Origin: Kiritimatiellia bacterium | GTDB taxonomy: Bacteria; Verrucomicrobiota; Kiritimatiellia; CAIQIC01; Lenti-01 | NCBI GenBank assembly: GCA_017527155.1 | Contig: JAFXQI010000043.1 | Span: forward strand, 1-55,650 | Direction: 5' to 3' | Length of the DNA: 55,650 nt | Part shown: positions 1-55,650 of the stretch, in pieces | Layout of the letters: the number at the start of each line of letters is the position of its first letter | How positions within the stretch are numbered: position 1 is the stretch's first letter | Notes under the pieces: generated by a model | Databases searched by the model: none | What the model saw: the letters and a program-made list of their open reading frames with translations, nothing else | What the model was told of the DNA's origin: nothing | Made by a program: the position numbers and the translations under genes

Positions 1-1134
<1,134 letters not shown>

Positions 1135-1138
1135 TCCC

Positions 1139-1945
1139 GTGAACCCCTGGATTGCAGGCGCCCTCGGCTGGTGGCTCTTCCGCGGACCGCTCGGCGGCAT
1201 CATCGCCTTCCTCGGCGCCGCCTTCTGGAACGCCGCCAAGGCCAAGGAAAACCAGGGCGCTTCCCAGGGCGCCACCCGTCGTCCCCCTCCCCCGCCGCCC
1301 CCGCGCGGCGGCGCGGCGGGACGCGCCTCCGCCTCATCCGGCGACGACCCCGACCCCCGCTTCAGCTTCACCGTCAGCCTGATGGTCCTCGTCGCGGCCG
1401 TCATGATGGCCGACGGCCGGGCGAGCCGCGACGAACTCGGCGTCGTCAAGGCGTTCCTGCGGGACAACTTCGACGCCGACACCGCCCGCTCCTGCCTCCA
1501 GATCCTCAAGGGCCTGCTCGGCAAGACCTACAACGTCCCGCCCGTCTGCCGGCAGATCCGCCGGCACATGGACATCGCGAGCCGCCGCACCCTCCTGCAC
1601 CTCCTCTACGGCATCGCGTGGGCCGACGGCGCATTGCACCGCAACGAGAACGCCCTCCTGACCCAGATTGCCTTCGAACTGGGCATCCCCGCCGCAGAAG
1701 CCCGTTCCATCGCCGCGATGTTCGAGCGGCGCGGCCCCGACCCCGACGCCGACTACGCCATCCTCGGCGTCGCCTCGGACGCCACCGACGCCGAAGTCCG
1801 CACCGCCTACCGCCGCATGGCCCAGAAGCACCACCCCGACAAGGTCGCCCACCTCGGCCCCGACGTCCAGCGCGCCGCCACCGAAAAATTCCGCACCATC
1901 AACGAAGCCTGGGAACGCATCAAGAAATCCCGCGGCATCAAGTAG
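1139..1945 (+). CDS. djlA: DjlA-like J-domain co-chaperone (TM + TerB-like + DnaJ)
   Basis: 268-residue membrane-anchored co-chaperone expected to stimulate DnaK ATPase from the inner membrane. The N-terminus (about residues 1-33) is hydrophobic and glycine-rich, as in DjlA. A proline-rich linker follows (about 44-60), then a TerB-like helical domain (about 75-190, with the repeated pattern VMMADGRAS / AWADGALHRNE). The C-terminal J domain (about 200-268) carries the diagnostic HPD in KHHPDKV. The order TM-TerB-J matches DjlA. The start is a GTG 4 bp after the ahcY stop; no other good start precedes the hydrophobic segment. It converges on the gene at 1998. Confidence 0.85.
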   Translation: MNPWIAGALGWWLFRGPLGGIIAFLGAAFWNAAKAKENQGASQGATRRPPPPPPPRGGAAGRASASSGDDPDPRFSFTVSLMVLVAAVMMADGRASRDELGVVKAFLRDNFDADTARSCLQILKGLLGKTYNVPPVCRQIRRHMDIASRRTLLHLLYGIAWADGALHRNENALLTQIAFELGIPAAEARSIAAMFERRGPDPDADYAILGVASDATDAEVRTAYRRMAQKHHPDKVAHLGPDVQRAATEKFRTINEAWERIKKSRGIK

Positions 1946-1997
1946 ACCGTGCCGCCGGGTCCTCTTCGCCTGGAGATTTCCATTTCCCGGTTGAAAC

Positions 1998-2984
1998 CTA
2001 TCGCATCCGGTTTTTCCGCGCTTCCAGCGGCGCATTCAGCCACGCCCGGATGTCCGATTGCAGTTTCCGCGTCTCCGCATCCGGCTCCCGCTCCCCCAGC
2101 ACCCGTCTCAGCGCCTCCCAGAACGCCCTCTCCCGCTCCTCCCCCGCCCCCACGCTCACCCCCGCCCCGACCACTCGCGATATCAAGGGATTGTCGGGCT
2201 TTTCCCCCGTCTTTCTCCGCCTCCCCCGCCCCGGTTTCGGCGGCTGGATTCGCCGGATCGTCACCATCCGCATGATGCCCAGCTTCGACTCCACCGCCCG
2301 CACCAGCCGCGTCACCTTCGGATTCTCCTCCAGCAACCGCAGGAGCTTCGCCTTTGCCTTTTCCGCCGACGCCCGCTCGCCCCCCGAAAGCCCCGCAAGC
2401 CCTTCCGCCCCCTCCTCGCTGTCCGGAAGCAACCACTCCAGCGGGATGCGTGCATCCAGTCCCACCAGCTGGCGCAGCCGCGTCGCCAGTTTCTTGTAAT
2501 GCATCGCCGTCGAATATTTCACCGACGGAACCTTCTTCTTCATCCACCCTTTCAGACCCGGTTGACGTGCGCAGATGCGTTTCGCCCCGTTCCGGGCCTT
2601 CTTGAACACGAACCGTGAATCCAACGTCGGCTCCAAGTCCGCCAGACGCGAGCCGATGCGCAACCGGCCGTACAGCGTCCGCGGATCGGCCACCCACTCT
2701 TCTTCGATCTCCTCCGGCTCCGGCACTCCACGAAGCGAGACCACTTCCCGCGGCGCCGCCGGCACCACGACCTCCTGCGGCGCGACATGCCGCCGGAGCC
2801 GCGCCAGCAGCTTTCGCCCGCCATAGAAGGCGAGATGGAGCGCGATGGCGCCCGTGCACGCCACCAGCCCGATCGGCAGGAGGAGCTGGTCTTCGAGACG
2901 CGGGTGGCGCCGGTCGAGGCACGGAAGGAACAGTTCGCCGAGGCCTTTGAGATATCCGGGAGGGAAAAGAGGGGTTGCATTCAT
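1998..2984 (-). CDS. Unrecognised membrane-anchored basic protein
   Basis: 328-residue protein that I cannot assign to a named family. One membrane segment is visible at about residues 33-55 (LLLPIGLVACTGAIALHLAF). A predicted cytoplasmic part follows, rich in Lys and Arg, with conserved-looking blocks such as RFVFKKARNGAKRICARQPG and VPSVKYSTAMHYKKLATRL. An acidic, helical stretch (about 200-240) and a charged C-terminal third follow. The frame runs open far upstream (to 4763), but that part is the antisense shadow of the TIGR03790 gene. I chose the ATG at 2984 because it precedes the hydrophobic segment and lies 6 nt from a good -10 box. The basic body would suit nucleic-acid or phospholipid contact, but that is only a guess. 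Confidence 0.7.
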   Translation of the reverse strand: MNATPLFPPGYLKGLGELFLPCLDRRHPRLEDQLLLPIGLVACTGAIALHLAFYGGRKLLARLRRHVAPQEVVVPAAPREVVSLRGVPEPEEIEEEWVADPRTLYGRLRIGSRLADLEPTLDSRFVFKKARNGAKRICARQPGLKGWMKKKVPSVKYSTAMHYKKLATRLRQLVGLDARIPLEWLLPDSEEGAEGLAGLSGGERASAEKAKAKLLRLLEENPKVTRLVRAVESKLGIMRMVTIRRIQPPKPGRGRRRKTGEKPDNPLISRVVGAGVSVGAGEERERAFWEALRRVLGEREPDAETRKLQSDIRAWLNAPLEARKNRMR

Positions 2985-2990
2985 GTCGGC

Positions 2991-3019
2991 ATGATGCCCG
3001 CAACCCGCAGGGAATGCAA
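2991..3019 (-). promoter_or_regulatory. Sigma-70-like promoter of the gene at 1998-2984, probably leaderless
   Basis: On the minus strand TTGCAT (3014-3019), 17 bp, CATCAT (2991-2996), then 6 nt to the ATG at 2984. Transcription would start at or next to the start codon. No Shine-Dalgarno sequence is visible. Confidence 0.5.
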
Positions 3020-3137
3020 GGATTTTCCTTGATATCGCGGATGATTGGAGCGGAGGGGCATGGAGGAAGGATGAGGATGGTAGGGGCGGGAGAGGAACGG
3101 GGGGGGGGACGGGGAGGACGGCGTTGTCCGATTGCTC

Positions 3138-3166
3138 TTGTGTTCCGGGGGCAAAGCGGCTTAGAT
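3138..3166 (+). promoter_or_regulatory. Sigma-70-like promoter of the TIGR03790 gene, probably leaderless
   Basis: TTGTGT (3138-3143), 17 bp, TTAGAT (3161-3166), then 7 nt to the ATG at 3174. The upstream in-frame ATG at 3165 overlaps the -10 box itself, which argues for 3174 as the start. Confidence 0.55.
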
Positions 3167-3173
3167 GCCCGGC

Positions 3174-4910
3174 ATGAAGCATGACCTTTCCATCGGCCTG
3201 CATGCCGCCGCCGTCCTTTTCCTTGCACTGGTCCTGCCCGCCCGAGCGGGCGGCGGCCCTTACAACACCCTCTTCGTGGCCAATGCCAACAGCCGCGACT
3301 CCCGCCAGCTCGCCGCCCATTACGCCCGCATCCACGGCCTCCCCGAGGCCAACGTCTGCATGATCCACGCCGATCCCCACAAGCCGAGCATCCCCCTTGC
3401 CGACTTCGAGACATCCATCCGCCAGCCCATCCTCGACCACATCGCGCGCAACGGCCTTGCCGGGCAAATCCACTTCCTGGTGCTCGGCATGGACATCCCG
3501 ACGCGCGTCAACTACTTCAACTCCATCACCGCCGCCCTCTTCTACGGCTACAAGCCCAAGCCGCCCGACGCCCCGCAGTGCAACATCGCCCCCGATTCCG
3601 TCAACCAGTACTACGCCGCCGAGCGCGCCTACTCCGCCGCCGCCGGCTGGAACGCCACCAACATGCCCATCGTCTTCGCGCTGACGGCCCCCGACCTCAA
3701 GACCGCCAAGGCCGTCGTCGACCGCGCTGCCGAATCGCTCGCCTCTCCGCCGCCTGCGGACGCCCTGTTCTGCCTGCACGGCTCCGGCGACGCCGCCCGC
3801 AACGTCCGCCACCGCACCTACGCCCGCGCCGCCGCCCCCTTCGCCTGGAGCGGCGACGCCTCCGGCATCGACGTGCGCCTCGCTTCCACGGTGCCCCCCG
3901 ACCGTCCCGTCGCCCTGTACATGGGCGGCCTCGCCTACATCCCCACCAACTTTCCCGGCGCCCTCCGCTTCGCACCGGGGGCCATAGCCGACCACCTGAC
4001 GAGCTGCGGCGGCATGCTGCCCGATCCGTGCCTCAACCAGAGCACCGTCTGGGACTGGTTCCGCCTCGGCGCCACCGCCTCCTACGGGACTGTCACCGAA
4101 CCCTGCGCCTTCGAGGCGAAGTTCCCCGACCCGATGATCGCCTTCTGGTACCGCCGCGGATTCACGGCCGGCGAAGCCCTGGCCATGTCCGTCCGCAATC
4201 CCTACCAGGGCCTTTTCGCAGGCGACCCCCTTGCCGCGCCCTTCGCCCGGCCGCCTTCCGTGCAGATTCTCGCCCCCGAGCCGGGCGTCCGCACCGAAGG
4301 CCCTCTTTCGCTGGCGATTTCCATGACCGCCCATCCCGACGGCGGCGCGCCGCCCGTCTACCTCGACCTCTACATCGACGGCAAGTTCGTCCGCCCCGTC
4401 GTCCGTCCGCTGGCCCTCACGGGGAACGACCTGCTGGTGCGCGTCGGCGACCACACCTTCACCTACACCGTCGCCCCCGACGAAGACCTCTACCGTGCCG
4501 CGGCCGGTCTCGCCTGGGCCGTCAACAGCCGCGGCGGAGGAGCCATCAAGGCCCGTGCCGTCTCCGACCGCGTCGAACTGACCGTCCGCGACCCGCTCGA
4601 CCCCGCCACCGGTACCCCCCTGGAGGTCTCCGCCTCTGCCGAACGCGGCTTTGCCAAGTCCCTCAATCTCGGCATCCGCGCCGGCACGCCCCAGCTGGTC
4701 GTGGACGAGACCACGGGCGAAGGCCATACCTCGCTTTGCCTCCATCTCGGCAGTGTCTCCCACTACGCCTTCGACTATCCCCTGGACCTCTCATCCCTCT
4801 CCCCCGGTTCCCACGTCATCGGGCTTGTCGTCCGCGACGGTACCGCCGTCCAGGCCCAATCCTTGGCCGAACTCCAAGTCGAAGTCCTTCCCGGTTCCTC
4901 CGCCCCCTGA
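3174..4910 (+). CDS. TIGR03790 family secreted protein
   Basis: 578-residue exported protein of the TIGR03790 family, common in Planctomycetes, Verrucomicrobia and relatives; its function is unknown. A Sec signal peptide is clear (MKHD..., hydrophobic HAAAVLFLALVLPARA, cleavage near residue 25). The family core follows: an N-terminal YNTLFVANANSRDSRQLAAH block, then ANVCMI, FLVLGMDIPTRVNYF and the GxxPDPCLNQSTVWDWFRLGA region. From about residue 360 an immunoglobulin-like or bacterial surface domain seems to be appended (PEPGVRTEGPLSLAISM onward). The start at 3174 rather than 3165 is preferred because of the promoter position. It is transcribed alone and converges with sufU. Confidence 0.85.
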   Translation: MKHDLSIGLHAAAVLFLALVLPARAGGGPYNTLFVANANSRDSRQLAAHYARIHGLPEANVCMIHADPHKPSIPLADFETSIRQPILDHIARNGLAGQIHFLVLGMDIPTRVNYFNSITAALFYGYKPKPPDAPQCNIAPDSVNQYYAAERAYSAAAGWNATNMPIVFALTAPDLKTAKAVVDRAAESLASPPPADALFCLHGSGDAARNVRHRTYARAAAPFAWSGDASGIDVRLASTVPPDRPVALYMGGLAYIPTNFPGALRFAPGAIADHLTSCGGMLPDPCLNQSTVWDWFRLGATASYGTVTEPCAFEAKFPDPMIAFWYRRGFTAGEALAMSVRNPYQGLFAGDPLAAPFARPPSVQILAPEPGVRTEGPLSLAISMTAHPDGGAPPVYLDLYIDGKFVRPVVRPLALTGNDLLVRVGDHTFTYTVAPDEDLYRAAAGLAWAVNSRGGGAIKARAVSDRVELTVRDPLDPATGTPLEVSASAERGFAKSLNLGIRAGTPQLVVDETTGEGHTSLCLHLGSVSHYAFDYPLDLSSLSPGSHVIGLVVRDGTAVQAQSLAELQVEVLPGSSAP

Positions 4911-5040
4911 TTGCTGCCGTCGGCCCGCGGCGGTCTCGGGCCCCTGAGCACGAACTGGCCGTTCCATCGTTGTTTTGTCTTCCAGTTGGTGGCAGGACGA
5001 GCTCTCAGAGCGAGGCGTTCCGGCCTCTTCCCCATGCGAT

Positions 5041-5475
5041 TCAAGCGGGGCGACTGGATGCCAGAGCACGCCGGAGGGCGGTCCAGGGGAGGCGGGCGCA
5101 GTGGAGGCGGGAGGGGTAGGCGGCGATGCCGTCGAGGATGCGGAAGTCGCCGCCGAGGGGGGTGAAGTCGCCGGAGGAGAGGCAGCGCTCGAAGGCGTCG
5201 GCGAGAGGGAGGAGGGCGTCGCGGGGACGGCCGGCGCAGGCGGTGGCGGCGAGGGAGGCGGAGGCCTTGCATACGGCGCAGCCGCGGGTGCGGTGCTCCA
5301 GGCGGGCCAGGGTATCGCCATCCCAGACGAGGCGGAGGCGGATTTCGTCACCGCAGAGGGGGTTGTCGGCGGTGGCGTCGGCGGCGTCGGCGGGAATGTC
5401 GGCGGCTCCGGCGGGGGCCCGGGCGAGGGCGGCGAGGCGGGCGTTGCAGAGGGAGGGGGCGGAGGGAGCGGTCAT
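5041..5475 (-). CDS. sufU: SufU-type Fe-S cluster assembly protein
   Basis: 144-residue zinc-dependent sulfur acceptor/scaffold that takes persulfide sulfur from SufS in the cytosol. It is SufU rather than full IscU: NPLCGDE gives the first Cys and the Asp (C41, D43), RGCAVCKASASL gives C66, and the C-terminal LHCARLPWTAL gives C126. The spacing almost matches Bacillus subtilis SufU (C41, D43, C66, C128). The ATG overlaps the sufS stop codon by ATGA, so translation is coupled. The larger frame reaching 5613 is a shadow of sufS. SufBCD genes are not in the window. Confidence 0.9.
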   Translation of the reverse strand: MTAPSAPSLCNARLAALARAPAGAADIPADAADATADNPLCGDEIRLRLVWDGDTLARLEHRTRGCAVCKASASLAATACAGRPRDALLPLADAFERCLSSGDFTPLGGDFRILDGIAAYPSRLHCARLPWTALRRALASSRPA

Positions 5476-6704
5476 GGGGCGAAGGCTTCCTTTGCGGCGC
5501 GCACGCCGTCGGCGAGGGCGGCGACTTCGGCGGCGGTGTTGCAGGGGGCGAAGCTGGCGCGCACGACGGGTCCCCCGACCACGGTGCGCAGGAGCGGCTC
5601 GGCGCAGAGCCATCCGGCGCGCACGGCGACGCCGCGTTCGTCGAGCGCCTGGGCGACATCGTGCGGGTGGACGCCGTCAAGGGTGAACGACACGATGGAG
5701 GCGGCGTCCGGCGCGCTGCGGAGCGTCACGCCGGGGATGGCGGCGAGGGCGCGGCGGGCGGCGGCGGCGAGGGCGCGCACGTGGTCCCCGGCGCCGGGCG
5801 GCAGGGCGCCGATCCAGCGGATGGCGGCGGCGAGTCCGACGGCCCCGGCGGCGTTCGGGGTACCGGCCTCGAAACGCCACGGGATGTCCGTCCATGCGGC
5901 GCGCCCGTCGGCCTCCACGCGGTCGACCATCTCGCCGCCGAGGATGACGGGCTGCATGGCGCCCAGGCATTCGCGCCGTCCCCACAGGACGCCGGTCCCG
6001 GTTGGGCCATACATCTTGTGGGCGGAGAAGACGGCGAAGTCGCATCCGGCTCCGGCCACCCGCAACGGCGCGTGGGCGATGCCCTGCGACGCGTCGAGCA
6101 GCAGGCGGGCGCCGACGCCGTGCGCGGCCTCCGCGAGCGCGGCGGGATCGTTGGCGGCGCCGGTGGCGTTGGACACCCACGTGGCGGCCAGCCAGCGGGC
6201 GCGTCCGGGCGTGGCCAGCGCGCGGAAGGCGTCGAGGTCGGCGCGTCCGTCGGGACGCAGGGGCAGCACGCGGAAAGCGGCCCCGGTCTCGCGCGCGGCC
6301 CGCGCCCAGGGGAGGAAATTGGAGTGGTGTTCGGCGAGCGTCACCCATACCTCGTCGCCGGGCCGCAGCGACGGCCGCACGAGCCCCTCGACCGCGAGAT
6401 GGATGGCCGCCGTCGCCCCCGGTGTGAACACGATCTCCTCCGCGGCCCCCGCGCCCACGAACCGGGCGACCTCCGCGCGCGCCCCCTCGTAGGCGGCGGT
6501 GGCCTCGGCCGCGAGGCGGTGCACTCCGCGCCGCACGTTGGCGTTGTGGTGGCGCAGGAAGTCGTCCATGGCGGCGATGACGCACTCGGGCCGCTGGGTG
6601 GTGGCGGCGTTGTCGAGCCACGCGATGCCGCGCGAAGCGTACGCGAAACCGCGCCGCACCGCGGCTGCCGTACCGTCGTCTGGATGAGCCACCTGCATTG
6701 CCAT
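5472..6704 (-). CDS. sufS: SufS cysteine desulfurase
   Basis: 410-residue PLP-dependent group II cysteine desulfurase that moves sulfur from cysteine to SufU. The N-terminus has WLDNAATTQRP, and the PLP region has AEHHSNFLPW (H126). The Schiff-base lysine is K230 in FSAHKMYGPTGTG. The catalytic cysteine loop is RAGWLCAEP (C367); the usual family form is RAGHHCAQP, so the residues before the Cys differ but the Cys is kept. The ATG at 6704 has AAAGG just upstream; another ATG lies 6 bp inside. It is the first gene of a sufS-sufU operon divergent from the 6740 operon. Confidence 0.93.
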   Translation of the reverse strand: MAMQVAHPDDGTAAAVRRGFAYASRGIAWLDNAATTQRPECVIAAMDDFLRHHNANVRRGVHRLAAEATAAYEGARAEVARFVGAGAAEEIVFTPGATAAIHLAVEGLVRPSLRPGDEVWVTLAEHHSNFLPWARAARETGAAFRVLPLRPDGRADLDAFRALATPGRARWLAATWVSNATGAANDPAALAEAAHGVGARLLLDASQGIAHAPLRVAGAGCDFAVFSAHKMYGPTGTGVLWGRRECLGAMQPVILGGEMVDRVEADGRAAWTDIPWRFEAGTPNAAGAVGLAAAIRWIGALPPGAGDHVRALAAAARRALAAIPGVTLRSAPDAASIVSFTLDGVHPHDVAQALDERGVAVRAGWLCAEPLLRTVVGGPVVRASFAPCNTAAEVAALADGVRAAKEAFAP

Positions 6705-6731
6705 TGCCCTTTCGCGCCATCATGCTACAAT
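6704..6731 (+). promoter_or_regulatory. Promoter of the 6740-9374 operon, probably leaderless
   Basis: TTGCCC (6704-6709), 16 bp, TACAAT (6726-6731), then 8 nt to the ATG at 6740. It overlaps the divergent sufS promoter, so the two operons may compete for RNA polymerase. Confidence 0.5.
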
Positions 6732-6747
6732 CCCGCGCCATGCGCAA
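6719..6747 (-). promoter_or_regulatory. Promoter of sufS-sufU
   Basis: On the minus strand TTGCGC (6742-6747), 17 bp, CATGAT (6719-6724), then 14 nt to the sufS ATG, with AAAGG between. It lies back to back with, and overlapping, the promoter for 6740. Confidence 0.4.
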
Positions 6748-7051
6748 GAACATCGGCTGGCCGGAAACCTTCGACGGCGTGCCCCACGAAATCCGAGTGC
6801 TGTTCGACGGAGGCGAACGCATCCTCTGGCGCCGCAAGGCCGGCCGCCACGACGAGTGGCATCCCTTCGAGCCCACCGCCGACCAGTGGCGGACCCTCGT
6901 CGAAAAGGTCCACGCCCGCTACGTCCGCCGCCAGGCCCCCTACAAGGACCTCCAGCGCGTCGAACGCCTCGCCGCCGAAGCCGCCCGCCGCGCCCCGTCC
7001 TTCCCCTCCCCCGCCGCCGCCGATCCCCCCTCCCCCGCCGCCCCCCGATGA
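6740..7051 (+). CDS. Small hypothetical protein, first gene of a membrane operon
   Basis: 103-residue soluble, charged protein with no recognised domain. It begins MRKNIGWPETFDG, has a central EIRVLFDGGERILWRRK strand-like part, and a helical, basic second half (residues 50-85) that ends in a Pro/Ala-rich low-complexity tail. Residues before the ATG at 6740 (an in-frame ATG at 6698) are unlikely to be translated because they precede the -10 box. Its stop overlaps the next gene's ATG by ATGA, so it is tightly coupled to the permease. Confidence 0.7.
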   Translation: MRKNIGWPETFDGVPHEIRVLFDGGERILWRRKAGRHDEWHPFEPTADQWRTLVEKVHARYVRRQAPYKDLQRVERLAAEAARRAPSFPSPAAADPPSPAAPR

Positions 7052-8508
7052 CCGGCGTCCTCGCCATGATGCGCGCCTCCCTGCGCATCCACCTGCGCTC
7101 CCGGCTGGCCCTGCCGATGCTGCTGGCGGTGCTGGCGGCCGACGTCGCGCTCCCGCTGGCCATCCGCGGCGACGGCACCCTCGAAGGCCTGATCCGCCTC
7201 CACCTGACCTACACCCTCGGGCTGGCATCCTTCCTGCTCGGCCTCTTTTCCCTGTGGGCGGGCTGCGGCGGCATATCGCGCGAAGCCGAGACCCGCACCC
7301 TCCAGCTGCTCGTGACCAAACCCGTCCCGCGCCTCTCCATCTGGCTCGGCAAATGGTTCGCCCTGCTCGTCCTCGACGCCGTCCTCCTGGCCGTCGCGCT
7401 CGCCGCCTCCGCCGCGACCCTCCATTGCCGCATCCAATCCCCCGCCTTCACCGACGCCGACCGCGCCACCACCCTCCCCATCGCCCTCACCTCCCTCACC
7501 AGCCTCCACCCCGACCTCCCCGACGTCTCGGCGACCGTCGAAGCCGACCTCGGACGCCTGCGCGCCGAAGGCCGCCTCCCCGACCTCCCCGAAAAAACCA
7601 TCCGCGCCCAACTGCGCCATGCCGCCCTCGTCCGTGCGAACACCATCCATCCCGGGGCCGAGCACCTCTGGACCTTTACCCCGCCGCCGCACATCCCCCG
7701 CGACGCCCCCGCGTGGATGCAATTCCACTGCGACACCTCCGCGTTCGGCGTCTCCGAAACCGCCATCTACTGCTACCCCGGCAGCCTCGTTGCCGCCATC
7801 GCCCGCAGTCTCGACATTTCGCCCACCTGGCAACCCACCCCCATCGTCACCGGCATACCCGCTCTCCACCCGACTCCCCAACAACTGGACGCCTTCGCCG
7901 ACCCCCGTTCCGGCATCTTCTCCCTCACCGTGAAAAACGCCGACCCCGCCCATGCCACCCTCTTCTTCGACCCCGACGACGGCGTCGTCCTGCGCGTCCG
8001 CACCGGCAGCTTCGCGGGCAACTACCTCCGCGCCGCCCTCCTCCTCTACGGCCGCCTCGCCCTCCTCGCCGCCGTCGGCCTCGCGCTCGGGACCTTCTTC
8101 TCCACGCCCGTCGCCGCCTTCGCCTCCGTCGTCCTGCTGCTGCTCCTGCAGCTGTCCGGCTTCATCGGCGGCGCCGCGCAGGCCGACCGCGCCGTGTTCG
8201 TCGCCAACGTCGCCCCCTTCGGCGCCCACGTCCACGCCGACGACGCCGAAACCGAAGCCGCCCCACCCACCCCCCTCGCCCGCGCCGCCGCCACCGCCCT
8301 CTACTGGCTCTACCGCGGCACCTGGGCCTGCATCCGCCCCCTGATGGACGACGACGCCATCGACCGCCTCGCCACCGCCACCGCCATCCCCTCGCGCGAA
8401 GTCGCCTCCTCCCTCCTCCGGCGCGTCCTCCTCCTCCCCCTCCTCCTCGGCCTCCTCTCCGCCGCCGTCCTCTGCTCCCGCGAATGGGCCCTCCCCGCCG
8501 AAAGCTGA
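7048..8508 (+). CDS. ABC-2-type membrane permease-like protein
   Basis: 486-residue inner-membrane protein resembling ABC-2 permeases of the NosY/gliding-export kind. Two N-terminal membrane helices (about residues 20-40 and 52-76) lead into the typical ISREAETRTLQLLVTKPVPR loop and a third helix (about 108-130). A large periplasmic-looking region of about 200 residues follows. C-terminal helices lie at about 330-375 and near 465. The start is an ATGA overlap with the preceding gene, and the frame is open further upstream only as a shadow. No ATP-binding subunit is adjacent. The partner ATPase must be encoded elsewhere or be absent. Confidence 0.75.
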   Translation: MTGVLAMMRASLRIHLRSRLALPMLLAVLAADVALPLAIRGDGTLEGLIRLHLTYTLGLASFLLGLFSLWAGCGGISREAETRTLQLLVTKPVPRLSIWLGKWFALLVLDAVLLAVALAASAATLHCRIQSPAFTDADRATTLPIALTSLTSLHPDLPDVSATVEADLGRLRAEGRLPDLPEKTIRAQLRHAALVRANTIHPGAEHLWTFTPPPHIPRDAPAWMQFHCDTSAFGVSETAIYCYPGSLVAAIARSLDISPTWQPTPIVTGIPALHPTPQQLDAFADPRSGIFSLTVKNADPAHATLFFDPDDGVVLRVRTGSFAGNYLRAALLLYGRLALLAAVGLALGTFFSTPVAAFASVVLLLLLQLSGFIGGAAQADRAVFVANVAPFGAHVHADDAETEAAPPTPLARAAATALYWLYRGTWACIRPLMDDDAIDRLATATAIPSREVASSLLRRVLLLPLLLGLLSAAVLCSREWALPAES

Positions 8509-8513
8509 CCCCC

Positions 8514-9374
8514 ATGCCCTCTCCCTTCCAAAAAATCACCGCACTTTTTCCTTCTTCCTTCTTCCTTCTTGCTTCCCTTTTCCTCTTCGCCTTGTCCGGC
8601 GCCACCTCCCGCCTCCTCCTCTCCGCCCGCGACCGCGACGGCCTGACCCAGGCCCCGGCCCTCGAAAACCTCCCGCCCGAAGCCGCCTTCACCACCGTCG
8701 CCCTCGGCGGATTCCGCGGCATCCTGGCCGACCTCCTCTGGATGCGCGCCGGGCGGCTCCAGGACGAAGGCCGCTTCTTCGAACTCGCCCAGCTCTCCGA
8801 CTGGATCGCGCGCCTGCAACCCCGCTCCCCGGCCATCTGGGCCTACCACGCCTGGAACATGGCCTACAACATCCCGGCGCTGATGCCCGACCCCGCCGAC
8901 CGCTGGCGCTGGGTGCAGACCGGCATTTCCCTTCTCCGCGACGACGGCATGTCGCTGAACCCCGGCTCCGCGCGCCTCCACCGCGAACTCGCCTGGCTCT
9001 ACCTCCACAAACTCGGCACCGACGACGACTCCTCCGCCCCCTACTACCGCGCCCAGTTCGCCAAAGCCCCTCCATCCCTCCCCGACCCCGCCCTCCGGTC
9101 CGCCCTCGACGCCCGCTTCGGCGGCCTCGACTGGACCCTCCCCCAAGCCCACGCCATCTACTGGGCAACCGCCGGCCTCCCCTACGCCCGCACCGACTTC
9201 GACGACCTCGCCCTCCGCCGCATCGTCTACCAGTCCCTCTTCCAGCTCCTCGCCGCCGGCCACCCCGAATACCGCCTCCCCACCCTCGCCTACCTCCGCG
9301 AAACCGCCACCCGCCACCCCACCGCCCCCGCCCTCCCCGACCTCATCCGGGCCCTCTCCTCCCCTCCCCCATAA
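8514..9374 (+). CDS. Membrane-anchored TPR-like hypothetical protein
   Basis: 286-residue protein with an N-terminal signal anchor (about residues 11-30, FPSSFFLLASLFLFALSG). A helical repeat-like body follows, including GGFRGILADLLWMRAGRLQ, FFELAQLSDWIARLQP and WAYHAWNMAYNI. The alternating helices and WxxHxWNxAY pattern suggest TPR-like packing. It starts 5 bp after the permease stop, so it is probably the partner of that export-like protein. The signal-anchor codons contain three perfect copies of a 7-bp repeat (8550-8570). Function unknown. Confidence 0.7.
   Translation: MPSPFQKITALFPSSFFLLASLFLFALSGATSRLLLSARDRDGLTQAPALENLPPEAAFTTVALGGFRGILADLLWMRAGRLQDEGRFFELAQLSDWIARLQPRSPAIWAYHAWNMAYNIPALMPDPADRWRWVQTGISLLRDDGMSLNPGSARLHRELAWLYLHKLGTDDDSSAPYYRAQFAKAPPSLPDPALRSALDARFGGLDWTLPQAHAIYWATAGLPYARTDFDDLALRRIVYQSLFQLLAAGHPEYRLPTLAYLRETATRHPTAPALPDLIRALSSPPP
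8550..8570 (+). repeat. Heptamer tandem repeat (CCTTCTT)x3 in the start of the 8514 gene
   Basis: Three perfect copies of CCTTCTT follow one another at codons 13-19. Because the unit is 7 bp, gain or loss of one copy would shift the frame. Three copies is short for an active contingency locus. Confidence 0.7.
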
Positions 9375-9512
9375 GCGTCTGGCCGGGGGGCCCCCGTGCC
9401 GCCCTTCCCCGTCCCCCTTCCCGCCCCCGTCCGCTTCACATTTGAGATTATGGAAAACCTCCACATTTTCCCACATTCATCCCCCATTCCCCCTCCCATG
9501 AAAAATCACCCC
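9324..9512 (+). repeat. Imperfect direct repeat, copy A (upstream of the radical SAM gene)
   Basis: It begins in the last codons of the 8514 gene (GCCCCCGCCCTCCCCG...CTCATCCGG) and ends near CCCATGAAAAA. Its best conserved block is GAGATTATGGAAAACC at about 9445. Copy B lies at 10884-11043 on the other side of the radical SAM gene. I judge the two about 75-80% identical by eye, with indels. Confidence 0.65.
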
Positions 9513-9547
9513 ATCCGCCCTCCGTATCCGACCTCCGAAACCCGCTC

Positions 9548-9576
9548 TTGCATCGGAACACCGGTTCACATATCAT
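9548..9576 (+). promoter_or_regulatory. Promoter of the radical SAM gene, probably leaderless
   Basis: TTGCAT (9548-9553), 17 bp, TATCAT (9571-9576), then 7 nt to the ATG at 9584. An in-frame start at 9548 would lie in the -35 box and is rejected. Confidence 0.6.
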
Positions 9577-9583
9577 TCCTCCC

Positions 9584-10726
9584 ATGCCCTTCCTCCAGAC
9601 AGCCCCCACCCTCCGCGACAAGCTCGAGACCCTGGCCGCCGACGCCCAGTACGACCTCTCCTGCGCCTGCGGTACCACGTCCGACGACCACCGCCGCCGC
9701 GGCCTCGACGACCGCTGGCTCTACCCCGTCACCCTCCAGAGCGGCGGCCGCGGCCTGATGTTCAAGACCCTCCTCTCCAACGCCTGCACCAACGACTGCC
9801 GCTACTGCCCCCTCCGCGCGGGCCGCGACGCCGTCCGCCGCTACGCCCTCTCCCCCGAAGAAACCGTCCGCGCCTTCATGCCCTACTGGAACTCCGGCCG
9901 CGTCCTCGGCATCTTCCTGACGAGCGGCGTCCCCTCGACCCCCGACGCCGCGATGGACCGCCTCATCGCCACCGCCGAAATCCTGCGCCGCCGCGAACGC
10001 TTCCGCGGCGTCCTGCACCTCAAGATCATCCCCGGCGCCTCCGACGCCGCCATCGAGCGCGCCGTGCAGCTGGCCTCCACCGTCTCGCTGAACATCGAGA
10101 CCGCCGGCGAACGCCACTTCGCCAGGCTCTCCGCCCGCAAGGACTACCTGAAATCCGTCATCGCGCCCCTCAAGCGCATCGCCGCGCTGACCGCGCCCGG
10201 CATGCCGCGCGCCCGCGTCAAGGCCACGACCCAGTTCGTCGTGGGCGCCTCCGACGAAACCGACCGCGAGATCGTCCGCTACATGGGCGGCCTCTACGAC
10301 CGCCTCCGCCTGCACCGCATCTACTTCTCCGCCTACCAGCGCGGCCTCGGCGACCCGGCCCTCCCCGGAGAGACCTCCACCGCGACCAACGCCGACCTGC
10401 TCCGCCGCGAGCACCGCCTCTACCAGACCGACTTCCTCCTCCGCAAATACGGCTTTTCCTCCGCCGAGATCGGCTTCGATCCCGCCGGCAACCTCCCCCT
10501 CGACATCGACCCCAAGGAAGCCTGGGCCCGCGCCCATCCCGAACGCTTCCCCGTCCGCCTCCGCACCGCCACCCGCGACGACCTCCTCCGCGTCCCCGGC
10601 CTCGGCCCCCTGGCGGTCAAGCGCCTCCTCGCCGCCCGCCGCGCCGGCGCCCGCCTCCGTCCCGACGCCCTCCCCCTCCGCCGCGACCTCGCCACCAAAG
10701 CCCGCCCCTGGCTCGCCGCCGAGTGA
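9584..10726 (+). CDS. Putative DNA modification/repair radical SAM protein (TIGR03916-like)
   Basis: 380-residue radical SAM enzyme. The N-terminus RDKLETLAADAQYDLSCACG matches the TIGR03916 family ('putative DNA modification/repair radical SAM protein'). The 4Fe-4S cluster motif CTNDCRYC (C68, C72, C75) fits CxxxCxxC. A TIM-barrel body follows, with LTSGVPSTPDAAMDR and LNIETAGERHF. The C-terminal helix-hairpin-helix DDLLRVPGLGPLAVKRLL (about residues 327-344) would contact DNA. In known genomes it usually sits beside a TIGR03915 protein and a uracil-DNA-glycosylase-like enzyme; neither is here. It is a single-gene unit between two direct repeats. Confidence 0.87.
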   Translation: MPFLQTAPTLRDKLETLAADAQYDLSCACGTTSDDHRRRGLDDRWLYPVTLQSGGRGLMFKTLLSNACTNDCRYCPLRAGRDAVRRYALSPEETVRAFMPYWNSGRVLGIFLTSGVPSTPDAAMDRLIATAEILRRRERFRGVLHLKIIPGASDAAIERAVQLASTVSLNIETAGERHFARLSARKDYLKSVIAPLKRIAALTAPGMPRARVKATTQFVVGASDETDREIVRYMGGLYDRLRLHRIYFSAYQRGLGDPALPGETSTATNADLLRREHRLYQTDFLLRKYGFSSAEIGFDPAGNLPLDIDPKEAWARAHPERFPVRLRTATRDDLLRVPGLGPLAVKRLLAARRAGARLRPDALPLRRDLATKARPWLAAE

Positions 10727-10766
10727 CCCCGCAGAAACGCCGGGAGGCGTGGGTGGAGACTTTTTT

Positions 10767-10878
10767 CTCACGCGGAGGCGCGGAGGCGCGGAGAGAAAAC
10801 CGTCTTGTTTCCTTTCTCCAAGCGCTCCGTGTGAATTCCCCCACCCAAGCCCTCCGCGCCTCCGCGCCTCCGCGTGAG
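10767..10878. repeat. Palindromic repeat element with perfect 27-bp inverted arms
   Basis: The left arm 10767-10793 (CTCACGCGGAGGCGCGG...) and the right arm 10852-10878 are exact reverse complements, separated by 58 bp. The 'CGCGGAGGCGCGGAG' arms resemble the dispersed intergenic elements of many environmental bacteria that translate as SHAEARRRGG/SAPPRLRV. It lies just after the radical SAM stop and could act as a terminator or transcript stabiliser. Confidence 0.75.
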
Positions 10879-10883
10879 GTTTT

Positions 10884-11043
10884 GCCCCCGCCCTCCCCGC
10901 CCTCATCCGGACCCTCTCCGCCGTTCCCTGAATATCCCCTCCGCCCCCTCTTTCCCCCTCCGCTTCCACCACATTCGAGATTATGGAAAACCCCTCCATT
11001 TTCCATCATCCAGACCTCATTCTCCACCCATGAAAAACACCCC
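10884..11043 (+). repeat. Imperfect direct repeat, copy B (downstream of the radical SAM gene)
   Basis: It matches copy A (9324-9512) in order and strand: GCCCCCGCCCTCCCCG at the left end, GAGATTATGGAAAACC in the middle, CCCATGAAAAA at the right end. It is shorter than A by about 30 bp. It lacks the gene context of A, so the coding 3' end included in A is only a relic here. The rest of the 10727-11170 gap holds the 27-bp palindrome and about 125 bp in which I see nothing. Confidence 0.65.
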
Positions 11044-11170
11044 GCCGGACGGAGCCGGAAAAGGGAATCGGAACAATCGGTGTGGATCGGGCGGTTTCGG
11101 AAATAGCCCGAGTTTCCATATTCGAGGGTAAAACCCACGAGTTTCCTAAGATTTTGCTCGGAGGTCTCCA

Positions 11171-11397
11171 CTACACGACTGTGTTCATGCGGGGAGACAG
11201 GGAGGGCGAGACCTTGGGCGGCGGCTGGGCGGGAAGGGTCAGGTCGAGCTGGGCGAGCAGGAGGGCGGTGTCTTCGCGCGGCTCGATGTGGCGCGGGAGG
11301 GTGATGGTGCGTCCGTCGGTGGTTGGCAGGATGACGTCCACCATCTAGAGGGTCTTGAACTTGTCAATGATCTGGCGCGGGGTCAGACCCGGAGCGC
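11171..11397 (-). pseudogene. 3' remnant of an IS1634-type transposase, with in-frame stop
   Basis: Reading the minus strand gives PGLTPRQIIDKFKTL, a stop (TAG at 11345-11347), then MVDVILPTTDGRT...LDLTLPAQPPPK and a terminal stop at 11171-11173. This is the C-terminus typical of IS1634/IS4-type transposases, in which the stop position is normally a codon for glutamine (CAG), so it looks like a single C-to-T change. No N-terminal or catalytic part remains. Its upstream end is joined directly to an amidohydrolase fragment. Confidence 0.65.
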
Positions 11398-11615
11398 GCT
11401 GTACGGCGGGGATGTTGCGGGTGAGGGTCTGGTAGAACCGGGGACGCGACGCATCAGCGCCCGTCGAGGACGCGTGCGCCCTCGGGTGCGGCGAGGCCGC
11501 GCCCGACGGCCTCGATGCGGCCGTCGCGGACGAGCACGTCGACGTCGTGCAGAACGTTGAACTCGTCGTCCATCGTGACGAGCGTGTGGATGTTTGCGAT
11601 CTTGAGCAGGTTCAT
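11398..11615 (-). pseudogene. Decayed amidohydrolase (8-oxoguanine/cytosine deaminase-like) N-terminus
   Basis: The ATG at 11615 has GAAAGG upstream and opens a 53-residue frame typical of SsnA/8-oxoguanine deaminase-type amidohydrolases (TLVTMDDEF..., DVDVLVRDGRIEAVG, ARVLDGR), then meets a stop at 11454. In another frame the next codons read FYQTLTRNIPAVQ, the segment that normally follows the zinc-binding NTHHH motif in this family. The part between, including the metal-binding histidines, is deleted and the frame is shifted. At about 11397 the sequence becomes transposase. It cannot make an active enzyme. Confidence 0.65.
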
Positions 11616-11755
11616 GGCAGGCCTTTCTTTGGTTTCAGACAATCTTGGCGGTTTCGGACAAAGGGATGCGCCCGGCACAACCGCCGGCATGGGAAAACCT
11701 GGGAATTTTAGTTTCTCTAGAAATCCTAGAAATCCTAGCCCGGGCGCCCCGGAAG

Positions 11756-11797
11756 TTTTCCAATGATTGGAAAATTTTTTCCAGGGATTGGAAAAAA
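11756..11797. terminator. Two adjacent AT-rich palindromes; likely bidirectional terminator/repeat
   Basis: TTTTCCAATGATTGGAAAA (11756-11774) is a perfect 9-bp-arm hairpin. It is followed without a gap by a second one, TTTTTTCCA-GGGAT-TGGAAAAAA (11775-11797). They lie 22 bp past the stop of the secreted protein gene (11819) and can serve as its terminator. The rest of 11616-11755 shows short CCTAGAAATCCTAG-type repeats and nothing else that I can name. Confidence 0.6.
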
Positions 11798-11818
11798 CCG
11801 GGTCTGGAGGAAGGCGCG

Positions 11819-12355
11819 TCACTCGGCGGGCTCCGGGGGCGGGGTGTCGGCTTTGCGGATGCGGATGAACGGTTTTTCGAGATCCGGGAGGTCCTGTGCG
11901 TTGGCGTGCCATCGTTCGTCGATGAGCCACTCGCCGAGCTTGGCGGAAATCGGGACGGTCTGGAAGGAGCGGGATTGGAAAACCGGCAGGCGGTAGAGGC
12001 CCACCGTGGTCTGGGAGTCCCAGCCGGCGAGGCGCGAAATCTCCAGCTCGATCTTGCATTCCGCTACCTCGCCGTCGCAGGAAAAATCCGTCAGCTCCAG
12101 CGCAAGGCCGATGCCGCGCTCTTCGTAGCCGCAAGGCTCGCCGTCCTCGAATTCCATGGGATGGCGGACGGTGGCGTCGAAGCCTTTGTGGACTTCGTTG
12201 TTTTTGTCGAGGGGGACGGTCAGTGTGATTTCCTCCGGCGCGGCGATGCGGACGTCCACGACGTATTCCTCCGCCCGCGCACCGGGTGCGGAGAGGCCGA
12301 AAACAAGCGCGGCGACCGCGGCGAAAAGCGGGAGGGTGGTTTGAGGATGGCTCAT
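11819..12355 (-). CDS. Secreted hypothetical protein
   Basis: 178-residue exported protein of unknown function. A Sec signal peptide is clear (MSHPQTTLPLFAAVAALVFG, cleavage after about residue 28 at ARA-EE). The mature part begins with beta-type sequence EYVVDVRIAAPEEITLTVPL. It has two cysteines near ELTDFSCDGEVAECKIELEI that may form a disulfide, and a Pro/Glu-rich tail. The ATG at 12355 is preceded by GAAAGG. The frame is open upstream to 12877 only as the antisense of the RAYT gene. It has its own promoter and terminator, so it is probably monocistronic. Confidence 0.7.
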   Translation of the reverse strand: MSHPQTTLPLFAAVAALVFGLSAPGARAEEYVVDVRIAAPEEITLTVPLDKNNEVHKGFDATVRHPMEFEDGEPCGYEERGIGLALELTDFSCDGEVAECKIELEISRLAGWDSQTTVGLYRLPVFQSRSFQTVPISAKLGEWLIDERWHANAQDLPDLEKPFIRIRKADTPPPEPAE

Positions 12356-12386
12356 GGGGGGACCTTTCTGTTGGACCGTTTCCTGC

Positions 12387-12414
12387 AATTTACGACAATT
12401 CTGCGGGCGGACAA
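12387..12414 (-). promoter_or_regulatory. Promoter of the secreted protein gene at 11819-12355
   Basis: On the minus strand TTGTCC (12409-12414), 16 bp, TAAATT (12387-12392). The predicted leader is about 25 nt and contains a GAAAGG ribosome-binding site, unlike the leaderless promoters elsewhere. Confidence 0.45.
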
Positions 12415-12452
12415 ACAAAAATCCGCCGAGCGGGAGTTTTCCCTTTTCCCGC

Positions 12453-12481
12453 GTACGCCGCCGCGCCGATTCATCGGCGCG
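12453..12481 (+). repeat. REP-like hairpin downstream of the RAYT gene
   Basis: GTAC (12453-12456), 9 bp, then the core CCGATTCATCGG (12466-12477) inside a 20-bp palindrome with 9-bp arms (12462-12481). It starts 6 bp past the RAYT stop. The same GTA(G/C)-N9-CCGATTCATCGG layout occurs in opposite orientation at the other end of the gene. Confidence 0.65.
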
Positions 12482-12486
12482 CCCCG

Positions 12487-13455
12487 TCAGGAGCCTGCCC
12501 CGGGGAGCGCCGCCGCCACGGCATTGTTGAAGTGGCAGTTCTCCCAGTTGCACCCTTCGACCGCTTCGGGAAAGCACGAGAGCACCAGCAAGCGGCTCCC
12601 GGCAAGGTTTTCGAGCTGCCGCCCGTGCGGCTTCCAGTCCTTGAGGCCGAAGGGCAGCAACCGTATGACGCGCGCCCGCGGAAGCGCCGCCAGCGCTCGC
12701 AACGCCTCTTTTTCCCCGGGCGAAACGAATCCGCCGACCGGTATCGCACCGCCCCGCACCCGTTCGCACCATCCGGCAATGACGCGCGCCCGTTCCCCCG
12801 CATCCGCGCGTCGGCTCACGACGATGGGCAAAAGCAGGGGATAGTCGAGCAGGGCGAGATCGCCGAGGGCGTCCCACTTCCGCCCCGGTGCGGCCGCCGC
12901 CAGACGCGGATGGGCCGCCGCGCGCACGGTACGGAGCAGGTGCGCGTTCTCGCGCCGGAGCTGCCAGCGACGCGGGTTCGCCGCCGTGTATTCGCGGAAA
13001 ATCCCGAACATCTCCGCGTCAAGCGACACCCAGTCGTGGAAGTTTTCCTCGAAGACCTGTCCCGCGCCGCCGGGAAGGCGGTGGATGGCCCGCGTTGCCC
13101 TCGCCTTCGCGCGCCGTACCCACCAGCCGAGCGGATGACCGCTGCCCGGAGCCATCGCCACGACGCCGTGGAAATGGTCGGGCATCACCGCCCATTCCCG
13201 GAGCGAAATCTGCGGACATTCCTCCGCCATCTTGCGCCAGGCCGCCTCCAGCGCTGCTCCGCACGGAGAAAGGACCGCACGGTAGTTCTCGATGCGCGAG
13301 AGAAAGTTCCGGCGTGGTTCGGTGGAAAACGTGACCAGATAGTAGCCCCAGCCCGCATAGTCGTGATCGGCCCACCGCCGGTATCCTGGCCGGGGGGCAT
13401 CGGGACCGATGAATCGGCCCCGACGGCTACTGGGGGGGACCTCGCCCGGCCTCAC
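12487..13455 (-). CDS. REP-associated tyrosine transposase (RAYT, TnpA_REP) with C-terminal extension
   Basis: 322-residue single-strand-specific Y1 transposase of the REP-associated type, which nicks and joins REP hairpins. The domain begins PRPGYRRWADHDYAGWGYY. The HUH motif is MPDHFHGVV (H94, H96), and the likely nucleophile tyrosine is Y156 in FREYTAANPRRW. Residues from about 190 form an extra domain (IPVGGFVSPGEKEALRAL, then RLLPFGLKDWKPHGRQLENL, GSRLLVLSCFPEA) resembling a SLOG/DprA-type Rossmann fold; this is an inference. The start is probably the GTG at 13455, overlapping the upstream stop by GTGA; no ATG precedes the domain. REP-like hairpins flank it. Confidence 0.8.
   Translation of the reverse strand: MRPGEVPPSSRRGRFIGPDAPRPGYRRWADHDYAGWGYYLVTFSTEPRRNFLSRIENYRAVLSPCGAALEAAWRKMAEECPQISLREWAVMPDHFHGVVAMAPGSGHPLGWWVRRAKARATRAIHRLPGGAGQVFEENFHDWVSLDAEMFGIFREYTAANPRRWQLRRENAHLLRTVRAAAHPRLAAAAPGRKWDALGDLALLDYPLLLPIVVSRRADAGERARVIAGWCERVRGGAIPVGGFVSPGEKEALRALAALPRARVIRLLPFGLKDWKPHGRQLENLAGSRLLVLSCFPEAVEGCNWENCHFNNAVAAALPGAGS
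13400..13430 (-). repeat. REP-like hairpin at the 5' end of the RAYT gene
   Basis: On the minus strand GTAG (13427-13430), 9 bp, then CCGATTCATCGG (13406-13417) within a longer imperfect hairpin (13400-13423). GTAG 5' of the palindrome is the recognition layout known for RAYT-bound REPs. The hairpin is inside the first codons of the RAYT frame. Confidence 0.65.
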
Positions 13456-16400
13456 TTCGCGAGTCCGGGGAGGTTGGGGAGGGCGCCGAGGCGGGGGGGC
13501 GTCGGGGCGGAAGCGCCGCCGGCGGGGGGGCGGGTGCCGAGGAGGAGGGAGCGGAATTCGGCGTTGTTGCCCAGGATCTGGAAGCGGGGGTCCTGCAGGA
13601 TGGCGTCGCGGGCTTGCGCGCCGCCGGCGTTCAGGGCCTGGCGGACGCTGCGGAGGGCGTCGTCGGTGCGGTTCAGGTAGGCGTAGGCCGCCGCCAGGTT
13701 GATCCATACGTCGGGTCGGCGCGGGTCGCGGCGGGCCGCGGTCTCCAGGGCGTAGGCCATCGCGTCGATGCGCTGGTCCTGCGCGAAGAGGCCCGCGACC
13801 GCCAGGACGCCGTCGACCGGGGCGTCGGGGTCGTCGAGGAGCTGGGTCGCCAGGCGCAGGTACTGGGGCATCTGGCCGCCGGCGCGGTAGATTTCCAGCA
13901 GGTTCAGGCGGTCGTCGAAGGACAGGGTCTCGCCCGCAGCGATGCGCCGCTCGTATTCGCCGCGCCGCGCGAAGAGTTCCTGCGTGGTCTGGATCTGGGA
14001 GAGGAAACCGGCGGCGCTCTCGTTGTGGGGGTCTTCCTTGACGAAGTCCTCCAAGAGGGCGCGGGCGTCGTCGAAGCGCTGGATCTTCATGTACATCTGC
14101 GCGAGCCGGAAGAGGGCTTCGGGCGAGAGGGGATAGAGGGAGACGGCTTGCTTGTAGGCGTATTCGGCTTCGTCGTACATGCGACGGTATTCGTAGATGC
14201 CGGCGATGGCGCTCCGCAGTTTGCTGAAGGATTTGCGCGCGCAGATGTCGCGCCGGAACGCGCTCTGGCCGAGCAGCCAGTCGGTGTACCAGCCCCAGAA
14301 GGCGTGGTCGTCCTTGACCACCTGTTCGGGCAGCGCGGGGAGGGGGTCGCGGTTGAGCTTGAGCATGAGGCCATTGGGCGTGAGGTAGGGGTACATCCAC
14401 TGGATGACGTAGGATTCCTCGACATAAAAATCGTGGCGGAATTTGTTCTCCTTGAAGATGAGTTCGGCCAGCAGGCCGTTGATGGTCATGACGCCGCCGA
14501 CGCCCTGCACGCTGACGCGCCCGTTCTCGAACTTGATGTCGGCGCCGGCCGCGACGCGCCCGCTCTGGACGTCCTCGACGTATTTCTGGAAGGCGGCGTT
14601 GGAGTCTTCCATGGAGGGGATGTAGATGGTGTCGCCGTACAAATCGCGCGTGATGTTCATGAAGGTGTTGTCGGCGAGGGCGTTCTGCGTGATGAGGTAG
14701 ACGTCGGAGCGCACGTCGGCGGAGTAGATCATGTAGGTGGGGACGAAGCGTCCGGGGTCGGTGCCGCCATAGAAGACGGCGCCCTGCGTCATCGGCGGCG
14801 GGTACTGCGGGTCGTCGCTGCCCATCGCCGCGCAGTAGGCGCCCCACTGGGCCTTGTATTCGTCGCTGTCTTCGCCGCCGTACCAGCAGGCGAAGTCTTC
14901 TTTGATGCCCTTGACGCCTTCCAGCCCCCAGTTGCCGAACTGCCAGCCGTAGCTGTGGCCGTTCTGCTCGGCCCCGCCCACGATGCGCACCTGCTCCTCG
15001 TCGTAGGCGTTCTGCCAGAGCAACACCCCCGGCAGCAGCACCGCCGCGCAAAGCGCGCCGCGCCGAGCCGCGCCCCCGCCCCAGCGGCCGAAGCACGCCA
15101 CCGAGAGCAGCAGGCCGTAGCCCAGCCACAGCGCGTAGAGCGCGTGGCTCTGGATGAACTGCACCCGCCCGATGAACAGCTGCTGGATGTCCAGCGACGG
15201 ATTCTGGAAAATCAGGAACACCACGCTCACCGAGAAGAATCCCACCAGCGACGCGATCAGCCATCCCTGCGGGCCTTCCCCGAAGTCGAAATCCATCCCC
15301 GCTTTCGCCGAGAGCCATCCCGCCAGCAGCAGCGCCGCCGGGGGACCGAACACCAGCGCCCGGTAAAACCCCTTCGCGGCCCCCGACAGCTCCAGGCTGC
15401 GCCCCTCCGCCGCCGCGCGCGCGACCGCCTCCGCCGAAGGATACACCGCCTTCAGGCTCAGCACATCCATCCACAGCACCCCCGCCAGCACCGCCGCGCC
15501 GAAGCCGCCCACCATCAGCTTCGTCCCCAGCGTCCACCCCCGGAACGCCGCCGCCGTGCGCCGCAGGTACAGCGCCACCAGCAGGCACACCCCCCACCCC
15601 GCCGCCAGCAGCACCGGCGCCAGCAGCAGCCGCCAGAGCGCATCCGCCCCCTTCCAGCCCGTCGCCGACTCCAGCGCGATCACCGCCGACGCCGCCAGCA
15701 CCAGCCCCAGCGCCACCGGGAACGCCCCCCGCCGCCGCCCGCCCGCCGCGAACCCCCACGCGCAGAACGGCAGGAACCCGATTGCCGCGATCGGCAGCGA
15801 GAACTGGCTGCGCAGGTCCGTCAGGTAGCTGCCCAGCTGCATCACGAACTTGTCGCTGAAGATGTCCGTCGGCACGATCGCCTCATACTGCCCGCGCGTC
15901 ACCGCGTGCATGAACCCCTCCCACGTGCGCGCATAGCCCCAGTTCATCGGCGGATTCTGGTCGCTCGCCAGCGGCAGGTAGAGGTAGAACGCCACTCCCA
16001 GCTCCGCGAGCAAAATCGACACCGCCACCGTCTTCGCGTGCGGCAGCTTCGACATCGCCAGCCCCAGCGGCACCAGGCACAGCACCGTCAGGAGCGCCAT
16101 CGCGCCGCTCCCCGGACCCGCCGTCCACAGCCACTGCGCAAACGGCGTCGCCCGCTCCGACGCCGGAACCGACAGCGAGAACAGGTTCGCCGACCACCCC
16201 TCCGCCGCCTTCGCCCCCTCCGACGCGCACACCGCGTGCCCCACGTGCACCAGCACCAGCAGCGACAGCACCGCCGCCGCACCGACCGCCAGCCGCCGGC
16301 GCCACTCCAGCCGCTCCGTCGCCTTGCCCACCCACAGCGACACCGGGATCGCCAGGAACAGGTAATTGTACAGCCAGAACGGCTTCGTGTCCGGCCCGCA

Positions 16401-17324
16401 CGACCACTTCCACAGCCGGTCGTCGAACGCGAACCGCTGCAATTGCTCCGGCCCCATCCGCAGCTGCTCCGCCAGCGCCTCCGGGTCCACGAACAGCTGC
16501 ACTCCCTTCGCCGCCAGCACGAACGGAATCCCCACCAGCACCGCCGCCAGCGCGAAGTCCCGGAACAGCCCCGTATCCTTCATCAGCACCGCCACCGCCA
16601 GTCCCGCCCCCAGGAACAGCAGCGTCTGGTGGTTCGTCAACCCCAGCCCGAACAAGAACGCCGCCGCCCAGAGCAGCCCGTCGCTCTTCGGACGGCACAT
16701 CCACATGTAGATCAGCAGGAGGATCGCCATCTGGAACAGCGCATTCAGCGAATACACCTCCACGATCACGCTCTGGCTCCAGAGCACCGGACTGAACGCC
16801 AGCAGCAACCCCGCCGTCACCCCCGCCGCCAGGCACACCCCCTTCGCCCACGGCGCCTCACCCTCCCCGGCCTTGACCTCCCCGCGCCCCCCCGCGATGC
16901 ACCCCAGCACATCCGCCCCGCTCCGGCACACCAGCAGCGCCAGCAACCCGCACGCGAACGCCCCGCTCACCGCACTCGCCAGCCCCACCCCCCAAGCCGG
17001 ATTCGGATGCCCGTTGTACTGCACCCAATGGAACACCCACTGGAAGAACCACGTCAGCAGCGTCCAGATCGGATACCCCGGCGGATGCGGCACCCCCAGC
17101 CAGTCGCTGGCGACGGCCAGCTCCCCGCTGTCCTCGAGCGTCACCGTCGGCGCGAGCGTAAAGAAATACACCGCCCCCGCCACCAGCGACGCCACCCAGA
17201 ACGCCCACCAATCCACCTTCCGGAAGAACGCCCCTTTCGGCGCACACCCCTCCCCCGCGCGCCCCGCCTCGCGGTTCACCCGGTCCATCTGCAATTCCGT
17301 ATCCTTCGTCACGTCGATCGTCAT
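13452..17324 (-). CDS. DUF2723 (GT117) membrane glycosyltransferase with TPR tail
   Basis: 1,290-residue multi-spanning protein. DUF2723 proteins are GT117-type transferases thought to glycosylate exported proteins or lipids on the outer face of the inner membrane. The core is recognised by KVDWWAFWVASLVAG (first helix), TLEDSGELAVASDWLG and PHPPGYPIWTLLTW, and later by PPMNWGYARTWEGFMHAVT. More than ten membrane helices follow up to about residue 830. A periplasmic part and TPR-like repeats (YEYRRMYDEAEYAYKQAV, YPLSPEALFRLAQMYMKI) occupy the C-terminal 300 residues. I prefer the ATG at 17324; a GTG at 17378 with GGAGG upstream is possible. The last codons overlap the RAYT start. Confidence 0.88.
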   Translation of the reverse strand: MTIDVTKDTELQMDRVNREAGRAGEGCAPKGAFFRKVDWWAFWVASLVAGAVYFFTLAPTVTLEDSGELAVASDWLGVPHPPGYPIWTLLTWFFQWVFHWVQYNGHPNPAWGVGLASAVSGAFACGLLALLVCRSGADVLGCIAGGRGEVKAGEGEAPWAKGVCLAAGVTAGLLLAFSPVLWSQSVIVEVYSLNALFQMAILLLIYMWMCRPKSDGLLWAAAFLFGLGLTNHQTLLFLGAGLAVAVLMKDTGLFRDFALAAVLVGIPFVLAAKGVQLFVDPEALAEQLRMGPEQLQRFAFDDRLWKWSCGPDTKPFWLYNYLFLAIPVSLWVGKATERLEWRRRLAVGAAAVLSLLVLVHVGHAVCASEGAKAAEGWSANLFSLSVPASERATPFAQWLWTAGPGSGAMALLTVLCLVPLGLAMSKLPHAKTVAVSILLAELGVAFYLYLPLASDQNPPMNWGYARTWEGFMHAVTRGQYEAIVPTDIFSDKFVMQLGSYLTDLRSQFSLPIAAIGFLPFCAWGFAAGGRRRGAFPVALGLVLAASAVIALESATGWKGADALWRLLLAPVLLAAGWGVCLLVALYLRRTAAAFRGWTLGTKLMVGGFGAAVLAGVLWMDVLSLKAVYPSAEAVARAAAEGRSLELSGAAKGFYRALVFGPPAALLLAGWLSAKAGMDFDFGEGPQGWLIASLVGFFSVSVVFLIFQNPSLDIQQLFIGRVQFIQSHALYALWLGYGLLLSVACFGRWGGGAARRGALCAAVLLPGVLLWQNAYDEEQVRIVGGAEQNGHSYGWQFGNWGLEGVKGIKEDFACWYGGEDSDEYKAQWGAYCAAMGSDDPQYPPPMTQGAVFYGGTDPGRFVPTYMIYSADVRSDVYLITQNALADNTFMNITRDLYGDTIYIPSMEDSNAAFQKYVEDVQSGRVAAGADIKFENGRVSVQGVGGVMTINGLLAELIFKENKFRHDFYVEESYVIQWMYPYLTPNGLMLKLNRDPLPALPEQVVKDDHAFWGWYTDWLLGQSAFRRDICARKSFSKLRSAIAGIYEYRRMYDEAEYAYKQAVSLYPLSPEALFRLAQMYMKIQRFDDARALLEDFVKEDPHNESAAGFLSQIQTTQELFARRGEYERRIAAGETLSFDDRLNLLEIYRAGGQMPQYLRLATQLLDDPDAPVDGVLAVAGLFAQDQRIDAMAYALETAARRDPRRPDVWINLAAAYAYLNRTDDALRSVRQALNAGGAQARDAILQDPRFQILGNNAEFRSLLLGTRPPAGGASAPTPPRLGALPNLPGLAK

Positions 17325-17413
17325 GTCCAAAACCTCGTTCCGCGCCCCTTCCCGGGACGCATCCTCTCCTTTTCCCACATCCGCCCTCCGATTTCACGCT
17401 TTTTCGCACTGGC

Positions 17414-18358
17414 TCAATCGACAAGCAACCGGGCCTTGGCCAGACCGAAGTAGTTCGTCTTCGGGCTGTCCACCACGAAGACACCCCACGTGCGGATGCC
17501 CTGCCGATCCATTTCGCGCCCGCCGGGCGTAATCAACCAGTCGCGGTCGAGAACCAGGACATTCCAACCGTTCGTGACATCGACCTCGGTCTGCCAGCGG
17601 TCGTCGTACGGGGGATTGCCATTCCGGTCGTCAACACGGATGCCCAGGATTCCCGGCCCGCCATTGCGCTTCGGCCAGAAGATTTCGAGTTCCATCCCCC
17701 GGCTTCCCGTCCAATCGTGGCGCAAGGGAAGCCGGAAGATTCCCGGATACGCTCCGGGCTTCTCCGCATCCCGCACGACCCGGAAGAAGCGTTTCCCGCG
17801 CCGCAACCGGACCCCGTTCCGCTCCCAGCGGTAGCGGCTCCAGCGCTGGGAACTGTCGGCCAGCACCGGATGGGCCCGCCATTCCTCGTTCCACCGGAAA
17901 CCGACGAACGCCAGCAACATCGCCGCGACCGCCACGCCCAGCCCCACGCCAGACTTCCTCCATCCGCGCCCGTACAGGAACGCCACCGACGCCCCCAGCG
18001 TGTCCAGCCCCCAGTCCCGCCATTCCGGCATGCGGCCGACCCAGCCCTGCACGATTTCGCTCAATCCACCGGCCAGCACCAGCACTCCGAACAGCATCCA
18101 CTGCCCCTCCCGGCGGCCTTTCGCCAACGGCCAGAGGCTCCACACCAACCCCGCCCACATCCCGGCATGGATGCCGTACGGCAGGATTTCCTTCCAGAGG
18201 GCCGGATCGCCATCGCTCCCGAACGGATAGAACAGCAGGAACAGCACCAGCCCGACATACCCCCACCCCGCCCATCCCACCCGCTGGCGCTGACGCCAAA
18301 ACGCCGCCTCCGCAGGGAGGCGGCGTTCCGGCGGGGAACCTGCCCGGTCAGGGCACAT
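17414..18358 (-). CDS. VanZ-like membrane protein with C-terminal carbohydrate-binding-like domain
   Basis: 314-residue protein. The first half has four or five membrane helices, with the VanZ hallmark FYPFGSDGDPALWKEILPYG and GLSEIVQGWVGRMPEWRDWG-LDTLGA. After a helix at about 143-160 the rest (about 175-314) is an extracytoplasmic domain with a beta-sandwich look (LPLRHDWTGSRGMELEIFWP, WQTEVDVTNGWNVLVLDRD), as in sugar-binding modules. The ATG at 18358 overlaps the end of the giant gene by 11 bp. A GTG at 18280 is an alternative because the giant gene's terminator hairpin lies between them. It ends about 90 bp before the GT117 gene, so the two may share surface glycosylation work. Confidence 0.75.
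   Translation of the reverse strand: MCPDRAGSPPERRLPAEAAFWRQRQRVGWAGWGYVGLVLFLLFYPFGSDGDPALWKEILPYGIHAGMWAGLVWSLWPLAKGRREGQWMLFGVLVLAGGLSEIVQGWVGRMPEWRDWGLDTLGASVAFLYGRGWRKSGVGLGVAVAAMLLAFVGFRWNEEWRAHPVLADSSQRWSRYRWERNGVRLRRGKRFFRVVRDAEKPGAYPGIFRLPLRHDWTGSRGMELEIFWPKRNGGPGILGIRVDDRNGNPPYDDRWQTEVDVTNGWNVLVLDRDWLITPGGREMDRQGIRTWGVFVVDSPKTNYFGLAKARLLVD
18298..18327 (-). terminator. Intrinsic terminator of the giant gene
   Basis: A perfect 12-bp stem (arms 18300-18311 and 18316-18327, AACGCCGCCTCC type) with a 4-nt loop, followed on the minus strand by two more Ts. It begins about 20 bp after the giant gene's stop. The U-tract is short, so termination may be partial and allow read-through to the VanZ gene. 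Confidence 0.6.
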
Positions 18359-21300
18359 ACACCCCGTTCGTCATCATCGACGTCGGGTCGTTGGTCGTGA
18401 TGGTGTACCAGCGCGTCCGGTGCTCGTAGGACGTGCGGTCCTCGAACGTGGAGGTCGCTTCGCCTTCGGAGAGCGTGAAGTTGCTCCGGTGGATCTTAGC
18501 CGGGCCGTTGTAGCGGGCGGGCCACATGCACCAGCTCTTCCCGAAGTCGTCGGAATAGAGGATCCAGTAGTGCTGGCCGCCGAGGCCGCCCTTCCACTCG
18601 AAGCGCATCAGGCCGTTCGCGTCGTAGGGCGCCCGGGAGATGCCCAGCGGGTCGCGCGTGATCGTCAGGTTCGCGCTGCTGATGGCCAGGATGTTGCTCG
18701 CCGTGTCCGTGATCAGCCACTGGCCGGACCCCGTCAGGAACTTCTCGTCCGCGATGTTCCAGAGGAAGTGCTCGCTGAAGGCGTCGCAGCGGGTGAGCTC
18801 GATCCAGCCCTTCGGATCTTCGCCCGTGCTCGTGAACCACACGATGACGTTCTCGTTCTTGTTGGTGCCGAGCAGTTCCGCCGACCACACCAGCGGCCAG
18901 TCGGGGTCCGTGCTCCGCAACGTCTGGGCCGCGCCGTCCAGCGTCCGCAGGTCGTAGCGGTCCCACATGTTCGTCGCGCTCTTGCTCGCCTGGACCGTCC
19001 CGCCGTAGGCGCCGATGTTCCGGCGACCGCCGTTCACCTTGGGTTCGGCCCCAAGGCTCTCGAACGGATTGCCGTGGTCCACCGCCCAGGAGGTCACGGA
19101 GTCCTTCTTCCAAGAGCCGCCCACTGCCGTGGCGAGGAACCGGCCTACCGTGGACTTCGGATGCGCGTCGAACCTCGCCGCGGAGAGCTGGAAGAGGTCG
19201 GCGTTGGTGATGGCGCTGCGCCAGTCGTTCCGCATCTCCAGATGCCAGTGGCGCATGTCCGCGGGAGCGCCGGCGAAGAACCAGCCGTGTACGTCCCCGG
19301 AGGAGGTCTCCGCGCCGAAGTCGTACAGATTGTAGTCCATCGACGCGTTCTGGAGGATCGAAGTCTCCGACCCGATTGCATACACCGCCGCCCCATTGGT
19401 CGGCACGTAGATGTTGTTCTGGATGAGGTTGGCCCCTTCGAGGTTCGACAGCTTCAGCGCCGCGCGGGTCGGCAGCGCGAAAGTCAGGTTCTCCAGCGAC
19501 GTGTCCCTCGCCCAGGCAATGTCCGCGCCCACCTGCGTGTTCCAGAACGCGGAATTGCGGATGGCCAGGTTGGTGGTTGCCAGCGCAACCACGCCGTTCG
19601 TGCTCTTCTGGAACAGCATCCCCGACAGGGTCACGTTCACGTTCGTCTCCAGCATCACCCCGTTCGCCGCGTCCGTCAGGCCCAGGTGGCTGAGTTCGAA
19701 GTCGGACGCCTTGACGTCGAACACGTAGTTCGTCCTGCCGGAGCCGCTGAACATCGTCTTGCCCAGAAGGTTGGTGTTGCCGACAATCCGGACGGGCACG
19801 CCCTCCTCGCCGCTGCGGGACCAGATGACCCGGACGGATTCGGGATAGGCCCCGGAATCCACGTAAACGGTGTCGCCGCCCTCGAGGTCGTACTCGTCGA
19901 GGATGGCCTGCAGCGTCGCCTTCGGCGTGGCCGCCGTCAGCCCGTTGTTCGTCACGGACCCCGCGGCCGTGCAGTAGATGTCGTCGGCGTCAAGGGCGTC
20001 GTTCACGTAGAACGCCTGCACCTTGTTGCGCAACGAGAACGGCTTGTCGCACACGTCGTACTCGCCGCTGCCGTCCACCGTGATACGCCACAGGGCATTG
20101 AAGCTGTTCGGCAGCGCCGCGGAGTTCCACGTCCACTCCCCTCCGCTGGGCGTGGTGGAGAGCGAGACGCCGATGGCGATGTTCGACCAGGTCGTTCCGC
20201 CGTCCGCCGAATAGGCGATGGTCGCGGTCTCGGTACCGGTGATGCCGCCCGCCGCCCAGCGCAACACGACATTGCTGCCTTTGAGCACGCCGCCGTCGTT
20301 CGCCGTCAGCGCCGTCACCCACCGGTTCGTCAAGCTCTTCGAGGCCTGCGGCGTGCCGCCGTAGGCACCGAGGTTGCGGCGGTAGCCGTTCGGCATCAGC
20401 TCGTTGCCGCTGCCCAGCGAAGGATTGCCCAGGTCGATGACCGGCGAATGCTCTCCGTCGGTCTTCCAGTCGCCGTCTTTGTAGCGGCCGACCTTGGAAT
20501 TGAGGTGGAAGTCGCCCGCCTGTTCGTTCTGGAATCCCGGCTCGAAACTCACGCTGTGCGCATCCTGCCCGGACGCCGTCTGCCAGTACGCCAGACGTTC
20601 CCACTTGCCGTGCCGGCTTCCGATCCACGCATCCGGCCCGGCCACGAGGTCGTTCCAGTCGGAGACCAGACCGCCGTCCTTCCAGTCGATGGCGCTGCCG
20701 TTCCCGGACGTTGTACCGGCCACCAGGATGTTGTGCCCCAGCCACAGCGCCCCGGAGAGCTCCTTGGCCACCGCCGTGCCGCGCGTGGCCACAACCGTGC
20801 TGTTGGACACGGCCGCGCCTACCGCCCGCACCGCAATGCCCGTCGCAGACGCATTCGTCACGTACACCAGCGAGTTCACCAGCGCCACGTTCGTCCCCGT
20901 CAGGGTCACGGTGCCCCAGCGTGTTTCAAGTCCCTCCACGCGGTTGCCGCTCCCCGCGACCGTCGCCGATCCGCGCCAGACGTCCGCCCCGCTGAAGAGC
21001 GAATTCTCGCTCTGGATGGCCAGCGTCCCGTTGCTCACCGCGAGATTCGACACCACGAGGCTGGAACCGTTGAACACCACCGGACCTCCCAGAAGGGCAA
21101 TGTCCCGGATGTCCAGCCAGCTCGCCTCGGACGTGAAGATGTGTCCCGCTGCGAAGAGGTTCGACGCCACGAACACGGACCCGTTCGTGCTGCCGGCCAG
21201 CACCACGGGCTTGCCCTGCGCCCCGGAATCCGCCGCTTCCCACGAAATCGGCCGGTTCGTGTCGCCTAGATAATACGTGCCCGTGTCCACCAGAATCTGG

Positions 21301-24300
21301 TCCGTCGGCTCGAAATCCTCGTTCTCGAGGAGCGCCTGCAGGGTGAGCAGCGGGGCCGCCGGATAGCACCCGAGGTTCGCGTCGTTGCCGACGGCCGTCG
21401 TGTAGATGTCGCCGTCCTGCGACAGGTCGTTCAGGTAGAAGGTGAACGGGCTGTTGTGCAGGCCGAACCGCACGTCCGTCATGTCCCAGACGTTCGTGTT
21501 GTCCGTCAGGTGGATCTTCCAGCGCGCTGCCGGGCTCGTCGGCCAGCGGAACGTTCCCGCCTGGGTCTTTGCGCTTTCCCAGTAGTACTGCCCGGCCCCG
21601 GCCTTGGCCGTGCCGATGTACACCCAGTTGTTCTGCCCGTCGTCGTACGAATACCACAGCATCGCGTCCGCGTTCGGGTCCATCGCCCCGCCCCAGCCCC
21701 AGACCAGGTAGAACGTCCCCTCCGCCAAACCGCCGGCCATCGCCGTCACGGCCTGGAACCAGGCGTTCGTGTTGCTCTTGCTCGCCTGCCACGTCCCGCC
21801 GTAGAGGCCGATGTTCCTCCGCCCGCCGTTCGGCGCGGGTTCGTCCGCCCAAGGCGCGTTGGTCGATCCCATGTCGATCAGCGGCGAATAGTCCGGCATC
21901 CCGGCCACGGCCGTGTCCTTCACCCACCTGCCTGTCTTCGGGTCGTACCGCCCCGCCCGGCTCCGTGGATGGAAATCCCCGTTCGCCGGATCGGCGAACA
22001 GCGGATCCGCGCTCAGCGAGTGGATGTCCTGCCTGGACGCCGCCACCCACTGCGGAGTCCTCGGATACTGCATCCCGTTCACCGACGCCACCTCCGCGCC
22101 CCCCGCCACGTACAGGTCGTTGTAGTCCGCCTGCAACGAGATGTTCGTCGGCGACTCGATGCAATAGTTCCCGACCCCGAACGCCGACAGGACCGAGTTG
22201 GTGATCCCGAGTTGCGCCCCTTGCCCGAATATCAGCGCGGAGGCCGCGTTCGACCACACCACGCATCCGTCCATCGTGGTGTACGTGGATTGGCTGATGC
22301 CGATGCCGTTCGTCATCCCGTTCCTGACCAGCACACGCTGCAGGTCGATGTAGCGCGATTGAGAAATCGTGATGCCTTCGCCCGACGACTCCGTCACGTC
22401 GAGGTTGGAGAGGACACAATAGGAAGCGTTCTGGTCGAAAGCCACGCCGTTGGTGAAGCCGCCGATGTGCAAATCGGAAAGGTCGATGTAGGACACCCCG
22501 TACAGGTCAAACGCCGGACGGTCCATCCCCTCCGCCGCCACGATCCAGCTTCCGCCGGCGGCCTCGTTCGTGCTGCCCGCGATGCCGACGTGCGCGGCTG
22601 CCCTACCGCTGTGCACCGATGTCAGGGTCAAGGGTTCATCCGCCTCATACGTGCCCGTGTCGATCAGCACCCGGTCGCCACCAGCCAGCGTGTAGCGCGC
22701 AAACACCGACTGCACGGAATCCAGCGGGCTCTCCGGACGATACCCCCGGTTCGTCGAACTCCCCACCGCCGTCGTGTACACGTCTCCCGTCCGGCTACTA
22801 TCGTTGACATAGTAGATCAACGGCTTCGGCCGGAAGATGAATGTCGTGTCCGTCGCCCCGACCACGTTGGTGTTGCCGACCAGCACCACCCGCCAGAGGG
22901 CCTCGGGAGACGGATCATCCGTGCTCAGCCACTCGTAGGGACTCTGGTTGATCCGCACGGTGTCCACCGTCTGCCACGTCACGCCGTCCGGGGCGTATTG
23001 GACGTCCACGCGGTTGCTTGTCGCCAGCCCCCGGTACAGCCACGCCAGCAACTGCCCGTACGACGCGACACCGCCATCCCGGAAGGTCAACGGATACACC
23101 CCCGGCACGCTCGAATCCGTCTTCGAAGCCATCTCCGTCCCGCCATAGCGGCCCAAGTTGATCCGCCCGCCGTTGGGCGCGGGTTCATGCCCAACCATTG
23201 CGGCCGGATCGCCCGCATCGATGGCCCACGACGTGTCCGCGTCCACCACCCACGTTCCAGCATGCCAGCGCCCGGCGCGGCTTTGCAGATGGAAATCGCC
23301 GTTCTCCGCGTCGGCGAACAGCGGATCGCCCACCCAACTGTGCACGTTGTTGTTGGCATCCATCCACTGCGAAAGGTTCCAGTAGGCCGCCTTCAGATAC
23401 GAATTCGTTGCCACCAGCCCGCCTTCCGGCACTTGGTAGAGATTGTAGTCTCCTTGGATGTTCGCGTTCCCGTTGATGAAGCACAAGGCCATCTTGTTCG
23501 TCTGAACCAGGATGCTGTTGCGGATGTCCAATGTCCCCAGTGTGTTCCGCACCGCCCCGCGGCCGTTCCCCCAGAACGTCGCATTGCGGACCGTGTTGCT
23601 CCCCTTCTGGCCTTCGGAAGCGTAGCCGAAAGAGCCATTCCGGTACAGCAGGCTGTTCGCAATGTCCACAGCACCGCAAGACACTGCCGAAATCCCGTTC
23701 GTCCGGTTCCCGAACGACTCGATTCCGCTCAGCCTGATTCCGTCCGCATATTGCATCGCCAACCCGTTGCGCATCTCCGTGAACCGCAGGTTCGACAACT
23801 CCACGTACCGGATGTTCACCAGCTGGAGTCCGTCATGCCGTCCTTCAAATCCTGTGAACAGCGTCCCCCCCGCAACCCAGTTCGCACTCCCGATGATTTC
23901 CAGCGGCATCCCCTGCGCTCCCATCTGCTGGTCCGTGAAACGGATGGCGTCCATCAGCTCGTACGTGCCCGTGTCGATGAATATCCGGTCGCCCGCCCCC
24001 ACCGGATACAGCGCCAGCAGGTCGTTCAGGCTGTCCAGCGGCGATGCCGCGTTCGTCCCCGTCGCCCCGTCGTACCACGACATGCCCGCCGCCTTGCAGT
24101 ACACGTCGCCGTCCCTGGAGGCATCATTGATGTAGTAGTCGTACGTGTGCGTCTTCACCATCGCAAAGTTGTCCGTCGCGTCCTGGACCTCGAGTTCGTC
24201 CTGGACCTGGATGCGCCACTTCAGCGCCAGGCACAACGGCAACTGCGACACGTCCCACTCGTACTCCCGCTGCCCCACCTCCAAATCCGTCACGATCGGT

Positions 24301-27300
24301 TGCCAAGTCTCCTCGTAGTCGATCGAGTAGTCCAACCGCACCTTCGTCCCCGGTCCCATCCCTCCATAGTTCCAGTACAGCAACACGTCGGAACTCATCG
24401 TCCCTCCCTCGTTGTAGGAGACCGCGCGGACCCACTTGCCCGTCTCCGACAGCGACGCTTGCGCCGTGTTCCCGAACGCCCCGATGTTCACGATGCCGCC
24501 ATTCGGTTCCGGCTCGTTCTCCCACCCGCTCGCCGGGCATCCCGCGTCGATCAGCACCGAATTCGTCAAGTCCGCGTCCGCCTGCCAGTCGGGATAAGAC
24601 CCCATCCGGCTCACCAGATGGAAATTGCCCCTGTTCGCGTTGACGAATCCCGGATCCGCGTCGACCAGCATGCTGTGCCGGTCCCCGCCCGTCGCACCGC
24701 GCCACGCGGGCAAGTTGTTGTAATAGTCGGAGCCGCCTGTCATCAGTCGGTTTTCCGCAATCAAGGCGCTGTCTGCCGCGTAATAGCAATTGTAATCACC
24801 GGAAAACGATTCAGGAGAGGAGGACACACCAAACAGACACATGCGTCCCGAACTTCCGCTCGCATACGCCACGCTGTTGGTCATGCACACGCTGCCTTGG
24901 TCGATTTGGATGGAAATCGGGCTGCCCCACAGCACACAATTCTCCAGTTGCACGTCGGCTTGCCCCACCGCCACCGCCACGCCTCCCGTCCGGCTGAGGT
25001 TGTTCCACAGGATGGTGTTCTGCAGGACATTGCTTGCACAGTAGACCCCAAGATTCACGCCACTGTTATTATTTTCCCGCGCGACCATATTCTCCAGCCG
25101 GCAACCGACCGCATGGTCGAAATCGACACCCGTTACGGCGTTCCGCACCGTCAAGTCCTTCAATTTCACATATTCCGCGTAGGAAAATTTGACTACGCAG
25201 TCGTACGACCGCGACGGGGTCATCAGCACGGTCGGAGCCGCGGGATTTGTGCTGCCCTGGATGGTCACGTAGCAGGGATTCCCTTTTTCGTCCAACCACC
25301 CCGAATCGGTCTGGTCGATCACCAGCGGGCTTGTCAGCGAATAGGTCCCCGCATCCACCAACACCACGTCCTCCGGCGCCAGTTCGTAGGCATCCAGAAT
25401 GGCCTGTACGCTCGCTTTCGGCGTCCCGGTCGTCAGACCGTCGTTTCCGTCATCCCCCGCCGCCGTGCAGTACACGTCGTTTGTCTCCAGCGCATTGTTT
25501 ACGTAGTAGTAGATCGATCCGCCGTTGCGCAATACGAACGTGGACAGGCTCGCCGCCTCGATGGACGTGTTTTCCACGCAGTACGCCCGCCAGCGGCCCA
25601 GCGCAGAGCGGCCGTAGTCCGTGCTGTCCCACAGATACCGCCCTTCCGTCGCCGGAATTCCGCACACGATGTTCGTCCACGAGTTTCCGTTGTCCGGCGA
25701 GTAGTCCAGGCACACCGAGTAGTTGGTCGCCGCCCCGCCCACCGTCCACAGCAATTCCGTCTCCCCGCTCGCCGTGCCGCCGTCGTTCAGCGAGAGCAGC
25801 GTCAGAGTGCCCGCCGCCACCGAACGGCTGGCCTCCGCCGTGCCCCCGTACAGGCCGATGTTCAGCCGCCTCCCGTTCGGGTCCGGCTCCGCCGTCCAGC
25901 TGGCGTCCGCCGGATTGCCCGCGTCCAGCAACGTCGACGAGACCGGATCGAAAACCCATGCCGCAGTCCCGTCCTCGTTCCAGTGCAACCTCCCGCCTTG
26001 GCTCTTGAGATGGAAATCGCCCGCCGCCGCGTCCGCCACCCGCGGATCGTTCGGCAACGAATGAGTGTCGTTTCCGCTGAAGTTCCCCCAGGCCGACACC
26101 GTTGCGTACACCGACGTTCGCGCCGATGCATCATTCCCCGTCTGATACCCCGCCACCTGCCCGCGATCCGCCACGTGCAGTCCGTTGTAGTCACCGCGGA
26201 GGGAGAACGGCGGTCGGTCGGCCCGCACATAGTAGGCAAAGCTCCCGTTTCCCTCGGCATGGACAATCGAGTTGCTCATCGCCACTTTGGCTTGGTTCAC
26301 GTGGATTCCGTACCGGTTCCCCCACAGTACGCTGTGGTTCACCAGCACGTCGCCGGTTCGTAGACCGCTCACCGACACCCCTATACCGTTGTTTCTCAAA
26401 ACCACATGGTCCAAGACCACGTTCGAGGACTGGTTGACGACCACGGCGTTCGAGGCATCCTGCAATCGCAGCCAGCGCCCCTCGATGTTGTAACTTTCCG
26501 ACAGCCCGATTGAACTTGCACCGCCCACCACCGTGAGGCTGTCCAATTCCACTCCGTACGCTCCGTCGAAGACGATGCCATTCTGTTCTTCCGATGCCAG
26601 AATGAACCGGCTTCCGCCCTCCGATTCGTTCGTACTCCCCTGCAACAACACCCGTTCCCCGCTCCCGCCGCCAATCGCACCGGAATCCAAATCGCCCCAA
26701 ACGGTTTCGGAGTCCACCAGATAATCGCCCGTATCCACGTAAACGACATCCCCCGGCTCGAGATTGTAGGCCTCGATGATCTCAGACATCCACCGCTTCG
26801 GGGAATCCGGCGTCAGGCCCGTGTTCGAGGAGGCGCCCGGCGCCGTGCAGTACACGTCCCCGTCCACGAAGGAATCGTTCACGTAGTACGCGATGCCACC
26901 GTTGTGCAACACGAAGGCTGCCTCGCTCGTCGCCCACACCTTCCCGCTTCCGGCATCCGTCAAACGCCACCGCCCTATCGGCGTCGACGCCACGGCCGAA
27001 CTGTTCCACCTCAATCCGCCCAACGCCGCCGACAGCCCCCCCGCGATCCTCTGCCAGCTCGCCCCGTCGTCGGGGGAGAACTCCACGTCGAACACCGCCC
27101 CCGTCGCCGCCCCGGTCACCAGCCAGTTCAGCGACACCAGCCCCGACGCCACCCCCCCCCGATTGAGCGTCAGCAACCGCACCAGCGAGTTCGTCGGCGT
27201 CTTCGACGCGAATTCCGTCCCTCCGTACAGGCCGATGTTCGCCCGCCCCCCGTTCGGGGCCAGCTCGGAGGCGAACTCCGTTTCGGGCGCCCCCGCATCG

Positions 27301-30300
27301 ATCAGGGGAGAGGTTTCCTTGTCTTTCACCCATTTCTCCGTCACGGCATTCCAGCGGCCCGTCTGGCTGAGCAGGTGGAAGTCATAATTGTTTGTGTCCG
27401 CAATCTTCGGCACCCCGTCGTACGAGTGCAAATCCTGTCCCGACGCCTCTGCCCATGCGCCGAGCGATTCGTAGACGACCGGGACCGGCGCCACCATTTT
27501 GTCCTGCCGCTCCTCGTATACCCGCACCCCGTCGGAAACGGGGACCGCATTGTAGTCTGCCGTCAGTTGCGCACGGCTGTCCAACCCGTAGACATAGTGC
27601 CCCGGCGACACCGACAGGATGCTGTTGCGCACCGTCGCGCGGTGCTCGGCGCCCAGTTTCACCGCATACCCCGACGTCCCCCAGAACACGCAGTTCTCGA
27701 TCAAAGGGAACACGACCACGTTCGTCGTGCGCGTGTCGCGGGACATGACCGACACACCGTTCTGCGCATTCAGCGTCACGCAACGCCGCACTTCCAGCCC
27801 GCTCCCCGCGCCCGTCGACAGGTAGAAGCCCGAATTCGCCTGATTGGCCACCATCCACTCCAGCTTCACAGCATGCGAATTGTTGATGGACACCGCCTGC
27901 CCCGACGTGTTCGACACCGTGATGTTCCGCAACTCCACGCCCGCCGCATAGTCCACCTGGATCCCGATTTCCTGCCCGTTGCGGTTCAGGACGGTCCCGT
28001 TCAACAGCGAGTTCGTCGCCCCTTGGAACACAACGGCCGGTTCTTTCACCTTCCCGTCCTCGTCGATGCCTGCCGAATCCGCCTGGGTGATCCGCCAGGG
28101 ATTCACCCCGGGGTCGTACGTCCCCGTGTCGATGTACACCGTGTCCCCCGCCTCCAGATCGTACTTCTCCAGCAGGCTGTTCAGATTCAGCATCGGCGTC
28201 GCCGGAGACAACCCGTCGTTCGTGTTCCGGCCCACCGCCGTGCAGTACACGTCCCCCGTCCTGCTCCCGTCGTTCACGTAGAACGTGAACGGCGTGTTGC
28301 GCACCGAGAACACGCCATCGGTGATCGCGTTCGTGGTCGCACTCTCCAACTTCAGCTTCGCTTGCACGGACTGTGCACTCGTTTCCGTGTTCCACGTCCA
28401 GCTCCCCAGGCCCGCCGACACGCCCGTCGCCAGCACGGTCCACGTCGCCCCGCCGTCTGCCGAGTACGAAATCTTCAGCTTGTCCGAGTCCTTTCCCGTG
28501 TAGTTCCAGGCGACCACGGCGTTCGTTCCGCTCGCTCGCCCACCATCGTGGAACGACACCAGCGTCAGCATCGCATTCGTCGGCGTCTTCGCCGCAAGCG
28601 GGGTATTGCCGTGGCGCCCGATGTTGATTCTCCCACCGTTCGGGTCCGGCTCCGCCGTGCACGCAGACAATGGATTCCCCGCGTCCACCAACGACGATGT
28701 CGTGGCATCGCCGTTCCCTTGGCTCTTCAGGCGGAAGTCGCCCGCCGCCGCGTCCGCGAACTGCGGGTCGTGCGACAGGCTGTGCCTGTCCATCCCGCTC
28801 TCCGCGCTCCAATCCCCGACCGAATTGTATTCCTTCAGGAAGGAGCCCAGGTACGACACCGCCACCAACCCGCCGTTCTTCACGTCGTAGTTGTTGTAGT
28901 CCGCCATCAGCGTCCCGCGCAGCTCGATGGCCGGGACACGGTACCCCGACGCATCCAGCGAACAGTTCGTCATCGTCACGTACGAATTGGTGTACCCGCT
29001 CCCGGTGCCGTTCAACAGCGCCGAACGCACCAGCAGCGAAACCGCGTTCGATGCCAGCACGCCCGATTCCAGATGCAGTCCCTTCACGCCCCCGGCCGCG
29101 ACCCCGTTCGTCCTGGAACCGGAGGCAGAGAAATGCCGCAACGTGATCTCAGCCGAGGACTCCACTTCGAAGCCGTTGCCCTTTGCCCCCCGCACATCCA
29201 CGCCGTCCAGCACCAGGTTTTCGGCATTCTTGACCCCCACCGCCTCGGCCGTCTTCTCCACCCCCCGGAATGCCACGTCGCGGATTTCCACCCCGCGGAC
29301 GTTCCCCAGCCGCAGCCCCGCCCCGGTCCAGACCGTCGGGGCCGCCGCGTTCGTGCTGCCCTGCAACACCGCCGGCGCCGCGGCCGTTCCGCCGTCCGTG
29401 TAATCCCACGCCACGGCCTTTTCGAAGGCATGGCTCCCGGCATCCATGTACACCGTGTCCCCCGGCTCGAGATCGTACCGTTCCAGCACCGCCACCAACG
29501 AGTCCAGCGGACTCCCCGGCACGGTCCCGCTGTTTTCCGGGGCCCCCGCTGCCGTGCAGTACACGTCGCCCGCCGTTTCCCCGTCGTTCACGTAATACGA
29601 CATCGGACCGTTTCTCAGCAGGAAGTCCGCTTCCGACTGGACTGTCCAGCTCGTGTTCGTCATGTTCTGCACCTGCCAGCGCATCGTGGGGCACGATGCC
29701 CGCCCCGACGCATCCCACTGGATTGACCCCGCCGCGGAAGGCACGTTGTTCGACACCGCCGTGAAGCTTTCCCCGCCGTTGGTCGAAACCATGATGCGGA
29801 CGCGCTGCTCCGCCCCTGTCGCCACGCCCTGCGGAATCCAGGAAAGCGTCACTTTGTTCGACACCACCCCGCCGCCGTTGAGTGTCGCGATTACATACGA
29901 CGCCTGGTTCGTCGGCGTCTTGCTCGCCAGCGCGTGGTTCCCCCAGAATCCCATGTCCGCCCGCCCGCCGTTCGGGGCCGGTTCCGCCGCGAACGGATAG
30001 TCAGGATCCGCCGTGTCGACCAACGGCGATGTGACCTCGTCGTTCACCCACTTCTCCTCCGCCGGGGAATACCTCCCGCCCTGGCTCTTGGGGTGCAGGT
30101 CTCCGCCCGCCAGGTCCGCAAAGAGCGGATTGCCCACCAGCGAATGGGCATCGCAGCCGCTCCAAGCCTGCCAAGCCGGCAGGGCCCCGAAACTCGCCTC
30201 GTTCACGCCATAAATCTCGCCCAGGGCCAACCGCCCCAGGCGAGACTCCGCATGCGGCATGCAGTAGAAGTTGTAGTCGCCCGCCACCCCTCCCACCCCC

Positions 30301-33300
30301 GCATCGTACACGTCGAACGTCGGCTGGTTCGCCACGAACACGCTGTTGCTCACGTACAGGCGCCCGGAGGCCACGCTCACCAGCTTGCCCGTCGAGACCG
30401 GCGTCCCGTCTTCCGCCGGGTACGCCGACGAAACCACGCCCCCGATCCACCGGTTGGTGGCGGCGGGGATTGTGGGGACAAGCGGCCTGACCATGTAGAA
30501 TCCGGTCCGGAACGCATTCAGCGCCGCGCACTGCACGAACTCGTTCTGGTCCGATGCTGCGCCCAGCAGGAACGAACTGTACTTCGCCCCCGTCGACACC
30601 ACGTGGTAAAAACGGTTGGAACTCGATTCCGTCAGCGCCAGCCCCGTGTTGCCCCCGGCCAACCGGATGTCCCGCATCTCGATCTGTTGCGAACCCGACA
30701 GCTCGAGCACCGCCGACGCCGCCGAATTCGTGAACAAGCTCCCGCCCGCGGCCTCGTTCGTGCTCCCCTGGATCACCAGGTTGTTCGTCGCCCCCGGCGT
30801 CGATATCGCGATGGTCAGCGTCGAAGTCCTCGGATACGTCCCCGTGTCCACGTACACCGTGTCCCCCGGCTCCACCTTGTACCGCCCCAGCAACGTCTCC
30901 AGCGACAGCATCGGCGTCGCCGGCGACAACCCGTCGTTCGACGTCTTCCCCGCCGCCGTGCAGTACACGTCTCCGTCCGTTGCCGCGTCGTTCACGTAGT
31001 AGTTCGCCGGATCGTTCTTGATGGCGAACAGTGTCTCCGTACGGCCGTAGACGTTCGTGTTGCCAGCCAACTCGATTTTCCACACCCCCATCGACGTGCT
31101 GGGAAAATTCGTCGTGTTCCACGCCTGCCCGTTCTGGTTGATGTAGATGCCGTTCGTAATGGACTGCCACGTCTTGCCCCCGTCGCCCGAGAACTTGATG
31201 TTCACCCGCGTGTTGTCCGCAAACCCGTTGTACGCCCAGTACAGCACTGCCTCGCCCCTCACCGTGCCGCCGTCCGACATCGTCAGCGCCGTCAGCGTCC
31301 CGTTCGTGGGGCTTCGGCTCGCCTGCGCCGTATTCCCGTACAGCCCCACATTGATCCGTCCACCGTTCGGCGCCGTCTCGGCGGCGTATGGGAAGGTCGT
31401 GTTGCCCATGTCGATCAGCTTCGAGGTCGCCTTGTCCTTCACGAACTTCTTCGTCTCCGGATTGTACCGCCCGTACTGGCTCAGCGGATGGAAATCATCC
31501 GCCGCCGCATCCTTGAACTGGGGATCGAACCCGAAGCTGTGCATGTCGTTCGACCCGCCGGACGCCGTCTGCCAGTCGATCAGGAAGCGCGAGGGAGCCC
31601 CGCCCCCGAATCCGTCAGCCACGTACGCCCCGCTGTCCACCACCACGTCGTTGTAGTCCGACGAAAACCGCGACGGCTCGTTTCCGCGGTACACGTGCCG
31701 TCCCTGCCCCGACGCCAGCAGCACGCTGTTCTGCACGTCCACGCTTCCGCCAATCTGGAACACTCCGCCCCCGCGATTGTCCCGCACCACGCTGTTGTAC
31801 ACCCTCACCGTCGCCCCCGTCTTTGCCGCCACTCCGTTGTACAGGCTCTGCTGCACCAGGCACGACCTCAGCGTCACGTCCGCTCCGGCATCCGCGAAGA
31901 ACGCATTCGTCGCCGCATAGCCCAGCTGGCAGTTGAACAGTTCGATGTCCGAGCAGTCAGCGGCGTACCCCCCCGTCCAGGCGTTCGACACGCACAGCCC
32001 TTCCAGCCGGATGCTCTGTGCATCCGACAGCACCAGACCGTATCCCCCCGTTGTCCGGTACTTCTGCTTCAGCACGCTCGCATGCAGCGGATCGTTCGTG
32101 TTTCCCACGACCCGCAGCGGGGCGTTCGTGGTTCCGGAATCCTTGATTCCGAACACCACCGGCGCCTCTTCCTCGTAAGTGCCCGTGTCCACGTACACAG
32201 TGTCCCCGCCCTCCAGGTCGTACAGCTCCAAGGCCCGCCGCAACGAATCCAACGGAGCCGCTTTCGTCGCGGCGACGTTCGTCGGCTTCCCTTGTCCGGT
32301 CACATACACCGTCTCGTTCGTGTCCGCGGTCGCCAGGTAAATCTTTAGCGGGGCTTTTCGGATGGCGAAAAACACCCCGTTGTCCGACTCCACCGAACTG
32401 TCCGCGCGGCTGGTGACCCGCCACATCCCTGCCGGACTGTCCGCGAATTTCGACGCATTCCACGCAAATTCCCCCGCCGACGCCTGGATGCTGTTCGCCA
32501 CGTTCGACCACGTCGTCCCACCGTCCCGCGACACCGCCACCCGCACCGTTCCCGTGATTCCCCCGCCCGCGATCCAGCGCAACGTTGCCGTCTCGCTCCC
32601 CACCGACCCCGCGTCCGCATACGACACAGCCCGCAACCACGGACGGTCCAGCGCTTTGCTCGCCTCCGCCGTTCCACCGTACATCCCGATGTTCACCCGC
32701 CCGCCGTTCGGCGCCGGTTCGTCCCCACAGCCGCTGGCCGGATCGCCCGCATCCAGGAGCGGCGACGATTCCGTGTCCGACGTCCACCCCGCCGCCGTGT
32801 ACCGTCCCAACGTCTGCTCCGTCTTCAGGTGGTAGTCGTACGTATCCAGGTCCGCCAGCAACGGATCGCCCGGGATGCTGTGCATGTCCAACCCTCCAGA
32901 CATCTTCTGCCACGCCGCCAGGTTGTCCGCGTACGCACGCGTCAGCGTATTGTACGCCACCCGGCACCCACCGGCCGCGTCGATCCCGTTGTAGTCCATC
33001 GTCATCCCCTCCAGCGTCGAATACGAAACCAGCACGCCTCCCGCCCTGTCCGAACTCAGCACCGTGTTCCGGATATCCACTTCCGCGCCGGCACCCAGCC
33101 ACACCGCATTGTTCACCCCGTGGAACACGCAATTCTCAACCGCCACCCCGGACGCATTCGCCACCGACAGCCCCCGCCCGCCGCCTTCGAACGCCCCGTG
33201 CCGCACCTTGACCCCTTCCGTGTCGCCATCCACCGCCACACCCGCTTCGCGCACGCCGCGCAACTCCACCCCTTCCAGCGTGATGTTTTCCGCCCCCGAC

Positions 33301-36287
33301 ACCGATACGCCCGTCGTCGTGTTCGTCACAATCACGTTCCGCAACACAATGTTCGACGCCCCCGCCTGGAACTGGAATGCCACCGGCCGCACACTCTCCC
33401 GGTTCCCGAACTGGCTCCCGTTCGCCGCCCGGTTGGTGCTGCCGATGATCTGGACGGCGTTCGTGGCCACGCCGGAACTGTTCGCCGTGAACTCGATTGC
33501 TTTCCGTTCGTCGTAGATTCCCGTATCCACGTACACCCGGTCGCCCTCGCCCAGCGTGTATGCCTCAAGCAATTTGCTCAGCGTCCGCATCGGCATGTCC
33601 CGGCTCAAGCCCGAGTTGGCGTCGTCGCCGGGCGCCGTGCAATACACGTCGCCGTCCGTGCTCTCGTCGTTCAGGTAGAAATGGAACGATCCGTTCTTGT
33701 ACATGAAACTCGACAGGTTCGTGGAGGCAACCCCCGACGCCCCATCCAGCGTGATTTTCCACCGGGCGTAAAGCGCCGAAGGGTCGTTCGTGTCCGTGTT
33801 CCGGTAGAAATGCGTGCCGGACGCCACGTCCACGTTCTCCGCCAGGACCTCCCACGTCTGCCCGTCGTTCCGCGACAGCCAAATCGTCGCCGTCGCCCCC
33901 GACGCATATCCGCCCGCATTCCACTGCAGCGTCTGTCCGGCCTGCGCGTCCAGGGTGCCGCCGTCGTTGAAGGTATACGTCCGCACCCACGCCCCTCCCG
34001 GGCTCTTCGCCGCCTCGCCCGTCCCCCCGTACGCCCCGATGTTCACCCGTTGCCCGTTCGGGGCGGGCTCGTTCGTGTACGCCGTGCTGGCCGGATCGCC
34101 CGCGTCGATCAGCGCCGAACCCGTTCCCTCGTGGAAATCCCCGTTCTCCGCATCGACGAACTGCGGATCCGACGCAAAACTGCGCATCCATCCCGTCCCG
34201 TACCCCTGCAACGCCTGCAGGGTTGTCACCCCGCGGGTGTACTGGGCGTTGCCCCAAAGCACATTGTAGTCCCCCCGCGGGACGACCGCGGTGTTGCCCT
34301 GGTACAGGGCAAAGGCGCTCTCCGACGATCCGGCGACCACGCTGTTCGAAACCACCGTGTTGGTCGTGCACCCCAAGCCGAACCGGTTCCCGTACGCCAC
34401 GCAATGGTCCAGAACTCCATCTGCCCCCCAGAAGCCGTACATCGTGTTCTTCGCGAATACGCTGTGTTCCACCGTCAAATCGCTCGCGAGACCGCTGAGC
34501 CCGGTATAATTCCCCGTCATCGTGCAGCCTTCGACCCGCACATGCGCCGTCCCGTTGGTCAGCAACAACCCGTTCCGTCCTCCCGTCAGCGTCAGATTCT
34601 CCAGTTTGACGTATTCCGCGCGATTCAGAGTCAGGGCACTGAATGTCGTGTTGTCGGGGTCCAGCACCGTCCCGTTCGTGCTCCCCGAAATCGTCACCCA
34701 CGACGCCTCCGTCCCCCGGTGGAGCATCCCCACCACCGGTGTCTCCTCCATGTACGTTCCCGTGTCCACCCAAACCCGGTCACCGGCGCCCAGCGAGTAC
34801 GTGTCCAGCAAATCCGCCAGGCTCGCCTTGGGCGTTGCCGGCGTCACCCCGTCGTTCGACGCCTTCCCCGTCGCCGTGCAGTACACATCCCCGGTGCGGC
34901 TCCCGTCGTTCACGTAAAAGTCGAAGTGGCTCCCCTCCCCCGACCGCACCGAGAAAACCGCTCCGTTCGTCGCGCTCACCGCCGCGCTCTTCGAGCTCGT
35001 CACCTTCCACAGCGCCCGCGGACTCTCCTGGGCCGCCGTGATGGTCCACGTGTAGCGTTCGTCCGCCGCCGCTACCGTCCCCAGCGTCGTCCATTTCGCC
35101 CCCGCGTTCGTGCTGATCTGCACCTTGACGGTCTCTCCCTCCCCGAAATTCGCCGCAGCCCACTCCAGCACCGCGCTCCCCGTCGCCCGCCCCCCATGGG
35201 CGAACGTCAGCGCCCGCAGGGCGGCTCCCGTCGCGCTCTTGCTCGCCTCCCCCGTCCCCGCGTAACGCCCGATGTTCCCCCGCCCACCGTTCGGCGTCGG
35301 CTCGTTCGAATAGTCCGAGTCCGCCAATCCCGTGTCGATTCCAGGGCTGTACGCCACCGAAGTGTCCGTCACCCAGTTCCTCCCCGTCACCACCCCCTCG
35401 GCGTTCGTCGTGCATTTCATGTAGCCGTACGGCGAAAGCAGGTGGTAATCTCCTCCAGCCGCATCCGCGAAACAGGGATTTCCCATCTGGTTTCCGCTCC
35501 ATCCAGGAAGATTCGCGGCCACCTCTTCGACGTTCGCGTAATTCGGCCCGTACTGATTGGCGGCGTGGATGTTCTCGACGTCGAAAAGGCAGTGCTGCAC
35601 CTTCTCGGGAATGCCCGTGAAAAAAGCGCTCCCTGCAGCACTGACGATGCACTCCTGCAGACTCCAGCCGTCGGCATTCGCGATGTCAACGGGGGCGAGC
35701 AGCACGCTCCGGACAATGCAATGGTTCGTCACGCGCCCGTAGTCGACAATGGCCCGCCCCCCCCCGACACTGCAGTTTTCGATTTGCAGATTCTTGCCGG
35801 CCAGGGACCAAATGCCTATGCCACCTCCACTGCTACCCCGGATGTCACAATGCTTCAGTTGCCAATGATTCCCTTGGAACCGGAACCCCATTGACCCCCG
35901 GATTGAAAAGTTTTCCATCCGATAATGGTTTGCCGATCCTTGTACGAAAAAGGCCGTCCCGGATGCCGTCACGAACGTCCCGTTCGTGCTGCCCAACAGC
36001 GAAATGGGCTCGTTTTCGGCGCCGGAAACGCTGGGCAGGACCGACTCGTTGTACGTCCCCGTGTCCACGTACACCGTGTCCCCCGCCGACAGCTTCGGCA
36101 ACGCCGCCCCGATGGTCAAAAACGGCGTCGCCGGCGTCTGCCCGTCGTTCGCGTCGTTCCCCGTCGCCGTGCAGTACGTGTCGCCGGTGCGGCTCCCGTC
36201 GTTGACATACCAATCCTTCGCCGCCGCCGCCGTGGCCGCCAGGGCCAGCACAACCGCCGCAATTCCGGAATAGAAGCTGTTTTTCAT
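18348..36287 (-). CDS. Giant 13-module secreted beta-helix surface protein
   Basis: 5,979-residue exported protein. A signal peptide (MKNSFYSGIAAVVLALAATA, cleavage near AAA-KDW) is followed by 13 modules of about 415-480 residues. Each module has: a header with (Y/F)YVND-x-GDVYCTA-x-G, ND-G-P-TP and GD-VYVDTGTY; a parallel beta-helix region in the style of pectate-lyase/DUF1565 proteins; a D-HS-DP-FAD-GDFH block ending PNGGR-NIG-YGGT-ASK; and an Ig/BNR-like strand set (DGG-TW-I). A short unique end finishes MTNGVYVP, with no LPXTG, PEP-CTERM or autotransporter barrel visible. I infer an adhesin or polysaccharide-contacting role. The ATG at 36287 has GAGGTG 7 nt upstream. No internal stop or frameshift was seen. 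Confidence 0.93.
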   Translation of the reverse strand: MKNSFYSGIAAVVLALAATAAAAKDWYVNDGSRTGDTYCTATGNDANDGQTPATPFLTIGAALPKLSAGDTVYVDTGTYNESVLPSVSGAENEPISLLGSTNGTFVTASGTAFFVQGSANHYRMENFSIRGSMGFRFQGNHWQLKHCDIRGSSGGGIGIWSLAGKNLQIENCSVGGGRAIVDYGRVTNHCIVRSVLLAPVDIANADGWSLQECIVSAAGSAFFTGIPEKVQHCLFDVENIHAANQYGPNYANVEEVAANLPGWSGNQMGNPCFADAAGGDYHLLSPYGYMKCTTNAEGVVTGRNWVTDTSVAYSPGIDTGLADSDYSNEPTPNGGRGNIGRYAGTGEASKSATGAALRALTFAHGGRATGSAVLEWAAANFGEGETVKVQISTNAGAKWTTLGTVAAADERYTWTITAAQESPRALWKVTSSKSAAVSATNGAVFSVRSGEGSHFDFYVNDGSRTGDVYCTATGKASNDGVTPATPKASLADLLDTYSLGAGDRVWVDTGTYMEETPVVGMLHRGTEASWVTISGSTNGTVLDPDNTTFSALTLNRAEYVKLENLTLTGGRNGLLLTNGTAHVRVEGCTMTGNYTGLSGLASDLTVEHSVFAKNTMYGFWGADGVLDHCVAYGNRFGLGCTTNTVVSNSVVAGSSESAFALYQGNTAVVPRGDYNVLWGNAQYTRGVTTLQALQGYGTGWMRSFASDPQFVDAENGDFHEGTGSALIDAGDPASTAYTNEPAPNGQRVNIGAYGGTGEAAKSPGGAWVRTYTFNDGGTLDAQAGQTLQWNAGGYASGATATIWLSRNDGQTWEVLAENVDVASGTHFYRNTDTNDPSALYARWKITLDGASGVASTNLSSFMYKNGSFHFYLNDESTDGDVYCTAPGDDANSGLSRDMPMRTLSKLLEAYTLGEGDRVYVDTGIYDERKAIEFTANSSGVATNAVQIIGSTNRAANGSQFGNRESVRPVAFQFQAGASNIVLRNVIVTNTTTGVSVSGAENITLEGVELRGVREAGVAVDGDTEGVKVRHGAFEGGGRGLSVANASGVAVENCVFHGVNNAVWLGAGAEVDIRNTVLSSDRAGGVLVSYSTLEGMTMDYNGIDAAGGCRVAYNTLTRAYADNLAAWQKMSGGLDMHSIPGDPLLADLDTYDYHLKTEQTLGRYTAAGWTSDTESSPLLDAGDPASGCGDEPAPNGGRVNIGMYGGTAEASKALDRPWLRAVSYADAGSVGSETATLRWIAGGGITGTVRVAVSRDGGTTWSNVANSIQASAGEFAWNASKFADSPAGMWRVTSRADSSVESDNGVFFAIRKAPLKIYLATADTNETVYVTGQGKPTNVAATKAAPLDSLRRALELYDLEGGDTVYVDTGTYEEEAPVVFGIKDSGTTNAPLRVVGNTNDPLHASVLKQKYRTTGGYGLVLSDAQSIRLEGLCVSNAWTGGYAADCSDIELFNCQLGYAATNAFFADAGADVTLRSCLVQQSLYNGVAAKTGATVRVYNSVVRDNRGGGVFQIGGSVDVQNSVLLASGQGRHVYRGNEPSRFSSDYNDVVVDSGAYVADGFGGGAPSRFLIDWQTASGGSNDMHSFGFDPQFKDAAADDFHPLSQYGRYNPETKKFVKDKATSKLIDMGNTTFPYAAETAPNGGRINVGLYGNTAQASRSPTNGTLTALTMSDGGTVRGEAVLYWAYNGFADNTRVNIKFSGDGGKTWQSITNGIYINQNGQAWNTTNFPSTSMGVWKIELAGNTNVYGRTETLFAIKNDPANYYVNDAATDGDVYCTAAGKTSNDGLSPATPMLSLETLLGRYKVEPGDTVYVDTGTYPRTSTLTIAISTPGATNNLVIQGSTNEAAGGSLFTNSAASAVLELSGSQQIEMRDIRLAGGNTGLALTESSSNRFYHVVSTGAKYSSFLLGAASDQNEFVQCAALNAFRTGFYMVRPLVPTIPAATNRWIGGVVSSAYPAEDGTPVSTGKLVSVASGRLYVSNSVFVANQPTFDVYDAGVGGVAGDYNFYCMPHAESRLGRLALGEIYGVNEASFGALPAWQAWSGCDAHSLVGNPLFADLAGGDLHPKSQGGRYSPAEEKWVNDEVTSPLVDTADPDYPFAAEPAPNGGRADMGFWGNHALASKTPTNQASYVIATLNGGGVVSNKVTLSWIPQGVATGAEQRVRIMVSTNGGESFTAVSNNVPSAAGSIQWDASGRASCPTMRWQVQNMTNTSWTVQSEADFLLRNGPMSYYVNDGETAGDVYCTAAGAPENSGTVPGSPLDSLVAVLERYDLEPGDTVYMDAGSHAFEKAVAWDYTDGGTAAAPAVLQGSTNAAAPTVWTGAGLRLGNVRGVEIRDVAFRGVEKTAEAVGVKNAENLVLDGVDVRGAKGNGFEVESSAEITLRHFSASGSRTNGVAAGGVKGLHLESGVLASNAVSLLVRSALLNGTGSGYTNSYVTMTNCSLDASGYRVPAIELRGTLMADYNNYDVKNGGLVAVSYLGSFLKEYNSVGDWSAESGMDRHSLSHDPQFADAAAGDFRLKSQGNGDATTSSLVDAGNPLSACTAEPDPNGGRINIGRHGNTPLAAKTPTNAMLTLVSFHDGGRASGTNAVVAWNYTGKDSDKLKISYSADGGATWTVLATGVSAGLGSWTWNTETSAQSVQAKLKLESATTNAITDGVFSVRNTPFTFYVNDGSRTGDVYCTAVGRNTNDGLSPATPMLNLNSLLEKYDLEAGDTVYIDTGTYDPGVNPWRITQADSAGIDEDGKVKEPAVVFQGATNSLLNGTVLNRNGQEIGIQVDYAAGVELRNITVSNTSGQAVSINNSHAVKLEWMVANQANSGFYLSTGAGSGLEVRRCVTLNAQNGVSVMSRDTRTTNVVVFPLIENCVFWGTSGYAVKLGAEHRATVRNSILSVSPGHYVYGLDSRAQLTADYNAVPVSDGVRVYEERQDKMVAPVPVVYESLGAWAEASGQDLHSYDGVPKIADTNNYDFHLLSQTGRWNAVTEKWVKDKETSPLIDAGAPETEFASELAPNGGRANIGLYGGTEFASKTPTNSLVRLLTLNRGGVASGLVSLNWLVTGAATGAVFDVEFSPDDGASWQRIAGGLSAALGGLRWNSSAVASTPIGRWRLTDAGSGKVWATSEAAFVLHNGGIAYYVNDSFVDGDVYCTAPGASSNTGLTPDSPKRWMSEIIEAYNLEPGDVVYVDTGDYLVDSETVWGDLDSGAIGGGSGERVLLQGSTNESEGGSRFILASEEQNGIVFDGAYGVELDSLTVVGGASSIGLSESYNIEGRWLRLQDASNAVVVNQSSNVVLDHVVLRNNGIGVSVSGLRTGDVLVNHSVLWGNRYGIHVNQAKVAMSNSIVHAEGNGSFAYYVRADRPPFSLRGDYNGLHVADRGQVAGYQTGNDASARTSVYATVSAWGNFSGNDTHSLPNDPRVADAAAGDFHLKSQGGRLHWNEDGTAAWVFDPVSSTLLDAGNPADASWTAEPDPNGRRLNIGLYGGTAEASRSVAAGTLTLLSLNDGGTASGETELLWTVGGAATNYSVCLDYSPDNGNSWTNIVCGIPATEGRYLWDSTDYGRSALGRWRAYCVENTSIEAASLSTFVLRNGGSIYYYVNNALETNDVYCTAAGDDGNDGLTTGTPKASVQAILDAYELAPEDVVLVDAGTYSLTSPLVIDQTDSGWLDEKGNPCYVTIQGSTNPAAPTVLMTPSRSYDCVVKFSYAEYVKLKDLTVRNAVTGVDFDHAVGCRLENMVARENNNSGVNLGVYCASNVLQNTILWNNLSRTGGVAVAVGQADVQLENCVLWGSPISIQIDQGSVCMTNSVAYASGSSGRMCLFGVSSSPESFSGDYNCYYAADSALIAENRLMTGGSDYYNNLPAWRGATGGDRHSMLVDADPGFVNANRGNFHLVSRMGSYPDWQADADLTNSVLIDAGCPASGWENEPEPNGGIVNIGAFGNTAQASLSETGKWVRAVSYNEGGTMSSDVLLYWNYGGMGPGTKVRLDYSIDYEETWQPIVTDLEVGQREYEWDVSQLPLCLALKWRIQVQDELEVQDATDNFAMVKTHTYDYYINDASRDGDVYCKAAGMSWYDGATGTNAASPLDSLNDLLALYPVGAGDRIFIDTGTYELMDAIRFTDQQMGAQGMPLEIIGSANWVAGGTLFTGFEGRHDGLQLVNIRYVELSNLRFTEMRNGLAMQYADGIRLSGIESFGNRTNGISAVSCGAVDIANSLLYRNGSFGYASEGQKGSNTVRNATFWGNGRGAVRNTLGTLDIRNSILVQTNKMALCFINGNANIQGDYNLYQVPEGGLVATNSYLKAAYWNLSQWMDANNNVHSWVGDPLFADAENGDFHLQSRAGRWHAGTWVVDADTSWAIDAGDPAAMVGHEPAPNGGRINLGRYGGTEMASKTDSSVPGVYPLTFRDGGVASYGQLLAWLYRGLATSNRVDVQYAPDGVTWQTVDTVRINQSPYEWLSTDDPSPEALWRVVLVGNTNVVGATDTTFIFRPKPLIYYVNDSSRTGDVYTTAVGSSTNRGYRPESPLDSVQSVFARYTLAGGDRVLIDTGTYEADEPLTLTSVHSGRAAAHVGIAGSTNEAAGGSWIVAAEGMDRPAFDLYGVSYIDLSDLHIGGFTNGVAFDQNASYCVLSNLDVTESSGEGITISQSRYIDLQRVLVRNGMTNGIGISQSTYTTMDGCVVWSNAASALIFGQGAQLGITNSVLSAFGVGNYCIESPTNISLQADYNDLYVAGGAEVASVNGMQYPRTPQWVAASRQDIHSLSADPLFADPANGDFHPRSRAGRYDPKTGRWVKDTAVAGMPDYSPLIDMGSTNAPWADEPAPNGGRRNIGLYGGTWQASKSNTNAWFQAVTAMAGGLAEGTFYLVWGWGGAMDPNADAMLWYSYDDGQNNWVYIGTAKAGAGQYYWESAKTQAGTFRWPTSPAARWKIHLTDNTNVWDMTDVRFGLHNSPFTFYLNDLSQDGDIYTTAVGNDANLGCYPAAPLLTLQALLENEDFEPTDQILVDTGTYYLGDTNRPISWEAADSGAQGKPVVLAGSTNGSVFVASNLFAAGHIFTSEASWLDIRDIALLGGPVVFNGSSLVVSNLAVSNGTLAIQSENSLFSGADVWRGSATVAGSGNRVEGLETRWGTVTLTGTNVALVNSLVYVTNASATGIAVRAVGAAVSNSTVVATRGTAVAKELSGALWLGHNILVAGTTSGNGSAIDWKDGGLVSDWNDLVAGPDAWIGSRHGKWERLAYWQTASGQDAHSVSFEPGFQNEQAGDFHLNSKVGRYKDGDWKTDGEHSPVIDLGNPSLGSGNELMPNGYRRNLGAYGGTPQASKSLTNRWVTALTANDGGVLKGSNVVLRWAAGGITGTETATIAYSADGGTTWSNIAIGVSLSTTPSGGEWTWNSAALPNSFNALWRITVDGSGEYDVCDKPFSLRNKVQAFYVNDALDADDIYCTAAGSVTNNGLTAATPKATLQAILDEYDLEGGDTVYVDSGAYPESVRVIWSRSGEEGVPVRIVGNTNLLGKTMFSGSGRTNYVFDVKASDFELSHLGLTDAANGVMLETNVNVTLSGMLFQKSTNGVVALATTNLAIRNSAFWNTQVGADIAWARDTSLENLTFALPTRAALKLSNLEGANLIQNNIYVPTNGAAVYAIGSETSILQNASMDYNLYDFGAETSSGDVHGWFFAGAPADMRHWHLEMRNDWRSAITNADLFQLSAARFDAHPKSTVGRFLATAVGGSWKKDSVTSWAVDHGNPFESLGAEPKVNGGRRNIGAYGGTVQASKSATNMWDRYDLRTLDGAAQTLRSTDPDWPLVWSAELLGTNKNENVIVWFTSTGEDPKGWIELTRCDAFSEHFLWNIADEKFLTGSGQWLITDTASNILAISSANLTITRDPLGISRAPYDANGLMRFEWKGGLGGQHYWILYSDDFGKSWCMWPARYNGPAKIHRSNFTLSEGEATSTFEDRTSYEHRTRWYTITTNDPTSMMTNGVYVP
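18351..36215 (-). repeat. 13 tandem coding modules inside the giant gene
   Basis: Module headers (the YVND motif) lie near 36206, 34911, 33672, 32338, 30994, 29590, 28275, 26882, 25500, 24130, 22808, 21434 and 20005, a step of 1.24-1.43 kb. Module 4 is the most diverged: its header reads YLATADTNETVYVTG and lacks the usual VND and the Cys. Protein similarity between modules is clear while the DNA has diverged, so the expansion is old and not an assembly artefact. Confidence 0.85.
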
Positions 36288-36335
36288 TCTGCACCTCGTC
36301 TGTACATGCACCAAGACTCTATGCATGGGATTTGT

Positions 36336-36364
36336 ACTTTACTTCTTTCCCGGGCGCATGGCAA
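36336..36364 (-). promoter_or_regulatory. Promoter of the giant gene
   Basis: On the minus strand TTGCCA (36359-36364), 17 bp, TAAAGT (36336-36341). The predicted leader is about 45 nt and ends with GAGGTG before the ATG at 36287. The insertion sequence begins 30 bp upstream of the -35 box, so it may have cut off any activator site. Confidence 0.55.
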
Positions 36365-36491
36365 GCCGAAGCACCCTCATTTCGCACCCCCGCGGTTTGT
36401 CATAACAGAGGACACTCTTTGAAAACGGGCGAGGGAAGGGAGGGGAGCCCGTTTGTCAAATAGTGGACACCCGATGGGGTAGAACGGAGGC

Positions 36492-37886
36492 ATGGAAAGA
36501 ATGTCAAGAATGGCCACAGCCGAATACATCGGCGCCAAGCGCCGGGCGTACGCGGGGGCGACCCCCGCCAAACGCCGCCGTTTGCTCGACGAAGTCCTCG
36601 AAACGACGGGCTACTCGCGCAAGTACGCCAACCGGCTCCTGACCGGGAGCCGGAAGTTCCGCGAACGCAAAGGACGCGGCAAGACCTACACGGACGAAGC
36701 CCGGACGGTGCTCACGCGCATCTGGCAGGAGGCCGGATGCCCCTGTCCGCCCTATCTCAAGGCGGGGATGGAGCGCTGGGTGGCGGAATACGCCTCCGAA
36801 GTCGCCCACATCCCGCCCGGCATCCGCGGGGAGCTGCTGAGGATGAGCGCCAGCACCATGGCCCGCATGCTGGCCGGCAAGCCGCGGACGAAGCCCGGCT
36901 GGTCGAAGGCGAACAAGCGCTCCGGGCGCCACGGGAACAACGAAATCAAGGCGAAGGCCCCTTGCGCATCGGGCGAGACGGTCATGGGATGCCTTGTGCC
37001 GCCCGGGGACGTGCAGGTGGACACCTTCGCGTTGGGCGGCGGCGGAGCCGCGGAGGAGTTCTTCTGGATCCTGGACGCGACGGACCGCAAGACGCAATGG
37101 ACCGTGCTGGCGCCGACCTGGAACCGGGGACGGCACGCCACATGCGCGGCCTTGGCGCACATCCGGGAGCAGTTTCCGTTTGCCATGCTTTCCATCCATG
37201 CGGACAACGGGGGCGAAATCCTCAACCACCACGTTGCGGCGTGGCTCGGTCTGCAACCCCGGCCGCCGTTCCTGTGGCGCTCGCGCCCGAGGAAAAGCAA
37301 CGACAACGCCCATGTCGAAGAAAAGAACCGCTCGTCGGGACGGCAGCTGTTCGGCGAGGTCCGCCTCGACTGTCCGGACCTCCAGGGCGAACTCGAGAAA
37401 CTGTGCGACGAGTGGTCGGCCTTCCGCAACTTCTTCTGTCCGTGCAAGATGCTGATATCCAAGGAAAAGCGGGAAGACGGGAAGGGGTATCGTTGCCGCT
37501 ATGACGCGCCCCGCACGCCCTTCGAGCGTCTGCTGGAAGAAGGTGTGCTGACGGCGGAACAAGAAGCGGCGTTGCGCAAACAACGCGACCGGCTCAGCGG
37601 GATGGAGCTGTACCGGCGGGGGAGAAAACGACTGAAGAAAATCCGCCGACGGCAGGAGGCCTACACAAAAGTGAAACGGCAAGGGGCGGTGGGCGCTCCG
37701 GCTCGTCCGGCCTTGCCGCTTCGCGGCACCCCTTCGGGGACGGCCGTCCAGCGCCGGAGCGCCCACCGCCCCTTGGCCCCCCCTGCGCCCCACCATTCAT
37801 CCCCTTCCCAAGAACGAGTTGCGAGTGTCCAGTATTTGACCAACCAAAAACCACCCCCCTATCTAAAGAGTGTCCTTTCTATTTGA
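36492..37886 (+). CDS. DDE integrase-core transposase
   Basis: 464-residue transposase. An N-terminal helix-turn-helix-like part (about residues 15-60, RRLLDEVLETTGYSRKYANR) precedes the catalytic core. The catalytic triad is D177 (VQVDTFALGG), D238 (SIHADNGGE) and E276 in KSNDNAHVEEKN, as in integrase-core (rve) enzymes. Residues from about 395 to the stop are encoded by a large GC-rich inverted repeat and by the right end of the IS, and look like read-through. Start choice: GGAGG lies 1 nt before the ATG at 36492, so the ATG at 36501 may be the true start. The frame is intact, so the element may be active. Confidence 0.85.
   Translation: MERMSRMATAEYIGAKRRAYAGATPAKRRRLLDEVLETTGYSRKYANRLLTGSRKFRERKGRGKTYTDEARTVLTRIWQEAGCPCPPYLKAGMERWVAEYASEVAHIPPGIRGELLRMSASTMARMLAGKPRTKPGWSKANKRSGRHGNNEIKAKAPCASGETVMGCLVPPGDVQVDTFALGGGGAAEEFFWILDATDRKTQWTVLAPTWNRGRHATCAALAHIREQFPFAMLSIHADNGGEILNHHVAAWLGLQPRPPFLWRSRPRKSNDNAHVEEKNRSSGRQLFGEVRLDCPDLQGELEKLCDEWSAFRNFFCPCKMLISKEKREDGKGYRCRYDAPRTPFERLLEEGVLTAEQEAALRKQRDRLSGMELYRRGRKRLKKIRRRQEAYTKVKRQGAVGAPARPALPLRGTPSGTAVQRRSAHRPLAPPAPHHSSPSQERVASVQYLTNQKPPPYLKSVLSI
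37681..37774. repeat. Large hairpin in the 3' part of the transposase gene
   Basis: Arms 37681-37702 and 37753-37774 are perfect 22-bp reverse complements (AAGGGGCGGTGGGCGCTCCG...), with smaller hairpins in the loop. It could terminate outside transcripts, or be a small repeat nested in the IS. Confidence 0.7.
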
Positions 37887-37972
37887 CAAACTGGGCCCCG
37901 CTCCCCTCTTCCCCCTCGTGTGTTCAAGAGGAGTTTTGCATGGTTGGGGATTGGAAAACAGAGATTTCCCCC

Positions 37973-39196
37973 TCATTCCGGGGATGCCTTCAGCCTCCGC
38001 CCGATCGCCCGAGTCAGCTTGTCCCTTCCCATCTGGTTCAAATGAACCATGTCCGCCCAATCCTCCGCCCCGATTCCCGCCCTTTGCTCGCCCAACGGCA
38101 CAAATCTCCACTTCCCTTCAGACGCTCCTTCCGCCATCCGACGCTCGACTTCCGCCCGCACCGTCATCCGCTCCGTATTGTGCAACACGGGGTTCACATC
38201 CCCCTCGAAAACCCAAAACTCGACTCCTGCCGCCCGGAGCAATTCCGCCGCCTTTTCGAATGCCCGCCATTCCCACTCCGCCCAAACCAACGGCTTGTTT
38301 GCCTCATCCCACTCCCGGGATTTCCCGGACCCGGGCCGGACAATTTCGCTCCGTTCCCAGAAATTCAAGACGATTTCCCTCCAGCCATCCCGCATCCGCC
38401 ACCCCTCCATGGAAGCCGCCATGGCGCAATCCACCACCTCCCGCCAATGCCGCATGCAAACCTCCCGTCCCGCGTTTCCTAGCACCATGGAAAGACTCTT
38501 CCACGTCAGGAACGGCCGGTACCAGGCGGACCGGAACTCCCCTTGGTTCGTGAAATCCATCTCCGAGCGGAGTTGCACGCATCGATCCCCCGGACGGAAG
38601 GGAATCCACGGCCACATCGCCAGCATGTTTTGGGGGCCCAGCCCGCTGACTGCGCGCCGAATGACCGGGGTCGGGGCCAGCATCCGCCCCAGCTCGCGCT
38701 CGTCCACCCCGCAGGTCATCTGGCTCGTTCCCACCAGGATTACCGCGGAATCCCGTGGCGCGGTCCCCGCCGCTTCTTCCAGACGGACATAGCACATTTC
38801 GCTCGTGAACCACCCGTAAAGCGCATCCTTCCGGGCCCGCACGGCCAGCCAGAATGCCGTCTGCGGAACCGACATCCTGGTCACCACCTCCGATGCGCCG
38901 ACCCCCAGCACCGCCAACACCACGGCAACCCACCGCCTGCATCGTTTCGAGACGAGCGCTGCCCACGCGCCCCAGAACGCAGCTCCCGCCCCGCCCAACA
39001 CGGCCGCCCGCCACGTAAACAGCTGCCGCCAATCCAGCCACGGCCGTTCACAATCCACCCACGCCCAAAAGCCCCCTCCCGTCAGCATGGCCACCAGCAA
39101 ACCGGCCGCAGGAAACATCCACCCCCACCACCGCAGGAACTGCCGCTCCACCTCCCGCACCGACATCTCAAGATCTTCCATGGACTGTTTTTGCAT
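37973..39196 (-). CDS. SGNH-like partner of MBOAT O-acyltransferase
   Basis: 407-residue membrane-anchored protein. Three N-terminal helices (about residues 22-45, 60-80 and 88-105) lead to an extracytoplasmic hydrolase/transferase-like domain. The nucleophile-type motif is VILVGTSQMTCGVDE (S near 157). A C-terminal D-x-x-H is seen in WADMVHLNQMGRDKL. This is the layout of AlgJ/AlgX/DltD-like proteins that pass acyl groups from an MBOAT protein to a polymer. It begins 9 bp after the MBOAT stop, so the two form an O-acylation pair. The substrate is probably the polysaccharide made by the nearby locus (inference). Confidence 0.8.
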   Translation of the reverse strand: MQKQSMEDLEMSVREVERQFLRWWGWMFPAAGLLVAMLTGGGFWAWVDCERPWLDWRQLFTWRAAVLGGAGAAFWGAWAALVSKRCRRWVAVVLAVLGVGASEVVTRMSVPQTAFWLAVRARKDALYGWFTSEMCYVRLEEAAGTAPRDSAVILVGTSQMTCGVDERELGRMLAPTPVIRRAVSGLGPQNMLAMWPWIPFRPGDRCVQLRSEMDFTNQGEFRSAWYRPFLTWKSLSMVLGNAGREVCMRHWREVVDCAMAASMEGWRMRDGWREIVLNFWERSEIVRPGSGKSREWDEANKPLVWAEWEWRAFEKAAELLRAAGVEFWVFEGDVNPVLHNTERMTVRAEVERRMAEGASEGKWRFVPLGEQRAGIGAEDWADMVHLNQMGRDKLTRAIGRRLKASPE

Positions 39197-39205
39197 CCCT
39201 TTCCC

Positions 39206-40630
39206 TCAAAACTGGAAATAGATGAACGCCCCGCCCCCCGTGTTGCCCAGCCACACGAACATCAGGGCCATCACCAGATACAGCACCGTCCTCGGCACCA
39301 GCGACAGTTTGCCCACCACTTCCAGCGAACCCACCCGCGCCTGCAACGCCTGTACCGCCCACAGCGGCCAGCACAGCAACAGCATCGCCGTCGCCATGTT
39401 CGCCGCCCGCACGTCCCATGCCCAGTTGCAGAATGTCCCGGAGATCACGCCCCAAGCCTCCCCGAAGCTTCCCGCCCGGAAAAACACCCATCCCAGGCAG
39501 ACCAAATGGAACATCGCCACCCGGCGTGCCCACAACCGGCCCCCATCCCCTTCCGCAGAACGTTTTGCACCGCCGTGGCCCCGCACCCACGCATGCCACC
39601 CCGCCAGCAACGCCCCGTGGTAGGCCCCCCACGCCACGAACGTCCAGGCCGCCCCGTGCCACAGGCCGCCCAACAGCATGGTCGCGAACAAATTCGCCGT
39701 CTGCCTCCTTGCCCCCCGCCGGTTCCCGCCCAGCGGAATGTAGATATAGTCCTTCAGCCACGTTGACAGGCTGATGTGCCAGCGCGCCCAGAACTCCTTC
39801 GGATCCGCCGCCAGGTACGGCAAGCGGAAGTTTTCCATCAGGTCGAACCCCATCATCCGCGCCAGGCCCCGCGCCATGTCGCTGTACCCCGAAAAATCGC
39901 AGTAAATCTGCATCGCAAACGCATAGGTCGCCATCAGCCCCATTGCCCCCGTCGCCCCGGCCGCCCCATACGTCGAATCCACCATCGTGGCCAGATTGTC
40001 CGCAATGACGACCTTCTTGAAAAGCCCCCAAATCGCCAGCCAGGCCCCGCCCCGAACCTTTTCGCCCGTCACCTCTCGCGGGTTTTCCATCTGGGGCAGC
40101 AAATGCCCAGCCCGTTCGATCGGCCCTGCCACCAGCTGCGGGAAGAACGCCACGAAAGCGAAGAAATCCACCCAATTCCGGGTCGGTTCAAGCTGCCCGC
40201 GGTACACGTCGATCGAGTAGCTCAACGCCTGGAACGTGTAGAAACTGATGCCCACCGGCAGGACAATCCCCAAAAGCCGCGGCTCCAGCCCCAACCCGAA
40301 GTGCCCGAACAAGGCGAAAAAACTCTCCGCAAAGAAATTGTAGTACTTGAAGAATCCAAGAATTCCCAGATTCAACGCAATGTTTCCGAAACTGGTCCAC
40401 CACGCCCCCCGTTCGTTTCCCTGTTCCCGGCAACGCCGGATCAGCAACCCGCTGCCCCAACTGAAGAAACTCGTCGCCGCCAGCAACCCCACGAACCGCC
40501 AGTCCCACCACCCATAGAACACATAGCTGGCAACCAGCAACAGCCAGTTCTGCCCCCTGTGGGGCAATAACCGGTACGCGGCATACACCACCGCGAAAAA
40601 GACCAGAAACACCAGCGAATTGAAAACCAT
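39206..40630 (-). CDS. MBOAT family O-acyltransferase (AlgI-like)
   Basis: 474-residue multi-pass inner-membrane acyltransferase of the AlgI/DltB class. Family marks are VASYVFYGWWDWRFVGLL near the start, YCDFSGYSDMARGLARMMGF, FWARWHISLSTWLKDYIYIP, and the catalytic-region histidines H325 and H338 in GGLWHGAAWTFVAWGAYHG. The length is normal. A GGGGGGAGG ribosome-binding site lies 8 nt before the ATG at 40630. That site overlaps the end of a 28-codon ORF (40634-40720), whose stop is 3 nt before the ATG. It works with the SGNH protein at 37973. Confidence 0.93.
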   Translation of the reverse strand: MVFNSLVFLVFFAVVYAAYRLLPHRGQNWLLLVASYVFYGWWDWRFVGLLAATSFFSWGSGLLIRRCREQGNERGAWWTSFGNIALNLGILGFFKYYNFFAESFFALFGHFGLGLEPRLLGIVLPVGISFYTFQALSYSIDVYRGQLEPTRNWVDFFAFVAFFPQLVAGPIERAGHLLPQMENPREVTGEKVRGGAWLAIWGLFKKVVIADNLATMVDSTYGAAGATGAMGLMATYAFAMQIYCDFSGYSDMARGLARMMGFDLMENFRLPYLAADPKEFWARWHISLSTWLKDYIYIPLGGNRRGARRQTANLFATMLLGGLWHGAAWTFVAWGAYHGALLAGWHAWVRGHGGAKRSAEGDGGRLWARRVAMFHLVCLGWVFFRAGSFGEAWGVISGTFCNWAWDVRAANMATAMLLLCWPLWAVQALQARVGSLEVVGKLSLVPRTVLYLVMALMFVWLGNTGGGAFIYFQF

Positions 40631-40633
40631 TTC

Positions 40634-40720
40634 CTATACCTCCCCCCCATGCGGACCCCATTCCCATGCATTCCCGCGCCGGCCTTGCGCATCCCAAAAA
40701 CTGGTCTGATCTTTGCTCAT
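40634..40720 (-). CDS. 28-residue upstream ORF, possible leader peptide of the MBOAT operon
   Basis: The ATG at 40720 lies 7 nt after a good -10 box, exactly the leaderless layout of other genes here. The frame runs 28 codons (MSKDQTSFWDAQG..., ending HGGEV) and stops 3 nt before the MBOAT start, covering its ribosome-binding site. Translation of it could couple to or control MBOAT. No family is recognised. It may simply be the 5' region of the MBOAT mRNA. Confidence 0.4.
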   Translation of the reverse strand: MSKDQTSFWDAQGRRGNAWEWGPHGGEV

Positions 40721-40727
40721 CACCTCT

Positions 40728-40756
40728 ATCCTAGCCAACGCCCCCGCTCCCCGCAA
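40728..40756 (-). promoter_or_regulatory. Promoter of the MBOAT-SGNH operon
   Basis: On the minus strand TTGCGG (40751-40756), 17 bp, TAGGAT (40728-40733). Both hexamers are identical to those of the wzm promoter (51516-51544), which suggests common control of the surface genes. Confidence 0.55.
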
Positions 40757-40817
40757 CACGTTATTCCTCCCACTCCCCCGGCCGGGTTCGGGCCAAAAGT
40801 GTCAGGTGTGGCTCCGT

Positions 40818-40923
40818 ACTGGGGGAGCGGGCGTCCCGCCCGCAATGCGAATGAGGAGTGTCCGTTTGCCGATGCAAATGTACGGTTCCAACGTTTCCGC
40901 AGGTGGGACACCCGCGCCCCAGT
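40818..40923. repeat. 106-bp MITE-like element with ~25-bp inverted ends ('AGGTPAP' type)
   Basis: The left arm 40818-40843 (ACTGGGGGAGCGGGCGTCCC...) and the right arm 40899-40923, read as the reverse complement, ACTGGGGCGCGGGTGTCCCA..., match at most positions. Translated arms give RAGRPLPQ and AGGTPAPQ, as in dispersed palindromic elements of Verrucomicrobia and Planctomycetes. It sits between the GT39-like gene's stop and the MBOAT promoter. Confidence 0.6.
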
Positions 40924-40930
40924 AGTAATC

Positions 40931-42346
40931 TCACCTGCCCAATATCGCCCGCCCCCACTCCCGAATCGCACAAAAACGGCAGTAGAAGATGTCGAACAGC
41001 GCCTGCCGGTCCAGCCCGTAGTAGGACAGTTCCCGGACAAAATACAACTTCATGAAAAACAGGCACCAAGCCACGCACCCCAGGCAGAACGCCAGATTCA
41101 GCCACCGCACCCATCGCTCCCGCCCCTCGCACCATTCCATCCATGCCGCCATGGGAAACACCCACAACGCATACGTTTCGATGAATCCGCGGTGCCCGAA
41201 CCCTCCGCCATAGGGCCAATCATGCCAACTGGCGACCACCCACAGCTGCAACAGCGCATAGACCACCACCGCCCAGCGCCACGGAGCCCGGCTTGCCCCG
41301 CGCCGCATGAACAACCCCGCCACGCCCGTCAACAACACCGGACACCAGAAAAACACCCCGCCCCGCAGACTGAACAGCACATTCACGATTTCCGGATGCA
41401 ACCAGTCGAACCCCTCCCCCTTCACCCCGTAGGCATTCAGCACCCAATGGCCGCTCATGCATTTCCACGTCCAGAGCTGGAACGAAAACACCGCCGCGCA
41501 GCACGCACCCGCCACCAGCAAGTCCCGCCATCCGCGGAGCAGCCGCGTTCTCCAGGCCTTTCCCTCCCCGGCCCCCCACAACAGCGCACACGGCACGAAC
41601 GCCAAGTTGCTGGCCCTCACCATCCCGATCATTCCCGCCACGCACCCGGCGAACACCGCCGTTTTCCACCCGCCTTCCCCCCTCCGCCACCGGTCCACCG
41701 CCACCAGCAGCAACGCAAAGAGCGCATACGAATACCCGTGCGACAGCACGCTTTCCGACGCCATGTAGTGCAACAGGTTCGTTCCGAACCCGAGAAGCAC
41801 CACCGTCCACGCCGCCGTCCCCCGCGAAAAATACCGCCTCAGGTGCCAATGCGACACCACCGCCCCCACCCACATCCAGAACAGCCCCGACAGCCCCATC
41901 GCGTGCGGGTAGAAACCCGACCACCCGTCCATCGGGAACTGGTACGCCCACCATTCCGGCGCCCCCGGCGCCTGCATCCACCACGTCAGGAAATGCGCGA
42001 CCAGGAAGAACGGCAACGCCATCACCCCCGCCCCCATCCCGTACTTGTCCACCATCCGCCCCTCCTCCCCCTCCCTCCCGCATCCCGTCCACACCGGCAC
42101 TTCCTCCCCGAACCGCGCCACCGCCGCCTCCTCCACCCCGAAGGAGTGGTGGACCACCCATGCCGGCAGATAGATCATGTACCCCACCCCGTCCGCCCGA
42201 ACCGGACTCCCGAACGTCCCCAGAAGGTACGTCCCTCCGTACAGCAACAACCCGGCAATCAGCAACAGCAAGGCCCTCGGCCGGACAAAGGCCCGGACAA
42301 GCGCTCGCAAATCAAGTAACGAGTTTGGATTCTCATCTGTTTTCAT
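40931..42346 (-). CDS. GT39-like multi-pass glycosyltransferase
   Basis: 471-residue integral membrane protein with about 11-12 helices, of the dolichyl-phosphate-mannose/ArnT-like (GT39/GT83) sort. It probably uses a lipid-linked sugar outside the membrane. The first loop has SPVRADGVGYMIYLPAWVVH with the acidic residue expected for this class. Later parts have ASESVLSHGYSYALFALLL and SWHDWPYGGGFGHRGFIETY, which recall lineage relatives. The C-terminus is cytoplasmic and basic. The ATG at 42346 has AGGAGC 8 nt upstream and overlaps the stop of a 19-codon ORF. The longer frame to 42580 is a shadow of hipT. Confidence 0.75.
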   Translation of the reverse strand: MKTDENPNSLLDLRALVRAFVRPRALLLLIAGLLLYGGTYLLGTFGSPVRADGVGYMIYLPAWVVHHSFGVEEAAVARFGEEVPVWTGCGREGEEGRMVDKYGMGAGVMALPFFLVAHFLTWWMQAPGAPEWWAYQFPMDGWSGFYPHAMGLSGLFWMWVGAVVSHWHLRRYFSRGTAAWTVVLLGFGTNLLHYMASESVLSHGYSYALFALLLVAVDRWRRGEGGWKTAVFAGCVAGMIGMVRASNLAFVPCALLWGAGEGKAWRTRLLRGWRDLLVAGACCAAVFSFQLWTWKCMSGHWVLNAYGVKGEGFDWLHPEIVNVLFSLRGGVFFWCPVLLTGVAGLFMRRGASRAPWRWAVVVYALLQLWVVASWHDWPYGGGFGHRGFIETYALWVFPMAAWMEWCEGRERWVRWLNLAFCLGCVAWCLFFMKLYFVRELSYYGLDRQALFDIFYCRFCAIREWGRAILGR

Positions 42347-42402
42347 TGCGTTGCTCCTGCATACGGAACCATCCGCCTCCACCGGTGGCGTGTCATGGGC
42401 AT
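42343..42402 (-). CDS. 19-residue upstream ORF coupled to the GT39-like gene
   Basis: The ATG at 42402 is preceded by GGAGGG with 3 nt spacing. The frame (MPMTRHRWRRMVPYAGATQ) ends in an ATGA overlap with the GT39-like start. It begins 15 nt after the hipT stop. It is basic and of unknown function; in a GC-rich genome a chance ORF this short is quite possible. Confidence 0.25.
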   Translation of the reverse strand: MPMTRHRWRRMVPYAGATQ

Positions 42403-42417
42403 GTTCCCTCCTAAAAC

Positions 42418-43314
42418 TCATTGGGCAATGGCGCGGAGACGGTTGTGGAAATGGGCAAGATACAGCTCCTTCGCCTGGGTGGAAAGCGCCGCGGCCTCGA
42501 CCAGTCGTTCCACCCGCCCACGGCAGGCGGGAAACCGGTCGATGTCGCAGTGCACTTCCGCTTCCGACACCCCGAAACACGCGCCCAACTCCACGAAATC
42601 GGCGGAACTGTGGAATCCCAGGGTTTCATAGGCGTGCGTGAAGTGCCCGTCGGCAAAGAAATCCAACGCCGTCGCGGATGCCTCGTTGGGGATGTGGACG
42701 GACGTATCCAGGAGGTCGTAGGCCGGTGTGAGGATGTAGTCCCCCTGCGGACCGGCAAAGAGCGAAAAATTCTTGAGATGGGCATCGCCATTGGAAAAGA
42801 CGTAGTTGAAGAGCACCAGGAAGAAAACCTTCGGATTCTCCACGGCGTGTGCCGGACAGAAGCGCCGGACCAACTGCGCGAGTTCTTCGTAGCTGGCGTC
42901 ATATTTGTAGTTCGCCCCGTGCGTCTCCGGCGACCGCCCAGACAGCTGGCAAAAGTCCTCTTGGAGAATTTTCCGCCCGTTTTGCCGGTCGAACCGCTCC
43001 GTCAAATAGGCCAATTCCCCGTCGGCGAGCCGCACCAACTCGTGCCGCGCGACCGGGATGCGGAACACGCGCTGGGCGATATCCATCGTCAAGGCCCCGT
43101 TGGCCGGCACGTCCCCGGCCAACCGCATGTATCCCGACCGGGGAACGGGTTTCAAGATATGCGTTCCGCCGCTTTCCACCACCTCGTACCCCCCGCGCTT
43201 GCGCAGGAGCTGCACTTTGTCTTGCACCCCGGAAATCGAAGACCGCCTCGTCCGTTCGGAATACGCACCGGCGCCCCCAATCAAATCCTCCGCCTTGAAA
43301 GGAAGTGTTTTCAC
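42418..43314 (-). CDS. hipT: HipT-like serine/threonine kinase toxin (HipA C-terminal domain)
   Basis: 298-residue kinase that corresponds to HipA without its N-terminal subdomain. The Gly-rich loop region is RRSSISGVQDKVQL, with an S-I-S motif (S26, S28) like the autophosphorylation site of HipT in HipBST systems. The ATP-binding Lys is probably K55 (HILKPV). The catalytic D177 and N182 are in SNGDAHLKNFSLF, and the metal-binding D200 is in LTPAYDLLDT. Known HipA/HipT kinases phosphorylate aminoacyl-tRNA synthetases and stop growth. The GTG at 43314 overlaps the upstream stop by GTGA. All key residues are present, so it should be active when freed. Confidence 0.87.
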   Translation of the reverse strand: MKTLPFKAEDLIGGAGAYSERTRRSSISGVQDKVQLLRKRGGYEVVESGGTHILKPVPRSGYMRLAGDVPANGALTMDIAQRVFRIPVARHELVRLADGELAYLTERFDRQNGRKILQEDFCQLSGRSPETHGANYKYDASYEELAQLVRRFCPAHAVENPKVFFLVLFNYVFSNGDAHLKNFSLFAGPQGDYILTPAYDLLDTSVHIPNEASATALDFFADGHFTHAYETLGFHSSADFVELGACFGVSEAEVHCDIDRFPACRGRVERLVEAAALSTQAKELYLAHFHNRLRAIAQ

Positions 43315-43655
43315 GCCGTCTTCCCTCCCTCCGTGGCCTTTGCCGCCACCACATGCACCCCGCCGACCGCCCCGTAGGCACTCGTGGCCAGGAGCCGCGA
43401 AAAGGCATCGTCCTCGTCGATGCGCAGCTCGCGGCACTGCCGCTCCTTTTGCGCACCTTCGGCCAGCAACCCGTGGAAAAACGGAAAGAGATGCGCCGCC
43501 CGGTACTCCCCCGCCCTTTTGGGCAAGGTGGCCGAGATCGCCGGCCAGAACGGTTGGGCCAGATACTCCGGCGCATACCGGAAAACATATTCCCCGCCAG
43601 CCTCCACCAACTCCCCCGCCAGCCGATCACAGCAATAGACGATGCCCCTTTTCAT
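43311..43655 (-). CDS. hipS: HipS-like protein (HipA N-terminal subdomain)
   Basis: 114-residue protein equal to the N-terminal 'couple_hipA' subdomain of HipA: MKRGIVYCCDRLAGELVEAG, SATLPKRAGEYRA, HLFPFFHGLLAEGAQKE and SRLLATSAYGAVGGVHV. In HipBST modules this free subdomain (HipS) acts as the antitoxin to HipT. The ATG at 43655 overlaps the hipB stop (ATGA), and its own stop overlaps the hipT GTG, so three genes are translated as one chain. The longer frame to 43886 is rejected because it runs through hipB. Confidence 0.85.
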   Translation of the reverse strand: MKRGIVYCCDRLAGELVEAGGEYVFRYAPEYLAQPFWPAISATLPKRAGEYRAAHLFPFFHGLLAEGAQKERQCRELRIDEDDAFSRLLATSAYGAVGGVHVVAAKATEGGKTA

Positions 43656-43849
43656 GTCCCGACCCTCACCGCATACCCCAGCACCTGCGCCACCTTCAAC
43701 AAGGTTTCCACCGTGCAGTTCCCCTTCCCCGTCTCCAAGTTCGAAATCGTGTGCACGGCCACCCCCGCCAGTTCCGCCAACCGCCCCTGGCTTATTCTCA
43801 GCGTTTTCCGCCGCTCCCGGATGGATTGTCCTATTTCCTGCTTGTTCAT
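43652..43849 (-). CDS. hipB: HipB-like XRE-family repressor
   Basis: 65-residue helix-turn-helix protein that probably represses this operon and helps bind the kinase. It contains one XRE domain: IGQSIRERRKTLRISQGRLA, ELAGVAVHTISNLETGKGNC, TVETLLKVAQVLGYAV. The ATG at 43849 is preferred over the TTG just before it, since the -10 box lies 8 nt upstream. Its start codon lies inside one of two matching palindromes (see 43845-43921). It is the first gene of a hipB-hipS-hipT operon. Confidence 0.88.
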   Translation of the reverse strand: MNKQEIGQSIRERRKTLRISQGRLAELAGVAVHTISNLETGKGNCTVETLLKVAQVLGYAVRVGT

Positions 43850-43921
43850 CAAAATGAATGTTATTGCAAAAGCACCACTGGGTCAAGAAAGAACTCCCGC
43901 CGTACGTTCGTTAAAATGAAC
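43845..43921. promoter_or_regulatory. Paired HipB operators flanking the hip promoter
   Basis: Operator 1, TTCAT-CAAA-ATGAA (43845-43858), covers the transcription start. Operator 2, GTTCGT-TAAA-ATGAAC (43906-43921), lies upstream of the -35 box. Both fit TTCRT-YAAA-ATGAA. Their centres are 62 bp apart, about six helical turns, so HipB dimers would sit on the same face of the DNA. Confidence 0.6.
43858..43886 (-). promoter_or_regulatory. Promoter of hipBST, probably leaderless
   Basis: On the minus strand TTGACC (43881-43886), 17 bp, TAACAT (43858-43863), then 8 nt to the hipB ATG. It is bracketed by the two operators. Confidence 0.65.
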
Positions 43922-43981
43922 AAGCTGCCCAGCGGGAGAACCCCCCAAGCCATTGACAATGCCCCCGACAGCGGTTTTTGT

Positions 43982-44010
43982 TTGTGCCCGATGCCAAGGG
44001 CCCGTAACAT
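43982..44010 (+). promoter_or_regulatory. Promoter of the acyltransferase-3 gene
   Basis: TTGTGC (43982-43987), 17 bp, TAACAT (44005-44010). The leader to the ATG at 44158 would be about 140 nt. It contains ATGs at 44024 (a 6-codon ORF), 44035 and 44041, the last two in frame with the gene. Confidence 0.45.
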
Positions 44011-44157
44011 CCAAACCGTCCTGATGCTGAACGAATGCAAATGAATGGAATACCGACAACCGGGGATTCGCCTCGGCCGAAACGGGCCGAGGGTCACAGC
44101 CTTGGAGGAAAAGACGCTCTTGCGCCGCCTCACCGGCCATCGGCTTCAGGCACGCAC

Positions 44158-45231
44158 ATGTCGGCCGTCATAGATGTTCTGCGCTTTCCCTTGATTTCCC
44201 TCGTTGTCCTCTATCATGCATTCAACTGTTCCGTTACCCTGCCGCCGGGGGCCTTTGATTGGCATCAGCCCGCGACCGACTTCGTGTATTGGAAATTGTT
44301 GCACGACTCCATTGCCTCGTCGGCCGTCCCCCTGTTTTTTGCCATGTCCGGATTTCTCTATTTCCGCCGGGATGGTTTTGGATGGGCCATGTGGCTCGAG
44401 AAAACAAAGTCACGCCTGTTGCGCTTGTGGATTCCATTGCTGGCATGGGCAGGGTTGTCCCTGCTGTTTTGGGGGGTGCTGTATGTTTCCGGCAGTCCGA
44501 ACGCCACGGCACAAGACCTCTTCGGATCCCGCCACGGATTTGGATGGTGGATGGATGCCTTTTTCGGCATTTGCTCTGTTCCCGGTCCCCATCTGTTCCA
44601 TGCCGGTTGGTTTGTCAGGGATCTGTTTTTTGCGGGCTTGTTCTCGCTTCTCTGGTATGCTTTGCTCAGGAATAAGCATCTGGTGTTCCCGGTCCTTTCC
44701 CTTTTGTATATCCTTTATTTGACGGTTTTCGCCCCTTTGCCCTTTCTTGGGCCGCGGGCGATGTTCTTTTTCTCCCTGGGAGCGGCCTATGCCATCCACC
44801 GGCGGGATTTCACCGCCGATGCCGAAAGGGTGGCCATTCCCTGTGCCATCTTGTGGGGCATTGGGGTCACCATCCAGTTGTTCAAGGAGCTCCCTTTTGT
44901 GGATACATTGACAACCACCTTGCTGATTCCCGTCCTGGTTGCCCTGGCCTCGTGGGGAATCCGGCGCGGGTGGTGGCGCCCCGTCCCTTGGTTGGCGGCA
45001 TCCTCTTTCTTCGTCTATTTCTGCCATGAATTCATGGGATTTCGCGTGGCGGTGGATGCCGTTCGCACCCGCTTGTTCATCCCGTACGGAGACTGGGCCT
45101 GCTTGGGGTTCATCTTGGTGAATTGGATTGCCGGAACCGGTCTGTCGCTGGCGGTCTTCCTGTTGTTGAGACGGTTCGTTCCCTATTCTCTTGTTGTTTT
45201 GGCTGGGATGTTTCCGTCCAAGCATCATTGA
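44158..45231 (+). CDS. Acyltransferase-3 family membrane protein
   Basis: 357-residue membrane protein of the acyltransferase-3 (OafA/YrhL-like) family, which O-acetylates or otherwise acylates surface sugars. About ten helices are visible. The first carries VIDVLRFPLISLVVLYHAFN with the family's R and H, followed by PLFFAMSGFLYFRRDGFGWA and a WFVRDLFFAGLFSLLW block. A late CHEFMGFRV is also typical. The domain begins at the ATG at 44158; starts at 44035/44041 in the same frame would add about 40 polar residues. The gene is visibly lower in GC than the rest of the window (near 50-55%), which suggests transfer. Confidence 0.8.
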   Translation: MSAVIDVLRFPLISLVVLYHAFNCSVTLPPGAFDWHQPATDFVYWKLLHDSIASSAVPLFFAMSGFLYFRRDGFGWAMWLEKTKSRLLRLWIPLLAWAGLSLLFWGVLYVSGSPNATAQDLFGSRHGFGWWMDAFFGICSVPGPHLFHAGWFVRDLFFAGLFSLLWYALLRNKHLVFPVLSLLYILYLTVFAPLPFLGPRAMFFFSLGAAYAIHRRDFTADAERVAIPCAILWGIGVTIQLFKELPFVDTLTTTLLIPVLVALASWGIRRGWWRPVPWLAASSFFVYFCHEFMGFRVAVDAVRTRLFIPYGDWACLGFILVNWIAGTGLSLAVFLLLRRFVPYSLVVLAGMFPSKHH

Positions 45232-45357
45232 GAGGCAAGCTCATGTGTGGGTGCCGGTGGTGGATGAAGGAGAAATGTACAGGCAAACGCTCAAGACGTG
45301 ATTCGGTGTTTTGGTGGAAATCATGCCCGCAGTGCCCGCCACGTCCCGCGCCTTACG

Positions 45358-46734
45358 CTACCACCCATACTTCTCAACTGCCTTGAAAATCCCCCCCCAT
45401 GAAAGGGTATTCGCCACCTTTGCAGCATTCCTCCGGCACATCGTTGCGAATTCTCCCGGTTCCACCTCCATCTTTTCCAGCAAACCCCGCAACAAATCCT
45501 CCCCATGCTCCGACTGGATGATGCTCTTCCCGTCACACCAGTCCGCGAAGCCTCGCAATCCCACGGCAGTGCCGATGACCACCTTTCCCGCGGCAATCGC
45601 CTCGGGCACTTTCAAACTTGAGCCGCTCCCCGACCGCAACGGCATGATGGCAAGATCGCTCAAGGCATACAGTGCCCGCTTTTCTTCCTCCGTCACCCAG
45701 CCGGGGAACACCATATTGTCCGCTGGAGGAATCCCCCCAGCCCGCAAATACCGGTCCAGGCGCAGGCCCAGGATCACGAACGTGACATCGGTATGCCGCG
45801 GCGCCCATTTCCGGGTAATTTCCGTTACCGCTTCATCGTTGGGAATCGTGTTCGCTCCTGCAAACAGGACGACATGCCGCCGATAGCCAAGTTTCTTCCG
45901 GCATTCCATAGCCTTGGATGGCGGCACGACTTGCAACGTGTCCTCCGCATAAATGCCGTTTGGGAGAATCTTCCACCCGTCCCCGGACAGTCCGGGGTGG
46001 TGCTTCAGAGTGGCTTGTTTGTCTCCTTCCGTGCAAAAAGTGACCTGCTCCGCCCGTTCCAGAATCTCCCGTTCCGCTTGTCGCAAGGCCTGAAAATCCG
46101 CGCCCAGAGAGGAGTACTTGTCCACGATTGCATCGGGTGGCCAGTACAAGACTCTTCTCCACTCGCAAGGCCTCGGGGTCATCGCCGAATGCATCCACGG
46201 GTTTTCGAATATCCATCCGCGGGCGTTCCGAGCCAACTCTGAAAAAAAAGCCGTTCCCTCTTCCGAACCCTTCCAGATGAAGTGCCCGTTCTCCAGCGCG
46301 GCGAGATGGTAATCTGTCCACCCCATGGAAGTCGGCACCCGGAGAATGGACACCCCGCCGCCCAACTCCCGGAACATGGCCGGGGCATCATCCCCCGGCG
46401 ACAACCACCCCACCAGCAAAACCGGCCGTTTCTTGGCGATTTCCCGTCCCAACCCGTACATCCGCTTCCCGCATCCACCGTCCAACCGCCAGAAATCCCA
46501 CGCCGACACGTACACCCACCCGTCCCGGCCGGCCTCCAGGGCCTTTGCCAACGCTTTCTCCCCGCTGAAAACGCCGTTGTCATCGCATCCCGTCAATAGC
46601 CGCTTCATGCGCATCCGAAAGCCCGCCCGCTTATTCCTCAGCCATTCCGCCCAAACACCGCCCCTTTCCACTCGCATCCGCGAGTCGAAGAGGAGCTCGA
46701 ACCCACAGTGGTCAAAATAGAAACGGTTGCTCAT
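45358..46734 (-). CDS. GT-B glycosyltransferase (group 1/GT4-like)
   Basis: 458-residue cytoplasmic glycosyltransferase with two Rossmann-type halves. The N-terminal half has YVSAWDFWRLDGGCGKRMYG and VLLVGWLSPGDDAPAMF. The C-terminal half has the donor-binding series HVVLFAGANTIPNDEAV, VTEEEKRALYALSDLAIMPL and GSGSSLKVPEAIAAGKVVIG, close to Glycos_transf_1 proteins that use nucleotide sugars. The start is the ATG at 46734; a TTG 15 bp earlier has no better site. It is the last gene of the exporter operon, 30 bp after fkbM. GC is somewhat low, as in its neighbour. Confidence 0.82.
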   Translation of the reverse strand: MSNRFYFDHCGFELLFDSRMRVERGGVWAEWLRNKRAGFRMRMKRLLTGCDDNGVFSGEKALAKALEAGRDGWVYVSAWDFWRLDGGCGKRMYGLGREIAKKRPVLLVGWLSPGDDAPAMFRELGGGVSILRVPTSMGWTDYHLAALENGHFIWKGSEEGTAFFSELARNARGWIFENPWMHSAMTPRPCEWRRVLYWPPDAIVDKYSSLGADFQALRQAEREILERAEQVTFCTEGDKQATLKHHPGLSGDGWKILPNGIYAEDTLQVVPPSKAMECRKKLGYRRHVVLFAGANTIPNDEAVTEITRKWAPRHTDVTFVILGLRLDRYLRAGGIPPADNMVFPGWVTEEEKRALYALSDLAIMPLRSGSGSSLKVPEAIAAGKVVIGTAVGLRGFADWCDGKSIIQSEHGEDLLRGLLEKMEVEPGEFATMCRRNAAKVANTLSWGGIFKAVEKYGW

Positions 46735-46764
46735 GAGTTCGCAATGCAATCTGGTATCCCCGTT

Positions 46765-47763
46765 TCAATCCGCGCTCCGGTCCAGATTTCCCCCCCTTGC
46801 CAACACCATGTCGCCGAAATGGCGGGGCTTTCCGCCCAACAGCGTTGGACGCCACACGCAGGCAAATCCATTCCGGCGGCACCACGATTCGATTTCTTGC
46901 GCCGTGTGCCCTGCGATTTCGTGGTACTCCATGAGCACCAAATCAATTCGCTTGGACATTCCGCTCGCCTCCCAGTCCTTGAGAATCGCGTATTCGCCGC
47001 CCTCGCAATCCATCTTGACCACGCATGGCCATCCGGAATGGGCATCGAGAACAGGAACCATCGCCGACGACGCCCGTCGGACGGACACTTCCTCCGTCCG
47101 CCCCTCGCCCACGAAGTCCCCGAATTGCCCGCTGCAGGCCGCGTCGTTCACGTCCAGCGTCCACCGTTCGATTCCTGCGTGGTCCGACAGCGCCGCGCAC
47201 TCGAACCGGACCCGGCCTGCGAACTGCGGATTCGCCGCTAGATTCGCCGCCGCCCGCGCATGGGTCGGTCCAAACGCCTCGAATCCGAAAATGCGGGCCG
47301 TGGGATGCAACGTGGCGAACCCCAGCGAAACGAATCCCACGTTCGTCCCGATGTCAAACACCAGCGTCTCCTGTCCGAAATCGCCCCACCGGTACGCCCG
47401 TGCCACGACCAATTCCCAGAAAATGAACAGCGTGTCCGGCTCCAGGATGAAATGCGTTCCCCGCCAATGCCCCCACAGCCGCCCCCCCGAAAATTCGAAA
47501 GCCGCCCCGTTGTCCGCGAGCTCGCACATCATCATGTAATTCCGGTTCCGCCCCAACACCCACGCCGCGGTTTCTCCGGGCAACTCGAGCCCCAGCTTTC
47601 CCAGCCTCATTCCGCCCCCCTCCAAGGCTCGGAACGGGCTCACGTCATCGAACCATCCCCCCAACCGCTCCGCCCATTCGGCGCTGCCGATGATGGCGGC
47701 ATCCTTCCGCAAACGCCGTGTCCGCTGCAACAACTGGAATCGTTTTGAAAGCCAGCGTTTCAT
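46765..47763 (-). CDS. FkbM family methyltransferase
   Basis: 332-residue SAM-dependent methyltransferase, probably acting on a sugar hydroxyl of the exported polymer. The SAM site is TLVFDIGTNVGFVSLGFATL, followed by RIFGFEAFGPTHARAAANLA. The family block VVKMDCEGGEYAIL and the C-terminal LVLMEYHEIAGH are present. The basic N-terminus (MKRWLSKRFQLLQRTRRLRK) may hold it at the membrane. The ATG overlaps the wzt stop by ATGA. The longer frame to 48036 is a wzt shadow. Confidence 0.88.
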   Translation of the reverse strand: MKRWLSKRFQLLQRTRRLRKDAAIIGSAEWAERLGGWFDDVSPFRALEGGGMRLGKLGLELPGETAAWVLGRNRNYMMMCELADNGAAFEFSGGRLWGHWRGTHFILEPDTLFIFWELVVARAYRWGDFGQETLVFDIGTNVGFVSLGFATLHPTARIFGFEAFGPTHARAAANLAANPQFAGRVRFECAALSDHAGIERWTLDVNDAACSGQFGDFVGEGRTEEVSVRRASSAMVPVLDAHSGWPCVVKMDCEGGEYAILKDWEASGMSKRIDLVLMEYHEIAGHTAQEIESWCRRNGFACVWRPTLLGGKPRHFGDMVLARGGNLDRSAD

Positions 47764-49028
47764 CCCGGCAACCCTCCTCTCATGGCCATCCATTCGGCTT
47801 TGGGCCTCATTTGCCCGTCCGAACGCACCAAGACGGCCGGCGTTTTCGGCCCCGGCAGGACATGGACCTGGCATTCCCCGGACAAGTTGTCGTAATAATG
47901 GCTCCCGTTGCTCGACCGCACGGCCAAATCCAGCGTGTACCATGACGGTTGCAATTCCAGTTCGGGAACGCTCATTCGCCACGTGCTCGTTCCCTTGGGC
48001 ACCGACAGCGTCCGACCGACCGTTTCGCAGTCCCACGACAGCAAACGCCCGCCACCCAGCGCGGACACGCCCACCCCAAAGGCCACGTCGTCGAGTGCCA
48101 CGTCGCTTCTGAGTGTGAAATCAAGGACGAACGGATCCCCGTGCAGGACTTCCCGCCCCTCGTTGAGAACCACTTCCGTCAGTCGGCAGGTAATCCCCAT
48201 GTTCTTCCGGCGGGGTCGGTCCGACACATCCAAATGTTGCGAATTCTCTATTTGGGCCCCTTGCAGATACCGCTGGATGACCGCATTCTTCTCCCCCTCC
48301 ATCACCACATGCCCGTGTTCCAGCAAAACCGCCCTGTGGGTCAAGCCGCGCACCGCACCCATGTTGTGGCTGACGAAGAGGACGGTACGGCCTTCCTTGG
48401 CGACGGCTCCCATCTTGCCGAGGCATTTTTTCTGGAAGGCGGCGTCGCCGACCGCGAGGACTTCGTCGACCACGAGGATTTCGGGGTCGAGGTGGGCGGC
48501 AACGGCGAAGGCGAGGCGGACGTACATGCCGGAGGAGTAGCGCTTGACGGGGGTGTCGATGAATTTCTCGATTTCGGAAAACGCCACGATTTCGTCGAAT
48601 TTCTTCCGCACTTCCGCCTTGGTCATGCCAAGGATGGCGCCGTTCAAGAAGATGTTCTCGCGTCCGGTCAGCTCCGGATGGAACCCGGTCCCGACCTCCA
48701 GCAGGCTCGCCACCCTCCCGCGGACCTTGATCTGCCCGCTGGTCGGCGCCGTCACGCGCGAGAGGATCTTCAGCAGCGTGCTCTTCCCCGCCCCGTTCGC
48801 CCCGATGATGCCCCACACGCTCCCCTGCTCCACGTCGAAACTCACGTCCCGCAGCGCCCACAACGTATCCCCCTCGATGGCCTCCTTGCTGCCGATGATC
48901 CGGTTCGGATCCTCCTTGCCGCGGACCCTCGCCCACCAGCTCTGCAGGTCTTCGCGGAGGGTTCCGTGGCCGATGACCCCGAGCCGGTACGCCTTGGATA
49001 CGTTCTGGATGGAAATGGCGGTCGTCAT
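47760..49028 (-). CDS. wzt: Polysaccharide ABC exporter ATP-binding subunit (Wzt/TagH-like)
   Basis: 422-residue ATPase that drives export of an O-antigen-like polysaccharide through the Wzm channel. It has Walker A GANGAGKST (residues 76-84), the signature KRYSSGMYVRLAF, Walker B PEILVVDEVLAVGD and the switch FVSHN. The first 60 residues include the Wzt/TagH-type insertion (HGTLREDLQSWW). From about residue 255 a C-terminal beta-sandwich like the Wzt carbohydrate-binding domain follows (GREVLHGDPFVLDFTLRSD). Its ATG overlaps the stop of a Fic gene by ATGA, while its partner permease lies upstream of that Fic gene. Confidence 0.92.
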   Translation of the reverse strand: MTTAISIQNVSKAYRLGVIGHGTLREDLQSWWARVRGKEDPNRIIGSKEAIEGDTLWALRDVSFDVEQGSVWGIIGANGAGKSTLLKILSRVTAPTSGQIKVRGRVASLLEVGTGFHPELTGRENIFLNGAILGMTKAEVRKKFDEIVAFSEIEKFIDTPVKRYSSGMYVRLAFAVAAHLDPEILVVDEVLAVGDAAFQKKCLGKMGAVAKEGRTVLFVSHNMGAVRGLTHRAVLLEHGHVVMEGEKNAVIQRYLQGAQIENSQHLDVSDRPRRKNMGITCRLTEVVLNEGREVLHGDPFVLDFTLRSDVALDDVAFGVGVSALGGGRLLSWDCETVGRTLSVPKGTSTWRMSVPELELQPSWYTLDLAVRSSNGSHYYDNLSGECQVHVLPGPKTPAVLVRSDGQMRPKAEWMAMRGGLPG

Positions 49029-50545
49029 GGGACATTCTCCAAGTCAGTCGGTGTGCGGGCGGCGAGGACGACGGCTTCCAGGCGGGACACTTCGCCATCG
49101 GACAGTTCCGGGAACAGGCCGCGTTTCCGGGCGGAGAGGCGGCCGCCGTTCTGGAGGACGAAGCGGATGAACTGGTCCGCCTTCTTGTCCGGCATGTCCA
49201 CGATTTGCCGCATGGCGCCGCGCATCCGGTCGTAGGCATCCAGCCAATCCAACTCCGCTTTCCACTCGGTCCGGATGGTTTCGGCGACGACCTCCCGGAA
49301 ATACCCGACGACGGGGGTGTAGTCGATGGCCCGGTAAAAATCGCGGGTGTCGGAAAGGACCGACAGTTCGCCATTGTCGTCCATGGAACAGTCCACCAGC
49401 CCCATCACCCGCGAGGAAAACGATTCCAATGCCTTGTCGTAGGCAAGGCGGTTTTTGAGCATGACGGCGGAAACGGGGAAAATCAGTCCCCGCGGAACGA
49501 ATCCCCTGCGTGCCAGGATGGCATGCAACAGATACCGGTGGACCCGTCCGTTCCCGTCGTCGAACGGGTGGAGAAACACGAAAGCGAACCCCATGGCGGC
49601 GGCCATCGCCACGCTGTCCTCCTCGCCGGAACCCAGCCAGCGGTCAAGGCAATCCAGCCACCCCTGCATCAATTCCCCGATGGCGTCAGGCCGCGGGGCG
49701 ACGAAATGGACTTTTTCGTTTCCCGGGGCGATGGTTTCGCCCACATAGACCTGGTCCGTCCGCCAATCCCGCTGGGCGTAACGGGAATCGACCACGCTGT
49801 TCTGGACCCCCAGCAAGGTGTTTTTGTCCAGGGGCGATCCGTCCATCCGCCGCAGGAGGTCCACGAACGCCTCCGTCCGCCTCCGGTCGGGAGTTTCGTT
49901 TTCCAGCGAGAAGGAGCTCTTGGTTTCCTTGACGTACAAGTAGCGGACGGCCCGGTACACCAAGTCGGCTGGATAGTTTGCCAGCAGCTTCTCCGCGGCC
50001 GCCTTCAATTCCCCGCACGATTTTTTCCCCGAGTCGGCCGTCTTGCGGATGTAGGGGGAAAAGACCTGGTTCCCGATCAAATTGTTGACGACATGGTGCC
50101 GCCGTGATGGTTCACCGTCTTTCGGGGGCAAGGCGTATTGCAATTTGCCGTCCACCAAGGGAACATATCCGCCCCCCCTGCCGTCCGGGATGGCCAGCAT
50201 CCGCCCCGTCAGGAATTCATACAGGAACCAGGCCCGTTTTTGCACCGTGCCCAAAGGATGGGCGGCGACGAATGCGGTCATTTCGGATGTGTCCACCACG
50301 CGGAAGAACGCGCGAAGGACTTCCAGATTCACGCCCTCGCGCTTCAGGGCGAAGGTCAACTGCCCCTGCCACGTGTCCTCCAGACGGTAGCGCCGGACGG
50401 GATAATGCGTGGTTTCCACGATTCCTTCCCGGACGACCCGTTTGACGGACTGCTCCGTTGCGTAGGATTGGCAAAGCAACCCGCACACGTTCAATGAATA
50501 ACGACGGACCAGCCACAAATAACCCAACTCGTGCAAACCGTTCAT
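49025..50545 (-). CDS. fic: Fic family protein (class II AMP-transferase) inside the exporter operon
   Basis: 506-residue Fic protein, which is expected to transfer AMP (or another nucleotide part) from a nucleotide to target-protein hydroxyls. The core motif HPFDDGNGRVHRYL (from H326) fits HxFx(D/E)GNGRxxR fully. A class II inhibitory motif (S/T)xxxE(G/N) is seen upstream as SFSLEN (S211-N216), so the enzyme can hold itself off. The N-terminal part (TWQGQLTFALKREGVNLEVL, AWFLYEFLTGR) matches a Fic subgroup with an N-terminal extension. The stop overlaps the wzt start. Its own ATG overlaps the stop of a 32-codon ORF. Confidence 0.9.
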   Translation of the reverse strand: MNGLHELGYLWLVRRYSLNVCGLLCQSYATEQSVKRVVREGIVETTHYPVRRYRLEDTWQGQLTFALKREGVNLEVLRAFFRVVDTSEMTAFVAAHPLGTVQKRAWFLYEFLTGRMLAIPDGRGGGYVPLVDGKLQYALPPKDGEPSRRHHVVNNLIGNQVFSPYIRKTADSGKKSCGELKAAAEKLLANYPADLVYRAVRYLYVKETKSSFSLENETPDRRRTEAFVDLLRRMDGSPLDKNTLLGVQNSVVDSRYAQRDWRTDQVYVGETIAPGNEKVHFVAPRPDAIGELMQGWLDCLDRWLGSGEEDSVAMAAAMGFAFVFLHPFDDGNGRVHRYLLHAILARRGFVPRGLIFPVSAVMLKNRLAYDKALESFSSRVMGLVDCSMDDNGELSVLSDTRDFYRAIDYTPVVGYFREVVAETIRTEWKAELDWLDAYDRMRGAMRQIVDMPDKKADQFIRFVLQNGGRLSARKRGLFPELSDGEVSRLEAVVLAARTPTDLENVP

Positions 50546-50640
50546 TCCACGGCCCCGAGTTGCATTTCCGTCAAACGATTTGCAAAAACGTTCAAAATCG
50601 GGGACCAGCCCGCAATTCCGTTAAAACGCCTGGACATCAT
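50542..50640 (-). CDS. 32-residue ORF between wzm and fic
   Basis: The ATG at 50640 (a second one follows) lies 2 nt after the wzm stop. The frame (MMSRRFNGIAGWSPILNVFA...) ends in an ATGA overlap with fic. The position implies coupled translation wzm-ORF-fic-wzt. It has a hydrophobic centre and no known domain. It could be a Fic partner, a relic of a longer N-terminus lost by a frameshift, or chance. Confidence 0.4.
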   Translation of the reverse strand: MMSRRFNGIAGWSPILNVFANRLTEMQLGAVE

Positions 50641-50642
50641 GC

Positions 50643-51506
50643 CTACACCGTGTCCATGAAAGTCCGTTCCACGCGGTTGAAGACCGCCAGGCCGATCAGC
50701 AGCAGCACCAGGGTGAAGCCGGCCGAATAGCCCAGGGCGGCCCAGGAGAAGGAGCCGGTGGAGAAGAAGCCGTGGCGGAAGGTTTCCACGACCGCGCTGG
50801 CGGGGTTGGCGAGGACGATCCAGCGGTACTTCGCGGGGGCGCAGGAGAGGGGGTAGATGACCGGGGTGGCGTACATCCAGAGCTGGACGCCGAAGCCGAC
50901 GAGGACCTGGAGGTCGCGGTATTTCGTGGTCATCGAGGAAATCAGGATGCCGAAGCCCAGTCCGAGGCCGGCCATGATGGCCAGCAGGATGGGGAGGAGG
51001 GCCAGGGTCCAGTTGGGGTGCATGGGGGCGCCCTTCGCCCAGAAGACGGCGTAGAAGCACAGGAAGAAGGCGAACTGGATGGCGAAGGCGATCAGCTGCG
51101 AGACCACCGTCGAGACCGGCACCGCCATGCGGGGGAAGTACACCTTGCCGAAGATGCCGGCGTTGGCGATGAACGTCCCGGAGGTGCGCGTGAGGCAGTT
51201 GGCGAAGTAGGTCCAGATGGTCGTCCCGGCCATGTAGAAGATGAACCCCGGCACCCCGTCGGTCGGCAGCCCCGCGATGTTCCCGAAAACCACGGTGAAC
51301 ATGATGGTCGTGAGCAGCGGCTGGATGACGTGCCACAGCGGCCCGAGGATGGTCTGCTTGTACACCGCCACGAAGTCCCGCCGCACGAACAGCGCCACCA
51401 GGTCCCGGTACCTCCACAAGTCGCGCAGATGGAGGTCGAACCACCCTTTCGGCGGCCCGATCACCATGTCCCACGATTCGGGGGTGCTTGGGTTTTGCTG
51501 TTGCAT
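50643..51506 (-). CDS. wzm: Polysaccharide ABC exporter permease (Wzm/TagG-like)
   Basis: 287-residue ABC-2 permease with six helices. The amphipathic N-terminus (GWFDLHLRDLWRYRDLVALF, RRDFVAVYKQTILGPLWHVI) is the family mark. It is followed by GFIFYMAGTTIWTYFANCL, the loop KVYFPRMAVPVSTVVSQL, MTTKYRDLQVLVGFGVQLW and YPLSCAPAKYRWIVLANP. It exports lipid-linked polysaccharide with Wzt. It is the first gene of a six-gene unit: wzm, 32-codon ORF, fic, wzt, fkbM, glycosyltransferase. Confidence 0.93.
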   Translation of the reverse strand: MQQQNPSTPESWDMVIGPPKGWFDLHLRDLWRYRDLVALFVRRDFVAVYKQTILGPLWHVIQPLLTTIMFTVVFGNIAGLPTDGVPGFIFYMAGTTIWTYFANCLTRTSGTFIANAGIFGKVYFPRMAVPVSTVVSQLIAFAIQFAFFLCFYAVFWAKGAPMHPNWTLALLPILLAIMAGLGLGFGILISSMTTKYRDLQVLVGFGVQLWMYATPVIYPLSCAPAKYRWIVLANPASAVVETFRHGFFSTGSFSWAALGYSAGFTLVLLLIGLAVFNRVERTFMDTV

Positions 51507-51515
51507 ATACCGTTT

Positions 51516-51544
51516 ATCCTAGCGGTTTGTCCCCGTTTCCGCAA
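51516..51544 (-). promoter_or_regulatory. Promoter of the wzm-fic-wzt operon, probably leaderless
   Basis: On the minus strand TTGCGG (51539-51544), 17 bp, TAGGAT (51516-51521), then 9 nt to the wzm ATG. The hexamers are the same as those before the MBOAT operon. Confidence 0.6.
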
Positions 51545-51647
51545 CCCCGGAATCGTGATGGCCGGACCGGTCGGGCCAGGTTCTCCACCCGCTCGGTCTC
51601 GACTGGTGGTCCGTCTCCGGGGGCCGGTAGAAGGCCGAGCGGAGGAG

Positions 51648-51683
51648 GAAAAACGAAAACCGACCGTCCTTTCGGGCGGTCGG
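51648..51683 (-). terminator. Intrinsic terminator of the pseudopilin gene
   Basis: A 10-bp stem with one G-T pair (51660-51669 with 51674-51683, CCGACCGTCC type) and loop TTTC. It is followed on the minus strand by TTTTCGTTTTT. It lies about 30 bp after the pilin stop and upstream of the wzm promoter, so it insulates the two units. Confidence 0.75.
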
Positions 51684-51712
51684 CGATGGGGAATCCGCTT
51701 GGGGGGGAATGC

Positions 51713-52360
51713 TTACGGTTCGGCAATGTCGATTTCGGCGTCGTCCTGCTTGCCGGCGGGATTCAGGTTGTTGTACTTGAGCTGCTTGGCGCCCTTGAGG
51801 GAGAAGGCGGCGCCGCCCTTGAGGACCGCGACCATGCCCTTCTTCTGGAAGGGAGCCTGGTTGCCGCTCAGTTCGATGTTTCCGTCGGTATCGCTGTTGA
51901 GCGTGCTGGCGGAGATGTCGGCGTTGCGGGTGAACAGGAAGGGGAAACCTTCGGCGCATTCGTCCAGACCGAGGACGAGCTTCCAGGCATTGCCGTCGGC
52001 CTTGAACTTGCTCTCGTCGGTGGTCTTGTAGGAGTTGAGGCCCTTGGCGGAGAAGAAATCGAAGGACACGCTCATGACTTCGTTCGTGACGAGGTACTTG
52101 AAGTAATCGGTGGAGGTGGAGAACTTGAAATCGCCGTCCTTGGCGGGCCAGGAGGCGCTGCCGCCGAACACGACGTCTTCCATCTGGCCGGCGAACGCGG
52201 ATTTGTAGATGTTGGAACCGTTGGAAACCGTCTGGACCATGGCCGCGCTGTCGAGGGCACTGTTGACGGCGGGGACCAGAATGGCCGCGAGCATGGCGAT
52301 GATCGCGATGACGACGAGCAGCTCGATCAGGGTAAAACCACTACGTTTCCGATTTCTCAT
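51713..52360 (-). CDS. Type II secretion/type IV pilus-like pseudopilin
   Basis: 215-residue prepilin. After a short basic leader (MRNRKRSG) comes the methylation/cleavage motif GFTLIELLVVIAIIAMLAAI, to be cut between G8 and F9 by a prepilin peptidase. The long hydrophobic helix follows, then a soluble beta-rich head with little similarity to known pilins (FSTSTDYFKYLVTNEV, DTDGNIELSGNQAPFQ). No disulfide pair is seen; only one Cys (GLDECAEG). Strong promoter, AGGAG ribosome-binding site 7 nt before the ATG, and terminator mark it as a well expressed single gene. No secretion genes are nearby. Confidence 0.88.
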   Translation of the reverse strand: MRNRKRSGFTLIELLVVIAIIAMLAAILVPAVNSALDSAAMVQTVSNGSNIYKSAFAGQMEDVVFGGSASWPAKDGDFKFSTSTDYFKYLVTNEVMSVSFDFFSAKGLNSYKTTDESKFKADGNAWKLVLGLDECAEGFPFLFTRNADISASTLNSDTDGNIELSGNQAPFQKKGMVAVLKGGAAFSLKGAKQLKYNNLNPAGKQDDAEIDIAEP

Positions 52361-52393
52361 TTCTCTCTCCTGTTGGTTTATGAGGTTGGTGGT

Positions 52394-52421
52394 ACCCTAC
52401 CAAACCCCGGCCGGATGTCAA
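52394..52421 (-). promoter_or_regulatory. Promoter of the pseudopilin gene
   Basis: On the minus strand TTGACA (52416-52421, a perfect -35 box), 16 bp, TAGGGT (52394-52399). The leader of about 27 nt contains AGGAGAG. Confidence 0.6.
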
Positions 52422-52491
52422 TATGCCGATTCGGTTTTTCGGCGGGCCGGGCGGACGGGGAGGAAGGGACGCGCGGAGGCCGGGGACGGCC

Positions 52492-52947
52492 TCAGAGTTC
52501 GAGGAAGGTGATGCCCGGATTCCGCCGGTCCTGGCGCTCGGCGAAGGCGAGGTCGGGAAAACGGCGGAGGAGGTGGCGGCCGGTGGGTTCGGTGCGGCTG
52601 TAGGCGTCGCCGGGAAGGACCGATCGGTAGCGTCCGCCGGCCACCTGGGCCTCCAGCCAGCGGCGGACGACGGGGCGGATCCGGCCGCCGCCGCCCGTCG
52701 AGGAGCCCCAGCCGTGGATGACGCGCACGAGTCCGGCACCGGCCGCTTCCGCGGCGTCGAGACGCGCCCGGAGCCGCACGAGCGCCTCCTCCACCGTCGG
52801 GAGGCCGGCTTCGAGATCGATGGTGGCAACCGCGGCCCCCCGGCGTCCGCCGCCGCCGCCCGGACCGGGGGTCTGCGGCGTCTCGCAGTAGGGGCAGACC
52901 GAAGAGACCGCCGCGATGTCTTCCCCGCATACCGGACAGGTCTTCAC
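52492..52947 (-). CDS. Zinc-ribbon Smr-domain protein
   Basis: 151-residue protein. An N-terminal zinc ribbon (CPVCGEDIAAVSSVCPYC, residues 4-21) is joined by a Gly-rich linker to a small MutS-related (Smr) domain: TVEEALVRLRARLDAAEAAG, then the signature VIHGWGSSTGGGGRIRPVV and WLEAQVAGGRYRSVLPGD. Smr domains are DNA or RNA endonucleases, and several act on stalled ribosomes or mRNA; the ribbon would add nucleic-acid contact. The GTG start overlaps the MATE stop (GTGA). It is the last gene of a ydjY-MATE-smr unit with no obvious shared function. Confidence 0.82.
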   Translation of the reverse strand: MKTCPVCGEDIAAVSSVCPYCETPQTPGPGGGGGRRGAAVATIDLEAGLPTVEEALVRLRARLDAAEAAGAGLVRVIHGWGSSTGGGGRIRPVVRRWLEAQVAGGRYRSVLPGDAYSRTEPTGRHLLRRFPDLAFAERQDRRNPGITFLEL

Positions 52948-54380
52948 GCCGCACCTCCCGCACCCGCCGCAATCGCCGCCTCGGCTTCCAGGCGACGGAA
53001 AATCCGCGCCTCGTGCCGCACGAACGCGACCGAGACGAGGAAGGTCAGCACGTCCGACATCGGCGCCGCAAGGTACACCGAATCCAGCGGGCTCAGCGAC
53101 CCGAACAGCACCGGCAGCACCCGCGGGCACACCAGCAGAAACGGGATGAAGAACACCAGCTGCCGCGCCAGCGACAGGAAGAACGCGTGCCACGCCTTGC
53201 CGATGCTCTGGAACAGCATCCCCGACATCATGCAGAAGCCGATCACCGGGAACGCCAGCGTGAACATCCGCAGCGCCCGGTCCCCCATCGGCACCAGCGG
53301 CGACGAGGCGTCGACGAACATCCGCATCACCGCGTCCGGCGCGAACTGGCCGACGCACCAGCCCGCGACCATGAGCCCCGTGACCACCCACGTCGCCTGC
53401 CGGAAGAACGAGAGCACGCGCCCGTAGAGCCGCGCCCCGTAGTTGTAGCCCATGAGCGGCGCGACGCCCTGGCCGATGCCCATCGCGGTCATGAACACGA
53501 TCCCCATGAACGACGCCAGGATGCCCATCACCGCCAGCGCGTTGTCCCCGCCGTAGCGCTGGAGCCCGCGGTTGAGGATGACGTTGAGCAGGCTGTTGCA
53601 CATGTTCATGGCGAAGGGCGTGATGCCCAGCACCAGGAACGGCCCCACCACGCGCCGCCAGTCCAGCGCCAGGCACGAGCGCCGGATCCGGATGTGCGCC
53701 GCCGGCCGCAGGAAGTAGAGGAAGCACCACAGGAACGAGCATCCCTGCGCGATGACCGTCGCCCAGGCCGCGCCCGCCACGCCCCAGCCGAAGACCAGGA
53801 TGAACAGCGCATCCAGCGCCGTGTTCACCAGCGCGCCGATGAGCATCGCGACCATCGACCCCACCGGATGCCCGTCCGACCGCAGGAAATGCGAGAGCCC
53901 GTGCCCCGTCGTGCTCAGCGCGGCGCCGCCCAGCACCACCACCGCGTACGTCCGCGCCGGCGGCAGCAGCGCCTCGCTGCACCCCATCAGCCGCAGCAGC
54001 GGGTCCAGGCACCAGATCGCCGCGACCGCCGCCGCCGCCGGGAACGCGAACAGCAGCACGAACGCGTTCCCCAGGATGCGCTCCGCCAGCTCCTTGCGGC
54101 CCTCGCCCATCTTGATGGAAAAGAGCGTGTTCGAGCCGATGCCGACCAACGTCGAGAACGACACCATGACCATCATCAGCGGAAAACTCACCGTGATGGC
54201 GGCGATGCCCTGCTCGCCCGCGCCGTGTCCGACGAACATGCGGTCCACGATGTTGTAGAGCGAATTGACGACCATCCCGATGACGCACGGCAGCGAGAAC
54301 CGCACCAGCAGCCTCAGCGGCCGGTCGGTCCCCATCTGGTCCGTGCTGTCGCGCGGGGCGTTGCCGGGACGCGGGGCCAT
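52944..54380 (-). CDS. MATE family efflux transporter
   Basis: 478-residue cation-coupled multidrug/toxin exporter of the MATE (DinF/NorM-like) class, with 12 membrane helices. Marks are RFSLPCVIGMVVNSLYNIVD RMFVGHGAG near the N-terminus, GIGSNTLFSIKMGEGR, GHPVGSMVAMLIGALVNTAL, and in the second half GIGQGVAPLMGYNYGARLYG and GMLFQSIGKAWHAFFLSLAR. The length is normal. It starts 3 nt after the ydjY stop and is joined to smr by GTGA overlap. The substrate cannot be read from the sequence. Confidence 0.92.
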   Translation of the reverse strand: MAPRPGNAPRDSTDQMGTDRPLRLLVRFSLPCVIGMVVNSLYNIVDRMFVGHGAGEQGIAAITVSFPLMMVMVSFSTLVGIGSNTLFSIKMGEGRKELAERILGNAFVLLFAFPAAAAVAAIWCLDPLLRLMGCSEALLPPARTYAVVVLGGAALSTTGHGLSHFLRSDGHPVGSMVAMLIGALVNTALDALFILVFGWGVAGAAWATVIAQGCSFLWCFLYFLRPAAHIRIRRSCLALDWRRVVGPFLVLGITPFAMNMCNSLLNVILNRGLQRYGGDNALAVMGILASFMGIVFMTAMGIGQGVAPLMGYNYGARLYGRVLSFFRQATWVVTGLMVAGWCVGQFAPDAVMRMFVDASSPLVPMGDRALRMFTLAFPVIGFCMMSGMLFQSIGKAWHAFFLSLARQLVFFIPFLLVCPRVLPVLFGSLSPLDSVYLAAPMSDVLTFLVSVAFVRHEARIFRRLEAEAAIAAGAGGAA

Positions 54381-54383
54381 GCC

Positions 54384-55121
54384 TCACTCCCCGGCCGCGG
54401 CCGCCGCCCCCGCCGGACGCAGCAGGATCCGCACCGGCGTCCCGTACGGCGGGATCGTCTCCGGGTTCGCCTCCAGGATCTCGTCGTCCTTCCCCAGCTC
54501 CGACGCGATGTTGACGATCGCGTACGGGTCCCAGTACGTCACGACGAGCGACTCCTCCACGCACGCCTTGAACTCGCCGTCCTTGAACATCGATCCCGTG
54601 AACAGCCACGCCCGGTCGTCCTCCGGCAGCGCCGTGCCCGTCTTCACGTTCCGCGCGAACGTCTCCGCGCGCGCCCGCTTCGTCTCCCCGTCCGCCTCCC
54701 ATTCCACGGTGATTTCCACCGCGCTGCCGTCGGGCGGCCCCATCCCGAACTCCGGCATCGGCTTGCCGCCCTTCATGCCCGCGAGCCGGCAGGCCGACTG
54801 CAAGTCCAGCGGATTGACCGGCGCGACGAGCACCGCCTCGTGGACCTTCCCCTTCGCGCCGCAGACCATGACCTCGATGGGCCCCTCCGTCTGGTTGACC
54901 CAGCCGGTGACGCTGACGGTCTTGGTGGCGGTCTCCAGCAGAACGCTGCCGAAGCGCACGTTCCCGCCCTCCCATGTGGCGGGCGAGGGCTGCGGCTGCG
55001 GCTCGGAACCGATCGGCAGGATTTCCGGCATGGAATCCGATACCGGCGTCGCCCGCGCCGTCCAACCGCACGCCGCGACCGCCAGGGCCGCCGCCGTCAT
55101 CCAACCGATTCGATTTCTCAT
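54384..55121 (-). CDS. YdjY domain-containing secreted protein
   Basis: 245-residue exported protein. A Sec signal (IGWMTAAALAVAACGWTARA) includes an AACG that might act as a lipobox, so it may be a lipoprotein. The YdjY domain follows: VRFGSVLLETATKTVSVTGW, GPIEVMVCGAKGKVHEAVLV and SACRLAGMKGGKPMPEFGMG. A C-terminal part (MFKDGEFKACVEESLVVTYW, DPYAIVNIASELG) is also typical of the family, which has no known function. The ATG at 55121 has AAGGAG 9 nt upstream. It is the first gene of the ydjY-MATE-smr unit. Confidence 0.82.
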   Translation of the reverse strand: MRNRIGWMTAAALAVAACGWTARATPVSDSMPEILPIGSEPQPQPSPATWEGGNVRFGSVLLETATKTVSVTGWVNQTEGPIEVMVCGAKGKVHEAVLVAPVNPLDLQSACRLAGMKGGKPMPEFGMGPPDGSAVEITVEWEADGETKRARAETFARNVKTGTALPEDDRAWLFTGSMFKDGEFKACVEESLVVTYWDPYAIVNIASELGKDDEILEANPETIPPYGTPVRILLRPAGAAAAAGE

Positions 55122-55175
55122 GCCGCTCGCTCCTTGTCCACGGGACGGCCGCACCGCGCGCCGTCCACTCCGTCC

Positions 55176-55204
55176 ACCCTACCAAGCCCCCCACCCTCCC
55201 GCAA
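55176..55204 (-). promoter_or_regulatory. Promoter of the ydjY-MATE-smr operon
   Basis: On the minus strand TTGCGG (55199-55204), 17 bp, TAGGGT (55176-55181). The leader of about 48 nt ends in AAGGAG before the ATG at 55121. Confidence 0.5.
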
Positions 55205-55218
55205 CACGCAAAATGCAC

Positions 55219-55307
55219 CTCGCGGGATGCGGCTCGCACGGGATGCGGCGCGCGGGAAGCGGCTCGCGGGATGCGGCGCGCGCGGGATGCGGTCGGGACG
55301 CGATGGG
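55219..55307. repeat. Degenerate tandem repeat, 5-6 copies of a 14-16 bp unit
   Basis: The unit CTCGCGGGATGCGG recurs with small changes (CACGGGATGCGG, CGCGGGAAGCGG, CGCGGGATGCGG, CGGGACGCGATGGGG). It fills most of the gap between the two divergent promoters at 55.2 and 55.4 kb. Confidence 0.65.
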
Positions 55308-55375
55308 GCCGGGCGGGCGGGAGGGGCATCGCCGTCCGGAACCGTGCATCCCACTTTTGCACACAGGAAAAATCC

Positions 55376-55404
55376 TTGACTTTCGCGATTCCCGCCCCCA
55401 TGCT
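55376..55404 (+). promoter_or_regulatory. Promoter of the 55412 gene, probably leaderless
   Basis: TTGACT (55376-55381), 17 bp, CATGCT (55399-55404), then 7 nt to the ATG at 55412. The -35 is strong; the -10 keeps only A2, T3 and T6. Confidence 0.45.
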
Positions 55405-55411
55405 CCGCGCC

Positions 55412-55650
55412 ATGAAAAACACGACGAAGAACAAGCTCAAATACGCCTTCCGCGAGGCCGCCGGCATCGTCGGCGACACCGCCCGCTTCTATGCCGCCTC
55501 CCTGGCCCTGCCCGCCCTCGTGCCCGCCGCCCTGGCGGGAGTCGCGGTCCTCTCGGCGGCGGCGCTAGGCGGCTGGATTGCCGACACGGCGGGGCGCGCC
55601 GTCCTCGCCGAACTGCGCCGCCGCGCGCGCCTGCGGGCGCCGCGCCCGAC
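55412..55650 (+). CDS. Unknown membrane-associated protein, 3' end cut by window
   Basis: The first 79 codons of a gene that runs off the window. A basic, helical N-terminus (MKNTTKNKLKYAFREAAGIV) is followed by a hydrophobic stretch at about residues 28-55 (LALPALVPAALAGVAVLSAA) that should span or bind the membrane, then an Arg-rich segment (ELRRRARLRAP). No family is recognised from this part. The ATG is chosen by the promoter distance. Confidence 0.6.
   Translation, partial: MKNTTKNKLKYAFREAAGIVGDTARFYAASLALPALVPAALAGVAVLSAAALGGWIADTAGRAVLAELRRRARLRAPRP

Follow-up and report, generated by a model that had tools for sequence, protein, structure and literature searches.

A giant secreted protein of 13 beta-helix modules in Kiritimatiellae, possibly a fixed-length envelope rod with a VanZ-like membrane partner

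The window, by which is meant the whole stretch of DNA analysed, is an entire 55,650-base contig from a 3.23-Mb draft genome, and contains the gene for a giant secreted protein made up of 13 beta-helix modules. As far as can be judged from sequence comparison, this protein is an ancient single-copy ortholog in Kiritimatiellae, a little-known bacterial class. The reading favoured here, to which a probability of roughly 0.45 is attached, is that it constitutes a secreted rod of the envelope, fixed in length and accompanied by a dedicated membrane partner concerned with lipid-linked sugar. Since most copies keep 13 ordered modules and are associated with a dedicated membrane partner, a structural rod is probable, as opposed to a fast-changing adhesin. 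Descriptions of giant genes in PVC bacteria usually present them as strain-specific or patchy in distribution; one that can be traced through several families, with one-to-one orthology of its modules, provides a rare and testable case for asking whether selection acts on the length of a surface rod.

The reading frame and its modules

The giant gene is a single open frame on the minus strand (window 18348-36326), encoding 5,992 aa from the first ATG, with a second methionine at 36287 (MKNSFYSG...) that gives a protein of 5,979 aa. The initial annotation had described a frame of nearly 18 kb and 5,979 residues, which is confirmed, with 36287 being the position of the second methionine and the strand corrected to minus; the plus strand over the locus is interrupted by stops. 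The signal peptide that had been proposed is also plausible, a probable Sec signal peptide being discernible by eye from the MKNSF start. A very long and repetitive frame in a draft genome might be suspected of being an assembly artefact or a pseudogene. That reading is already refuted, as the frame is free of internal stops, frames of equal length occur in many independent assemblies (5,713-6,054 aa in relatives, near the length of the window protein), and the same 13 modules are present in independently assembled genomes. Moreover, the longest internal DNA repeats are short and diverged (165 nt at no more than 79% identity, 86 nt at no more than 85%), hence it is unlikely that the assembler has merged or multiplied copies. 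A search of Rfam gave no match.

A module HMM identified exactly 13 full-length modules in the protein, of 413-476 aa, and motif counts returned 13 headers, 13 GD-x-VYVDTGTY strands and 13 PNGGR-x-NIG blocks. Identity among the modules is about 31%, and E-values between different modules of the same genome reach 4e-69, which excludes chance likeness; no paralogs of the modules were found elsewhere in the window's genome. The features of the giant gene are given below, modules 1-9 being delimited by motif scan and module HMM (module 5 by cross-module search also), modules 10 and 11 by module HMM and AlphaFold2 (AF2), module 12 by module HMM and tree, and module 13 by module HMM.

18348..36287, minus: giant secreted protein, 5,979 aa (5,992 aa from the ATG at 36326), 13 beta-helix modules
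36219..36287, minus: probable Sec signal peptide MKNSFYSGIAAVVLALAATAAAA, judged by eye
34920..36212, minus: module 1
33681..34919, minus: module 2
32343..33680, minus: module 3
31002..32342, minus: module 4, degenerate header IYLATADTNETVYVTG, without Cys
29598..31001, minus: module 5
28284..29597, minus: module 6
26889..28283, minus: module 7
25509..26888, minus: module 8
24138..25508, minus: module 9
22815..24137, minus: module 10, in the AF2 model
21441..22814, minus: module 11, in the AF2 model, header without Cys
20013..21440, minus: module 12, most conserved position, header without Cys
18651..20012, minus: module 13
18351..18650, minus: C-terminal domain of about 100 aa, ending FEDRTSY..RWY, conserved across families and specific to the giant
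34831-34916 and 36124-36209, also 28195-28280 and 30913-30998: similar header DNA segments

The 13 diverged beta-helix modules of the initial annotation are therefore borne out by the HMM, the motif counts and the structural model considered below, while several of its finer details required revision. The header cysteine, regarded as fixed in every module, is present in 10 of 13 modules here (absent from 4, 11 and 12) and in 100 of 182 modules across 14 genomes, falling to 1/14 at module 12 and 2/14 at module 11. The HS-DP-FAD-GDFH block stands in its strict pattern in 10 modules, with only degenerate forms, visible by alignment, in modules 1, 5 and 13. The header and PNGGR segments, put forward as separate sub-domains, correspond to caps and a connector of known beta-helix families; header, beta-helix, HS/DP block, PNGGR block and Ig-like part form one continuous module. 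Over a length of 86 nt, the header DNA of modules 1, 2, 5 and 7 shows 80-85% identity, much more than the module average, and it is possible from these sequences that local gene conversion has occurred.

AlphaFold2 modelling of modules 10-11 with a 60-row alignment gave a confident prediction (pLDDT 94.6, pTM 0.86) in which each module is a right-handed beta-helix with an Ig-like sandwich. The predicted order is N-cap/header, right-handed beta-helix, connecting block carrying the HS-DP-GDFH and PNGGR motifs, Ig-like sandwich and next header. The repeating beta-helix expected from the initial annotation is thus reproduced in the model, and the confidently predicted junction between the two modules fits a stiff rod; together with the HMM, the model supports the earlier idea of a long beta-helix fibre in the form of a secreted rod of 13 modules. 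Both profile matches and the modelled beta-solenoid place the modules among the right-handed parallel beta-helix families. Indeed, Pfam Beta_helix (PF13229) scored 152.7 and 89.3 bits against a cut-off of 25.9, and NosD (PF05048), Disaggr_assoc (PF08480) and DUF5123 (PF17161) exceeded their cut-offs also. The module is built from these four families, although none of the models describes a fixed 13-fold array with an Ig-like domain in every unit.

Kiritimatiellae are known for polysaccharide use, and the giant could be an extracellular polysaccharide-degrading enzyme whose modules are tandem lyase-like catalytic domains, in line with what has been proposed for the ~6,000-aa CASH protein of Ca. 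Menyafoubacter (PMC12057145). The Beta_helix and Disaggr_assoc matches, and the profile and fold matches to alginate lyase, PL6, rhamnogalacturonan lyase and mannuronan epimerase, would be consistent with this. However, the fold likeness is weak and generic: Foldseek against the PDB returned pectate-lyase-like enzymes and phage tailspikes with TM-scores to target of no more than 0.49, and a viral fold library yielded only generic beta-helix tailspikes and similar. Furthermore, the invariant columns of the beta-helices (13-14 genomes per position) are mostly Gly, Asn, Ser and Thr with a few aromatics, conserved sites of a structural kind, and no invariant acid/base cluster of catalytic type was present at any of the 13 positions among 13-14 orthologs. 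Conserved catalytic residues of the PL6/AlgE kind are accordingly not evident, as judged by the invariant columns of each module position. These data favour a structural role over conserved lyase chemistry, and the enzymatic reading, for which no module position offers a conserved site, is considered unlikely. Glycan binding by the variable faces of the beta-helices is possible and compatible with the same columns.

The role in adhesion or glycan contact suggested by the initial annotation is hypothetical and somewhat weakened. The giant would in this case be a fibrillar adhesin, a long stalk holding out a binding site towards polysaccharide, a host or neighbouring cells. The protein is giant, secreted, elongated and repetitive, beta-helix folds often bind glycans, its profile relatives include polysaccharide-active proteins, and surface-polysaccharide genes are situated nearby in the window. 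Against this, no adhesive or anchor domain was recognised in the giant by Pfam or NCBIfam models of described domains, no variable tip is evident, conservation centres on structural Gly and Asn residues, and the module number is locked in most families, unlike that of Periscope-type stalks (PMC8201768). A fibrillar adhesin is therefore doubtful.

Module register across Kiritimatiellae

Thirteen complete genes, from six GTDB families (f1, f3, f4, f13, f15 and f18), carry all 13 modules in register, while a fourteenth genome (G008) has lost most of module 1, of which a stub remains. When the modules of genome G000 were compared with those of nine other genomes, the best match was to the module at the same position in 100 of 117 cases, against 9 expected by chance, and module length by position was correlated between families at 0.75 (maximum of the shuffled null, 0.14). 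In the module tree 8 of the 13 positions were monophyletic and the others mostly recovered; the non-monophyletic positions may be due to the local gene conversion at headers mentioned above. Orthologous modules have diverged to approximately 35-50% identity. The number is not absolute, with an array of about 9 modules in G055 (f20), one of at least 14 in G206 (f10), which ends at the contig end, and the module-1 deletion in G008.

Within a class sample of 224 genomes, each at least 85% complete, strong orthologs of module 12 (E<1e-110) were found in 21, with related arrays in three further genomes of f20. In the phylum-wide sample outside the class no genome passed E<1e-110 for module 12, the best match being 1.6e-55, and contigs matching the giant are mainly from Kiritimatiellae, Verrucomicrobia and Lentisphaerae MAGs. 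G001, a 96%-complete genome of the same genus and the closest relative sequenced, is without both the giant and the VanZ-like gene described below, which indicates that loss happens and that the rod is dispensable. The concatenated tree groups sequences mainly by family, with f3 placed beside f13 and f18 and apart from f4 of its own order, such that some horizontal transfer, or deep noise, is possible. On one 1.4-Mb contig (G072:C1, L078) the ortholog is broken into several frames, through either decay or long-read frameshifts.

A tentative but credible alternative, which falls short of even odds, is that copy number is conserved passively, because the modules have diverged beyond the point at which they could recombine, and that the protein serves a loose matrix function with no requirement for length. 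Module identity of ~31% and DNA repeats that are short and at most 85% identical favour this, as does the tie between repeat-number change and high repeat identity in other proteins (PMC8201768), and forms with 9 and at least 14 modules exist. Nevertheless, a module could be lost in frame without identical repeats recombining, and still the number 13 has persisted in six families, even as orthologous modules diverged to ~35-50% identity. A stronger form of the rod reading, in which length and order of the 13-unit rod are selected, the rod sets an envelope dimension as a molecular ruler, and it is fixed via a lipid-linked glycan joined by the lipocone protein, is speculative and improbable. If true, the dimension set might be the height of a surface layer or the span between layers, and the lipocone joining would be a new way for giant surface proteins to be anchored.

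The VanZ-like partner and retention at the cell

Three neighbouring genes were considered as partners of the giant.

17414..18358, minus: VanZ-like (lipocone) membrane protein with C-terminal beta-rich domain, class-wide partner
13452..17378, minus: fusion of a TMEM260-like O-mannosyltransferase with C-terminal TPRs, 1,308 aa, next gene downstream
40931..42346, minus: polytopic membrane protein, possibly of GT-C type (by eye)

The VanZ-like gene is directly downstream of the giant and overlaps its stop codon. Its family retains the H, ExxQ, GR and D motif residues (H64, E101 and Q104 invariant, D115 at least 90%), the marks of VanZ/lipocone proteins being ExxQ in H3, Asp in H4 and a four-helix membrane core; the beta-rich character of the C-terminal domain was judged from sequence. 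Pfam VanZ matches 11 of 17 family members, the window protein scoring below the cut-off, and a PDB search with the family found nothing. The VanZ-like profile was detected in 25 of the 224 class genomes, 21 of which have the giant and four of which (G073, G204, G205 and G208) do not; three genomes have the giant with no detected partner (G069, G051 and G201) and 196 have neither. The Fisher p-value for co-occurrence, 1e-22, treats genomes as independent and is uncorrected for phylogeny, and the association partly reflects shared ancestry. It amounts to more than linkage, since the two genes lie on separate contigs in several families (e.g. G036, G038, G041 and G043).

A GT2 gene adjoins the VanZ-like gene in most lineages, and its product, the best solved relative of which is dolichol-phosphate-mannose synthase, resembles a polyprenyl-phosphate-sugar synthase. 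The VanZ-GT2 pair is kept together where the giant is located elsewhere (G043, G055 and G026), and in the window's genome a GT2 ortholog (74%) is present at another locus. Directly before the unlinked VanZ-like gene of G038:C8 (L090) is a protein that resembles, by eye, an apolipoprotein N-acyltransferase (2685-4292).

The remaining candidates were set aside. The TMEM260-like O-mannosyltransferase was attractive but is beside no ortholog, and the 40931-42346 membrane protein is present in only 5 of 56 relatives, all of them giant-positive, and is retained as a lesser candidate; in two other families a homologue of it immediately precedes the giant. In the window the gene immediately upstream of the giant is an oppositely oriented, transposase-like ORF with weak rve/IS481 matches (36492-37886, plus), and it may have come between the giant and a partner that ancestrally lay upstream. 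Further along is a surface-polysaccharide cluster (44035-54380) of acyltransferase, glycosyltransferase, Wzt-like and Wzm-like ABC exporter and MATE genes, among which Fic and pseudopilin-like genes are scattered; G013 likewise has Wzt/Wzm homologues upstream of the giant.

As the initial annotation had noted, no anchor or sorting motif is visible at the C-terminus of the giant, PEP-CTERM, LPXTG and T9SS motifs having been considered. The C-terminal domain ends in a strand of the form [FY]xD..S....R-x-Y-R across families (RWYTI in the window protein), and a search of six genomes revealed no convincing paralogs, other matches being at E>=4e-4 only. A generic sorting tag is therefore rejected in favour of a dedicated terminal domain. 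AF2 modelling of module 13 with the C-terminus from 9 sequences gave a poor model (pLDDT 57). The domain could feasibly form the contact to the VanZ-like protein, which may be involved in retention of the giant at the cell.

According to the fixed-length rod reading, the giant would be exported across the outer membrane as a single-copy, rigid rod of the Kiritimatiellae cell envelope, usually of fixed length, built by stacking 13 beta-helix plus Ig-like units in series, with the C-terminal domain as a cap. A rough estimate from the module count would put its length at 60-120 nm. Its function, as a spacer, fibre or element of a surface-layer lattice, would rest on set length and module order, length then being a selected property, and not on catalysis or copy-number variation. 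The VanZ/lipocone protein in the inner membrane, with its beta-rich domain probably facing the periplasm, would handle a glycan linked to a lipid carrier that decorates or attaches the rod, the sugar being supplied by the putative polyprenyl-phosphate-sugar synthase whose gene adjoins that of the VanZ-like protein in most lineages. This partner offers a handle on how Gram-negative cells retain giant proteins that have no known sorting signals, and on the role of those VanZ/lipocone proteins that possess extracytoplasmic domains.

Comparison with known systems

A high propensity for huge proteins has been reported for the PVC phyla, including Lentisphaerae (PMC11573180). The nearest published object to the giant, by description, is the ~6,000-aa CASH beta-helix protein of the Ca. 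Menyafoubacter / PUNC01 clade (Auribacterota), which has been read as catabolic or predatory (PMC12057145). The two are alike in size, Sec signal, lack of a TM helix and tandem beta-helix domains, and the CASH protein has a disaggregatase region, Disaggr_assoc being matched by the giant also. However, the CASH protein, compared here by description only, belongs to another phylum and is reported to have PL6, RHS-, MSCRAMM- and TSP3-like parts, none of which was found in the giant, whose 13 modules are uniform and keep a fixed register. Giant1-5 of Apilactobacillus kunkeei (PMC12863079), of 3,000-8,000 aa, are similarly extracellular and elongated with beta-solenoid parts. These Gram-positive proteins have one N-terminal beta-solenoid on alpha-helical/beta-sheet arrays and an SH3b-like C-terminus, in contrast to the 13 beta-helices and different C-terminal domain of the Kiritimatiellae protein. 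Finally, Periscope proteins (SasG, Rib and Sgo_0707) share with the giant an arrangement of tandem folded domains as a rod at the surface, but their repeats are nearly identical and, in connection with that identity, change in number even between similar strains (PMC8201768), whereas those of the giant are ~31% identical and locked across six families, with 13 in most families.
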